This document shows positions 1-64,000 of a stretch of DNA of 64,000 nucleotides, piece after piece; position 1 is the first letter of the stretch; the number at the start of each line of letters is the position of its first letter. The position numbers were made by a program, and so were the translations under genes. The notes beneath the pieces are model-generated. The model was not told the DNA's origin, made no database searches, and saw nothing but the letters and a program-made list of their open reading frames with translations. The stretch covers positions 558,358-622,357 of the forward strand of contig KV748220.1 in assembly GCA_001692895.1 (NCBI GenBank), given 5' to 3'. This DNA comes from Cenococcum geophilum 1.58 (taxonomy: Eukaryota > Ascomycota > Dothideomycetes > Gloniales > Gloniaceae).

Positions 1-150
1 AGTGCGTCTAGACTAAGTATAAGAGGTAACTATAAGTTATATAGAAAGTAATTAGCTAAGAGCCGCTAAAAATCTTAGCAAGGATCTAACTAATTAAATA
101 ACTTTAACCAGTGGTTAAAGTTCCTAGATATTTAAAGTTTTACAGTACTA

Positions 151-196
151 GCAGAATTTGGCAGAATTTAGCAGAATTTGGCAGAATTTAGCAGAT
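151..196. repeat. Short tandem repeat, 10-bp unit GCAGAATTT(G/A)
   Basis: About 4.5 copies of a 10-bp unit alternate between GCAGAATTTG and GCAGAATTTA. The same motif, in either orientation, recurs near 6350, in a longer array at 7276-7424, and beside the minisatellite at 62370. Confidence 0.85.
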
Positions 197-3100
197 AGCT
201 ATATTAGGTCTTTAGGGCGTTTTTATCCCTATACTCTTCTAGTAACTTATTGTCTTTATTATACTAGTATTCTATCTATTTATTTAGGTACTTTAGGGGT
301 CTAGGCGTATTAGGGTATTAGTTATAAAACCTTTTAAGCTTTTAGGGGTAGCCTATAAAGTTCTATATAGGGTACTAGGTTAAGTCTTAATTATACTTCT
401 TCTATTAAATACGGTATTTTAGCGTTCCCTATACTATCTTATAGGCTAGTATTTTGTTAACTTTCTATTTATTATTACCGTTTACTTAAATTAGTAGGGG
501 AGGCTTTTTTTTTTATATCTAGGTAATAGGTTATTTATAGCTTTCCGTAGCTTATTTAGCGAGAAAATAGGGTTAACCCTAATTAAATCTAGGAGCTTTA
601 CCTTATATAGTCCTACTATCTAGTAGTCTAGCTTATAGCTAGGTCGTTTAGTTTTTTAATTCCTTATTATAACCTAGATTATATCGCTAGGGATAAAGTT
701 AGGCTCTTAATAGTGTTTATTCACCTACTATTTTATTAACCTTTAGGCTTTTTTTAGGTTCTTATAGGCTACCGTCTAGACTTCCTCTAAGCGTTTAGTA
801 TACTATTAGGCCTTACTATAGGATAGCTTCTCTTATATAGTCTAGGGGTTTTCTAGCCTTTTCTAGTTAAAGCTTATATAGGGTAAGTATCCCATTTTTA
901 GCTAAATTAGGGCAAACCCTATGGAGTTATAGGGTAGGGTTACTTAGGCGTAGTCTATTAAGGGTAGTAGTTTAAACCAGTTATTTTAGAAGTAGTTAAT
1001 AAAGGGCCTAAGCCTCTAGTCTAGGTACTAATTTATAATCTTCGTCTAACCGTTTATCTAGGGGTAATAAGCCGTAATAAGCTTTAGCTTAATACCTAGG
1101 ATTTAGGTAAACTTATTCTAGAAGGCTAATATAAACTATAGCCTATAATTAGATATAATAATATCTAGTAGTCCGTAAATTTAGTAGACGTAATAGATAT
1201 ATAGCTAGGCTACCTCTTTAGTATTAATATTTTTATAACAGGGAATTAAAAACGGGCGTTTATTAAAGCGGTTAACTATAACTATAGCTATATCGTATCC
1301 GTTACGGTCTATAGGTAGTTTATAAAAGTCTATAGAGATATACTACTAAGGGCGCTCTAGTATTAGAAGTAGCTTAAATAGTTTTAAGGTCTTGTCCTAT
1401 GGGGTTATAGGTCTTTAGCAGTCTTCGCAGTTCCGTATATATTAATTGATATTTATAACTGTTCTTAGCTAGCAATAACGGTAGTTAATAATTTTATAGG
1501 TCTTATTCTTGCTAGGGTATACCGTAGAAACTTAATAATAAGCTTTATAGATTAGTTTAGTCCGTAAATTATTAATATTAGAGACTATAAGCCGCTCCTA
1601 ATATAGGAACAACCCTTCCTCCACTTTAAAATTAGGGGTTTCTTTTACGGCTTAATCGCAGAGGGCCTTTAGGGCATTAGCCGTACGGCTTATAGTTAAA
1701 AGGTAGTTAATTAGCCCTATTAGTTCGTCTAAGGTCTCCTCTATTAATACTAGCTTGTTTAGCTGGGAGTCTAGCTCCTTAAGGATCTATAGGTTAAGCT
1801 ATTTAGGATAGAGAAAGGCGCGCGTCTAATATTAGGTCTTTAGCTCATCCTAGGGTCCTATATCTTATTCTCTTTAGGTTAGGGCGTTAGCCTTAGAGTT
1901 TTACTTACTAGAATAATATATAATCGTAAAGAAGAATTAGGAGAGTATTTTAGCCTACTAGGCTTATTAACTAATAAGCTGCTTTATAGTTATAAAGTAC
2001 TCTAGGGCTTTATAATCTATATATATTTTAATTTAGGAGTTTATACCTTCTAGCTCTACGCGCTATTAAAGAAGAAATTAAATAATAGCTAGCATTTCTT
2101 TATTGTATACTTTATAGTTATACTTAGCCGGGTTTATTATTTTTAAAAAGAAGGTAATAGGGTACTAGTCGCTATAATAGAATTCCCGCTATAACCCTAT
2201 TAGAAGGGTCCGTTTCTAGCATTAATTTAAGGTCTAGGTTATAGTAATAAAGAATTAAAAAAGAGATAAGCTAATCTTTTATCTCTTTAAAGGCTTCTAT
2301 ATAGTTATTATTAAAAATAAAAGGCGTATTCTTCCTAGTTAGTCGTATAAGACGTTTTACTATAATTCCGTAGTTATAGATAAACCAGTAGTAAAAGTTA
2401 TAAAAACTAGGGAAGGATTAGATCTCTTTTACTATATAAAAGGGCTTCTAGTTATAGATTACCTCTACCTTCTTAAGGTTAACCTTAATTTCTTTTATAG
2501 TTATAATAAACCTAAGGTATTTTATACGTTTTATCCTAAACTTATATTTCTTAATATTAACTTATAAGCCTACGTTCCGTAGTTTCTCTAAAACCTTCTT
2601 AATATAAACTTAATGCTTAAGTTTATTATCTAAGTATATAAAAATGTCGTCTAGGTACGCCGTATAGAATTTATTAAGGTAATTAAAAAGAACATTATTT
2701 ATATACCTTTAGTATATAGCCGGTCCGTTTATTAGTCTAAAAGGAAGAGCTTTATATTTATAGGAACTATAATAGGTACGGAATATTGTTAAATCTTTAA
2801 ATATAGGGTCTATTCTAATTCGGTAGAAAGCTTAGCAGTATTAAGTTTAATAAAGATCTTTACCTAGCTTAGATATATAAAGGTCTTATTAATTAAAGGA
2901 ATAAGATACTAATCCTTTTAAGTAATAGCGTTTAGCTTTTAATGGTTAATATATAAACAAAGGCCTTTATTAGGCTTTTTTATAAATAAAATAGGGGAAG
3001 TAAAAGNGGCTTAACTTAGCTTAATAAACCCTTTATCTAGGTTATTAATTAAGTACTACTTAGTTACTTTTAGCTTATCCATTAATTATTAGTAGAGGGG

Positions 3101-4083
3101 GCTATAGCTTAGCGAGTTATTAGCTTTTAATTAAATCTTATAATTATATATCTGGTAAGGGGGTAACTTATCTAAAGCCGCTTTTGAGAATATATCCTTA
3201 TAATTTATATAGATAGTAAAAAGAAGGCGTTTAACTAGTTCCTTATTAGTTTTCTTAGCTAGCTTTTCCTCCCTATTATTAATAATTTAGTTAATCTTAT
3301 ATAGGCTTATTATAAAGACCTTATTGTTCTTCTAGTATATATTAAAGTAAAACGCTATAGCGCTAATTATAGCAATATTTACTATAGGAGGGTTATATAA
3401 TAATGGGGGTATATATAACTTTAGGGGCTTCTAGGGTACTAACGTTATTATTACTCCTTTTAGCTTTTATCACATCTTTTAGAGGTTATCCCTTATATCC
3501 TATTAATACGTTCTTTTCTATACCAGTTAAATCTATATAATTTAGACGTTGTTTACGTTACTATCTATCCCACTTCTATATATAGAGTCCTCTTTAAATA
3601 TAGCGCTTTAGAAAAGTATCTTTATTAGTATAGAGTTCTTTCTAGCTTTCTAGCGGGCGTTTTTTTTTAAGTAAAGGCTAGGTTACGGGCCTAGATATCC
3701 TACTAGTATATAGGGTTAGCCTTTATAGTTAGTGTCTTATAATTAGTTTAGATTTCCCTAATAAATAAGGTAATTTTGGTTTATCCTCTAGCCAAATAAA
3801 TTATTTTTATTATATATTTAGCCTAATATTAAAATAGGATATCTATTTTTGGCTAAGGATTATATTATAAGACCCTAGGTCTAAAATATAAAAAGGGATA
3901 CTATATTAGCGTCGTCTGTTAAGAGTAATATATAACTTTAAGATATAGGTAACTAGCTAACTAGCTTAGGCGTTATAGCCTTTTACCTAAATAGGCTTCT
4001 CTAATTAAGTGGCCTTTATATTTAGAAATTTGGCAATATAATTTATATAGGCAGTATTTATAAAGGCGAAGCTATTTATAAGA

Positions 4084-4638
4084 TGATAAGCTCCGTACTA
4101 CTTAGCTATATAAACTAAAAGGTAAGTAAGTGACTAGCTTAGTGCCAGGCACGGCTGTATGGAACAATATATATAGGCGAGGTGGCTTGGTTACCTAACA
4201 ATGCATCCCTACTAATGGCGACTGTCCCTAGGCGCAATAGTAGTAGATATAAACTCGGTGGACCTATACCTCGGGAGCATATGTGTATAAATATATTAGA
4301 CCTCTAACAGCTACAGCGCGGCGCCTAAAGAGGCTAGCCTTACGCTTTAATCGTAGGCACTAGCGTCTTTAGTTACGGTATTAACCTAACCAAGCTAAGG
4401 CTTAGCTGCGTAACCGGCTCCTTTAGTTATACGATTAGTAGGCTATTTCTAAGTTAGCCTAGGGTATAAATGAGGTTTAAACCTATAAGGCCCTAGGTAT
4501 TAAGCTAGTTACTATATAAGGTAATAAGCTTTGTACTACTTAGCTATATAAACCAAAAGGTAAGTAAGTAACTGGCTTAATGCTAGGCACGGCTATGCGG
4601 AACAATATATATAAGCGAGGTAGCTTAGTTACCTAACC
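4084..4638. mobile_element. Small terminal-direct-repeat element (TRIM-like LTR relic)
   Basis: Two direct repeats of 117 bp (4084-4200 and 4522-4638) flank about 320 bp without coding signal. The first copy begins TG and ends CA, as an LTR does. The copies differ mainly by C/T and G/A changes. This matches a terminal-repeat retrotransposon in miniature, a non-coding LTR relative, lying inside the Gypsy fossil. A plain segmental duplication is the alternative. Confidence 0.5.
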
Positions 4639-6200
4639 CTATTTGCTCTAGTATTAATAAGGGCGGTTATATTTACTCTATATTTATTTTAAGATACTAT
4701 ATATAGAACTATAAAATACTTTCTACCTATTAACTAACTAAGATTAATTTCTTTAAAATTAATAGGGTACCCTAGGGGGGAGTTTTTCCCTAGGGTTCTT
4801 CTTTTCCTAACTTATTAGACATTTCTCCTTTCTCTATCTCCTTAATATTGCCTATATCCTTTAGCTCTAGGCATAATAAGGTAAACTAACCCTCCTTATT
4901 ATAGTTATATCACGTAGCTAAGGCAGGGTTAATTAGGGTATTACGACGGGTACTAGTTAATAATATAGTATATAGCTAGTCGGGCGAGGCTCGCTAGTAT
5001 ATAAATATAACCGCTTTTAATATAAAAGCTGTTATAGCTTATCTTCCTACTCTAGCTCCTATAGGTATAGTTAACGAGTTTTAACTACTATAAGCCTTTT
5101 TTTATTAATTAGAATGGGTATTAATTCGCTTTAGTTTTAAGTCTAGCGATAGATAGTAGGCTATAAGTCTTTAGTAGGTTAGTAGGTTGTTTAAGGCTAC
5201 TATGATCTTCTCTTATAGTTAAACCGTTAGCTTATTATACAGGTCTAAATAGTAGTTCTTAAGGGGAATATAACCTTTGCCTACTAGGTATAAGAATTAA
5301 GTCTAAAACTTAGTAAAGGATTAGTTTAACTTTATTATTAAGCCATTATAGTTATAAGGCGTATCCTATACTTTATTTGGATTTATATATATAGCGGCTA
5401 AATACTATAGTATTATATTAATAGATATAAAGCGGATAGGGGAGTTGTCCTTAAATTTGGCTTAAAGGTAATATTAGGCATCTTCTATAGTTTAACTAAA
5501 GAGGTAAAGCATCTTAGCTTCTTTAGAGGGGAAATAGTTATAGTTAACGCGGAGTTTTCCTTATACTTAGATCCTCTAATTCTTAAAGGTAGAGTTTATC
5601 CCATTAGATAGGGGTTAAGGGTTAAAGAGCTTAACGGACTTTAATTACTTCGTTATTATATCCGTACTCCCTAGTATATCGCATTTAGTAGAGTAAATAG
5701 GTCGGCTAGGGCTTTAAAAAGGGGAAGCTAGGCTATTTTATAGGGCTGTAAGGCTTTTTAGGATCTCTTATAGGGTTTCTTATATATTTCTTACTTTAAG
5801 ACAATTAGCTTTCTAGCTAGCCTTAAAGGCGCAAATCTGCTCGTATACGTCTATAATGTTATTATTATCTTTAATTTCTAATCCTAATTAAATCTTAGGT
5901 TCCTCTTAGGTAGAGGCAGCTCTCTTAAATAAGCTTACTTTAGGTACTATTGTTAGCTTCCTAGGGTATATTAGTATTATATGCTTTAGTTTTAATTCTA
6001 ATAGTAAAGGTCTAATCCTGTCTGGCTTATAAAGGGGGATATTATTAAGGCCTTCCTAGGTAGTATAGTGTTATTTAATATCTAAGTATAATATATTAAC
6101 ACGTTATTGCAGATAAATGTTCTTTTTTAGAGTAGGATATTATTAAGGCCTTCCTAGGCAGTGTAGGGTAAGCTTAGTATAATATTATGGCTCGTATAAA

Positions 6201-6661
6201 TGCCTCTAAACCGAAGCTTATAGAATGCTATATTACAAAGATACTAAGCTAAAGAGAAGGAAAAGGGGTTATTAGGACCGAAGTAAATAAATATATAAGG
6301 GCAGCCGCTAAGGCGCTAGTAATAGGCGAGCCAATTATAGGTTAGTAGAATATGGTAGAATTTAGCAGGTGGCGTGCCATAGCGCTATCACAAGTGCTTA
6401 AATTAAATTACTTAAAGGGATAAGCCTACTTAGCTTATAAGCAGTCTATATACCACTACTATACTAATTATAGGCTAGTAGTCTTCCGGGAGGGTTCCGG
6501 TTAGGTCCCTAGTTAGATATATTAATATATTCCTCTAGTATTTCTAGCTTAAGGGAAGATTTTAAAGTTACCTTTAGCGCTTAATTTTTTAATTAGCTTA
6601 GGTAGGACTAAAGCTTAAAGGGGTTCCAGTTACTTCCTAGTAATATTATAACCGTTATAAA
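6201..6661. other. RIP-decayed stretch between two retroelements
   Basis: AT-rich sequence with no gene or domain that I can read. It contains the GCAGAATTT-type motif near 6350 and joins the Gypsy fossil to the first terminal repeat of the Ngaro-like element. Confidence 0.5.
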
Positions 6662-6664
6662 GGA

Positions 6665-6820
6665 TATCTATCTATCGCAGTCACGTAAGGGGATATTCAA
6701 TTTTTATATAATTGGGAGGCGTAGGGCTATAAGGTCGCTCTAGGGCTAGTTCTTAGTAGTTTTGCTAGTTTCTAGCACTTAAATCTGCTAAGGATTTGCC
6801 CTAAAGCGGCTAGATNTCCC
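6665..6820 (-). repeat. Terminal repeat B2 of the Ngaro-like element
   Basis: About 156 bp, nearly the same as 7087-7242. It begins TATCTATCTATCGCAGTCAC and ends in ...GCGGCTAGAT. A cluster of ambiguous bases follows at 6816-6870. Confidence 0.8.
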
Positions 6821-6976
6821 TANCNGNAAGCCTATAGCTNCAAGACTATNTAACTATAGTAGTNNCANTAAGGCTAGNTCTTAGTGGTTTTGCTAGTTCC
6901 TAGCACCTACTAAAGAATTGCCTTAAAGCGCTATCTATATATAATGTATACTAAGTATAAGGGATAGCGGGTAGGG

Positions 6977-7093
6977 AAAGCAAATTAGCTATATAGTAAC
7001 TGCGTTTAATATTTACGAATATTATAGGAGGTCTTAGCATTATGCGTTGCTAAGGTAGATACTGCCAAGTAATATATAGACGCTAGTATCTAT
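6977..7093 (-). repeat. Repeat A2 of the Ngaro-like element
   Basis: About 117 bp matching 11377-11494, with most differences being C/T or G/A. Its end overlaps the start of the adjacent repeat B by a few bases (TATCTAT). Confidence 0.8.
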
Positions 7094-7242
7094 CTATCGC
7101 AGTCACATAAGGGGATATTTAATTTTTATATAATTAGGAGGCGTAGGGCTATAAGGTCGCTCTAGGGCTAGTTCTTAGTAGTTTTACTAGTTCCTAGCAC
7201 TTAAATCTGCTAAGGATTTGCCTTAAAGCGGCCAGATGTCCC
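7087..7242 (-). repeat. Repeat B1 of the Ngaro-like element
   Basis: Partner of 6665-6820. On the minus strand it lies directly after the recombinase region and before A2, as expected for split direct repeats. Confidence 0.8.
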
Positions 7243-7275
7243 CAAGCAAAGCTCCTACGCCCAACAAGACATTAC

Positions 7276-7424
7276 CTCATTCTGCTATATTCTGCTATAT
7301 TATTATATTCTACTAAATTCTGCCACCTTATCGCATTCTGCCAAATTCTGCTATATTATCGCATTCTGCCAAATTCTGCTATATTGTCGTATTCTGCTAT
7401 ATTCTGCCATATTCTACCAACCCT
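7276..7424. repeat. Degenerate tandem array of ATTCTGCTA/ATTCTGCCAA units
   Basis: Roughly ten copies of ATTCTGC(C/T)A(A/T) variants, some spaced by TTATCGC. This is the reverse complement of the motif at 151-196. Confidence 0.75.
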
Positions 7425-10400
7425 AAGTTATAAGCCAACTAATTAGGATTTTCTATACCCGGCATAGAAAATTGCTATTAGCTTACTTACCACTAGCGCC
7501 TTAGCGGCGCTCTTAATATCTTAACTTGCTACCTAGTAATCCTTACGCTAAGAGTGGTACACTACGCTAAAAGTAAGAGTTAAGGCAACGGAGATTAGTG
7601 GTTTTAGTCCTAATATATAGGCGAAAGGCTTTTAATAACTACCGGCCTAGCTACTAAATTTGCTAATATAAATACCCTAAATCTTTAGCGAACTAGGTAG
7701 CGCCCTAGCGGAAGGAGTAGTTTAACTACTTAGGTTAATTCTAGCAGCTACTAAATAAGAGGAAAGATCTTATAAACCCCTAGAGAGGTAAAGGGTTTAC
7801 TATTAAGACTAAATAAGGGAGAGTTAAGGGGTTAAGGGTCCCTATTAAACAGCTTTGTTATAGTAGCAACTAAGCATAATAGGCCGCCTACCGCCGCGAT
7901 GGTAATGTTAACGCCCTAGTATTACTTATCGGCTTTACTCCATTTAAGGCGGAATATTATCCCACTAGGCGTAAAGGTGATATTATATTAGGTGGCCTTT
8001 TTTGCTAGGAAAGTTATTCGGTTCTTAAGCTCCGCCATAGTATATATAATCTCGCCTATCTATAGAAATCCAGTAAATGCAAGGGTAAATGCGGCATTAG
8101 TGTTAATATCCAGTAGTAATAGGCCGTGTGTTACTACCTAGGCTAAAATATCTCTAGTAATAGGTTGCTTGTCCTTTTTTACTAAGGGAGAAATAGTGGT
8201 TACTTTAGTAAGTAATTGGTATACTATAGGATCCTTAAATGCTATAATTAAGATACCGTAATCTATATAGCGCGAGCGAATTACGGAGATGTAGGCTTAT
8301 AAGGTTTCGGCCTTAAGCCTACCTATTTATGGCTAGGAGGTACTAAATACGCGGTAGGTAATCTATTCGCCTAGTTTACGCGGCTTAGCTAGGTAGGGGG
8401 AGACTCCTTTAAGTGCGCAGTATAACTCCTAGCTGTTAACTGCTAAGGAATAGTTCCTATGGGTTACTAGCGTAAGGCCGTTCTAGAGAAGAAGCGCGTA
8501 GAGGTTAAATAGCGCGTTAATATTATCTTTAAAGTTTATAGGCGGTTATAAGTAGTCTATTAGGTTTACGGCACCTATTAAAAACTTATTAGCTTTAGTA
8601 GTAATAAATTAAGGGCCTAGTGTGGGTAGAACTAATAGATAGCTGCGGCCTGGAATTAAGATAGTATATTAGCTAAGCTATTTAAATCACCTAGAATCTA
8701 CTTTGCGGATATTATAATATCATAAGCTATAGCAGCAAGCATGATCTTATAAAGTGATTCGTTTACTATACTACGGATAACGGTCTTCTTAATACCCTAG
8801 TAAACCACTATGCTATTAGTGTAAATAGATAGCGCGCTATACTGTTAGTTGGTAGACTATAAATTAAATACGTAAGCAATAGCATGCATCTCTTTTGGAT
8901 TAATATAGTCTACTCGTTAACTAGGCTTAGGTAATATGTTAAACGCCTAAGATTAAGGGAGATTAGCTGTATACCACTACTAGTTATCCTTATATTTAAG
9001 TTCCTTAAAAAAGTAAAAGCCGCTAAACCTAAACTAGGTAAAGGCGTTAGTAAAGAAATAAATACGGGCACGCTTAACGTTGTTAAAGAATAATACCCTA
9101 TTACTTATAGTAAGTAGGTTAAGCCAGATATATAAGTTACTTCGCAACTTGGTGCTAAATCGTCTAGGTTTATACTTATTTACTAAAGTCTCCGGCTAAG
9201 TAGTAATAAAGATCTAAAGGGATCTAGAGTAAGATTAACTAAGTTTAATTACGTAGGCGCACTATATAAGGTAGCCCGTAAGCTACTAGGCTTAAAGGAA
9301 CAATAATAAGCCGTATTAAAGTGCGGTAGTGACTTTCTTAATAGCACGTAATTGTTTCTATAGTAATAATCGCGTTTATATTTATATAGTGTTAATAGTA
9401 TATCCTAGAACTTTAATAATAGTTCCTGCTATATCTTTAGAGTTATTTTAAGGGATACCTAGGGAGTTAATAACAGAGATATAAGTCTAGGTAATAGCCG
9501 CTAAGTTATTCGGGTTGGTAAGGATAAAGATAAAGTCATTTAGGTAGTATTCCACCTCGTAAGGTAGTTATAAATAGAGTATCCAGTATAGGCCTTCCGC
9601 GAAGAGGTTAAATATAAGCGGCGCAGTTTAAAGACTAAAGAATAGGCAGCATTTTTAGTAGGTAACACCTTCCTAGGAGAAGCCTATTAATATTCTTGCC
9701 CTATAAGATAGGGGGACTATATAGAACGCGTCTTTAATATCTCTTTTAAGCAGTAGATATCTACAACCTATAGAAATAACGTGGGCTTAAATAGCGGTAA
9801 CTATAATATATACTAGTGTTCTATATTCTTCTAGGATTGCGTTATTAACTAAAGATACTAGTAGAAAGGAGAGATCGTAAATTTAGCGGTATCCTCTATC
9901 TGATTTTAGCACTAGGCTAAGAGGTAAGACTATAATAGGCCCTATCGCGATTCTAATATATTCTTTTTTAAGGTCTAATATTATCTTCTTAAAGATAAGG
10001 TTGGCGTTATCCTAAAAGGAGTTATAGTTTATATAAGATCTCGGAGTAGGGATAAATTCAGCTCCTATCTCACAGCTATAGGTTAGGATACCTACTAAGA
10101 TAGCTAGTAGATTACCTAGGTAGTTAGATAAAAGGGAGTACTACGCTAAGATCCTTAGGGGCGATAGAGAGTAGTAGAGAGCCTTCGCCTCTATAAAGGT
10201 AGGGAATAATAGTAACGTATTAGGCCTAGGCCCTAGGCGTATAATTAAAGTTAGTGTTATTATTAGGCTAGACCCTACTTTATAAGGTTCGCTTTACTAT
10301 TCCTAGGCGCAAGCTTTAGATAATACAGTATAATCTTTACTACACTTTAAGCACTTATGCGGGTATTTATAAGCTATATTATCGCAGCCTCTGCTATTAA

Positions 10401-11376
10401 ACTTATGGTAGGTATAGGAGGTATCCAACCTAGGTCTCTTTAAGGCAGCAAAGCCAATAGCACTAGATATTGTAAGGTATAGCGCTATATACTAGGCTGG
10501 CATTTACTAATTAGCGGGCTCTAGTTAGCCATTAGTTATTATAAAGGTATAGTAGTTAAGTGCTAAATTAAGTATACAACCTACCTAGATATACTAGGTT
10601 AATAAGGTATAAATTATATTTATCTAGAGAAGTATACTAGTAATAAGGTCTAGCGGGCATATATAAAGGGTGCCAGTAATAACCACGTAGTTAGTAAAAC
10701 CTTTAAACTAGACGCCTTTATCTATAAATAGCTTCCTATCTACCTTTACCTTCCTTATAACTAGAGTACNATTNTNAATCNNTNTCTTNTTNGNGATNTT
10801 AATTTAAGCGGTATANACTTAAAGANNGGCGAGGTTTACTANATTAAAGGTACCCTTAAAAATGTCTAGGTAATCCCTTTTTATAACGCAAGGAAGGTGG
10901 AGTTTAAGTAACTTTATACTAGGAGGGAGAGGCTTACTAAGAACATTAGTTATAGTAGCTATTATAATGGCCTATAAGGCCGAAGCGGCTAAGCCTAACT
11001 ATAATTAAGCTATTTAAGCTAGGTGGTATTTATACTAGTGGGCCTCCTCCGCTAGGTGGGCTTCGCGCTCTTCCTTATACTTCTAAATCTCCCTTTTATC
11101 TTAGGCTTATTCCCTTTACTCTTTAGCAATTTCGCGCTCTTCTATGGCAGTGGCGCGTATATTAGCGTCGGACGGCATTATAGGACTAATAGAGGAGGGT
11201 GTAGCGGTTATAGACGATGGTGTAGTTAAGGTAGGTCGTCTAGGTGGGTTTACTTATTGGGATTATACACGCGTATAAATCTCCCAGTTGGTTATAAGCG
11301 GTAATAGCTTTATAAAATAATTCTTAAACGAATGGATAATAAATATATAATAAATATTAATAAGTTTAGCGATATT

Positions 11377-11494
11377 GAAAGCGAATTAGCCACGTAGTGA
11401 CTGCGTTTAATATTCGCGAATATTGCAGGAGGTCTCAGCATTGTGCGTTGCTGAGGTAGATGCTGCCAAGTAATATATAGACGCTAGTATCTAT
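11377..11494 (-). repeat. Repeat A1 of the Ngaro-like element
   Basis: Upstream (minus-strand 5') copy of repeat A. It keeps more CpG and GC than the copy at 6977-7093, so the two copies decayed unequally. Confidence 0.8.
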
Positions 11495-11759
11495 ATTTTT
11501 TTTAGCGATAACTATAGGTATATAAGAGTTTTTTAAGCTCCTAGTATATCTAGGTATTAGGGCTTATTTAGCCGTTTTACTTAAAGGTTTATATTATTAC
11601 AATCTATTACTATTAGAGGGACCTTTCTGCCTTAATGTAATGGCTTCTATAAGGTATCTATAGAGTTTCTATTTAGGTTATTATAAAGTTTTTAAAGGGG
11701 GAATAGTAGATATAAATAAAATATATAAATAAATAATCTAGTTTTTAAGCCAGCTGCCC

Positions 11760-11900
11760 TTCTAATGTAAGAGTACATATATTAGATCCCGCCGCGCTTG
11801 CGATCAATATCGCAAGCACTCCGTGTCTTTTTGGCCGAATGGCGACGTTGGGGCGGGAAACGTTACATCTAAATAGAGTAGGAAGGATTTAAATATAAGG
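11760..11900 (-). mobile_element. LTR fragment, little decayed
   Basis: GC-richer patch. Its reverse complement begins TGTAACGTTTCCCGCCCC, a typical LTR-like start. A hairpin (stem GCTTGCGAT/ATCGCAAGC, loop CAAT) lies at 11796-11817. No partner copy was found in the window. Confidence 0.4.
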
Positions 11901-11906
11901 GGACTT

Positions 11907-12109
11907 TGTAGACAGGGGGCTATAAGGCACGATTGTGGAACAAGATAGATTGTAGGGAGAGACGAATCCTTAAGGAGGTAAGGCCTCTAGAATCGTGGAG
12001 ACTATATACTACGGGCACGTGCCTCTGGCACGTGACCGGCGACTATCCAAGGGGCGTCCGGGGGTTGTCCTGAGGGCAACCCGAGGTGACTGCAATAATA
12101 TCCCTTACA
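11907..12109 (-). mobile_element. Solo LTR of the Gypsy-B family
   Basis: Starts TGTAGACAGG and ends CCCTTACA, so both ends carry TG/CA. It is about 203 bp and matches 41359-41576, which is the same LTR in more decayed form. No internal region adjoins it and no clear target duplication was seen. It marks the edge of the repeat block, about 540 bp from the lysyl-tRNA synthetase stop codon. Confidence 0.65.
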
Positions 12110-12649
12110 GGAAGTGGCTTGTATTTTATTTTAGAACTTTGTAAACCCCCCTTGGGCCTCAATTACAGCTAAACAGAGCTGAGGAAACAACAAAGAGTTA
12201 GCTTTTTAATACATATAAACAGGGTATATAATTGGAGTATTGAATTGTGGGTACACTTACAAGGGCCCCTTGCTACTTACGCCCCAAGGCCTAATACCAT
12301 GGTAAGTAACAATGTAAGGGATAAAGATTACGCAGCCGACTAGTAAGGGTAGAGGACGGGATAGAGATAGTAACAGAAATAAATATAAAAGAGGGGAGGA
12401 ATATAAGAAATTAAAATAGAAAGCTCTATATATAATAAGTAGCGAATAAGGAGTAGATAGAGACGGAGGAACTAAACAACCTAGAGAAGAAGAGGCCGGA
12501 GGTAAAGAGAGAAGAGAAGGAAACACACTTCACCAGTTATCATACAAATTGCAGCCAAAACGGCCTCCAAGTTCGACCCAGCACCCTCCCAGCTTACCTC
12601 GCAACCCGCACCCACCAAATCTGACCCATCTCCTAGCCGCACACACCCT
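12110..12649. other. Intergenic, transition from repeat block to gene island
   Basis: Base composition rises towards normal through this stretch. No gene or RNA is recognisable. It presumably holds the 3' end of the lysyl-tRNA synthetase transcript. Confidence 0.5.
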
Positions 12650-14490
12650 TCACGCCCCCTTCCGCCCATTCCCCGCAATCGCCACCACATTCCTCAACGT
12701 CCCAAACGGCAACACATCCGCGATCCTCCTCGCGCCCGAAAACAGCATGACCAGCCTATCCACGCCGCAGCCCCAGCCCCCGGTCGGCGGCATGCCCCAC
12801 CCCAGCGCCTCGATGTAGCTCTCGTCAACCGACACCCCGGCTTCCACTTTACCTTGCTGGTACTGCAGCTGCTGCTCGAACTTGCGGCGCTGCTCAAAGG
12901 GCGAATTTTCCTCTTCGTACGCGTTGACGTATTCGCGGCCGCGGATGAAAAGCTCGACGCGTGCGGAGACGAGCTGATTGGTGGTGGGATCGAGGTAGGA
13001 TTTGGAGAGCGGGGAGAGTGGCTCTGGGTGGTGTGTTATGAACGTTGGGACAGTGCAGAGGGGCTCAATGTATAGTTCTGAGAGGGTGTCGAGGAGGCGA
13101 GGGACATTGGGGTTGGATGGAAGGGTGATGTTGAGCTCAGAGAAAAGAGATAGAAGCTCGGTCTGGGCGGTGGGGGATGAGAGGTCCGGCAAACTGCGGT
13201 TGATGGAGGATTCGATTGTTGGGATGAAAGGGAGGCGTTGGAAAGGGGAGCTGAAGTCGATGTCAGGTGGCGACAGTGAAGTGAGTTCAGTGGCCTTGAG
13301 ATCTTGGGCCATTACTGCCATTTGTTGCAAGAGTCTTTCGGTCTTGGAAATAAGGTCCTCAAGATGTGCCCCGACCTCGTAGAACTCGCAGATTGTAAAT
13401 TCTGGGTTGTGGGTAGCATCCACACCTAGATCTCAGGAATTAGCAAAGCCAGCATAGAAACACCTTGAGCGCTCACCTTCATTTCTGAAGACACGACCAA
13501 GCTCAAAAACTTTCTCATTCCCAGCAATGACTAGTCTCTTAAGATACAGCTCTGGAGCTATCCTGAGCCGTAATGTGGTGTTTGATAGTTCACTGGCCTC
13601 TGTCTCGAATGGCCTTGCGATAGCACCTCCAGCGCCTGCATCAAACATGGGTGTCTCAACCTGGATGAAGCCATCCTGTAAAAAGTATTTTTGCAGCAGT
13701 TGGTAGATGTGACTCCGTAAGTGGAGAACATCTCCTCGTTGGCGATTGACCAATTGGTGGACATGTGGATGCCGTGTCAATGTCTCTGGATCTTCGATTG
13801 TTGAAGGTATTTGATGCAAGGACGGTGAAAGAGCTTGTGGAAGTTCTGTTGCAAGGATAGAGAGTTCACCACTCGTAGTCCTCGTGGGATGCCCTATGAT
13901 TGCTAATGTCCGTTAGACATGTAATACTATGGAGAATGAGCAAAACTCACAGAACCAATCACCCTTTCGGGCAACTTGTTTGAATTGTTTGAACTGCTCA
14001 ATGGCTACACCATGATCGGCGAGGACTTTAAAATCACAGTAGCCTTGAACTTTTCCATCCTGACGTTCAATATCGACGAAAGCTAACTTTGAACCTGCGG
14101 GGCGCAGAGACCGCACTCTTCCTAGAGCTGTCAGCCCCACACCTACTCCGACATTTCTTGCGGCTATATACCAAAGATCTCAACTGTTGTATCTTTTTTA
14201 GTGCCTTGTACCATGTCGTAAGCGTCGTGGAAGGCTTTAGGCGTCAATCGTTCGACTCCAGGCTTCTCCTTCAATCGTGGATGATACCTTCGGAGGTCTC
14301 CAGCTTTCTTCAGCTGTGCTAGACGTTTTTCTACATCATGGCTTAAGGATGGGGAAGTATGGTCAACCTCAACAAGAGTTTGGGCAAATCGTCGTTGGAT
14401 AGAGCAGTACAGTTGGGCATGTTCGGCACTCGTTGTTGGCTTGAAGCTTCTGGAAAGATATGGTCGGAGAAACCGACAATTCCTGCTCAT
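12650..14490 (-). CDS. MSK1: Mitochondrial lysyl-tRNA synthetase (class II)
   Basis: Charges mitochondrial tRNA-Lys. Exons (minus): 14490-14172, 14121-13951, 13902-13477, 13425-12650. Introns are 50, 48 and 51 nt with GTATAT, GTGAGT and GTGAGC donors; the sum is 563 codons in one frame. The start is MSRNCRFLRPYL, giving an Arg/Ser-rich presequence expected for mitochondria; the reading frame is open further upstream but has no earlier ATG. The N-terminal OB fold reads FGRVRSLRPAGSKLAFVDI. Class II motif 2 is FELGRVFRNEG and motif 3 is GWGCGVDRLVMLFSG. The length fits fungal Msk1. Divergent neighbour is TIM10, another mitochondrial gene. The function is secure from the motifs; the first intron was chosen because its CTGAC branch site and CTCTAG acceptor restore the OB-fold text. 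Confidence 0.93.
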
Positions 14491-14813
14491 ACTGTTATTT
14501 ATCAGCTTCGGCCCATTCAATTATACGAGACAGCAATAGATAACAAATTGGAAAGTAGTCAGTCGATGTGAGTAGTTACAATCAAGCGTATGAAGAATCA
14601 TACGTCATTCGCAACGGTTCTTAATAATCAATTCATCATAAGACTTTCGCTATAGAATAGTGGAGCAAATAGATCCGGCATACCTGTTCCTTGGGCTCTA
14701 TTGATGCTGTTGTAAGAGAATGAAGAGTGGATGAGGTCGCTTTGAAACATCTATTAGAATTTCGTGTGCACGTGGAGTGGATGGTCCAAGCTCCCACATC
14801 ACCTTGAGAGCCC
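14491..14813. promoter_or_regulatory. Shared upstream region of lysyl-tRNA synthetase and TIM10
   Basis: About 320 bp between two divergent nuclear genes for mitochondrial proteins, so a bidirectional promoter is likely. No specific operator was identified. Confidence 0.45.
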
Positions 14814-15014
14814 ACAAGGCCAACACCATCCACCAATTCTATCCTCCTCTCCACTTAAGGCTCACTAAATTTCCAACATGACAAGGCCAACACCATCCAC
14901 CAATTCTATCCTCCTCTCCACTTAAGGCTCACTAAATTTCCAACATGACAAGGCCAACACCATCCACCAATTCTATCCTCCTCTCCACTTAAGGCTCACT
15001 AAATTTCCAACATG
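14814..15014 (+). repeat. Three exact 67-bp tandem copies covering the TIM10 leader and start codon
   Basis: Copies lie at 14814-14880, 14881-14947 and 14948-15014. They are identical, start ACAAGGCCAAC and end TTCCAACATG. The ATG closing the third copy is the TIM10 start. The ATGs closing copies one and two open identical 15-codon upstream ORFs (14878-14925 and 14945-14992, both ending TAA), out of the way of the main frame. Confidence 0.95.
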
Positions 15015-15379
15015 TCGTTCCTTTTCGGCGGTCGGCCGCAGATCTCTTCGGAGCAGAAGATTGCTCAGGCAGAGGCAGAGATTGACATGGTCTCTGATAT
15101 GTTCAGCCGGTAATCCATTTCTCTCTGTGTTTCCTCCCAAACATTAAATTATATGCTATCTTTATAATTGCACTCAAGCTAACTATCAGCCGCAGCCTCG
15201 TTCAATCTTGCTCAAAAAAATGCCTGGACAAAGACTACCGCGAAGCCGACCTCAACAAAGGCGAATCGGTCTGCCTCGACCGCTGTGTCTCCAAGTTTTT
15301 CGAAGTAAACGTTAAAGTCAGCGAGAAAATGCAAGGGGAGGCAAGTCAAAACAAGGCCGGAGGCATGTTCAGCATGTAA
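15012..15379 (+). CDS. TIM10: Mitochondrial intermembrane-space chaperone Tim10
   Basis: Small Tim that, with Tim9, escorts hydrophobic carrier precursors across the intermembrane space to the TIM22 complex. Exons 15012-15109 and 15196-15379, joined over an 86-nt intron with branch GCTAAC; 93 residues. The twin CX3C signature is present at C38-KK-C42 and C59-C63 (CSKKC, CLDRC), and [14 protein letters not shown] follows as in fungal Tim10. The acceptor after CCGCAG gives FSRLVQSC, which matches the family better than the one a few bases earlier, which would add two residues. The leader carries the tandem triplication and two upstream ORFs described separately, which could lower translation if the duplication is real. 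Confidence 0.95.
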
Positions 15380-16479
15380 AGCGGGCTAATGGCATATTAC
15401 TTTAACTCTGGCGTCCGGGGAAGAAAACTTGTGGAGCGGTATGATAGAAGATATGGAGGTCCCGATTCAAGTGGATACTCGGCTTGTTGGATCGGGGAAG
15501 ACCTGGAGGATCAGTTTTGGTCCGGATATTGTATAGCCGGATATTGTATAGGACGGTCCACGTCGATGGTTGCACTTAATGATTCATCTATTTCTGGCTC
15601 TCGGCTCTACTCATGGGGATAGTCCAGTTTCAGTGGACGGGGTGTGTGTATAATTAGCTTACAAGTCTGTAATGAGATATAACGTTATTCATATCGTTAC
15701 CGATTGTTCCAATATTATTCCATATGCCCTGTAGCCTCCCGGTTATGTCTCCATGTTAAAATATATGAGTTTCTTATATATATTCGGTCCCAAAGTCCTT
15801 CTAATGCCCATTAAAGACCCTGTGGCGTGCAAGGACCAAAGGTATGGCGCTTCGCGTGCACGCCTTATGAATAGAGCTCAATACCAACGTAAAGTAGAAC
15901 TGTTTCTCGTTTGATTTACATTGTTTTATTATACATATATCGTGGCATTTGTATGCTTTCATCAGAATGCTAATGTGAAGAACATAGAAGCTCGCCTCCG
16001 CATCATCGCAAATATCGTTTTCGTAGCTCCGGATAGCATAGCTTAACAGAGAATTACTTTGATTCCATCCTATGACCCGCCTATTCTTCAAAGAGCCTTC
16101 AATCATGAAGTCATTTTCGGTCAATCATAAGTGGGTCAAACGAAAGTGATAAAGCCTAAACGCAGATGTACCCCAACCAGCGAAGAGCAAAAATGTAGCC
16201 ACGACAGAGACATGGATATGAAACACAGATAACGCAAGAGAAGAGGACATTTCCCCCATCATCGACAAGTGAAATGATTTTCTTTTGATAACTTGAAACA
16301 GGACATAAAAGGATCTGAATTAATGTAACATGAATTGGGTACCTTCCGAGGTGATGGTTGTCAAGAAACAAGGTCCGATACGAATGTCCAGTTGGAAGCC
16401 GCAAGGGTAGTATTGCCTCACTGTACGAGATTGTCTAGTTTGGCCACATAGTAGGCTGTCAAACACATGACTTGGTTAA
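15380..16479. other. Intergenic between convergent genes
   Basis: 1.1 kb between the ends of TIM10 and the large minus-strand gene. A few short open frames on either strand show no family resemblance or fungal codon pattern. A small direct repeat, CCGGATATTGTATA, occurs twice near 15523-15550. Confidence 0.5.
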
Positions 16480-19400
16480 TTAGTGCTTATTGTGACCCGA
16501 CTGATCGCCACGCCGGCCGGCTTTGCGTGCTTCGGACAGTCGCAAGAGGCTCTTAGTGCCTTCTCCGGGGCCCGTACCTTTTCCCATCATCTGACGAATC
16601 TGCTTTACAGCAAGTTGGGCCAATTCCGACTGGTATTTAGCTTCTACAGCATTTGCCCTGGCCTCTTGTGCATGTATCTCAGCACGCTTTGCATTCTCTA
16701 CCGTGCTCATAATTATCTGATGAAGTCGATCAGTAAATGTATATTTCAAGGCTAGATAAAGCTAAAGCTACGTACCTCCGCGACATTAAGAAGCCTGAAA
16801 CGCTCAACGGCACCACTAGGCAAAGTGTTTGCTGCTTCCCGAACGTATCTGACGAGAGAAGGAGTTTTAGAGGAAAGATCCGAAGCCGGAGATTCTGGAA
16901 TGGGCGAGTTGACCATAGCTCGAACATGCGAGCCTTGGTTAGTGGGAGAAGAAGCGTCTTTTTTCGCAGGGGTAGGCGTTGGTGTTCGCCCACCGCGAGA
17001 AGTCACTATCCGCTGGAAAGTCGCAGGTAGTCGACCGTTCCTCGCCACTGAGCTTCCATCTGGAGTAAAGTTAGATCTAGGCTTAGCTAGTTCCTTGTTT
17101 TCAGTTAATTTTAGAATATTATTGCTACCGTGCTTGTGAAAGAAATTGCGGATAGACATAGCAATCTTAGCCTTCGACATAGACCCGCAATCGGTGTAGG
17201 CCTTGGAAGAGAAGGTGGCTTGAGAATATCTAGGTTTGTGATGACCCATCCCAGCTGTCTTGAAGTCGCTTGACAGGCGAGAATCCGTGATTCGCTCAGG
17301 AATTTGATCGGGGGATGCACAAACACCAGGAACAAAGGTAGAGCGATGCGATGAATATTCTGCATTCGACGCACGAAGAGATCCTGGTTGGAGCCGAGAC
17401 GGATAATCAATCGGGCTTTGTTCCTTCCGTGATGCCCGCGGGTGATTAATTGATAAAGGCAATTCTGGGTTAGTTTTCTCCTGTCCATTGTGGATCATGT
17501 TCTTGTGTTCAGGCGGGAGTGGTATGAAATTACTCTGGGCAGTTGAGGCCTTCCAGGAGTTGGTGGGAGGCGCACTGACTTTATGGGTTTCAGATCTAGA
17601 GACGCTATTCACTGCTAGGTTTGGTGCCAGTTCGGGGGAAGACTGGGATTCTGAGCTTCTGTCACGTTCCGACTCCTTTGAGCTGGCCATAGAGCTAGAG
17701 TTCACTTTGGCACGCCTAGCTGAGGCGAATGAGGAACTTCTTGATGGATGAACCCCAAGGCTACTAACATGTCTTTGTTCGACTGGAGAACTTTCTTCGG
17801 AGTTCGTGGGATTTCTGCATTGGTGCTGAGCCTGCTTTGAGGTGGCTTGGTGATTCCTCGTGTCCTCTCGACGGTTCTCAGGGCCCAGAATCGGCTGTCT
17901 AGCACTTATCCCAAAGCTAGTTTGCATCACTTTTGATGCTTGATTCGCCGGTGGACTCTTCCGTGGTTGCTTTCGACTATTTGGTATTCCTGTACGTGGT
18001 TCCGCAGTTTGAGGAGAGGCTGGCTTTCCTTGCTGACCGTCCCGTCCCACTGTCTGGCGAGAACCATTTTGAACTGCTTGACGGTACAGATCCGTGTGGA
18101 TAGAAGGCACATCTGGCATGCCACTCGATTCGCCGAGGATAATATTATCTGCTTCTTCGTGAATTGTCAATACCGCCCCCAAGCCAGACTTGAGAGAATG
18201 GGCAGACAAACGCTTGACGCGAGCACCTGATGTTCGACTCTCCATACTCGCGCGGGAAGCGAGATCAACTTCGTCAAAAGATGCCGGGCTTAGTCTAGAT
18301 GCGCTTCTCGAAGCTGTAGAGGAAGCTCGAGGCAGAATACAGGGGGCCGTGCCAAATATATCCGAATGACGTTTCGGACCGTCGCGCATGGTAACAACTT
18401 CATCCGAGTCCATATCCGTGTTTGGTCCGTAGTCGTGGACCGTAGACTTTCCGCCAGACTCAGAGGAAGGCTTGTTATTGAGTAGAGGCCATCTTGTTTC
18501 GCCTGTAGAACTCACATTTGTAAACAATGCGGCTGACGGAGCCCTCACTGAAGACGATTCTCGTTCTAAGGGCTGAGCCATGGTAGGAGACGGATAATGC
18601 ATTAGTACAGGAATTGAGCTTCTCTTGCTTCCTGTGTCTGTGCGTAGCTGCTGGTCCCTCCCAGAATCGACGCCGGCGGCGTTACGATCAACTGTAGCTG
18701 TTTTAGAACCCAGACTAAGGGTAGGAATAGGAGCGCTATGTGTGTTACCAGAGACAGAAGACGTTCGGGAGCTAGAATGGAGCCTTGAGTCGGCGGTTTT
18801 GATATTAGTCGCTGAGACTCCAGTACTGGCAATTGAGTCAACCTCTGCATTCGGGGATGAAGAATCCATCCTGACACTGCTCCTACGGGACTCAAAATGA
18901 GCTAGCTTGGGCTTCATAGGAGTGTTGTCTAGTCGTCTACCACTCTTGTGTGGCAGTGGCCTCGCCATGAAGCCGGTAATCACACCAACCCCATCGGACC
19001 TATGGTTCGTAGCCCTCCCTCCCGACATTTGGTCGTGAAGGAACGATGTCCCAGACAAAGCCGAAGGGACTATTCCACATTCGCTTTTCGTCAAGCTATC
19101 AGCAGAAGTACTTGGTGAAACATCCAGCTATAAAATGTTAACACAGGAGAACCCCTTAGGACATGAGTGTAGTAAAAAGAAACGCCGTGGAACGTAAATC
19201 GACTTAGCACAGTATAATGACGGGAAAGGGAGGAAGCTAAGATTCTGGAACTCACAGTCAAGTGCATTTGAGGAGCACGACCAGTGGCCGCAACATTTAG
19301 GGGTTGTTTGTTCGTATTTCCCCGAGCTGTTCGAGCCTGATTCTCTTTGCCTCCAGTTGTCTCCTTCATACGCTTGCCTATAGGACAAGGGGTATTGAGT

Positions 19401-20202
19401 CTGTTGACTGAATTATGGTCCTTAGCCCTGGCTGTAGGGGGATTATTACTGGCAGGTTTTGGCCCTTGATCAAATTTCTGCCTGATTCGGTTCAAATTGG
19501 AAAATTGTGGAATTGGATGCTGGTCAGCAAATTTCTTCAAAGTACCTGGAGTTGAAGCCTTTTCGGGATATAATGCGGGCCACTCCTGCTCTTGAGGTGT
19601 ACCTGCAGCCATCTTCAGAGGCTTTTCCGAAGCGTCAAGAAGGGTTCGACTCAGCTTAGTAGGACTGGCATTAGTTGTGACCCGAACTATAGGCGGAAAC
19701 GGCAAAGGTTTATCAGTAGGAATTACGGGAGCTGTTCTGCTGGCTGCTGCTGCGGCCTTGACGGACAGTCAGTGAGTATAAACCCTTTTCAGGGGCCAGA
19801 GAAGTTTACCGTGTTTGAAGAATCAGTTCTGCCTGGGACTCTCGCCTGTTCAGAAGCTCCCTTTGGAGTATGCCCATCAGTGTTGGCACGCGTGAGACCG
19901 ACACGCTGCGCCGCTGTAGAAACCCATTCTTTTGTACTATCCCTAGGCAATGAGTTCGGCGTAGCGGCTCCATGTGGAAATTTCGATGTAACCGTTGGCG
20001 TTCGAGAGTTCATAGACGAGGCAGTGCTATCCATGAAATGCTGTGGAGGACAATTTGTCGGCTGTGTTTTACGAGCAGGAGAACCCCCACTAGGAAATCG
20101 TGAATAAGGAGACAATTTTAAGTTGCGAATAGAAGATCTCTTCGAGGATTGGACTACGACGCGTCGTTGGTTGTGACTGATGTCAGTGAGCGGATTAAAC
20201 AT
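16480..20202 (-). CDS. Uncharacterised large Ser-rich protein with C-terminal coiled coil
   Basis: Exons (minus): 20202-19810, 19756-19256, 19127-16776, 16716-16480. Introns are 53, 128 and 59 nt with GTAAAC, GTGAGT and GTACGT donors; every exon is a multiple of three, 1160 residues in all. Most of the protein is Ser/Pro/Arg/Asn-rich and looks disordered. The only ordered part seems to be the last 100 residues: a helical stretch (AANTLPSGAVERFRLLNVAE) leading into an Ala/Glu-rich coiled coil (NAKRAEIHAQEARANAVEAK). Such long disordered fungal proteins often have cytoskeletal or septum roles, but I see nothing that decides a function. No signal peptide or membrane segment. The start is the first ATG of the frame and is the least certain part. 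Confidence 0.8.
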
Positions 20203-21626
20203 CGTTGAACGCAGCAGTTCATTGATGCAATTCGTCTCGCAGACACACGGACAGTTTTTGGAAGACGAATGGAAATTACGAAACCAATTGAAATCCTAAA
20301 AGAGTGAAATGGGGTAGAATGGTGAAGGGAGGGAGAACTTGACAGCTCGAAGACTTAACGCCTGTTTTGTTTGCGCTTGACGCGTTATTAGACTTTGGCT
20401 TTTATTCACTCTAGGACATCAAATCAAGAAAATTCACTGAGGAAGAAGTCTTGGCAGCGCTCGCATTCTGACATTCATAATGGAGCCGCCTTCAGTGAGA
20501 TCCGCCACCAGGCGCACAAGAGACTCTTCTTACAAGGATTGACGTACGTTTGCACCCAGAGACGGAAGCATGCAGGCACAATACATCGATGAAACAAGGT
20601 ACCGAGATCCACGAACCCTTGATAGAGACGCTAAAACACTCGCGTTCATCGGCGCCGAGAGCTTGTCTTGTTTGTCGAACTCTACCTAGGTAGTTTTCGT
20701 GATGGAGTTCCATCCTCCACTACCGCCGTCTAAACTGCGAAACCTCGACCTTCCCAATATTATGGATAGGGGAATTATGCCCACAGGCAATCCAGTGTAA
20801 CAATCACATTCTCTTCACATAGATTAGCTCGGTCTAATGCGCTAAACACTGCTCTAAACGTTTGCGACTACGCGTGCATAAGGTGGGTATCCGATCAAGG
20901 TGTGTGGCCAGTTAGATGAAGAAACCAGGCATGAAATGAAATATCCCTTCCCAAGACTCCGTAAAAACTACACTAGTTACTGCATTATTTATGGTGTGAT
21001 TATAGACTTTGTTGCAAAAGAAGAGTGAAAGGGAGGTAAGGGAGATAAGGTATTTGATGGATGAGGAGAAGGGGAGATACGTGCAAACGGACTTGAAGAT
21101 TGCGGATTTCCCGCGAGCAGTTCCAGGGTTTGATCAGCCATTTTCGTCAGACCTTTGAACATCTTCGGACGCCTTGCCGCAGCTCAGAAACGATAGTGAA
21201 AGGAGAAGAAAGCATGCTTTTGCGGTATGTATAGTATTAAGACTTTCCTCTTCGAAATCTATTCTAGAGTGGATAACTCACCGAAGCACGACCCGCTCAG
21301 TCATTGCCGCTATAGATACGTCTTGGATAGGCGGGCGAAGAAGCTCAATGCATCATATGCAAAGAGAACCAATAATTTTCTAGAGGTTTCATTAGAACCT
21401 TACTGCAATTATCGTGCCGTGTGCCGTAATGAGCTGTGAGGAAACTGGCACGGCTGGCCTGCGGCCTTAATTCTAGCGAAGGCCGAGCGGGGAAAAGTTC
21501 ATCCGGCCTCTCCAAATCGAGATTCTGTATTCTGTCATTTCAAGCTTCCTAAGACGTCAATGAGTATCCAAGGCTGGGGAAGAGGAGATATTGAGCTTGA
21601 TTTCACTCTTTCTACTTAAATTCATT
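20203..21626. promoter_or_regulatory. Divergent intergenic region upstream of GWT1
   Basis: 1.4 kb between divergent genes. It must hold both promoters, but I recognise no specific site, RNA gene or repeat in it. Short open frames in it look random. Confidence 0.4.
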
Positions 21627-23224
21627 ATGGCGAAAAACTACAAGGCCATGAAAGAGGCTTTCGTGTCGAATCACACCGGGAGCTCTGTCTCGGAAATTAA
21701 TTATGTTACTCTCGTCGCTCCTGTATTACACACCTTCAAGCATGAGAAGATTCCTTTACTAATTACCTTGCTAATAGTCCACGGTGCTGTTGTGGTCAGT
21801 TCTTCAATCGCGACTACGCCTGTTCACTCCTTACAACCCGTCAGCAATTTTGATCGACTTCCTGCTAAACTGTGCTGCAATACTATTCGCTACGACCATA
21901 TACTCTTCGGCGCCAGCACTCCTTAATCTGCTTCTCCTGCTCCCTGCGCTATCGGTGTACCTCACATCCACATCACCGCCGAAGCAAACAAAGCCCCGAC
22001 CGCCAACGCAATCCAATGCCTCGTCCCAATCCACGCAACCTCCTTTCCCTGTCAAACCATTTGTGACGAACTATAGAGGGACTATGATGGTGGTGACTTG
22101 CGTAGCTATACTGGCGGTCGATTTTCGGATCTTCCCTCGACGGTATGCAAAGGTGGAAAACTGGGGTACCTCGCTGATGGACATGGGAGTGGGCTCCTTC
22201 GTCTTCTCTGCCGGAGTAGTCTCTGCTCGGTCAATTTGGAAGGGCCAGTTAAGCAAGAAGTCGACGCCATTGTTCAGAAGACTGGCAGCTTCTGTAAAGC
22301 ATTCTCTACCTCTTTTGGTTTTGGGCGTCATCCGGCTCTATAGCGTCAAAGGTCTAGATTACGCCGAACATGTTACTGAATACGGAGTGCATTGGAACTT
22401 CTTCTTTACTCTAGGCTTTTTACCGCCATTTGTCGCTATATTCCAATCAGCATTCAGCATTATCCCCTCATATGCAATACTATCATGTCTGCTAGGCATT
22501 GCGTATGAAGCTGCTTTGGATTTCACCGACCTGAAGGCATTTATTATCACAGCACCACGCACTAACCTTCTGTCACAAAATCGTGAGGGCATTTTCTCAT
22601 TTTTTGGTTATCTAGCAATTTTTCTAGCTGGACAAGCCGCAGGCATGTACGTGCTACCCCGCCAGCAACAAATTGCAAGGGATGCCACGAGGCGAGAGAT
22701 TCTTCAGAAATCTACGCTGGCCCGCTTAGTCATGTGGACATTTATTTGGAGTTCCTTCTTCTTCTTTTCTACAAGTTATTATGGCCTAGGCCTTGGCCAT
22801 GTGGACATTTATTTGGAGTTCCTTCTTCTTCTTTTCTACAAGTTATTATGGCCTAGGCCTTGCCGTCTCACGCCGTCTAGCGAACTTACCGTACTTCCTC
22901 TGGGTGACCGCTTTCAACTGCGGACAAATTACTCTCTTCTGCGCGATTGAGTCGCTCTGTTTTCCAGACATCTATAAAACTGGAGATATCGAGACGGAAA
23001 AGAGAAAGTGTAAAGAAGCTACAAGCAGAGTCCTCCATGCCTTCAATCGCAATGGGCTTGCCATTTTCTTATTGGCAAACCTGTTAACCGGTTTGGTTAA
23101 TTTAACCTTGCCGACGTTGCACATGCGGCAGATGCAGTCGATGGGGGTTTTAGTGACGTATATCTCTATAGTATGCGGAGTTGCCCTGCTGTTAGATAGG
23201 CAGAACATTTCCATAAAGCTGTAG
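21627..23224 (+). CDS. GWT1: GPI-anchor inositol acyltransferase Gwt1, frame interrupted by a tandem duplication
   Basis: Acylates the inositol of glucosaminyl-phosphatidylinositol in the ER, an early step of GPI-anchor synthesis needed for cell-wall mannoproteins. Exons 21627-21722 and 21778-23224, with a 55-nt intron (branch ACTAAT). The start [18 protein letters not shown] and the string of hydrophobic segments are those of fungal Gwt1. At 22731-22862 a 65-bp segment is present twice with GC between (period 67), so the frame shifts: upstream it reads to [11 protein letters not shown]...YYGLGL and only the second copy continues into [19 protein letters not shown]. Counting one copy, the protein would be 491 residues, normal for the family. 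As the gene is normally essential, an assembly error or very recent lesion is likely. No GT-AG pair removes exactly one copy. Confidence 0.9.
22731..22862 (+). repeat. 65-bp exact direct repeat inside GWT1, period 67
   Basis: Copies at 22731-22795 and 22798-22862, starting CATGTGGACATTTATTTGG, separated by the two bases GC. The period of 67 is one more than a multiple of three and shifts the frame. Confidence 0.95.
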
Positions 23225-23450
23225 AATAGTGTAAATTAAGCCTGTCATACTCATATCATGTAACAATGACGTGTGTTAAAAATTCTGTGGATCTAAACTT
23301 GCGCAATGCGTCTCGCTTGGCCAAGACATTGGCTTCATTTCCCTATCGATCTCATGAAATCTCCACAAAATCAACAATGACCAAGGTCTCACGCCTTCAA
23401 GAGTTCCTCACACACTCCACTAACCCTCTAAAGCACTAACCACGCCCTCT

Positions 23451-24284
23451 ATGTCTACGCCAACAGCGAAACGGCGCCGCCTAGACAACGCGACGCGCAC
23501 TTTACACAAACCGTTCAAATCGCCCTTCCGTACGCCATTGAAGCCGCAAATCGCAGCAGAAGACTCATCCAAAACCGCAAACACGCCTAGTACCGTAGAT
23601 CACAGCCATGTAGTGCCCGTACAATCAACAGCCACCCCCACCAAACCGCTCCCCACCCGCCCCGCCGTATCCACACCCTCCACTCGCGCCAAAGCTTCCA
23701 CAGCGAGCACCAAGCCCTCCACAACAAGCGCCCTCATTTCCCTCCGCACAGACATCCAGACCCTCACCCAAGCGTACCGCCTAGCGACCTCCACCACAGA
23801 CGCCGATCTGGAAGTGCTGATCGAGCGCTGGCGCGCCGCCAGCCGCGCTGCGGCCGAGGAGCTGTTCGCCAGCACGCGAGATAGGGTCAATAGGATGGGC
23901 GGGGTGGGAGCATGGCGAGAGAGGGAGAAGGAGCAGAGGGAGTGGAGGACAAAGTGGGAGAAAGAAGAGATGGAGGCGGAGCGAGGAGGTAGGGGCGAGG
24001 CGGAAGGGGAAGAAGAGGGAGAGGAGAGAAGGGAGAAGAGTGGCGAAAGAGAGTACGAGCGGGGTCGTGATAAGGATGAGCAGGAGGAGAAAGTGGAGGA
24101 GGGGAATGATGATGATGTGAGTGGTACAGGACTTTGGAGTTTGGGGGGGCGGGAAAGATGGGTCTTGTGTCTAGAAGTGGCTAATGTTTAGTAGTCGTTC
24201 ACGATGGACATGATGCTTAGGACACTTAACATCGATATTGACGTTATCGGGTACGATAGGCAAGGCCAGCGATGGGTTGGATGA
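23451..24284 (+). CDS. SFR1: Swi5-dependent recombination mediator, Sfr1/Mei5-like
   Basis: With Swi5, this family stimulates Rad51/Dmc1 strand exchange. Exons 23451-24116 and 24195-24284; the 78-nt intron has donor GTGAGT and acceptor TTTAGTAG; 251 residues. The N-terminus MSTPTAKRRRLDNATRTLHK followed by a short KPFKSPFRTPL block is a conserved box of fungal Sfr1/Dds20. The middle (LEVLIERWRAASRAAAEEL, then RDRVNRMGGVGAWRERE) is the conserved helix. An acidic low-complexity coiled coil (about residues 165-220) follows. The second exon supplies the conserved end FTMDMMLRTLNID and GYDRQGQRWVG. The later of two AGs was used because the earlier one leaves a stop. Confidence 0.88.
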
Positions 24285-25032
24285 GGCTTTCGGACGCAGG
24301 TATCCCCCAAAAGGAAATAAACCGCCATGCCACGGCTTTGGGCGACAATGGACTCTATCTTCCCGCTCGAAATGCAACTATGGACATCAGACACTTAAGG
24401 GGATATTACTTGGCAAGAGCATAAGCTGCCGTCGTTCCCCATCTCTTCATCTGGATTCCCAAATCCAATTAGAAAGGTGCGTACATGGTCTAGGATCCTA
24501 TTCAACTAGCTAACCTTCTTAGTATAATGGACTGAATATACATTATATTTAAGATAGTCATTAATCCCCATCACCTCTAAGCAATTGAGGTTCTCTAAGC
24601 AGGGCGAGATCTCGGAACGTAAGCTACTCATACCTAAGGCCTGAACGGGTTTGACAAGGCCGTACCTACTCAACGTACGACCGACTATAAATGCCCCCAG
24701 GGTCTCAATACTCCTCCTGGTTTGAGAGGGTGTTGAACGAAAGATGGCACTTATGTAACTGTGATTCGTGCTGTCTTGCATATATAGAGTTCTAGTCTAT
24801 ATAGTCATTTCCCAAAAGCCCATTTTACACAATGCACCATCTCTACTATTGTTACACTTGCTATCGTAAGATACAACCACCACTGTCATCTAACCTCTAA
24901 CCGGAGGGGTTCATGTATAATGTAATTGCACGCCAAATTTGGCTCATTCTAGCTCTAGTAGCAGTGGCATATCACCCAGAGATAACGAATATCATCCCCA
25001 TCTGTATTTGAACTTGTAGTCGCCCGCGCTTC
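24285..25032. other. Intergenic between convergent genes
   Basis: About 750 bp, somewhat AT-rich. A 91-codon open frame on the minus strand (24506-24781) has no family features. In Lrg1-type genes a RhoGAP domain would be encoded in the corresponding place downstream of the last LIM domain; none is readable here. Confidence 0.5.
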
Positions 25033-27571
25033 TCAATCAGCGGGAGGAGATGGTAGATCCGATGGCTCAGCTTGTATAAAAATGTCACCTTTGGAGAAGT
25101 AAGCACTGGTAGGGTTCAAGGAAGGGATCTGGCACACTTACTGAGGGGCTTATCAGGGTAGACCGCCGCCCGAAAACGGGCCAAAGCCACGTGAAGCAGA
25201 TGTGAATGTTGCTCAAGTCCGGAGACAGGTACAACGTTCGAGAGTACTCTACACGAGTAACAGGTGAGCTTACCGAGCACTCCTACACGGCCATTATACA
25301 CAACTTCACAGTGTGTACACTTGTAACAGCCTTTGTGCCATATTTTTTTGTCGAGGCGATAACAATCGTCCTCAACCGGCTTATGACAGGCATCACAACT
25401 ATCTGCGCTCTTGCTAAGAAGTTCTAGCAAGGGTATCGATGGTACACACAGCTTAGAATCCTTGGCAGTCGTAAGGGCCTTCAGAAACACTGTGAGAGCT
25501 TTGGATACATGATTATCTTCCAGTTTTAGGGAAGTTTGGAGCCCGATCCGCACCAGTAGTTTCATGTAATGTGCAAGGTCTGTTACAACTGATGGCAATT
25601 CTTGGGTGACTTCAAGGCGAGTAACACCTATCTTTGCTGACTTTACGCAAATGTGAAAAAGATTTACGACCTTTTTGCACAAAAGCTTACTCTCTTGCAA
25701 TGTAGAGGGGCCTTTGGAGGTAAATTAGAGATACATTCATCATTTGAGATGGTAGCTTACCTTTCCAATCCACTTGAGGCGTCACCAGCCGGCTTATTGC
25801 ATCGATCGCCCAGAAAATGGTATCCACCTTTGCAATAAAGCGACTAGTAATAAGCATCATCTCGCTATAATCGCCGTCGCTAGTATGTAGTAACATGCTA
25901 GATATATCGGTTGCGCACAGCCCCTCAAACGCCGAGCAGGCTCCCCAAATCCGAACCCCACTCTCCTCTACGCGTGCCATTAACTCCTGCATTCCCGCAT
26001 AGTTAAAGTCAGGTCCAATCGGGTTTGGAAAGGGCCGCTTCGTGAAATCTATCTGGCAACTACTCAAACTTTTCCCCGCGATCCTAACATTCCAATATTT
26101 GTGGATCATATCTACGGGAGCATTAGTCCATCTTAATGGCACTGTAAGACAAGATACTAACAGCATTCAGGATGCCAATATTGATTTGCTCCATCGCGGA
26201 AATTCTCCACGAACTTCTTCAAAATCAGTGTTTCACATCCATCACAGACCTGGGCCCATTGCACCGCATAATGGTAAAGACAGTAAGCGGCACCGTCGTG
26301 TTCGTAATAGTTGTCGTAGGCTCCAAACGCCCTGTCGCAGTCAGAGCATCCAAAATGCTCGACGTGATATTTCCGGTCAAGTGCTGAGATGTAATTGTCA
26401 CGGAGTGCCTTTCCACATTTGAAGCACAGCATATCGTGCCGGCGAAAGTAGTCTGTCTCGCAAAGAGCAATTGGCATGCTAGAGCCTCCATCTTCCAAGG
26501 GCCAGAACTTGCTAGCTATTATTTCCCCGCAATCCTATGATAACAATTAGCCTGAATACAACATCGTTGGTGCAGGGTCATTTTTACTGCACAAGTGAGA
26601 CACTCTAAGTGGAAAGCGTTCCCCAAATTACACACAAATTGACGACTAAGCTTTTTTCCGCATTTGGCGCAAGGTGTGTTCTTGGAGGTAGCAATGACCG
26701 GTTCCCGCCGCATTGGAAGGGACGGTTTCCACATAAGCCCAACTTGTTTGTCTTTTACGGAGAGGAATGGCGACTTGACAATGGCTACTGGCTTTTGTTC
26801 CACTATAACAGAAGTTCGTTCGGCAGGGCTTACTAACTTCGGCCGCGTTAAAGAGGAGGATGGGGCATCTTGTTGGATTTGATCGGTGATAGATCCCAAG
26901 GGAGGAAGTGTCGGAACCAGCGTTAAAGTGGGTGGCGGATCGTCACACCGGCCCTGCCCGGGGCCAGATCCGCTTTTTCCTTCCCAACTAGTCCATAAGG
27001 GAGAAGAAGTCGGCTCTAGCAGTAATGAAGGTGATATATATGGATTGGGCTCAACATTGTGTTTCAAAGTGGGGTCCTCTTTTCCTCTCTGTTTGTTTAT
27101 TCTTCGGATAATATCCATGACTCTCTTTGCTGACCCTGAACTTCCACCGTGGTGTCCTTGTTGCCGCTCGTCATATACATCAGCAGATTTGCGACTCTTT
27201 TGCAGCGCGTTCGGCCGCTTACCGCGGCCTTGCTGGGGAGGAGAATTATAGCTGTTAAAGCTAGGTGGGTACTGAGAACGGTAAGACTGAGGTATTAGAG
27301 AGAACCGGCCGTTGGTAGCGCCCGATTGCTCTTTCTTCGTTTCCATTGCATGCTTCGAGGCGTCACCTCTGCCGGCGTCTCCTAACACTGGTGCTTTCGT
27401 GGAGAGAGGATATTGGTCTACTTGGCTAGCTGAAGAATTTTCTTTCAGAGGAAAAAATTCGCCCATGTTCTGGTCTGGTGGCTGTGCAAAATGCTGTGAC
27501 GACTGCGAATGGAGTGATTTATCGGGTAATATTGGTGTAGATAATTGTGACTTTCCCTGGATCTGAGGCAT
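25033..27571 (-). CDS. LIM-domain protein of the Lrg1 type without a RhoGAP domain
   Basis: Exons (minus): 27571-26588, 26534-26162, 26111-25761, 25711-25142, 25088-25033; introns of 49-53 nt; 777 residues from the first in-frame ATG. Residues 1-300 are disordered and Pro/Ser/Gln-rich. LIM zinc fingers follow: CAKCGKKLSRQFVC...HLECLTCADC, then CFKCGKALRDNYISALDRKY...C, a third partial CDGCETLILKKFV...HPECY, and a last one CDACHKPVEDDCYRLDKKIW...C. Between them lies the helical stretch typical of fungal Lrg1 RhoGAPs (HKYWNVRIAGKSLSS; LCKKVVNLFHICVK). In Lrg1 a RhoGAP domain follows the last LIM domain; here the protein ends SDIFIQAEPSDLPSPPAD and stops. It may act as an adaptor at polarity or septum sites (inference). 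The frame is open upstream of the ATG right to the kinase stop codon. Confidence 0.85.
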
Positions 27572-27757
27572 AATCTCTGGAGGGTTAGATAACGAGCTGT
27601 TATCACCTCGAACAATCCCCTTCTGATCTAGCTGTTCGGCAGATTGCTGTTTGCTCGGCAAAACTAAGCTTGGATTGTTCTCAGAATCGTGATGTTTAAG
27701 TTGTAGTTGTTTGGGCAGCGGCTGTATAGGTTGGGATACAGATGTGTCTTCATAGTC

Positions 27758-29355
27758 CTACGGATTATCAGAGGAAGACCTTGGCGGCATGCCTACAGAT
27801 GTACCAACCAAAGGCTCAGGAGAACTTTCTGAAGTAATAGCGCTCTCAAGCTGTACATTATCCATGGGCTCCTGAAAGCTTACTGAGTCTAAAGGCTGAG
27901 CAAGGTCAATCACCGAGGCCCATGAATGCACGCTTTCTGCGGACTCCAGATCGTCTATACAACAGAGTCCGGAAAATATATATTTCGTCTCCGGGTCCGA
28001 GTTAACCTCCACAATGGCCTCAAGAAGCATATGCGCAGTCCAGCGAGCTTTTTGATCTTCTTGCATCAGATTGGAGATCCAGGATCGCGGGGCGTTGTCC
28101 GAATTCAACCCTTTAGAGCCGAGAATCGATAACCAGGAGGAAACGCCAGAAGGATTAAGATAGTAGTGAGACAACACCGAACCAGGCCCCTCAAGATGGG
28201 TATAAAGCCTTGATACAGATTCTTCCTTCAAAACGGTCCAAATCTCTAGAAAGACGCAGCCAAGGGACCACATATCTGTAGATGATCGTTAGTTAGAGGC
28301 AATCACATGAAGTGTATCGACTTACCGGAGGAGGAATTTCTCGGCAGAAATTTGGCTACCTCTGGTGCACAGTATCTAAGGGTTCGAATGGTATCTCCCG
28401 ATGTCGTGCTCTTTCCGACCTCGGTCCAGTCAAAAGATATGCCAAAGTCCGTCAGAAAAACGGCATTTGTCTTTACTAAAACATTTTGGGGCTTGATGTC
28501 CTTGTGCCGAACGCAGTTTTCATGAAGATAACATAACGCTGAAGTAAGGCAACCAAAAAAGGTGCGAAGAAACGACCGCCGTTCTGAAACTCGTTCCACG
28601 CTACCAATACTCTCAACCTCAAGATACTCCTTCAAATTGCAATCAGCCACGGGTGACATGATTATACTGACAAATCTGGGATCTGTATAACTGCCAATGA
28701 ATTGTACGATATGGCCGTGCTTCAACTTTTTTAGATGTGCCAGTTCGTGTTCGAATTCTTTTAACACTTTCCTATCCTTCTTAAATGTACGAGTTCTAGG
28801 AATCAACTTCCTAGCGTACTCCTTATAACTGACTGTGCTGACAACTTTGTCAACATACCCGTATCCCCCCTGCCCAAGCTCTGCAACTTTTATGAAAGGA
28901 ACATCATCGGAGTGCGAGAAATGCTTATGTTGTCCAGTCTCTCGTTCGAGGTCTAAAGACTTGGTCAGAACTAGATGCTGGGTTCGAAGGAATAGGTCCA
29001 TAGCGGAGGGACTGAGCGAACTGGGTAAAGTCTTATGCTCGAAAGGGAACCAGTAATCCGTGATGCCTTGGGCGAGGAAAATGTCGATGGTAGGCAGCTG
29101 GTCGATGAGACGTAGAATTGAATAAATTCTGGGTATTCGACTCCATTGTTCCCTTCCATTGAATCGAAGTACATCGGAAATGCCACGAAGATGGGTTTCT
29201 GAGAGTTGTTCTGACAAACTGCGTTGTGTTGGGTTGGAACCATTGCCTGGGAACCAAGCAAACATGGCAGTCTCGATACCCTCCGAGGAAGCTGTACTTT
29301 GAGGGACACTGCTGTCACCCTGCCGTAAGGGAGACGATTGTTGAGCAGACTTCAT
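27758..29355 (-). CDS. Ser/Thr protein kinase, fungal-specific family
   Basis: Exons (minus) 29355-28326 and 28275-27758, with a 50-nt intron (GTAAGT donor, CTAAC branch); 515 residues. Residues about 75-140 form the helical leader seen in fungal kinases of this kind (RIYSILRLIDQL; FLAQGITDYWFPF). The kinase core has the glycine loop ELGQGGYGYV (about 159-168), Lys183 in YARKLI, the catalytic loop HKDIKPQN (284-291), DFG (303-305) and APE (330-332), so it should be active. The second exon gives DMWSLGCVFLE and the C-lobe, ending after SGLCCID with a Ser/Pro-rich tail. The TAG at 27758-27760 is followed in the same frame by 62 open codons leading into the LIM protein. Substrate unknown. Confidence 0.88.
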
Positions 29356-29710
29356 CGTCGCTAGTAGGTGCGCATCTGATGGGCTACGATCTGCACGATG
29401 AAACCTCTATGCCTAGACATACTCGGGTCAGGACCTTGAAGGAGCAAAGTAACTCTGAGTATGAGGCTCTTGTTTTGATTCTGGAGCTGCAGCCTACCTG
29501 ACCCGAGGAAGCTCAGCCATCTTTGCCCTCGAGGTTGCCGGGGTTAGGTACCAAACATAAGCGCCCACGCCCGGTCCAATTAAGTTCTAGAACCCATTGG
29601 TGAAAGCACAGCTCAGAAACCAAATCAAAGTCCGGGGACTTCAAATGATTCTGATTCTGATTCTAATACAGTCGTTCGGTTAAACCTCTCAGAATTAGAA
29701 CTTATAATAT

Positions 29711-30682
29711 AGGAGTTGTTCGGTTGCAAATGGGCTCTAGATCAGAATCTGTTCGATCCGTGCGCCCTTTAGTATCGCCCGTTTTGTAATTAGTGGCGGC
29801 TACTATCGTGGCTCAGTCGAATCTGTGATCGAGTCGATCGTTCCGTAAGCCTCCAGAAGAGGTTCCAGATTTAACTTCGCATAATCTATGATTGACTTTG
29901 GTGAGCGATTCGAGTAACCCCCTCTGCCACCAGGCCTCTATCGCAACTCCCTGCTTTGGTGTGGTAGTGGAGCCTCCCCCTCAATCAACGCCCTCCCCTC
30001 GATCGACGTTTTCTAACCTTCGCCAGCCCCCCGCACAAGCCGCAGAAGAGTTACCGCGACGCCCGCGACGCCTACAGGGCATAGGATAAGGCTGGCAAAT
30101 GCGAGAGCGGCATCGCGATCGGGGTGTGTAGAGTCGCCATATCACAAGAAGTCGTCACTTTGGCGTGTATGCGAGAGCTCTAGAATCAATATGGAATAGA
30201 ACGGGAGCTGGAGGTTGCATATCCCTTCGTGTGGCAAAATGCGATTTTTGATTGGGGCGTATTTAGCCTTCCTGCTCAGCCTCGGTTGGAAGGATGCTTT
30301 GAAAGGTCACCATAAAAAGGTCATCAAATATTTTTTTTTTAAGAAAGCTGGGCAGGAAGTCGTAATACATAACGTCATGGTTATACGTTCCTGGCACTTC
30401 TCTATTGACTACCTGCTAGTTATATAGGAAAATCCTCCCTTAAAGCCTCAAATGCAAGAAATCGTTGCCACACGAAGGGATTGAAGCGGTGCCAAGAACC
30501 TCATTTCAACTACTGTATACGGTATAGCTTGCAAATTTGACGCGCTTGCCGATGCGGAGGAGCTTCAGATTCAAAAGTCGTCAGATCTACCAAACAACAG
30601 CCTCATATTCAGATATGAGCTCCAGATCGGTTATATTATGGAGCCTTCATATGCACTATGAAGCTGCAACCGAACAACTCCT
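29711..30682. repeat. Possible worn TIR element, 18-bp inverted ends
   Basis: AGGAGTTGTTCGGTTGCA at 29711-29728 and its exact reverse complement at 30665-30682. No transposase is readable between them and no target duplication is clear. Confidence 0.35.
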
Positions 30683-30767
30683 TTTAGCCACAAATATTTT
30701 GTTATTCCTTTCACCAAAAAACACGCTATTATTTAGAACTGTGCAGAGCTCCACACGGGGGCCTCGC

Positions 30768-30917
30768 ATCCCTTAGCACGATGAAATGTGCCCTACGGTT
30801 ATCGATAAGAGCCAGCCAATAGAATCAATAGGATCAAGGCTCCGTGATAGGCGTACTTTTGATTCTGGTGTTCGCGCACAGACCACCTTCTCATAGGATC
30901 CCATCGTGCTAAGGGAT
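30768..30917. repeat. Possible 150-bp MITE, 16-bp perfect inverted ends
   Basis: ATCCCTTAGCACGATG at 30768-30783 and its exact reverse complement at 30902-30917, separated by 118 bp without coding potential. No target duplication found. Confidence 0.4.
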
Positions 30918-31349
30918 AGGGCTTCGTGTAGAGCTTCTTGTAGAGCTAATGACATGCAGGCTTGCAAACATAGACCACGCAGCAGCCTATCAAGATCTTT
31001 CCAACCCCCCAATTAATTTTTCTAGACCTGCTAAAGCTCTCCAGAAACCCTGGCAAAGAACTTGAAAAACTGGCGCTGCGTAACAACCTCCAACGATATT
31101 ATTATTAACGATTAAACGTTATAGGACGTTGCTAGCTGGACTTCGGGCGTAAAAATAAATGTCCAACTCGAACGACAGGATGTGTCCGCGGCACTCTAAG
31201 TGCAAAGCCCTCTCACGCGCGCCCGAACACCGTTGCTATGCACCCATATCCCAAGATCAAATCATCCGGCTCTACCGCGCTGCGCTGAACGCTCCACAAA
31301 CCCTTGCCCTACCCAGCCAGAACGGAGGTAAAAAAAAGGAGGGGGTGAA

Positions 31350-32509
31350 TTAACAGCAATTATTCCTTCTCCTCCTGCCACTCCCACTAACCCGAAACAC
31401 CTCCTCCCACTCCCTCATCCCGCTCACCCAGCCCTCTCTCCCCCCTCTTGCCCTCCCTCTTCTCCACCTCGCCCCCNCCACCCCCTCAGCTCCCACCCCC
31501 ATAACCCCACTCTTCACACTGCCTCCATCCTCTGTCCCGCCCCATCCTCCACTATCCCCATACTGGATCCCGCTGGCCGGATCATCAGGATCGATCTCGC
31601 CCAGCTCGATCTTCGTCAGTATAATGCGCGCCAGCCGCTGAAACAGCTCGTCGACGCCCTCGCCCGTCAGCGCGGACACCTCCACCGCGACGGGGATCCC
31701 CAGGCTCGACGCCCAACGCGACGCCTCCTCGCTCGACACCTCGCGGCCCTCGGGCGCCAGCGTCGCCGTGTTCTGCACCCCCAGCCCTAAGCCCCGGCTC
31801 GGCGGCAGCGACTTGCGCGAGTCGAGCGACGACGGCGTCAGCGGGATTGCGCCCGCCGCCGCGGCTACTGCGGCGTCTGATTCATCCGCGATATCCGTCT
31901 TGTTGCCCGTGAGGAGGAGTGTCAGCTGCGGGCTGGCGAGGGCGCGGGCGTCGTTGAGAAAGGTGGAGAGCGCGGCGAAGGAGGCGTGCGACGCGATGTC
32001 GTAGACTAGGATTGCGCCGGCTGCGCCGCGGTAGTAGGAGCGCGAGACGCTGCGGAAGCGCTCCGTGCCGGCCGTGTCCCAGAGCTGTAGCTTGATGCGC
32101 TTGCGTCGTGGGCCGGTGCCGACTTTGACGATTTTCGAGGCGAATTCGACGCCGATTGTTTGCGAGGAGAGGATGCGCCCTAAGAGTGTGAGTGGGCGGG
32201 TGGGAGAAGGAGAGCGAGGAAGGATTACATTCGTTTTTTATGAAGCGGTGCAGGATGCAGGATCTGTGGGTTTTGTGAGATTGAGGAGCTTATCGTGGAG
32301 GGGTGGTGGTAGAGGAGGGGAGCGTACTTTCCGCAGCTGCTTGGTCCGAGTAGTATGACTTTGGCTAGGTAGTCATACATGCTGCCGAGCTCCTGGAGCA
32401 AATGTTAGATTGTAGTCACGAAGGATATCACAAAGGTTGAGTGAGTTACCTGGTCTCTCATGGAACCAGAATTGGTAGAGGCCGTCGACGGCGCTCGTTG
32501 GCGGGCCAT
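31350..32509 (-). CDS. Rab4-type small GTPase (Ypt4-like)
   Basis: Vesicle-traffic GTPase of the Rab4 branch. Exons (minus): 32509-32450, 32392-32328, 32263-32229, 32179-31350; introns of 57, 64 and 49 nt; 329 residues. Motifs: P-loop GPSSCGKS (36-43), switch [19 protein letters not shown] (87-97), NKTD (146-149), SALTGEG for the G5 loop, and a C-terminal CC for geranylgeranylation, so it is membrane-attached. A long Ala-rich insert lies between the G4 and G5 motifs and a long low-complexity tail precedes the CC, giving a protein well above the roughly 210 residues of a normal Rab; both seem usual for fungal Rab4 homologues. One ambiguous base near 31478 falls in the tail. Confidence 0.92.
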
Positions 32510-33365
32510 GGTGATTGCCGCGATAAGGCAGGGAACGCCACCAATTTCGGCTGTGGCCTCTTATGTGGTTTAGCAATTTAGAGTAAAAGGCTGTGGGAGG
32601 AGAGATGAAATTACGGACAACGAAGTCGCAGGCTCGGAGGCGACGATGCTTTCCTTGCAGAGGAAACAACGGCAGCCAAGCGGGCTGAGCGAGACGAACC
32701 GTCATCCTGGTCGAGAGCACATGTCATGGAGCAAGGTTCAGGGCCGTTCTTCAAACATCGAATAAAAACATGGCATTGTCAAGAAAGCAGTCGCAGGTAC
32801 CATCTATGGGCCACGGGTGGTGTTTTATTAATGCCCTTGCAGCAGCGTGCAGACGAATCGACAGCGATCAAGGCTGCCTACTCTGACAGGGCTTTCCCAC
32901 CTTGACGGGCAGCCTGGCTGGCTTTGGGCTAATTTTTTGCAAGTCTCCACGCCACGCCAAGTCCTCCTTTCTGCCAGATCCTTCTACGATCCCACGATGC
33001 TGCGAAAGCGGTGAAGGTCAGATGATGCTAGTACAACTATAGTAGGTAGGTAAAATGGACTAAGCGGCCTATGCCTAGATTTAGGAGTCCAACGTAAAAA
33101 TCAGGTACAGTAGTCTTTCCATCCAAGGCCGCCCGTAGCCCGTCGCCCGTCGCCCGTCGTCGAGGCATAAAAGTCACTCACGCCTCCCATTTTCACTTTC
33201 TGGTCGCGTGCGTCATTGCAGTGCTTCCCACACCATACTGCAATACTTTCCCTATCGTCATTTCCATTTACTGTATTTGTCTCTACCATTCTTGTCGCAT
33301 TGTCTGGCATATGACTTGGTCAATTCGCTGTAAAGTAGCCCCTTAGTTTGATCGCCAGGCTCAAC
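32510..33365. promoter_or_regulatory. Divergent promoter region of the Rab4 and lipase genes
   Basis: About 850 bp between divergent starts. A short CGTCGCC-type tandem repeat lies near 33130. No other element recognised. Confidence 0.4.
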
Positions 33366-34990
33366 ATGTCGTGGTTCTCACGCTTCAATCCGACGCCCGC
33401 TTTCCCGTCATACACTGGGCCATACAAGGTCGGTTCCGTAGACGTCGAAATTCCCGCTGCAGACCTCGACTCTCCAAGCCCTGCGCCAAATTCTAGCCTA
33501 GCCACGGTCGCCTTCCGAATTTTCTACCCGTGTGAGCCTTCGTCGCATGAAAGGCCGGTGAGGTGGATACCGAATCCGCAGCGCGGATACGTGAGCGCAT
33601 ATGCACGATTCATAGGAGCCAATTCTGCCTTCTCCGACATTTTTGCGTAAGTATTTCGTTCCCTTTCGTTGAAATTGGATCACTTCTGACACATTACAGC
33701 GTCTTACCTCAACTGCTGTACTACGTCACCATCCCCGTACACCGGAACGCTCAACTGCTCGAGCCACCCACACAATCGAAACGATGGCCAGTCATGNTAT
33801 TTTCCCATGGTCTGGGAGGCTCGAGAAACACATACTCACATTTGCTGGGCTCGTTGTCTAGCCACGGTATCGTGGTCATTGCTCCGGACCATAGAGACGG
33901 GAGCTCTCCGATAACATACATTCGAGCGACGGAAGAGTCGGAGGCGAAGACGATCGACTACAATCGGATTCCCCATACGCCCTCGCCAGAGGTATTTGAA
34001 GAAAGGGACGAGCAGCTAAAGATTAGGCTGTGGGAGTTGGGCTTGATCTATGATGTACTCCTTAAAATCGATAATGGAAGTCCTGTTAAAAACCTAGATC
34101 CTAATCAGAGTTCCCGTTCTCGGAAGCATGAACATAACGAGATTTTGTCCATGTTCCGTGATATGCTCGACGTGCATCAGCCCGGTTCAATAAGCTGGGG
34201 AGGCCACAGTTTTGGTGGCGCAACAATGGTTCAGTTCGTCAAATCTACATTCTATCATACTTCTCCAGGAGAGAAAGTAGATTATCTACCGCTATTTACT
34301 CCTTCGAAATCCTCCAGCATAGTCCATCAAATCACACCTGCATCGCCGGTGGTACTGCTGGATATGTGGTGCATGCCCCTGCAGAGTCCCTCCACGAAAT
34401 GGCTCAGGGACAAACCAATGCCATGCTACGACCCAACCGGGCCCGGTGGTACGGTTCTACTTGCTGTTCTGAGCGAAGTATTTTTCAAGTGGCGTACGCA
34501 CCTGCAGGAAACCAAGCGCGTCTTGTCGGAAGCGCCCGTTTCGGACACGCCAGTACACACGAAGTCTGGGCCTCGATTTTTCTACCCAATCAATTCAGCA
34601 CACCTCTCGCAATCCGATTTCGGCATCCTGTTCCCTTGGGTCACGACAAATATTTTCGGTGCAAAGGAGCCCCAAAGAACTCTGAGGTTAAACGTCCGTG
34701 CAATACTCCAGGTTCTTCGCGACGCTGGAGTCAAGGTTGCAGATACAAGTCGCATTGACATGGAGGAAGAGAAAGCTAGTCTCAATGAGGTTGTGGTCTC
34801 AGAAGGCAAGAACCAAGATTGGAAGATCCTCGATACCAAGAGTGGTAGTGTCAGAGGCTGGGTCGCGCTGACTACCGACCCAGATCCCGTTGATGATGCA
34901 GAGGAGACGGAGAAGGTATCGAAAAGCCCTGCCGCTGCGGTGGCAGAAGGGGAAGCACTCGGGGAGATTATAAAAGGAGAGGGGCTATGA
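33366..34990 (+). CDS. Platelet-activating-factor acetylhydrolase-like phospholipase
   Basis: Alpha/beta hydrolase of the PAF-acetylhydrolase family, which removes short or oxidised acyl chains from the sn-2 position of phospholipids. Exons 33366-33646 and 33700-34990 with a 53-nt intron (GTAAGT...TTACAG); 523 residues. The nucleophile motif is GHSFGG (near residue 264), the oxyanion text FSHGLGGSR lies upstream, the likely acid is the Asp of LLDMWCMPL, and the likely His is in INSAHLSQSDF. The N-terminal IPNPQRGYVSAYARFIGA and the PDHRDGSS stretch fit the family. No signal peptide, so probably cytosolic or membrane-associated. One ambiguous base at 33797 makes one residue unknown. The C-terminal 60 residues are acidic and low in complexity. 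Confidence 0.9.
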
Positions 34991-36443
34991 ACGATCTCAT
35001 TTGTATTAGACTGGTTTATCTAGATTAAGCGGTGCATATCATCTACGGAGTTTTTCATGATTACGACGACATGGCAGGGTGTTGATAAGGTCTTTCGGAA
35101 TGGCGATACGAGTATATATGTAACATACGTGGCTTTGTGTTGATAAGATCGAATGCTTTACCATTATAACAGCTGATTTGATCGATCTTTGTCACTATAA
35201 AACTTTGCCTCAATTAGTTATTGCTATGATCGACACTTGAGTGAGCTTTAAGTTTAGTAATACGTATACGAGCTAGTCGCGTGCACAAACCAGCCTAGAT
35301 TTCCGGGTATGACCAAGACTGCAAGAACCTTCCAGAAGATATAAGAACCTTCTAGTAGATTAACGCATGATAAATAATCCCCCTTTATGAACTTTACATA
35401 TGATCAAAGTTCTGGAGTTAGATTCACTGCTTGGACGCCTTAAGTTTGCATACAATCGAAATCTCTTCTGAGCCGACACAGGTGGTCCGAGCGTCCGAAA
35501 CCTCAACTTATTTAAAGCCACAAACGTACACAGGCACCGAAACAACTCGCTGTCAATCTTCAGATATATCTGAGTTTCCAACAACTCTCGCTCCCAATTG
35601 CAATGCCATTATCTGGTCAACACCTCTGCATCGCGTAAATCTATTACTAGCAACTCATATCGCCAACAAACAACGCGAGTTTCTCACACGAATGACACTA
35701 TCCAACCTGCCTTTCTTCTGATCCCTCCTATTCACCTCAGTCACTGCAATTATACAAAATTGACGTCACCGTTGGGACGCTATTTGATCCACCGGTTTAA
35801 TCTTCGTTCATCTATCTACTAGTGAACGACCTCTCATCCTTCCATAAAACTTTCTCTCACCTTTGTTCTCACCTCTACCTTAAGTGTAGCGTTCACTCAG
35901 ACATCCAGCCACTTAAATCACAACCCCTCTTACAGCCACAAAGCGCAGACGCCTAAGTAAGTTAATTGCGTTATACCCTACTCACAGAGAGGTGAGAAGT
36001 ACTACCAACGATCTACTTCAACCCATTATCGTCCCTCTAGCATCTCGTCTCGGATACCATAAACTACGGCGCTTAGTGCTGTCACTAACTGCCACAGATT
36101 GTCGCACGCAGGCACACACGTAGACCCACGTAGGCCCACGTAGCAAGCAGGGTTTCTCTTAAGCTCCCTTGAATTCAAGGAGACTTAAGTACTTCTTCCT
36201 CTACTTTCCTAGGCATTTTAGTGGTTTGAGGAGGAACTAAACTCTAAAATCCTTAACCTAGCGGAGCTTAAAGACCTCCCGAGCTAGATCCAGGGAAGAC
36301 TCACCCTAGTATACTCGCTCAAGAAAGCATCCCCGCAAAAAATAAATCATTGGCTACCATCTAAAGTCCTAGAGAAATTCCCCGATAAATTTCAAACTTT
36401 ATCAATACCAAGTGTGAATCCATCAACTCTCCCTTGTCCAACT
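34991..36443. other. Intergenic, promoter side of the SRA-YDG gene
   Basis: 1.45 kb. Short open frames look random. Three near-copies of CCCACGTAG occur at about 36123-36143. Nothing else is recognisable. Confidence 0.45.
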
Positions 36444-38117
36444 ATGGATTATGACTACCATGCGGACATAGCCGCGCGCCGTGCAAAAGTCTTGGCGAAG
36501 ATGGAAGAGCAGAACAGGATTCGAAAGTTGAAAGAACAAGAGGAAGCCATGCGACGGGCGAAGGAGCAGGAGGAGAATGACCGGAAGGCAAGAAAGCAGG
36601 AAGGGAGTGGCCGGAAGGCAAGGGAGCAGGAAAAGAGTGTACGAAGGGCGAAGGAGCAGGAGAGTATCCGAAAGGCCAATGAGCAAGAAGAGGTCATTCG
36701 GAAGGCCAAGGGGCAGGAGAAGCGCATACAGCAAGGATATACTCCTGGCAATTCAGCTTCCCCGGTTCCTTCATCAGCATCCACACTGAATCCCAAAATG
36801 AAGCGCTTGTCACTTGAGGTTGTGGCTAGCCCAGAGAGCCGGAAGCGAGATCGAAGCATCTCTGGAGAACGCAGGAAGGTGCGACGTCACAAACACATTC
36901 TGCTAAGCTCTCCAGAACCAGACGCCTCCTCTCCAGAGCTGCAACCAACTTCGACGATGTCAGCCAAGCAAATCAAGCTTTCGAAGCCGGTAAAGCCATC
37001 GATACCTTTAAGGCCTGGGAAGAAGCCTAGATTAGATGGTAATGAGCGAAAAACAAGTGCAAGCGCAAGTGCGAAAGCTTCCCCAAATGCGCAATCCCCA
37101 TCCCCTGTTGAAGGCCAGCCTCCGGAGTGGTACACCAAAATTGGGGACGGGCCTGAGATAGTGCTGGTTAGGAGAAGATCGGCGAATATACTGACAGCCC
37201 TCTCAAGGTTCAAAGATGCCATCAAGGAATGCGAGAAGCCTCCAAGATACTCAGACCCCGTTCTGTTGTTTCAAGCCCTCCGTGAGCAGCTCCACAACCT
37301 AGAATTTCTTGCGGTAGACAAGTTTATCCTAAGGGCCGCACGTCTACTGGACAACCGAACTGGCCTTCCGAAAATATTTAACCCAAAGTACAGCGAGGGC
37401 GTCGTGTACCCCTGGGACATCCGTGCGGACGCCGAGCAGCTGCACAGCAGGTGGGTCATGCAAGTCTTCGACACAGATCTCCTCCGTGGCATCGTCCAAG
37501 CGCGGCAGAAGGGCAAGCAAGACAAGCGCAACGCCGACAGCATCGACCGGAACTTCCCCGGGCGTCAATTCGCCAACTTCTACGGCCAAGGCCACCTCGT
37601 CAACGGGCAATGGTGGCCCACGCAGCTCTGTACCGTCCGCGACGGCGCGCACGGCGCGGCGCAGGGCGGCATCTACGGCGAAGCCGGCAAGGGCGTCTAC
37701 TCGATCGTGCTGTCCGGCGGCAACCACTACAGCGACGTCGACAAGGGCGACACGATATGGTACAGCGGCACCGACAGCAAAGACGAGACGCCGACTGAGA
37801 ACACGAGACGCATGCTCGAGACGCTCGAGACGCCGCCGCCCCTCCGGCAGCCGGTCCGCGTCATCCGCTCCTGGAACCTGCGCAAGGAAAACCCGTACCG
37901 GCCACAGCGCGGCTTCCGCTACGACGGCCTGTACGACGTCCAGAGGTCGAAGGTCCTGGATGGCTCGAAGGCTATCCACGCTTTCTACCTCGTGCGCAGG
38001 GATCACCAGGATCCACTCCGGTACCAGGGCGCCGAGGCGCGGCCGACGGCGCAGGAAATCCGAGAATACGATAAGTTGCGGATCTTGGAGAGGGGTACGG
38101 GGTCGGAAATTGGTTGA
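36444..38117 (+). CDS. SRA-YDG domain protein, candidate methyl-cytosine reader
   Basis: Single exon, 557 residues from the ATG of MDYDYHADIAARRAKVL; the frame is open further upstream but without an ATG. Residues about 15-100 form a charged coiled coil built of repeats such as RRAKEQE, RKAREQE and RKANEQE. Basic, Ser/Pro-rich linkers with likely nuclear signals follow (KRDRSISGERRKVRRHK). A helical region (about 215-350) leads to the SRA-YDG domain (about 365-525): NFPGRQFANFYGQ, GGIYGEAGKGVYSIVLSGG, DVDKGDTIWYSGT, VRVIRSW and FRYDGLYDV. SRA folds flip out and bind methylated cytosine in other eukaryotes and bacteria; binding here is inferred. No RING, SET or nuclease domain. The 3' half is strikingly GC-rich. 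Confidence 0.88.
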   Translation: MDYDYHADIAARRAKVLAKMEEQNRIRKLKEQEEAMRRAKEQEENDRKARKQEGSGRKAREQEKSVRRAKEQESIRKANEQEEVIRKAKGQEKRIQQGYTPGNSASPVPSSASTLNPKMKRLSLEVVASPESRKRDRSISGERRKVRRHKHILLSSPEPDASSPELQPTSTMSAKQIKLSKPVKPSIPLRPGKKPRLDGNERKTSASASAKASPNAQSPSPVEGQPPEWYTKIGDGPEIVLVRRRSANILTALSRFKDAIKECEKPPRYSDPVLLFQALREQLHNLEFLAVDKFILRAARLLDNRTGLPKIFNPKYSEGVVYPWDIRADAEQLHSRWVMQVFDTDLLRGIVQARQKGKQDKRNADSIDRNFPGRQFANFYGQGHLVNGQWWPTQLCTVRDGAHGAAQGGIYGEAGKGVYSIVLSGGNHYSDVDKGDTIWYSGTDSKDETPTENTRRMLETLETPPPLRQPVRVIRSWNLRKENPYRPQRGFRYDGLYDVQRSKVLDGSKAIHAFYLVRRDHQDPLRYQGAEARPTAQEIREYDKLRILERGTGSEIG

Positions 38118-39033
38118 GTGGCCCTTTTTTGGCTCCCCTGATGCGTTGCTGTTGGGGGTTTTTTTCGCACCGGTTCCGCAGACCGTGCGGCATCCGGCGG
38201 GGAGGATTTCTGACTTGCGTGGTTGGCGGAGAGCTCGTGGAGCGGGAATGATGCGGTGATGCGTCGCCTGTGTGGGTTCGAAACTTCACAGCTGGCAGGG
38301 AACTGCTTTTGCTTCTTTCTCTTTTGGCTTGTGACTTTGGCTTATGAATGGGTTCAGGGAGGTTTGTTCGTGGGGGCTTTGTTGTACGATGAGGGTTTGT
38401 GTTGGGGGTTTGGGAGGAGCGGGAGGAATGGAACTAATGTGGAATTTGGTTTTGGGATGTTTGACTGCAAGGCTGGTGTTGTATGGAGAGCAGCTGTTCT
38501 ATCTGGCAGCTTAGTGAGGAGACTCATTTCTCTTATGATGGTCTTCTTCCGGTAACGAACGGCGTCTTGGAGCATAGGCGGGGGGGATAGCAGTTGGTCA
38601 CAATATTTCAGGGCATGTGGATATTTGGCTTCATGATGGGTATGCTTGGCTTGGCTTCATGACTAGACTACGGGCCTTGGAAGGGCTTGTGGCTCTTTTG
38701 TTGCTGAATGAATGAAATAGACTTCTCACTGTCTCTCGACTCATGGTGCATGGTGGGTTTGAGTGATGTACCCTTGGCTTTGAGTCATGTGTCCGGTCGA
38801 CTTGCCCTTTAGTAAGGACCGGACAGCTATGATACTGTATCTGAAGCACTCAAGAATGGGATATGCAAATGAACATTTCTGGCTCTTTAAATATCTCTAA
38901 CTAGGGTCTCAGGTCTTTTGAACATACCGGGAGCATTGGTCATGACCCAGACTAGGAGCAGCCTTCCTAGATTCATGTGATTCGCCAGCGACGGTCTCCA
39001 CTTCATAGTTTCTTCCTACACACTACGTACACC
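38118..39033. other. Intergenic downstream of the SRA gene
   Basis: About 900 bp, G/T-rich on the plus strand near 38150-38600. Presumed 3' UTR plus the promoter of the next small gene. No repeat or RNA recognised. Confidence 0.4.
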
Positions 39034-39975
39034 ATGACAGTGATCGGCGAGAAGAATGCCAATAATCTAACACGGGTACAGCAACAACTGGCGCGACTGT
39101 TTCCGCTGAGCGAGTCCTGTCCATTCGCTCACCATGCCGCAGAGCTAGTGTGTTGGAATTACAAGGTCATGGGGTCACAGCGGAGGTATCTTGAGGGTCT
39201 AATTAATGATAGAGATGACGCAGACGATGAACATAGATTGATTCGTGATGCAGTAGATGCAGTAGATGCGGTTGATGTCTATATAGATTACATGCGGACT
39301 TCGACCTCGCAATGTGTCCAGAGCTTAGTCAGCACCTCTCGCTTAATTCTGACATAGTGACTCGCCAATAAAACGTCATAACGTAGTCGGTAAGCAAGTG
39401 GGCCATGTAAGCATCCGGGCCACCGCAAAACCCCACCAAAAAACCCAAAAATCGGTCTTTAATATCTTAACAACGGCTTAATAATAAATTATAAAATTTT
39501 ATAATTAGACTCTTATACTTACCTTAAGACCTATATTAAAGTTTTAAAGTAATTTAATAAGTGGTTCTTAAGATATAATAATTTGGCTTAGATTTAAGAG
39601 CTAAATCTTAATATATTAATAATGGCTTAAGTAATTACTCTAAAACTCTAATAGAGGTCTTAAAGTAAGTATAAGAGTCTAATTATAAAATTTTATAATT
39701 TATTATTAAGCCGTTATTAAGATATTAAAGACCGATTTTTGGGTTTTTTGGTGGGGTTTTGCGGTGGCCCGGATGCTTGCATGGCCCACTTGCTTACCGA
39801 CTACGCGAAACTAGCGCAAAGCTTCATCACCTTAACGGAGTTCTATGTAAACGAGATGCGCGTGAATAACCAGGCAATCAGCGAAAACCCCACGGGCCAG
39901 GACGGTAAGAAGAAAGATAAAATTGTCATCATATCTTGTTTTCCTGAGAGCACCCTAATTATATACAGTACCTAA
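39034..39975 (+). CDS. Orphan small protein with a MITE in its intron
   Basis: Exon 1 39034-39356, exon 2 39822-39975; 158 residues if spliced as proposed. The donor is TA|GTGACT and the acceptor GCGCAAAG; without the inserted element (and one TA) the intron would be 47 nt, like the others in this window, and the phases match. Exon 1 encodes LTRVQQQLARLFPLSESCPF and a helical AVDAVDAVDVYIDYM repeat; exon 2 continues FITLTEFYVNEMRVNNQ and a Lys-rich stretch. I do not recognise the family; no signal peptide or membrane segment. The intron, now 465 nt, holds the fold-back MITE. The gene lies at the edge of the repeat block, so it may be fading or lineage-specific. If not spliced, exon 1 alone would give 107 residues. 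Confidence 0.5.
39384..39803. mobile_element. Fold-back MITE with very long inverted repeats, TA target duplication
   Basis: Inverted ends start GTCGGTAAGCAAGTGGGCC and stay nearly exact for over 140 bp, then weaken towards the middle, so almost the whole 416 bp can fold on itself. TA flanks both ends (39384-39385 and 39802-39803). TA targets and end sequence suggest a Tc1/mariner (Fot1/pogo-like) family. No coding capacity. Confidence 0.92.
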
Positions 39976-40282
39976 ACGGCTCGTGCACGCGACCGGCTCG
40001 TGCACGGTTTTTCCTCACCAAAATATACCAAAATACACCTTTTTCTACTACCTATAACTTTATAACCTTGAAATAAATTTTTATAAAAATTAAAATATGG
40101 TTAATCAAATACTAGGGTTATAAAGGTGACCCTAGTCATAACTAATTTAAAATTTAAAAATTGCTAATATATTAATTTAGTGGTAAATAATTAGCAAAAG
40201 CTATTATAAGTTATTATATTATTAGTAAGAAGTCTTAAAGCTATGAGTGTATATAATAGAGTGTATATAAAGTTTTTTTTTA
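39976..40282. other. AT-rich stretch at the gene-island edge
   Basis: Begins with a direct repeat of CGGCTCGTGCACG (39979 and 39995), then turns AT-rich. No gene recognised. Confidence 0.45.
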
Positions 40283-41350
40283 GGCTAATTGTTGCCGTTT
40301 GCAGCAAATTGCCGTAAACTATACGGTTGCGGCGGTCGTATATAGCTGTTAGCAATTTGTGTAAACCGCGCGTTTTATAACAAATTTACAGCATCTAATA
40401 GCAAATTGCGGTAAAAAGCTTAACTACTAAACTAATACTAGCTTTTTGCTACCCTATAAATAAATAGTGCGCAAACTATATATATTATAAAAACTATACA
40501 AATTATAATTATATAATTATATTATATAATAACCAAATTATTATATATTCTTATAGATTACTATAATATACTTTTAAATATAGAGATATTTACTTAAGTA
40601 AGGGGGAAGCCTCTTATAGAGGCTCTAAATTATTAATTATTAGTATTCCTATTAGCGACTTAGTCAATCGAGGCACGAGCACGGCAAGAGGGATGCGCAA
40701 GCCTATACGATTGGATTGTCTATAAACGAGGATCCAAAGCTAGAGAAAGGAAAGGAGAAGAAGAGTAGCACCGCTCGATGTTTTATACGATCTTCACGTC
40801 ATATAACCGCAATCTGCGGCAATCTGTGGCAATTTGCTAGTACTATAATATTACCCCCCCCTTTATAAAAGCCTACCCTTAGGCTTTATAGTCCGTATTA
40901 CACCTATAGGGTGTTCTTATCCTTATATTCTTCTAGTAGCTTATTATCTTTACTATGCTAAGCACTTTATTTACTTATCTAGGTACTTTAGGGGTTCTAG
41001 TTTATTAGGGAAACGGCTATAAAATTCTTAAAGCTTATAGGGACTGCTAATAAAGTTCTATATAGGGTACTAGGTAGGATCTAAGTTATAGCCTTTTTAA
41101 CTAATGTAGTACTTTAGCGTTCTCCTTACTAGTTTATAGGCTAGTATTTCTTTAATTTCCTATTTATTGTCGCTATTAACTTAAATTAGTAAGGGAGGTT
41201 TATTCTTTTATCCGGGTAATAGGTTATCTATAGCTTTCTATAGCTTATCCGGTAAGAAAATAAAGTAAACCTTTATTAAATCTAGGAGCTTTACTTTATA
41301 TAAGTTGCTTATTTTCTTAAGGACCTTATATAGTCTTACTATCTAATTAT
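40283..41350 (-). mobile_element. 3' fragment of the first Gypsy family with an LTR-like end
   Basis: The part 40870-41350 matches 190-620 in diverged form. On the minus strand it is followed by a purine-rich tract (near 40850-40862) and then by a candidate LTR (about 40283-40848) with repeated GCAAATTGC/GCAATCTGC words. The fragment is cut short where the LTR of another element begins at 41359. Old and broken. Confidence 0.55.
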
Positions 41351-41358
41351 AAGGTGGC

Positions 41359-41576
41359 TTTATAGATAGGGGGCTATAAGGCACAATTGTAGGAATAGGA
41401 TAGATTAGTAAGAGAGATAAATCCTTAAGAAGGTAAGGCCTCTAGGATTGTAGAGACTATATACTACGGGTACGTGCCTCTAGTATATAACCGGCGACCA
41501 TCTAAGGGGCGTCTGGGGGTTATCCTAAGGGCAACCTAAGGTGTCCGCAATAATATCCCTTATATTGCCCCCCCCT
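41359..41576 (-). repeat. LTR of Gypsy-B, RIP-decayed copy
   Basis: Aligns along its length with 11907-12109. Differences are mostly C-to-T or G-to-A, with the other copy keeping more GC. Confidence 0.75.
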
Positions 41577-44500
41577 TTTTACAGCTAGCCCCTAATCGCT
41601 ATTACCTTACAATAGGGAGATTATAAAGGCTCGTCCCAGAAGGGGTTTAGAGAGATATTAATATGCCGCTGTATATTATCTATCTATTTAACCCCTACTT
41701 TAAACTCTTAAAAAACCTTAATAAGAAAAATATATAACTGGAGAAAAGACGCGAGGATTGCTAGGAGATCTATTGGAAGCCTACTGGATATATACTAGTA
41801 GCTACTTAGGCTAATATAAGGATTTTTATACAACTCTACTTCTAAGCCTTTATACTGGTCTGTAATTAATTATAAGTATTATAGGTAATTTAGTGTTCTA
41901 GTATAGTTCTGTAAAAAAATTTGGTATAAAATTTAATATATAGAGCTTTAGCTTGCCGTTGTCTTTAACTGTTAAGATATAATCTATAATCGTTTTATAT
42001 AATCCTCTATATTACTAACACATTATTCCTATATCTACCCTTAGGCTATTAAATACGGTTAAGGTATTAATTACTTAATTAAGGAGACTTATCTCCTAAG
42101 ATTTAGTATATATGCTTTCAAATCTAATAGTTCTGTGCCGTATATTTAGCTTAGCTCTACTACCCAGTAAACAGGAGGGATACTTTATAATAGCACCTAT
42201 AGCTATTATACGATTATTAAGAACGTCTATAATGTTATTCTTTAATACTATAGTATCGTTTTAGGTATAATTTAACCTATATATGTCTTTAATTGACGTC
42301 TTAATTGCCTTTCCCTAGCCGCATTATTAGTTTTTATAAGGAAGTAATAGCTAGATAGCTTATACGCGTGTTTCCTTTCTTCTAAGTGGCGCTATTATAA
42401 CATAGTTATATTAGTAAGGTTGCGGCTATTTACTAAAAGGGTATTAGAAGGTATAGTATAAAGATACTTTACTTATTAAGCTTAATCCTTTTCCTTAATA
42501 CCTTACTTTCTATTACTAATCTTCGTCCAATTTTAGGCGTATCTTTAATATATTATTAAGATTTTCTTCTTTTCTATTAATAATTTAATATACCTCTTTG
42601 TTCTTCTACTAGCTACTCTTTTAAGTAGATTCTATAGTATATTCTAGCCCTACCTCCGCTAACTTGCAACTAGTGCTAGTCCTACCTAAATAATTTTGCC
42701 TATACGTCTTTAAAAGACTAGAAATCTAATAATAGGATTTTAAAGGCTTATAATAAGACGTATTGCGTTAAATCTAATACCTTTAGTCCTTATAATTAAT
42801 ACATGCGTACTAAGAACGGCAGTTATATTAAGGTAAGCTTTTCTATTCTTAATAGATTTCTATTACTAACTTTAAGCTTTAATAGCCTAGGCCTAAGTAG
42901 CAACGTTCTTTTAATGTTTTTAACTACTATATTGCCCGGGCTCTCTCTTATTCTAATATAAATGCTAAATAACTTAGTCGAATTTAAGACTATACTATAG
43001 CTATCTATACCGCCTATAATTCTTAGTAAGCTAGCTAGTAACGCCTAATATAAGAGTAAGGTTAGTATACTAAGGATAGGGTAAGGAATAGGGTTAATAA
43101 GAAAAAGGTTACTATCTACTATAGAAAGGAGTTCGCGTATATACGTTAAGTTTTAAAAGAGTATAATATAATATATTACTAGGTAGGTTACCCTTTAGGT
43201 ATCTAGCGGATAGGTAACTAATAGTTGCTATAGTAAGGTCTGGGTAGTTCTGGACTAGACTAACTAGCTAATATCTCTATTTATTCCGGGCTTAAGCATG
43301 TCTTTATTAACTATAAGCTAACGCCCTAAGAGCTTTATTAGTATTAGTTTAGACCTAATATTAGTGTTAAGCGTTTAAGAATCCCTACCCCTACTAAGGG
43401 GTCTAGATCCTATTCTTATTAGCTATTACTTAGTAGCCTAATAGATACTAATCTTGCTCCTAAGGATAAGGTATAGTGGCTTTTTAGGTTAGGCATTTGG
43501 AATTTATTCTTATATATAGTAGCAATTAAGGACCTTAATTAGGTGCTTAGAAAGGCCTTGTAAGGCTTTTAGAGAGGGCTTAGAAGCCCTAAAAACAATA
43601 TTCCTAATATAGATAAATAAATAAAAATGCAATTCTAGTAAAATGCCCTATTAACTCTATACTATATATATAAAAAGGCTAAGGACCCGTTCTGCTTTAG
43701 GCTATAGCCCTAATCCTTATAGTTTCCAGAGCTTGTCCATTCTATATCTAATTTAACCTATTTACTCTTTTTACAAGCTTTCTTTATAGGTCGCAATAAT
43801 ACTATAATATTAGAGCGCTTTCTATAATTTATAAATTATAGACCTTAGTCCCCATATTCTTTTAGAATATCTTTATAATAATTAAAGTAATCCTCTAGTT
43901 CCTATATAGAGTCTTTAGCGGGCTAGCCTAGCTATTTAACTTTATATTAAAGCTTATTCTTAATAGACTTATGGCATAGCATAGCTTTAACCTTATACTA
44001 CTCGCCCACTACCTTAAGGTATTTAATTAGGCCTAGACGGAAGTTCTTTTTTAGTAATAGTCTATACTATAGCTCTAGTAGGTTTAGGCTATAAATAGGG
44101 GTAGCTAGAGACGGTAGGCTAGCTTACGAATTTATTCCTTAACTTAGAAGGGACCTAGGTATTTTATATTAAGCTTCTTTAATAGTTAACAGGTCTTAAT
44201 ATTTGTTAAACGTAATAGAACCTCATCGCCTGCTCCGAAATGCTTATCCTAGTATTTCCGGTTATACTAGAGTCTTTACTACTTTTAGGCATCTTGCAGG
44301 CTCTACTTTATATACTTTTATTACTCCTCCTATTCCTAGAGGTATCCTTATACTCTCTAGTAGATATTCTTAAACTTTCTAGTAGGATCCTATAACTAAT
44401 TATACGGCCTTAGCTAGTAATTATTAAGTATACCATCAAACCCTAATAGTTAAATACTATAGGCAATCTGGATTAGTGCAAACTAATATAATAAATATTG

Positions 44501-47500
44501 CTTTAAATTATAAGCGTACTCTACATACAGAAGTAGCTTATACCAATTATCTTGCTAGTAGTTTAAATATATTTATAGGTAAGACTCTAGTTCCTAGTAC
44601 TGGCGTTCTATTTACCCGTCCGTTTATAAATAAAAAGCTATACTATAATAGTGGTCTATCTTTAAATGGAAGTATAGGTCTAACCAGTACTAGCTTATAA
44701 AGACGCTGCCCCTATTAGTAATAATAAAGTACGGCTAATCTACTTTAAGAAGGCATTTCTCCTTAATTAGATTGGCTAGCGCTTATACGTTAATTGTTTT
44801 ATTAACAGGAAGGTATTAAATATACTTTAAAACCCTATTAATAAGTAGAAGGACCGAATTATATATTCGTCCTTAGCTATCTTTAAATAGTAGGAGATCT
44901 ATAATAAAGTCTATAGCGTAATATTGCTATAGCTTACTAGCGGGGGGAACTAATTTAAGTAGACCCTATAGCTTGTGCCTATAGATCTTATATACTTAAC
45001 ATTTCTTATAATAGTTAATATACTCCTTTACTTCCTACTTAAGCTTTAGCTAATAGTATTTGCGCTAAAGTAATTCCACTATCTTAGCTTAACTATAGTA
45101 GCCGCCTAAAGGATTATTATAATTCTTTATAAGAATCTTCTATCGTAGATTTGCTTCTTATAGCACCTAAACCTTACCACCTTTATATAATAGGCCCACT
45201 AGGTCTAGTTCCTAATAGTAGCGCCTAGCAGCTTCCTTTCTATTATATTTCTAGTCTGCTTTTGCATTAAAGGTAGTATAGAAAGCGTCCCTCCGTTACA
45301 CCTTATAGATAAGATCTATTAACCTTTTAGATAGTTCCTAAGTAAAAGCTATTTTATCTTATACTACTCCAAGTATAAAACTAGATAGTGCTATAGATTT
45401 TATAACTCTTTAATACGTGTATATTAGGAAGGCCGCTATAAGGTTAAAGTCCTTTAGTTATTATAGGGCTCCGAGTTCCGATTGCTCTATAGCTTTACTA
45501 TTAGTTTAAGGGGATAGCTTAGTAATTAAAGATAGTATATTACTATATTTTAAGAATATATTAGGGACGTCCTATCTAGGTATATTTAGGCCCTTATTAG
45601 CTATGGACCGGGTACTAGCTAGAATATTAATAAAAGCTAATAGGGTTTACACCGCCTAAGACTTAATACGTAGAGCTGTGGGTGCTTAAGTATTCTATAC
45701 CTAGAGCTTATTCTATAATATAGGAAGTAAGATATCTATTATCTATTTTCCTTCTCCCATTTTAAAGCCTTTAGTATAGTCTAGCCGTTATAACGGTTTA
45801 TTAATAGGGTTACTTTCCCCTAGCTTAAATTTAATCTTAAAATTAAATTATATAAGCTCCTTTATAGTTATAAAGTAGCGTAAATTATAATAATCTAAGA
45901 GTACACAAGTGGTATAGCTCGCGTGCTTAAGGTAATATCGCTACTATTTAAAGTAGTTAACTATAGCTAGTAATTCCTTATCGTAGGTATAATACCTAAC
46001 TTTAGGCCCCTAGAATTTTCTATTATAGAATACTATTAGTCTTTAGTAGAGCTAGGTAGCGTCCGGATACCTATTAGGTTATAGTAGGATACTAATAAAG
46101 GCAAAATTTAATATATTAGTAATTATTATTAATAGCTAATTTAGGCTAAAATGCCGTAGTAATAAAGCTTTTATAAACTTTACGCGAAGTTCCTAAAAGG
46201 CCTTTTAAACCTTTCTGGGCTATAACTATAGTTTATACTATTTAGTTAGTCCTTTTTTTAGTTTTCTTCCTTATAACCTTTAAGCTTTTTACTCCTTAGG
46301 TTAGGTCCTAGAAAGCTTCCATAATATAGTTAAATAGGTATTAGGCAACGTCTAAGTAGTTATAAATAAAGCGCTTATAGAAATTGGCAAAGCCTAAAAA
46401 TACTTAAATATCCCAGTAGCTTTCTAGCTCTAGCCACTTTTAGATTATCTATACCCGTACTAGGTCTATAACTACGCCTATAAGTATTATAATATAACTT
46501 AAGAACTTAACCTACTTAGTATTAAAGATATACTTTAACGCCTTGGTATAAAGGCCCTAATTATCTAAATATTCTAGTACTTTGCGGACGTGTTACTTAT
46601 GCTAATTCTTATTTTTTTTAAGTAGATTAGGATATTATCTAAATAGATAATATATATACAGTTAACTAGTCCCCCTAAGGCTCTATAAATATATAATTGG
46701 AATATTATAGGCGTATTGGCTAGCCTAAAAGGCATTACTAGATACTTAAAGTAGCCGTATTAGGTCTTAAAAGCGGTCTTCTACTTATCCCCTTCTTTAA
46801 TACGGAGCCTATAATAGGCATCTTATAGATTTAGCTTCGTAAAGATCTTCGCCCTAAATAGTCGATCTAGTATTTCACTAACTAGTAGTAATAGGTAACG
46901 GTTCTTAATTATAATCTTATTAAGACCGTAATAGTCTATATATAGCCTTACAGTTCTATCTAGTTTTAAAATAAAGAGGATTATCGCGCCTATTAGCGAC
47001 TTACTAGGCCGGATCCACCCCTTTTCCAGTAAACTATTAAGGTACTTCTATAGGATCTTAAGCTCTTTACGAGAGAGGTTATAGATAGAAAGGTTTAGTG
47101 GTTGTTTACTTTTTTTTAGATTAATTATATAATCGTACTCCGAGTTTTATAGTAGGACTTTAGCTCTTCTACCCAAAAATACCCTTAGTAAGTCCCTTAG
47201 GCCTACTAGAATATTTAATAAATTAGGGTCGCGTTCGTTCTCTATATTATTATTAGGTAGGTCTTAGAGCTCCCTTAAAATACTCACGGGCAGCGTTATA
47301 CGCTATAGTGGTTGTTTATATATAGTTGCTACTATATATTGCACCGTTTTATATAATAGCCAGTAGAGGGTAGGGAATTCTTTAACGTAGCGTTTAAGGT
47401 GCTGTAGTATACTCTCCGCGTATTATTTAAGCTAAAGTAACCTATAACGGTTAAAGTATCTTATAAAATCTTTAAGATTACCACCTCCCTATAATATCTC

Positions 47501-47567
47501 TATAACCTATCCGGTAGTTCCCTATAAGATCTCCGTTATAGAAGGGCTATTACCTATACTAGTGTTA

Positions 47568-47702
47568 TGGCTAAGCCCAACCCACTCAGCCATACAAACC
47601 ACCAAAAAGGTAGCAGCAGTGTCTCGCGACTGGACGGGCTGCCGGTTGGAATGTCTTATAAGCTCTCCAGCCCATACGTGACGTATGGGTAGCGCAAGGC
47701 AT
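47568..47702. mobile_element. GC-normal 135-bp insert inside the Gypsy-B fossil, likely MITE
   Basis: A patch of balanced composition stands in AT-rich surroundings. Its ends are GTTATGGC and, reversed, GTTATGCC, a short inverted repeat. It was probably inserted after RIP had acted. No target duplication is certain. Confidence 0.45.
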
Positions 47703-49570
47703 AACAACTAGGCTTTATACCTATCTTGCTATTAAATAGAGGTTAAATCCGATACTCCTTTGGGTATAAAGTGTATACTATTTCGCCTAGGGCTACATTC
47801 TCTAGAATATCCTTTAGGCTTATTAGTAATATACGCCCTTCTAAATCTTTATTATTCTACTATTTAAAAGCTCCAGTCTTAAAGCGTATCTTAAGATCTA
47901 CTTCTATAAGCTAAGGGTATCTAAGGATAAGGTTATAACCTATAAAGTTAACCGCCTAGAAGGGTTGCGGGCTAACTACCTTAGTACGGTTATATATATT
48001 GGCCACTAACACTATAAGCTTATAGGCACTATATAGTTTAATTAATACTTATCTAGGAAGCCTATAATAGGTTTCTACTACTTTAGTAATAGGATAAGTT
48101 TATACTCTTTTACTAAATTATATTATATAAGATTAATTTCGGCGCCACTGTTATACAGCGCTTAGAACTAACGTACCTCGCCTATAAGAAGTACCGTTTC
48201 TAGCTTAACAGTAATATAGAAAGTCTCTCCTTCCGTATCTTGCCCTAGTTATAGCTAGAAGAGGTCCGTAACTAGGGAATTTTTTAATAGATTATTAGTG
48301 CGGTTATCGCCCTACCTACTTTTCTAATAGGATTTACCTTTAGAGTTTTCTCTTAACTTTTTAGAGTGTTTTTATAAAGGTACTAGACGGGTATTAGGTT
48401 AGCCCTAGAAATCTTTCCCGTTACTTATAGCCCCTAACTTTAACCCTTTTAAAGTTCTCTTTAAAAACGGCTTCTTTAAAGGTTAGGTCTGCCCTATATT
48501 ACTACTAAAGTGCCTATACTTTTAGTGACCCCCTAGCTTTTTACTAGAAGAGGTCTAGTTCCTTACTATATTTTTAGCGTTTAGAACCGCTTATTTAAAA
48601 TCTATATATATAGTAATCTATAATAGAGCTCCTACGCGCTTTATTTCGTTATAAATTACTAGCTTAATTCTAGCCTAGATAAACCCGATCTTCTTCTTCT
48701 TATAGATACTACTGCTCTTATTTTTAAAGGGCTTTAGATTTATCTATTAAGCACGAGTTTCTATAAAGTTTATAAACTAGCGGAAGTTATAGCGGTTAAG
48801 CTATATCCTATTCCAGAATAGCTCTATATTATCGTATTATATAATATACGGATCTTAAGTCTATTTCTTTAGGAAGGTTTACAGCTATAGCTATATAGTA
48901 ATTTGCTCTTTATTAAGCTAATTCAATATAATCTAGTTTAGCGATTAGTCTTTAATCTTACTAATAATCTAGTATATACGCTTTTTAGTATTATCTTATA
49001 TTATTAGTATCTTAAAAAAGTTATCTACTTTATAAACCCAATTATCTAGCTGCTAGGCGTTAGGTCTATAGCGGAGTTCTAAACTATTAGAGGCCTTAGC
49101 CAGTTAGTTTATTACGGACCTTATATCGGCAGTAGTACGACTACTAAGGATAGACATAAACGGGTTAGTTAAGATAGTATAGGAGGCGCTAGAACCGATC
49201 AAGCTATAGGATAAGGGGTAGCCGAGTTACGTGGCTAGTTACGTTATAAGTTCGGAACGTGGGAATATAGGAACGTGGAAACGCGATATACTAACGTACT
49301 AACGTACTAATATACTAAACCCTTTACTATAGGGAGGAGTTATATATTTAAGGACATACGGTCTCTACAGATAGTTTCTCTTCTTTATAGTAAATTTTAG
49401 AATATAATTAGAGTTAATCTATTAAGCAACTACTCCACTAGTTATTATTACGTTATTAACTTCTTATTTACCTATATACCTAGCCCATTAATAAGTTTAC
49501 CATAGTTCTTACTACAAGGCTTTGTTATATATTTACTACTAAGGTTATAGTATTAATAAAGTTAAATAAC

Positions 49571-51187
49571 ATGCCACTAAAAGCAGCAGCCATAACAGCG
49601 TTAACGGTAGCGACTACCTTAGGATTAGGTAATAACACTAGTATAGTAAATACTAACTCTTAGCTAGTTACCGTTAGATAGCTATAGGAAATAGTTAATT
49701 AATTAACAGATAATAATAGGATATTTAAAGAAAGGATTAATGGGATTGGAGTAGCTAAGGTTAAGTTACCCTTAATTAAGCAATTCTTAGGGGAGAAGTT
49801 AAAGCTTAAGGGATTTCTTATATAAATATATTTTAAGGTTATATAGAAAGGAGTTAAACTAGGAACGCCTATAGATTAAGTCGCTTACGCAGGATTATTC
49901 TTAATAGGAAGAGCACTTAAGTAGTTTAAGCCTTACCTTACGGAGGTATAAGAGTATAGCATAACGACTATTAACTAGGAGGTACGGTATATGTTCTTAA
50001 GTTAAAACGGGTTTATAGAATGCTTAACGTAGATATTTAAAGACCTAAAGGTAACTACTATAGTGGAACAAAACTTTAAAACCTAGTATAAAGAACTTTA
50101 GTAATTAAGTATATAATATAGTTTTAAATATTAGTAATATAGGTTAAATAGAATAATAAGGCGCTTATAGCATAGTATAAACAGGGACTTAAAGTAAAAG
50201 TCTAGGACGTAATTATCCTAATAGAAGATACGGATACTCTTAGAGATTTAATTAATTAAGCAATTAAGATTAATAATAGGATCTACCAAAGAGAGTAGAC
50301 TAAGAAGAGTTAGGATAAAGTTCTATAGTTATATAAGGCGTAGGGCACGTAATAATAAAGTTAAAGTTAAAAACTATAGTATAGCGTAGAGCTAATAGAT
50401 CTAAGTAGTACTAAAGAATCTAAAAGATAAAATAAGAAATTATAAAAACCTAGAGGATAAGGATTAAGTAATTAAAGGTCTAAAGAGCAAAGGCTAAACC
50501 AGGGATCTTAGTAGTAGAAGACATTTAGGTGGACTCTATAGCAAAAAAAATAGTTTAAAGAAGGAGCTTATATAAATTGTGGAAAATAGGGTTATTACGT
50601 TAGAGACTATAAAAGTAGTTAGAGTTACTACGTAGTAAAAGGAATAAGACTAGTAGAAGATATATACGTATAAAGGGATAATAGTATACTATAAGGAACA
50701 AAAGAGTGTTTAATTAAGAGTTTTGCGTTTTGTTATAATAATATATACTAAATTTATAAGGACGCTAAGTACGGCGTAAGCTATTAGCTATAGGAGCTAA
50801 AATTATTAAAGTTTAGAGGAACTAATAAACTATCTTATAGATTGGATATTAAGGATAATAAATTTAATATAGGTGAAACATTTAGTAACAATAAGGCAAC
50901 GAAAGCAGCTTACTAGGAGCATATAGACCTTAAAGATATTATATAAGAGGCAGAGGATAATTCTACTATAGAATAGGAAACATTAGTAGGGATTAAGACC
51001 CTACTCCATATAAAACTATTTAAGGGTAAAACTTTAAAGAAACTTTCCTATAAAGACGTTAGGTATTTATTTGCAATTAGTTTAGAATATGTTTACTAAG
51101 GGTAAGATCTAGATTACGCATTTAATAAACTAACTTAATTACCTTATTTAATATCTCTAGAGGCGGCTTATTTAGGGGGGGTGGTAT
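49571..51187 (+). mobile_element. Decayed LTR-element gag region
   Basis: Plus-strand text begins MPLKAAAITALTVATTLGLG, continues as gag-like helical sequence and contains a zinc-knuckle-like box near 50575 (CGK-x2-Y followed by RDY-type text). A G-rich tract (about 51175-51187) may be the polypurine tract before a 3' LTR. No pol region is readable, so it is truncated, old and broken. Confidence 0.6.
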
Positions 51188-52375
51188 ATAACTATATACC
51201 CTATGCGAGGTAAAATAAATATAAGGAGTTTCTTCTAAGTCGTTTAGAATAAAAACGTGAAAAGTAACTTTATAGTCCTAATAGATAAGTTTCCCTAGTC
51301 CCTAGGGGTAGTTAATTCCTAGAAATACGTTACAAATATGTTATAAACATAGTTAGAACGTGTTCTAAGTAGGTTATATTTTTTTACTGCAGTCTACCTT
51401 CCTATAGAGATTTAATTTAATAACTCTGTATTACTCTATTGCTTTATTACCTATATTACCTAGTTAAATAAGAGATATTAAATACGCAGTATCGTATTTC
51501 TTATTTGCTAGTAATACTTTTTAGAAGTACTCTAAATATATTTCTATAGTAGCCTATATATAGGTAAGAAATAAGTACTAAATATTAGTAATATCCTAAT
51601 ATAATTAGTTCTAAACGTAATTTAGTTAGGTTCTAAATATATTTAGGTAAGATAATTATATATAGAGTATCTTTGTTGCTTAATTATTAGTATATAAGCC
51701 TCCGTTTAAGAGCTATATATATTTTTAGCTTAAAATTATCTTTAGGCTGATAAAAACAAGCTTATATATATTAACTTAAGTACTAAATAGATTTAGAGCC
51801 AGTTCCGTACCTATTTATATTATATTTACAAATATCTAGGTCGCTTCTATTTAGGGCTGCCCGCTCTCTCTATATTAGACCCTACGTCTCTTTAGAAACT
51901 ATAGTATGTCTTAAAAATTCTAATAAATTCTAAAGATATTCGCACTGTTTTACTCTTAAACAACGCATTATATATTTTTTACCTCTTATATTTAAGAGAG
52001 TGGATATTATAGGCTTAGGAGTATATACTTATCTAGTTTTATATTAGATCTAAACGCGTTATAAACTAGTTATAAATATAATTAGAGTATAATTTAGATT
52101 TTTATTAACTTACCTATATAGCTTTTTATGTATCTGTGCCTCTTAAGTTAATACAGTAAGTATAACCTTTATTTAGCGTCTATGGGTACTCTAAAAGGCT
52201 TAAATAATTCTTAATTATAAGTGTAGTAAGAGGATTAGTAAATGCCTTAGTAAGAAATATAATATAAGAAACTTTAGGCTAAATACGTTTAGAACTAGAC
52301 TAGAATATATTTAGAATATATTAAAAACTTACCTTAATTTAATCTCCTAGCTATATTTAACTTTCTTCTAGCATA
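51188..52375. other. AT-rich RIP-altered sequence, possible LTR material
   Basis: Strongly AT-rich with repeated words such as TCTAAATATATTTAGG. It may include the LTR of the preceding element. No gene seen. Confidence 0.4.
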
Positions 52376-52867
52376 CAGTGATGTGCACGACCAGCTTCAC
52401 CCCCCCCCGTTTAGCGAGTTGCGGATTCGGTTCGGGTATCCAATTTCGCCTGATTGCCGTATGCTTGGCTACAAGAACTTTACTTCTGGCGGACTTGCGA
52501 CCGGCCTTCCTCCGCAGTGTCGTGATCTTTGTCAAATATCGTAAGGTTTCCACCCATACGGTATTGCCAAATTTCATCGGCAATTGAAGAGACAGCGTTG
52601 TATTCGCGTTTTGGCGGCCATAACGGAGGCGTAGTTAAGGGGGAGAGGAGGAAGCGTACGTCTTCAATTTGGTTCTCCTGGCCAACCGCGAATCTCCAGG
52701 TCAACTAAAGCGATTCTCTAGGGCAACCAAAAAGGTCCTTGCGCGTAGCCACAGCCGTTCGCTACAATTACTATGTACAGTCGGTGGCAATCAGGCGAAA
52801 TTGGATACCCGTACCGAATCTGCAACTCGCTAAACGGGGGGGGTGAAGCTGGTCGTGCACATCACTG
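52376..52867. mobile_element. TIR element/MITE starting CAGTGATGTGCACG
   Basis: The ends are inverted repeats of about 82 bp (CAGTGATGTGCACGACCAGC...), with small differences. The 492-bp element has no transposase; its open frames are short. It keeps normal GC within RIP-altered flanks. A second, shorter member is at 57197-57550. CAG...CTG ends would fit hAT, but no 8-bp duplication is visible. Confidence 0.8.
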
Positions 52868-53055
52868 GAAAATCTTTTAACTTAAGAACACTATCTTCCA
52901 AATTAATTTTAAACTTATTTTTATTATTACTAGAGAAATCTAGTAGCTAGTAATTATTAGATAGATTTATTTAAATTAAAATATATTCTAAATACGTTAT
53001 AAATACGTTATAACTAGTTACCTATAATTATTGGTTCTATTTTGGAGCTAGGGGG

Positions 53056-53338
53056 TAACGGGTTAGCCACCCAAACGAGACAGCCACCCATTCGAGACAA
53101 TGCACGGACCTCCCACCAAAATCAAAATCAAAACATCAAAATACTCCTTTACTACACCACCACTTGTCCTCTACTACCCCCAAATCGCTAAATTATAATG
53201 TATTTATGCAATAGGGTAGATTTGGGTTGTTGATTTTGATTTTGAATTGAATTGATTTTAAATTGATTTTGATTTTGGTAGGAGGTCCGTGCACTGTCTC
53301 GAATGGGTGGCTGTCTCGTTTGGGTGGCTAACCCGTTA
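53056..53338. mobile_element. TA-flanked MITE with 75-bp inverted ends
   Basis: The ends ACGGGTTAGCCACCCAAACG... are inverted for about 75 bp. TA is present on both sides (53056-53057 and 53337-53338 region). It is about 280 bp, non-coding, with an AT-rich middle. It ends 27 bp before the next transposon. Confidence 0.85.
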
Positions 53339-54179
53339 AGTTATATGGTGGGATAAGCGATTTACAGGGTCCCCCCCCGTGCGCGCAGCAGCGGTGGCAT
53401 CTAATTTCGCTTAAGCTTCGCCTAAGTTAGTATGTAGAGCTAGCAGAATTAGATGTAGTGGCCGCTAGGGGGGAGGAGACGTCGCCTTACATTTGAAGCT
53501 ATTCATAATATCTCTTCCTTACCAATATCGTGATCTTTGTTCTAGATTATGGTGTAACTCTTATCGTCGCCTCTATCGAATATGGCGCCTAATATACGCG
53601 AATGGCAATACGTCTTCCTTAAAATCCTTATTAACGCGGGCGCCACCAATTAATAGTGTTATGTTTAAGCCAAGTGCTCTCGCAGAGCTATTTAACAAAT
53701 TTAACGGAAACTAGAGAGGTATGGAAGGACGAGACTTAGTCGTATATACTTCGGCCTAAAGAGTACGCTAAGCTCTTAGATAATTATTGTATTACTTTAC
53801 CAACTTAATAAGGCACCAAATCTATATCTAGATAAGATGGCTTAGTATATATACGATAGTTTTAGAGTTATAGTAGGCCCGTAAACAATTACTGCAGAGT
53901 TAAGAGTCGCTGGCTAGAGTAGGAAGCTAGTAAGCTATATTCTAAATATATAGATAAGGAAATAACTTACTTATATATAAGGCTTATCGCGTTGCTTTAG
54001 AGCGGAGTTAAAAGGACCGTAATTAATACTAGGCTAATATCTTATAGTTTACTATTAAGTAACTTATCTTTATAGACGAATCTAGCGCTAATTTAAAGAC
54101 GGGTATATAAAAGTCGGCTTAGGCGCTAGTAGGCACAACGCCAATCCTATATACTCCATATAATCGCGGCAAGCAGCGG

Positions 54180-54690
54180 CTTAATATTCTACCTGCGTAT
54201 ACTGTTAACGGTGTACTAGTATTATTAGTATATAGCGGCTTAACGAACGTAGAAGGATATAATTACTAGATTAAATACTACCTCCTACCTTACTATAATC
54301 CTTATCCAGCTCCAAGGTCGGTAGTTGTTATAAATAATGCAAGCTTCCACCATTTAGAATGGATTAAGTCTCTTTTTACTAAGCGTGGTATAGTGCTTAT
54401 CTATCTACCTATATATTCGCCTAATCTAAATCCAATTAAGGAGTTCTTTAGTAAGCTAAAGGAGTATATTTAACAATATTTTAGATTATAAAGGAGTAAG
54501 CCAGAGCTTTGGGGTAATAAGTTTAAAAACTTCCTATAGTAGTGTATAGATACTGTAGGTAGAGGAGTAATAACACTAGAGCCCACTTTAGCTATAGTGG
54601 GTATATATAAGGAAGGATTAATAGAAGAGTTAGTAAGTCGTTAGATTTGGGTTAAACCTCATAATCCTTAGCGTAGTGTTTTTTAGTAGG
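54180..54690 (+). pseudogene. Tc1/mariner DDE transposase, RIP-damaged
   Basis: One long frame reads NGVLVLLVYSGLTNVEG, YLLPYYNPYPAPRSVVVINN, the SFHH block, SPNLNPIKEFFSKLKEYI and LEPTLAIVGIYKEGLIEEL, the typical catalytic half of fungal DDE_3 proteins. Several stop codons and the loss of two catalytic acids show that it is not functional. Confidence 0.8.
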
Positions 54691-54779
54691 AGTTAGACGT
54701 TGCCTTAGTCGGCTTACTATATTATAAAACTCTTATATAAATTACTAGTAAAATCTATATTCTACCCTAAACTTTTAGG

Positions 54780-56702
54780 CAAAGCTATACTAGTATAAAA
54801 AATCTACTGCTTATCTTCCTTTAAATCCTTAATACTACCAGAAAGCTAAGTAACTTATAAAGTCCTCTAGTTCTTAATATCCTAATATACCTATTCAGCA
54901 ATTGCCTCTAGTACTCCCTTATTAATTATTATATTAACCAGTATCTTACCCTCTTTATTTAGCTTCTACTCCCTAATAATCCTTAAGTCCCACCGCTTCT
55001 TATAAGTAACTTAATAGGCGGCTTTAAGATTACTCTCCCACTCTAGGTCTTCTTATACTGAGAGCTTCTGCTAGTTAAAATACTCCCGTAGATTAGCTAC
55101 GCGATTTAGGCCTTATAAACGAGGTAGAGGAACTATAGATAATAATCTTACAGTTAGGTCTTGCCCTAACGGTAATATAGCTGGACGCCTATACTACCTA
55201 CTAGTTAGATTAATATAGAATTAATTAACAACGCTAGGAGTATTAGGTATAGGCGACTTAGTAAAGGCAAGTTAAGACTTCTTACTACCTCCTTTTTTCC
55301 AATCTTAAAGCTTTTCAAATAGCTTACTATAAGGTGTGCGAATAGTAGCTAAACTATCCTTAATAGCCCGCGCCCACTCCTTAAGGTCCTCCTGCGTTAG
55401 CTTATAGTTAACTTAGCAATAAATCTAGCACCAAAAAGAGCCTAGGCACCTCTTCTTATACTCCCACTCCCTATATAGCTCTAGCTAGAGCTCAGTAATC
55501 TTTAGGCGGGGGGCTAGAGGACGAGCAATATTACTAGCCTTATGCTGTTTAGATTGCGGTATATTTAGAGGCGTATCCTATAAGGAGATAGTAGCAGCTA
55601 GCTGTGTCAATAATGGCTATATTAATAACTGTGCGGCCATTATAAAACGATTAGTAGAGTAAGCGGTAGATTTAGCTTAATTGTTTACCTTAATATATAT
55701 AAAGCTAACTTTAACTAAGAGCTGCTTAGTAGAGCCGTCTATATTCCGGTGCTTCTTTACTAAGCTTATAAGTTCACTATTAATTAAGCTCTAGCTAGCT
55801 TCCTAACTAGGATTAATCTTAAACGTTACTTAAGTCTTATTCTTCTTAGTATATAAAACCGATGTATTACACAACTCTTATATAACGCGACGGCTAGGAA
55901 GCTGCTACTTAATAGCCTTATTAATTATAGGCAGTATATTATAACTATATGCGAGCAAAAGGCTTAGGCGAGAGTTAGTAAAAGTATATATAACTATATT
56001 CTAAGTCCGTACGCCCTTCTTAAGCTTCGCTAACAATAAGAGACGATAGTTAAAAAAGATACCTCTACCGCTTAGCTTTACCTGCTCTAATTCATACTTA
56101 AATTAAAGCCTTGGTGGTGGCTCCTCCTCCTTACTTTCTATTATTAAATCCTTAGGTATTGGCTTAAATACTTATAAAGGAAGTATAGGGGGTCTCCGCG
56201 ATTAACGCGGGGTTTATATACAGTGGCCAATATTATCTAGATTAAGCTCTGGGTAGAGGTACGGTGACTAATAATGTTATTACTGACTTAAAGGACGATA
56301 GGAACCTATATTTAAAAGCTGCGTGAGACGCGGCAGCTGCGGAGGAGCCCTCATTATATTATAATCCTGCAATTAATAGAAGCGTTAAACCTCCTTATAA
56401 TTTGCCTCCTCCGCTGCCTTAGGATCATTTAATATTTCCTTAAGCTCGCCGTTAGCAAAAGTAGCTNCCTGCCGTAATAGAGGCAACCCATTAAACGCTG
56501 TCGGTAGAGAGAAGTTAAGCTGCGTGCCAATCTGGCTACTAAATACGGGCAGCAGAGTCACAACCGTACTTATACTCAAGCTCTGCATCAAGATAGGTGG
56601 TTAAGGAATAGATAAGGATAGTATTGGCGACAGTTAAGGCCTTTAATGGGGTGGACAAAAAGGACTTCCAACGGCGGCGGCGGCAGTACGTTTGGAGCTC
56701 AT
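54780..56702 (-). pseudogene. Second frame of the Tc1/mariner element, unknown product
   Basis: Minus-strand text starts MSSKRTAAAAVG and continues in pieces such as TQLNFSLPTAFNGLPLLRQ, NGELKEILNDPKAAEEANYK and LTQEDLKEWARAIKDSLATI. The amino-acid composition looks like real protein, but stop codons interrupt it and an ambiguous base lies at 56467. No domain recognised. It may be an accessory protein carried by the transposon. Confidence 0.45.
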
Positions 56703-57196
56703 ATTGACGAGAGGAAGGCTCTATTACACCAAGATCTAGAGCAGATATCACAATATTGGTAAGGAAGAGAAGTTGCGAATAGCTTCAAATGCAAGGAGGC
56801 GACGTCTCCCCCCCCCTAGCGGCCACTACATCTAATTCTGCTAGCTCTACATACTAACTTAGGCGAAGCTTAAGCGAAATTAGATGCCACCGCTGCTGCG
56901 CGCACGGGGGGCGACACCGAACCTTGCGGACCCTGTAGGCTTGGTTAACCACGTAATCTTATATTTTCAGCTAAGGCTGCCCCGTGCAGGGATTGTGCAT
57001 TAGCGCTTATGGTAGACCCACCCTTTAGCGTGGTAAGACCGACCTGCATCCACGTAGAGAACGACTCTGTGGAAGAATGCCCCAGAAAATTAATGAAAAA
57101 AGGAAATTGCCATACAGGGTCCGGGAGGTTTGGTGTCCCCCCCGTGCGTCCAATTTCGCTTGAGCTTCGCCTAAATTAGTATGTAGAGCTAGCAGG

Positions 57197-57550
57197 AACA
57201 GCTCTGTGCACGACCAGCTTCCTTTGGCGAGATTTTAAATTCGCTACGCGCATCCAATCTCGCCTGATTGCCACCAACTGTACATAGTAATTGTAGCGAA
57301 GCCGTATGCTTGGCTGCAAGAACTTCAGCTGTTCGCGATCGGCCTTCCTCCGCAGTGTCGTGATCTTCGTCAAATATCGTGAGGTTCCCACCCGTACGAT
57401 ATTGCCAAATTTCGTCAACCTCTCTGCAGAGACAGCGTTGTATTCGTGTTTTGGCAGGCACAATGGGCGGCAACCAGGCGAAATTGGATGCGCGTACCGA
57501 ATCTGCAACTCGCTAGGGGGGGGGGGTGAAGCTGGTCGTGCACATCACTG
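57197..57550. mobile_element. Second copy of the CAGTGATGTGC MITE family, nested
   Basis: Shares its middle (GTGTCGTGATCTTCGTCAAA and GAGACAGCGTTGTATTCG) and its right end (GTCGTGCACATCACTG) with 52376-52867. The left end differs in its first bases (CAGCTCTGTGCACG). Confidence 0.75.
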
Positions 57551-57913
57551 TAGTACGTGGTTAGGGCTTGAGCCACGGCCCACCTCGAATTCGGAGCTCT
57601 GAGCTCGATTTTGAAGCTATTCTAGGCTGATCTCCCCTACCAAATTGTAATATCACCTCTAGATCTTGGTGTTTTACCCCGTTGCTTTCCTTAATATGGC
57701 TCCAAATATGGGTGACTGGCAGTACGCCTTTATTTTGAAACCCTTCTTATAGCCCGCGCCAGTATGCGTGTATGCGACCGCGTTTGGAGCTTATATTAAT
57801 AGGAGAAAGAGGCTTTATAACACCACGACTTTTGGTGAGGGAGAAGAGTTCAGAATAGCTTCAAAATCGAGCTCAGAGCTCCGGGCCGTGGCTCAAGCCC
57901 TAACCACGTACTA
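57551..57913. mobile_element. Deletion derivative of a two-ORF Tc1/mariner-like element
   Basis: The inverted ends TAGTACGTGGTTAGGGCTTG are about 65 bp with an indel. Just inside lie two inward-facing starts, MAPNMGDWQYAF on plus and MSSKRGRIH on minus. They match the starts of the two frames of 53363-56937 although the terminal repeats differ. Everything between has been lost. Confidence 0.75.
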
Positions 57914-58061
57914 CAAGGGGGTAACACGAATTGCTCAGACGCCCTCCCTGCTAGTATGCAGAGGAAAATAAGCGAGCCCCAAGTAATATAGTAGGGCTAG
58001 GTTATTTTGTGTACCATACTAGCAGGGGGGGCGTCTGAGCAATTCGTGTTACCCCCTTGTA
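57912..58061. mobile_element. 150-bp TA-flanked MITE
   Basis: The inverted ends CAAGGGGGTAACACGAATTG are about 48 bp, with TA on both sides. There is no coding capacity. It abuts the preceding element, sharing its last TA. Confidence 0.85.
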
Positions 58062-58144
58062 CACCCCTTCCTGCTAGCTCTACATACTAATTTAGGCGAA
58101 GCTCAAGCGAAATTGGATGGACACCGAACCTCCCGGACCCTGTA

Positions 58145-58722
58145 TGAGGCACCAGAACTCAAAAATTCAGGCCAGGGACTTGGCCTTACGCCACAATACA
58201 CCATCCTTCCACCAAACTCGTTCTAGCCGGGCCGAGGCCGCACTGGACTCTCGCGTTCTGTTTGCCATAGGCCTGGAAAGAGTCGCACATGCGGGGACTT
58301 ATTATCCAAGCCCGTCAATTCTTGTCGAATTTCTGCCTTTCTATGCAGAAATACGCGATAGTCATACCACGATCGAAAGTGGATTGCAGTATTTGATATT
58401 TCCTGACCCGGTACAGATTTTTCGCAGTATTGCACGGCCAATACCAAGTCGGACTGAGGCTGGGCGAGTGCTGAAAGACTATGCCATTATCTGATGGCGC
58501 TTTTCCCCATTTCGTTAAGCATATCCACAACCATGCAACTACGGCATGATCCGTCCCGTGATCTATTTCAGCTCATCTAACCATGCTTCATTCGGGGTCC
58601 AGCTCGGTCACACACTGGGACGCGAAAAAGAGCCGCATGTTGGTGTTTATGAATACCGAGGGAGCCCTCTTCTGAGAACTTTCAGTCTTGTTGCTGCCGC
58701 TTTGCATTTGCTGCGTAGCAAA
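58145..58722. promoter_or_regulatory. Upstream region of the WSC/Mid2-like gene
   Basis: About 580 bp of GC-normal sequence between the TIR element and the surface-protein gene. A 125-codon open frame runs through it from inside the transposon end (58117-58494), but it begins in the inverted repeat and has no family features. Confidence 0.4.
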
Positions 58723-59984
58723 ATGTTGACTGCGCTTCCAATTATCCTCGTGCAGCTGCTGGGCTCGGTTCTTGTAGCTGCAGAATCACTTCCCGAAATT
58801 ACACCAGCTCCTGTGCTTGCCAGACAAGCGCTATCTTCGCGTTTGATCGGATACGCGAGTGAGGATGGTTCTTGTAAGTGATTGCTGCATGAAATTGGTG
58901 CCTCACATTGACCGGGGAAAAGACGTTCCCTACACGTGTGGAATCGGATACATCTGGACGACCTCTGGTACCTTTGGCAAATGCTGCTCCACGATCTTCA
59001 CAAGCTGTAACTTCATAACGAGCTGTTCGGGTCGCTACGTTTGGAACTTGTCAGGGCTAACTTCCTGGTACGTCGGCTTGTGTAGTTCAAACTGAATGTA
59101 TGCTGACACTCGCAGTACCGACGTCGGCTACTCTTGCAACACCGACTTTGTCTACAAGACCCAGGGAGATGCAACCCCCGTGCTGTGGTTGGGTTGCGCA
59201 AGCACCTCGCAGACGGCCTACTTTGTTACACCACCCTCTGTTAGCGGTAATTGATTTGCCCTTACCTCTGAAAGATCATAACTGACATTATTACCCTCCA
59301 GCACCCACGACAACCTCCAGTTCCACCACCCGATCCACACCAAGCTCCCCTACCTCCACTACAACGATTCCCTCAAGCAGCACCATCTCCACAATCACAG
59401 ACACTCCCACCGCGCTTCCAATCACGCCCGAGGAACGTAAAAGCAAAAGCAAAGCCTGGATCGCGGGCCCCGTTATCGGCGGTATTGCTGCTATCGCTAT
59501 AATCGCAGGTGTCATATTATTCCTGCTGAGAAGAAGCCGATCATCTCAACAAACTTCAGCTGCTGGCCCTTACCAACCACAGCCGAATCCCGAATGGTCA
59601 AACCAGCAATCGCAAGCCATGTCCCCGCCCGTGGCCCAAGCCCCCCAGAACTACGGTGCCTATGCCCCGAAACCGCCCATGTCTCCTCCGCCCCCGATGT
59701 CGCCCGCCCCGGCCTACAATGCTGGAGCTCAAGGATACTGGCAGCCGCAGCCGCAGCAGGGACAAGATGGAATGTACACGCAGCCGTACATGCATGCTCA
59801 GCCTGTCGGTGAGGCTATGGCCCCGGCGCCGAGGGACGGTGCGATGGAATTGGGAGGTCAGGGGTATAGTGGAGCGCCCTCGCCGGCTCCTGCGCCAATG
59901 CCGATTCATTCGCCTGTGCCTATACAGCAGCCGGTGCCGGCTGCGAGGGATGGGGTTGCGGAGTTGGGAGGGGCAGGGAGATAA
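58723..59984 (+). CDS. WSC/Mid2-like single-pass cell-surface protein
   Basis: Exons 58723-58873, 58923-59067, 59116-59246, 59302-59984; introns of 49, 48 and 55 nt; 369 residues. Order: signal peptide (MLTALPIILVQLLGSVLVAA), Cys-rich outer domain (TCGIGYIW; GKCCSTIFTSCNF; CTDVGYSCNT; LGCAS), a Ser/Thr-rich stalk (about 150-185), one membrane span (about 194-216, starting WIAGPVIGGIAAI) followed by RRSR, then a Pro/Gln/Gly-rich cytoplasmic tail ending in a repeated RDG-x2-ELGG motif. This build is that of fungal wall-stress sensors and related surface proteins. The outer Cys pattern is not a textbook WSC domain, so the ligand is open. It sits alone between repeat blocks. Confidence 0.82.
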
Positions 59985-60550
59985 GATATTTCGTAGAGAA
60001 TCTGAATTGGAATCTAGGTTCTAAGGAGCAATGCTTTTAAGATTCGATTAACGTGGTCGTTGCTATTTCCTATGAGGCACGTCAACGTTTTGTTCATGGG
60101 TTTACAGCGTTACGTTACTTCCGTGGGGCCGCCATATGGATATTCTTTTCTGGCTCCGAGGCTTTCTCATAATTTTGACATGTGCGTATTACGATTATCA
60201 TCTCTTGTCATTCCAAACCTGCTGTCTATCGAAGTGGCAGGGAAGAAATAAAAAATAGAGGAAAAGTTAACCTTTTATAGTTGAGGTTAAGCATAGGCCA
60301 TAGCCAAGCAAGGCCAAATAAGGCACCTTACCTACAAAGAAAGGACAAGGACCGTGGTAGATCGACACCCCCTAATTAATATTCGCACACCCCCCTTAAT
60401 TTGGCTTAGCTCCTACCACATCTAGTTAGAACTTACGTGTGTTTAGCTCGTATGCATCTACATCAGTGTAACTGTCGCGCGCCCATACCCAACACATCAC
60501 CTCACATTTGCCTTACCTCTCCCCACCTTTACTATAGCTCTCAACCCACC
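59985..60550. other. Intergenic to repeat-block transition
   Basis: The first 270 bp look like a 3' UTR. From about 60260 the text becomes low in CpG and C/A-rich on plus. It may hold the end of the following MULE; a clear terminal inverted repeat was not found. Confidence 0.4.
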
Positions 60551-62200
60551 CCCCTATAAGGTGTACGACTTTCCAGAGCTTACAATTAATAATATTAACG
60601 AGTTTGCAAAAGGGCAAGGCTATGCAGTTACAAAATTCCGATCTAAAACCGACAAGTAGATACTACTAACTACGCAAAAGATATGGCTTGGGCATGCTAA
60701 AAGTCGCGCCTATATTAATACCTCTAGAACGCGCTTTATAAGCTCCTGTATAACAGAGTATCCTTTTAAGGCTACATTGACACGTATACCAATTAGATGG
60801 AGCCTAGAAGTAAAGGATCTTAATTATAATTACGCAGTAGCCGTCTACCTAACTGCTCTATCGCAACACCGTTGGCGTACTTATAATATAAACAAGACAA
60901 TTGCTAATATATTAGGCAGTAGTATTAGGGCTAATAAAATACTTATAAATTTACTAAAAGACGTTATAATTACTATTTAAGATATATATAACGAATGGAA
61001 GGAAATTAAGAAGAGAATCCTTAAAGGCCTTACCCCTACTTAAGCCTTAATTAAAGCACTAGGCGAGTATAGTGGCGATAATCCTAAATCAAAATACTAC
61101 TTCGCCCACGAGGAAGACGATTATAATTACGTCAAATATTTATTCTTTGCTTATCCGGAATTAATTAAGTTCTTATATAAGAATCCTAACGTTCTATTAC
61201 TTAATTACACTTATAAAATAAACAAGTTTAAGATACCCTTTCTATATATAATAGGGGTTAGTAATAATGGACATAACTTTAAGCTTACTTATTACTTCCT
61301 ACCTAGTAAAATAGAAGCTAATTACAGCTTCATAATTTAACAGCTTTATCTTCTCTACTACCATTATAATTTAAAGCCTAAAGTTATAATTATAGATAAG
61401 GAATAGGCTCTTAAGAATATACTACGCATATACTTCTCTAGTGTCCCTTAGCTTCTTTACCTATCGTATATTAATAAGAACGTTTTTACGTACGCGTAGA
61501 GTAACTAAGTAATAGACGGAAGCTCCTCCGATAAGGAGAAGGGAAAGGTTTAAGAGTATTGCAATAACTTTATAAAACGCTAGGCAAGTTACTACTGCTA
61601 AAATACATTAGAGAAGTTTACTATAGCCTAGCACGAGCTTATAGAAGACTACCGCGACTAGAAAAAGCTTATTAACTACTTATAAGATAAGTAGTAGCTA
61701 TATTATAGAGAGTTTATTACCTGCTATATAGATCTATTTATACATTTTAGAAATCGGTAAGTTAAAATATAGTATTAAGTAGAGTATTTGCGTAACGTCT
61801 TCCTAGTGTTTTATCGCGACTTAAAGGCGCCTACGCCAAATTAAAGCGCTTCCTTTAAGTCTCTACTAGTAATCTACTTAATATTATATTAAATATCGAG
61901 AACCTAATTAAGAATGATATAAATAAGCATACGGAGACTCTGGCGCGCCACTAAGATTGCCTATTATATAACGTTCGCAAACTAGAGTTCGATAATATCT
62001 TATATAAAGTAATACTCTAGGGCCTCCGTTATCTTAAAGACTAATTAACTCTAGTAAAGTTACCTAAATACTAGCTAATCTATAGCGGCGCATAGACTAC
62101 AGTATATGGCCTTCCTTACTGCTATACTCTCTATAGGCAGCTGCACTAAAGCTCTACCTTAGTACTAAAAATATAGCTTACCAAAATCGATATACACTGG
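60551..62200 (+). mobile_element. MULE-type DNA transposon, decayed
   Basis: Plus-strand text reads as a MULE transposase with a FAR1-like N-terminus: VYDFPELTINNINEFAKGQG, then CITEYPFKATLTRIPIRWSL. The DDE core follows: LLLNYTYKINKFKIPFLYI (first catalytic region, normally LLDSTYKTN), IGVSNNGHNFKLTYYFL, KVIIIDKE (normally VTDRE) and the CxxH-like end LLYLSYINKNVF. Stop codons and altered catalytic positions (D to N in LLN-Y) show it is dead, in line with RIP. The terminal inverted repeats were not located, so both limits are approximate. Confidence 0.75.
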
Positions 62201-62369
62201 TGGTTTTATCGCCCTATACTAGATACCAGGGTGGTTTTGGATAATGCGAATAAGCGAGCATAAAATATCCTTTATCTAATAGAATATGCATAAATATCGC
62301 AATCGATAAGGATAAAAGTGCCCTGTGCGGAGCTTTTCTACCCTAACCAAGTAGAATAGGACTCGATTC

Positions 62370-62525
62370 TAGCAGAATTTAGCAGATACTGCAGATATTG
62401 CGGATATTACGGATATTGCGGATATTGCAGATATTATAGATATTGCGGATATCGCAGATATTGCAGATATTGTGGATATCGCAGATATTGCGGATACTGC
62501 GGATATTGCGGATATTATAGATAGG
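62370..62525. repeat. Minisatellite with 9-bp unit GATATTGCG
   Basis: About 16 units of GATATTGCG and close variants (GATATTGCA, GATATCGCA, GATACTGCG, GATATTATA) follow two TAGCAGAATTTAGCAGA units. On the plus strand it could read as DIADIAD-type text, but no gene is attached. Confidence 0.9.
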
Positions 62526-62599
62526 CGTAAGGTATTATAGGGTCCCTATCTACCTTCCCCCCCTAACTATATAATAGCTATATACTTAAAGAAAAATTA

Positions 62600-64000
62600 C
62601 CTATTTCTCTTATAGTTCTTCTTTAATGCCAATTCTTTAAACACTTTATTTTTTTAAGAGTTTTAGGATCCATCTGCATTCTCTCCTATAATACCGTACG
62701 ATGTCCTCCTAAAAAGACTCTTTCTGGCTTATTACTTATTGCTAGAATTAAGAGAATTTTGATTGCTATAAGCGAGAGCCGTGGCTAGCGTTTTCGTTGC
62801 TGTTCTTGAGACCACTACTAAAGTGCAGTTGTTGAAATCTTATATGGCGTCTCAGAGATAAAGTCCTTATACTTGTCCTAACTTTTTGGTTGAAATATTA
62901 TACTATTAAGATCCTCGGCAATCTTATTAAACTCGTTAAGGTCTTAAGCTGGAGCTAGCTTTTCGTACAATGATATACTTCTAGGCGTAGAACTCCTATT
63001 CCGATATCTTTCCCAAAGCTCTTTAACGCTGTTAAGTGTAGGCTTATGCCACTCCTTTTTCCAAACCTGCTTAATATATCTTGTATAATGGGCTAGATAA
63101 AGAATAAGTATAGTGGCGTAAAGGGGCAAGTTATCTGTTTTATGGTAATACCTATTAAAGGTATTCCAAGCATTTTTAATGCGTTTAGAGAACTCCTTAT
63201 TAGATATATACTCCTTCTATTATATATTAGCTAGGAAATAAAGAGGGGAGATAGACTAACCTGGGATTTATTAAGGTGCTTAATTATAACATCTATTGTA
63301 AAAAGTATATTCTTAAGCGTTGCTTTATGTCCCTGGTATTTTAGGGTTGCCTGGTAAAATATCTAAAGAAAGCTTTTTATTATATAAAGCGCCTCCCAGT
63401 CCTTTAGACTAAGATAGTCCTTTTTAAGCGTATTAAGGTTACGCTTAGTATACGTATTAAGGGTAGACTCTTTCTAAATTGCTACGCTGAGTATAAAATA
63501 CTAGCTATTCCATCTTGTACGATTATTAAGCGGAATTCTTCTCCCTATAAGACTTTTAAACTCCCTTATACGACTAGCTGAGTTGTGGGTGTGTATAGTA
63601 ATATTATAAAGCTTTCTAAGTGCGCCAAGCTTCTAAAATAAATTACTCTTCTCTTTCTCCTCTTTTAGATCTAGCTCTTTTCCTTCTTTATACAACTTAA
63701 TATCATTAAGACTAATTAAGTTTTCGAAGAGGAAAGCCTATATGGTAAGGTTAAGAATATAACCCTAATAGCGGATCCGTTAGTAGACGGGATTCTATTT
63801 AATTCCTTCTTCCTAGAAAAGCTAGTTGCTTATTATATAACAGAGCTTATTATTTATAGTATGGTTATCGGATATAACGGCACCCAGCTTTCGCGTAATC
63901 CCGTAGTCCTTAAGCACTAGAAGAAGAGTATTCTATTACTCATCCCCGCTATAAAAGGCTACCGTATAAAGGCCAAGAAGAGCGTTTATAAGCTTTTCCT
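62600..64000 (-). mobile_element. hAT-type transposase, decayed, runs off the window
   Basis: On the minus strand: LGAVISDNHTINN near 63890 (hAT core LG-x4-DNAxNND), an RWNS-like patch near 63520, and the C-terminal VWKKEWHKPTLNSVKELWER at 63010-63080 with LYATILILYLAHYTRYI before it, the usual hAT PxxKxxYF region. Stops interrupt it. The 5' part lies beyond 64000. Confidence 0.7.

Follow-up and report, generated by a model that had tools for sequence, protein, structure and literature searches.

A putative spliced fusion of a protein kinase and an Lrg1-like LIM region in Cenococcum geophilum, with an apparent stop codon as its candidate intron end

Introduction

A single stop codon between two coding halves that share one reading frame raises the question of whether the halves are two genes or one. 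Such a layout lies in a 64,000-nucleotide stretch of Cenococcum geophilum 1.58 DNA (hereafter, the window), for which the original prediction placed a kinase and a LIM protein in one frame across a single TAG, with 62 open codons between them. This layout was confirmed on the minus strand. Here, the TAG, the origin of the sequence on either side of it and the protein that the locus may encode are considered in turn.

Results

The kinase frame runs on the minus strand through two exons (29355-28326 and 28275-27758), encodes 515 amino acids and then reaches the TAG at 27760-27758. Exon 1 (29355-28326) holds the N-terminal region and the first part of the kinase domain, as judged by the Pfam Pkinase match and the kinase motifs, and is followed by a predicted intron of 50 nt at 28325-28276 (GTAAGT...CTAACTAAC...CTACAG). 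Past the TAG, the frame is that of the LIM gene. No stop interrupts it for 62 codons up to an ATG at 27571-27569 and onward to 26588, and 412 codons are open beyond the TAG if nothing is spliced. The gap between the kinase frame and this ATG is 186 bp, and both alternative frames of these 62 codons are broken by stops. A run of 62 codons would be open by chance with a probability of approximately 0.043, the same-frame requirement not yet counted. The codon-bias score of the 62 codons is 0.072, compared with a coding mean of 0.056, an intergenic mean of 0.018 and an intergenic 95% point of 0.081, codon bias being weak here.

Read from 27757, the LIM frame comprises 839 codons in five exons, its stop codon ending at 25033, with four predicted introns (26587-26535, 26161-26112, 25760-25712 and 25141-25089). 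Joining the two halves yields a model of seven exons and 1338 residues, in agreement with the fusion of about 1300 residues proposed earlier. All of its exons are open, and no further stop is left after removal of the predicted introns. A Pfam scan (E up to 0.001) returned kinase models in the first half, LIM models in the second and none besides. Upstream of the gene, a copy of a dispersed repeat occupies 30675-29718 on the minus strand. At least 72 matching pieces were found genome-wide, the window copy counted (40 of 548 candidates scored), and the idea that this repeat is a promoter common to the kinases was rejected because it is dispersed in the genome.

Intron candidates were defined as in-frame GT-AG pairs of 40-160 nt that cross the TAG and leave the frame open. 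Seventeen were found, a count that carries no weight because 400 nearby codons average 10.9 such pairs each and 15.5% of them have 17 or more. The two introns quoted in the original prediction (27796-27722 and 27761-27669) do exist in frame, but they are 2 of these 17 and poor ones: one has no CTNAY, and the sole CTNAY of the other lies about 46 nt before its end. In four candidates, of 51, 99, 126 and 156 nt, the TAG itself supplies the final three bases, the intron ending at 27758.

The 51-nt candidate (27808-27758, phase 0; TTG/GTTGGT...CTGATAATCCGTAG/GAC, with slashes at the exon borders) has a CTGAT branch site 10 nt from the intron end, and with it exon 2 (28275-27809) would carry the remaining kinase domain and the tail. 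The five other predicted introns, located in both halves, are 49-53 nt long with the branch A of a CTNAY 11-13 nt from the end, and the 51-nt candidate is close to them in length, branch site and branch distance. Its donor, GTTGGT, is not optimal. The 126-nt alternative (27883-27758) uses the same branch site and acceptor with the donor GTAAGC, which is also that of the intron at 25760; an intron of this length is conceivable because the Lrg1-like gene of this genome has predicted introns of up to 110 nt (57, 71 and 110 nt).

A comparable case was found in the paralogous kinase L037, where a 57-nt phase-0 intron (TTG/GTGAGT...CTAATGTTACGTAG) lies within the kinase domain and has an in-frame TAG as its acceptor. 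Kinase homology runs directly across this intron on both sides; unlike the 51-nt candidate, it contains one more in-frame stop in addition to its acceptor. The TAG of the window gene is most likely the 3' splice site of the 51-nt (or 126-nt) intron, as far as splice signals can be read from DNA, and would serve as a true stop upon intron retention.

The rarity of this configuration was assessed by counting TAG triplets that have a CTRAY at 7-15 nt and an in-frame GT 45-62 nt upstream with no in-frame stop between. Across 20 sequences from the same genome, donor and branch site were both present at 7 of 4430 TAG triplets, the window TAG included, and a GTNNGN donor in addition at 3 of 4430. Among 61 frames that run for 100 or more codons and end in TAG, the window frame alone showed the configuration. 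When in-frame candidates of this kind were allowed at any position in eight coding stretches, 68 of 5187 codons (1.3%) fell inside one, and none inside one with a GTNNG donor. These thresholds were fixed after the site had been seen, and the rarity is for that reason not given as an exact probability; the counts may be worth perhaps fifty to one, roughly, in support of a spliced TAG.

The explanation that best accounts for the whole locus, and that we consider probable, is one seven-exon kinase-linker-LIM gene in which the TAG is an intron end and the added modules place the kinase. The fusion that had been among the earlier options is supported, but through an intron ending on the TAG, which had not been proposed. 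If the locus were instead two tandem genes, the kinase would stop at the TAG and the LIM gene would start at the ATG at 27571 under a promoter located within the 3' end of the kinase. An ATG is present, each half has plausible domains, and the length of the kinase tail falls inside the span seen in paralogues that lack a C-terminal Pfam domain, where 5 to 198 codons follow the kinase match (L030, L032, L033, L034 and the two of L035). However, such genes would be merely 186 bp apart in a common frame with 62 open codons (the value of 0.043 above, before a further one in three for the frame), and splice signals ending exactly on the TAG would be coincidence, which makes this arrangement unlikely.

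A TAG can also arise by a single base change, and this one might be a nonsense mutation of recent date, or else reflect the strain or the assembly, in a former fusion that has no intron here and whose LIM half is dying or kept by a new start. The closest listed paralogue, L036, is itself broken by several stops. Against such a history, the window gene is free of further stops after the predicted introns are taken out, its splice signals would be left unexplained, and it bears no signature of repeat-induced point mutation, its TpA/ApT ratios being 0.74 and 0.85; two AT-rich blocks elsewhere in the window have ratios of 1.7-1.8, although the broken L036 is without the signature as well. That repeat-induced point mutation created the stop was rejected on the absence of this signature from the gene, and a recent nonsense change in general appears improbable. 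It is harder still to credit that read-through or some other intron, for example one of the two quoted earlier, joins the halves. Thirteen further in-frame GT-AG pairs do cross the TAG, but pairs of this kind are common, as the mean per codon indicates, and both quoted introns lack a branch site close to their 3' end. A TAG with GAC directly after it is not known as a context for read-through. The new stop and the read-through offered in the original prediction are therefore both weaker than a spliced fusion, and the single spliced gene is adopted below.

The Pfam kinase match covers residues 156-429 of the first half, where GQGGYGYV, ARK, HKDIKPQN, DFG and APE occur in this order at residues 161, 181, 284, 303 and 330. 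The catalytic motif reads HKD where HRD is usual. The motif set of an active kinase (Gly loop, Lys, HxD, DFG and APE) is complete, and the protein is predicted to have kinase activity. Searches of the fungus's own genome covered 177.2 Mb in 162 contigs. The kinase search (E up to 1e-5) returned at least 89 matching pieces, two window pieces counted (84 of 151 candidates scored), and at least ten other genome pieces matched the window kinase with E of 5e-53 or better. Among the matches listed, L036 is the paralogue with the highest identities (50-55%); it too is without the signature of repeat-induced point mutation (TpA/ApT 0.75).

Several of these paralogues carry additional modules. C2H2 zinc fingers precede the kinase in L030, WD40 repeats follow it in L031, and TPR stand before the kinase in L033 and after it in L037, while L032 and L034 have long tails without a further Pfam match. 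The presence of LIM domains downstream of a kinase is in keeping with this module-adding habit of the family. Among the matches listed (10 LIM pieces), every LIM piece outside the window is more than 100 kb away from any kinase-family piece. A search of solved structures with the kinase matched 2354 distinct sequences, the best at 2e-19 to MAP3K5, and was uninformative as a guide to the family.

Exon 3 (27757-26588) begins with a Pro/Gln/Ser-rich linker of 362 codons and ends with the first half of LIM1. Counted from the TAG, linker residues 96-233 (53%) or 67-228 (45%) match a gene at C64, which we take to be Kin4/KfsA-like by its sequence. At the DNA level, 27292-27075 matches this gene at 88% identity over 218 columns and ends just before the donor stop codon, which is not included; the flanks of the segment look unrelated to the C64 DNA. 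The donor gene has a kinase domain, and the copied segment is its end, that is, only the last part of its tail. The window and C64 were the only places among the matches listed when the 218-bp segment was searched as DNA. Over 71 codons, the two copies share 83% amino acid identity with dN of 0.10 and dS of 0.17, and their length differences are whole codons, so that both copies have stayed in frame. Close to its end, the donor tail has a phenylalanine where the window copy has isoleucine; by this change, the copied tail may have changed its job.

Own-genome searches found no source for linker residues 1-66 and 234-363. Shuffled sequences reached the score of linker residues 1-150 and 234-363 against the Kin4/KfsA-like tail in 100 and 97 of 500 cases, respectively, and of this likeness only the 218-bp segment counts. 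The idea that the linker continues the tails of the paralogues was discarded in the same way, on comparisons of linker residues 1-150 with the frame after the L036 kinase (43 of 300 shuffles), the kinase tail with that same frame (261 of 300), and the kinase tail plus 150 linker residues with L032 and L034 (64 and 108 of 300).

LIM1 and LIM2 (26671-26271) are supported by Pfam, follow the generic zinc-ligand pattern and are split by the intron at 26587-26535. Exon 4 (26534-26162) encodes the remaining LIM1, LIM2 and the start of a LIM3-like stretch, which departs from the generic pattern; exon 5 (26111-25761) encodes the Lrg1-like region from this stretch towards the last LIM domain, and exon 6 (25711-25142) encodes the Lrg1-like region that includes this last domain (about 25397-25251), again with the generic pattern. 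Exon 7 (25088-25033) adds a short C-terminus and the stop. The closest comparison is an Lrg1-like gene at C67 (L029), with which the LIM half shares 46% amino acid identity over 443 codons at a dN of 0.54. No dS value was obtainable for this pair, which is taken as saturation.

Two of the four LIM-half introns have the same aligned place and phase as introns of L029, namely intron 3 (53 nt, 26587-26535) and intron 5 (49 nt, 25760-25712). One is close: intron 6 (53 nt, 25141-25089) has the phase of the L029 intron before the RhoGAP domain and lies within about four codons of it, the alignment being gapped there. Intron 4 (50 nt, 26161-26112) has no counterpart. These common positions indicate that the LIM half was probably copied from DNA and not from message. 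The LIM duplication looks older than the tail copy. L029 continues into a RhoGAP domain (PF00620, E 5.2e-16), whereas the window gene ends after its short last exon, and no RhoGAP domain was found in its protein by Pfam at E up to 0.001. The earlier label of Lrg1 suits the LIM half, although the RhoGAP domain, one of the features by which Lrg1 is recognised and present in L029, was not found there. For the 111 residues before LIM1 of L029, no match was found in linker residues 229-365 or by the genome-wide LIM-half search, and a reading of linker 229-365 as an Lrg1 N-terminus was dismissed, as 278 of 300 shuffles reached its score.

Discussion

The encoded protein is most likely a mosaic, judging from these sequence relationships, of a kinase from a paralogous family, a copied Kin4/KfsA-type tail and an Lrg1-like LIM part without RhoGAP. 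Animal LIM kinases, with N-terminal LIM domains and a PDZ domain between LIM and kinase, likewise combine kinase and LIM domains within one protein. The N-terminal position of their LIM domains is stated in part of a published account (PMC3019232). In the window protein, the LIM domains are C-terminal and Lrg1-like and no PDZ domain was found (Pfam, E up to 0.001), as the original prediction had expected in describing animal LIM kinases as differently built; the combination apparently arose independently of them.

Among fungal kinases, the Ffk kinases are described as having low similarity to yeast and animal kinases and as varying between species, and 3 of the 11 of A. nidulans are marked with ankyrin repeats (PMC3591445). 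Compared by description only, they and the window gene are both fungal kinases with added modules; the window gene has LIM domains, and the part of that report used here does not mention a LIM module. With Lrg1, the window protein shares the LIM domains and the sequence leading up to the RhoGAP border, but it gives no RhoGAP match and a kinase precedes its LIM half. With Kin4/KfsA, it shares the C-terminal coding segment copied from the C64 gene, whereas its kinase domain belongs to another family, judged against the C64 kinase (28% identity, E 1.5e-6). No fungal kinase-LIM protein or fusion was found among the papers listed from an open-licence library, as judged by titles and the starts of abstracts.

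In the spliced message, the TAG would go unused as a stop, being the last three bases of a phase-0 intron, and the LIM domains and the copied tail could then position the kinase, or serve as a scaffold for it, at septa, at the tips of hyphae or at spindle poles. The yeast Kin4 C-terminal region is described as needed for localisation to the mother cortex and spindle poles (PMC3004881), and Kin4-related kinases of A. nidulans and F. graminearum as acting in septum formation (PMC3245316). For N. crassa Lrg1, the LIM domains are reported to be crucial for localising to tips and septal pores (PMC3914944). Both borrowed modules resemble parts that, in these relatives, localise septation proteins. 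The simplest mechanism would be that such sites (septa, tips or spindle poles) retain a lineage-specific kinase. The same report, as far as it is drawn on here, states that the RhoGAP domain too affected Lrg1 localisation in M. oryzae (PMC3914944), which weakens the idea because this domain is missing from the window protein. The exchange of phenylalanine for isoleucine in the copied tail is a second point against it. Such targeting, as well as the splicing and the kinase activity on which it would depend, is inferred by analogy with these relatives and from sequence.

If the intron were retained, a 515-residue kinase without linker, copied tail and LIM modules would be made. The TAG-ended intron could in that case act as a switch between this free kinase and a spliced form with borrowed modules for targeting to septum or cortex, a suggestion that we regard as rather doubtful. 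If true, evolution would here have rewired a lineage-specific kinase to the division site with modules from two septation-type genes.

The best reading of the locus is a new domain combination in a module-gathering kinase family, a gene mosaic and an annotation trap, and no new kind of system. Provided that the splicing is right, a new signalling protein was assembled from pieces related to three unlinked genes of a large fungal genome, and it offers an example, open to testing, of fusion supplying a kinase with localisation modules. Gene finding can be misled as well: where an in-frame intron has TAG at its end, the sequence has precisely the appearance of a stop codon, and the intron of L037 presents a comparable trap.

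Paralogues of the kinase

In the locus whose kinase paralogue is followed by TPR, an intron of the paralogue at L037:3085-3141 lies within the kinase domain and has an in-frame TAG as its acceptor. Simple reading of the frame would take this TAG for a stop. The paralogue with the highest identities to the window kinase (L036:3050-4740, on contig C37) has its frame broken by several stops and frame changes and is probably a pseudogene. At L035:4468-7694 (contig C2), two kinase paralogues adjoin in opposite orientation, and one of them, the match of L016, contains two TAGs within the matched region.

Genomic surroundings of the gene

The stretch bearing the gene is flanked on either side by an AT-rich block (1-11500 and 40000-55500; GC, 0.33-0.34), and the TpA/ApT ratio of 1.7-1.8 in these blocks is a dinucleotide signature of the repeat-induced point mutation type. 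Upstream of the gene, positions 29718-30675 hold one copy of a dispersed repeat with at least 72 matching pieces, including that of the window (40 of 548 candidates were scored). Among the matches listed, most copies lacked a match to its central ~258 bp, which may be a nested insertion.

Past the 3' end of the gene, a 246-codon open frame lies on the opposite, + strand (23451-24191); its sequence may resemble that of Sfr1/Mei5-type repair proteins. A 67-bp unit is duplicated in tandem at 22725-22858 with 97% identity.
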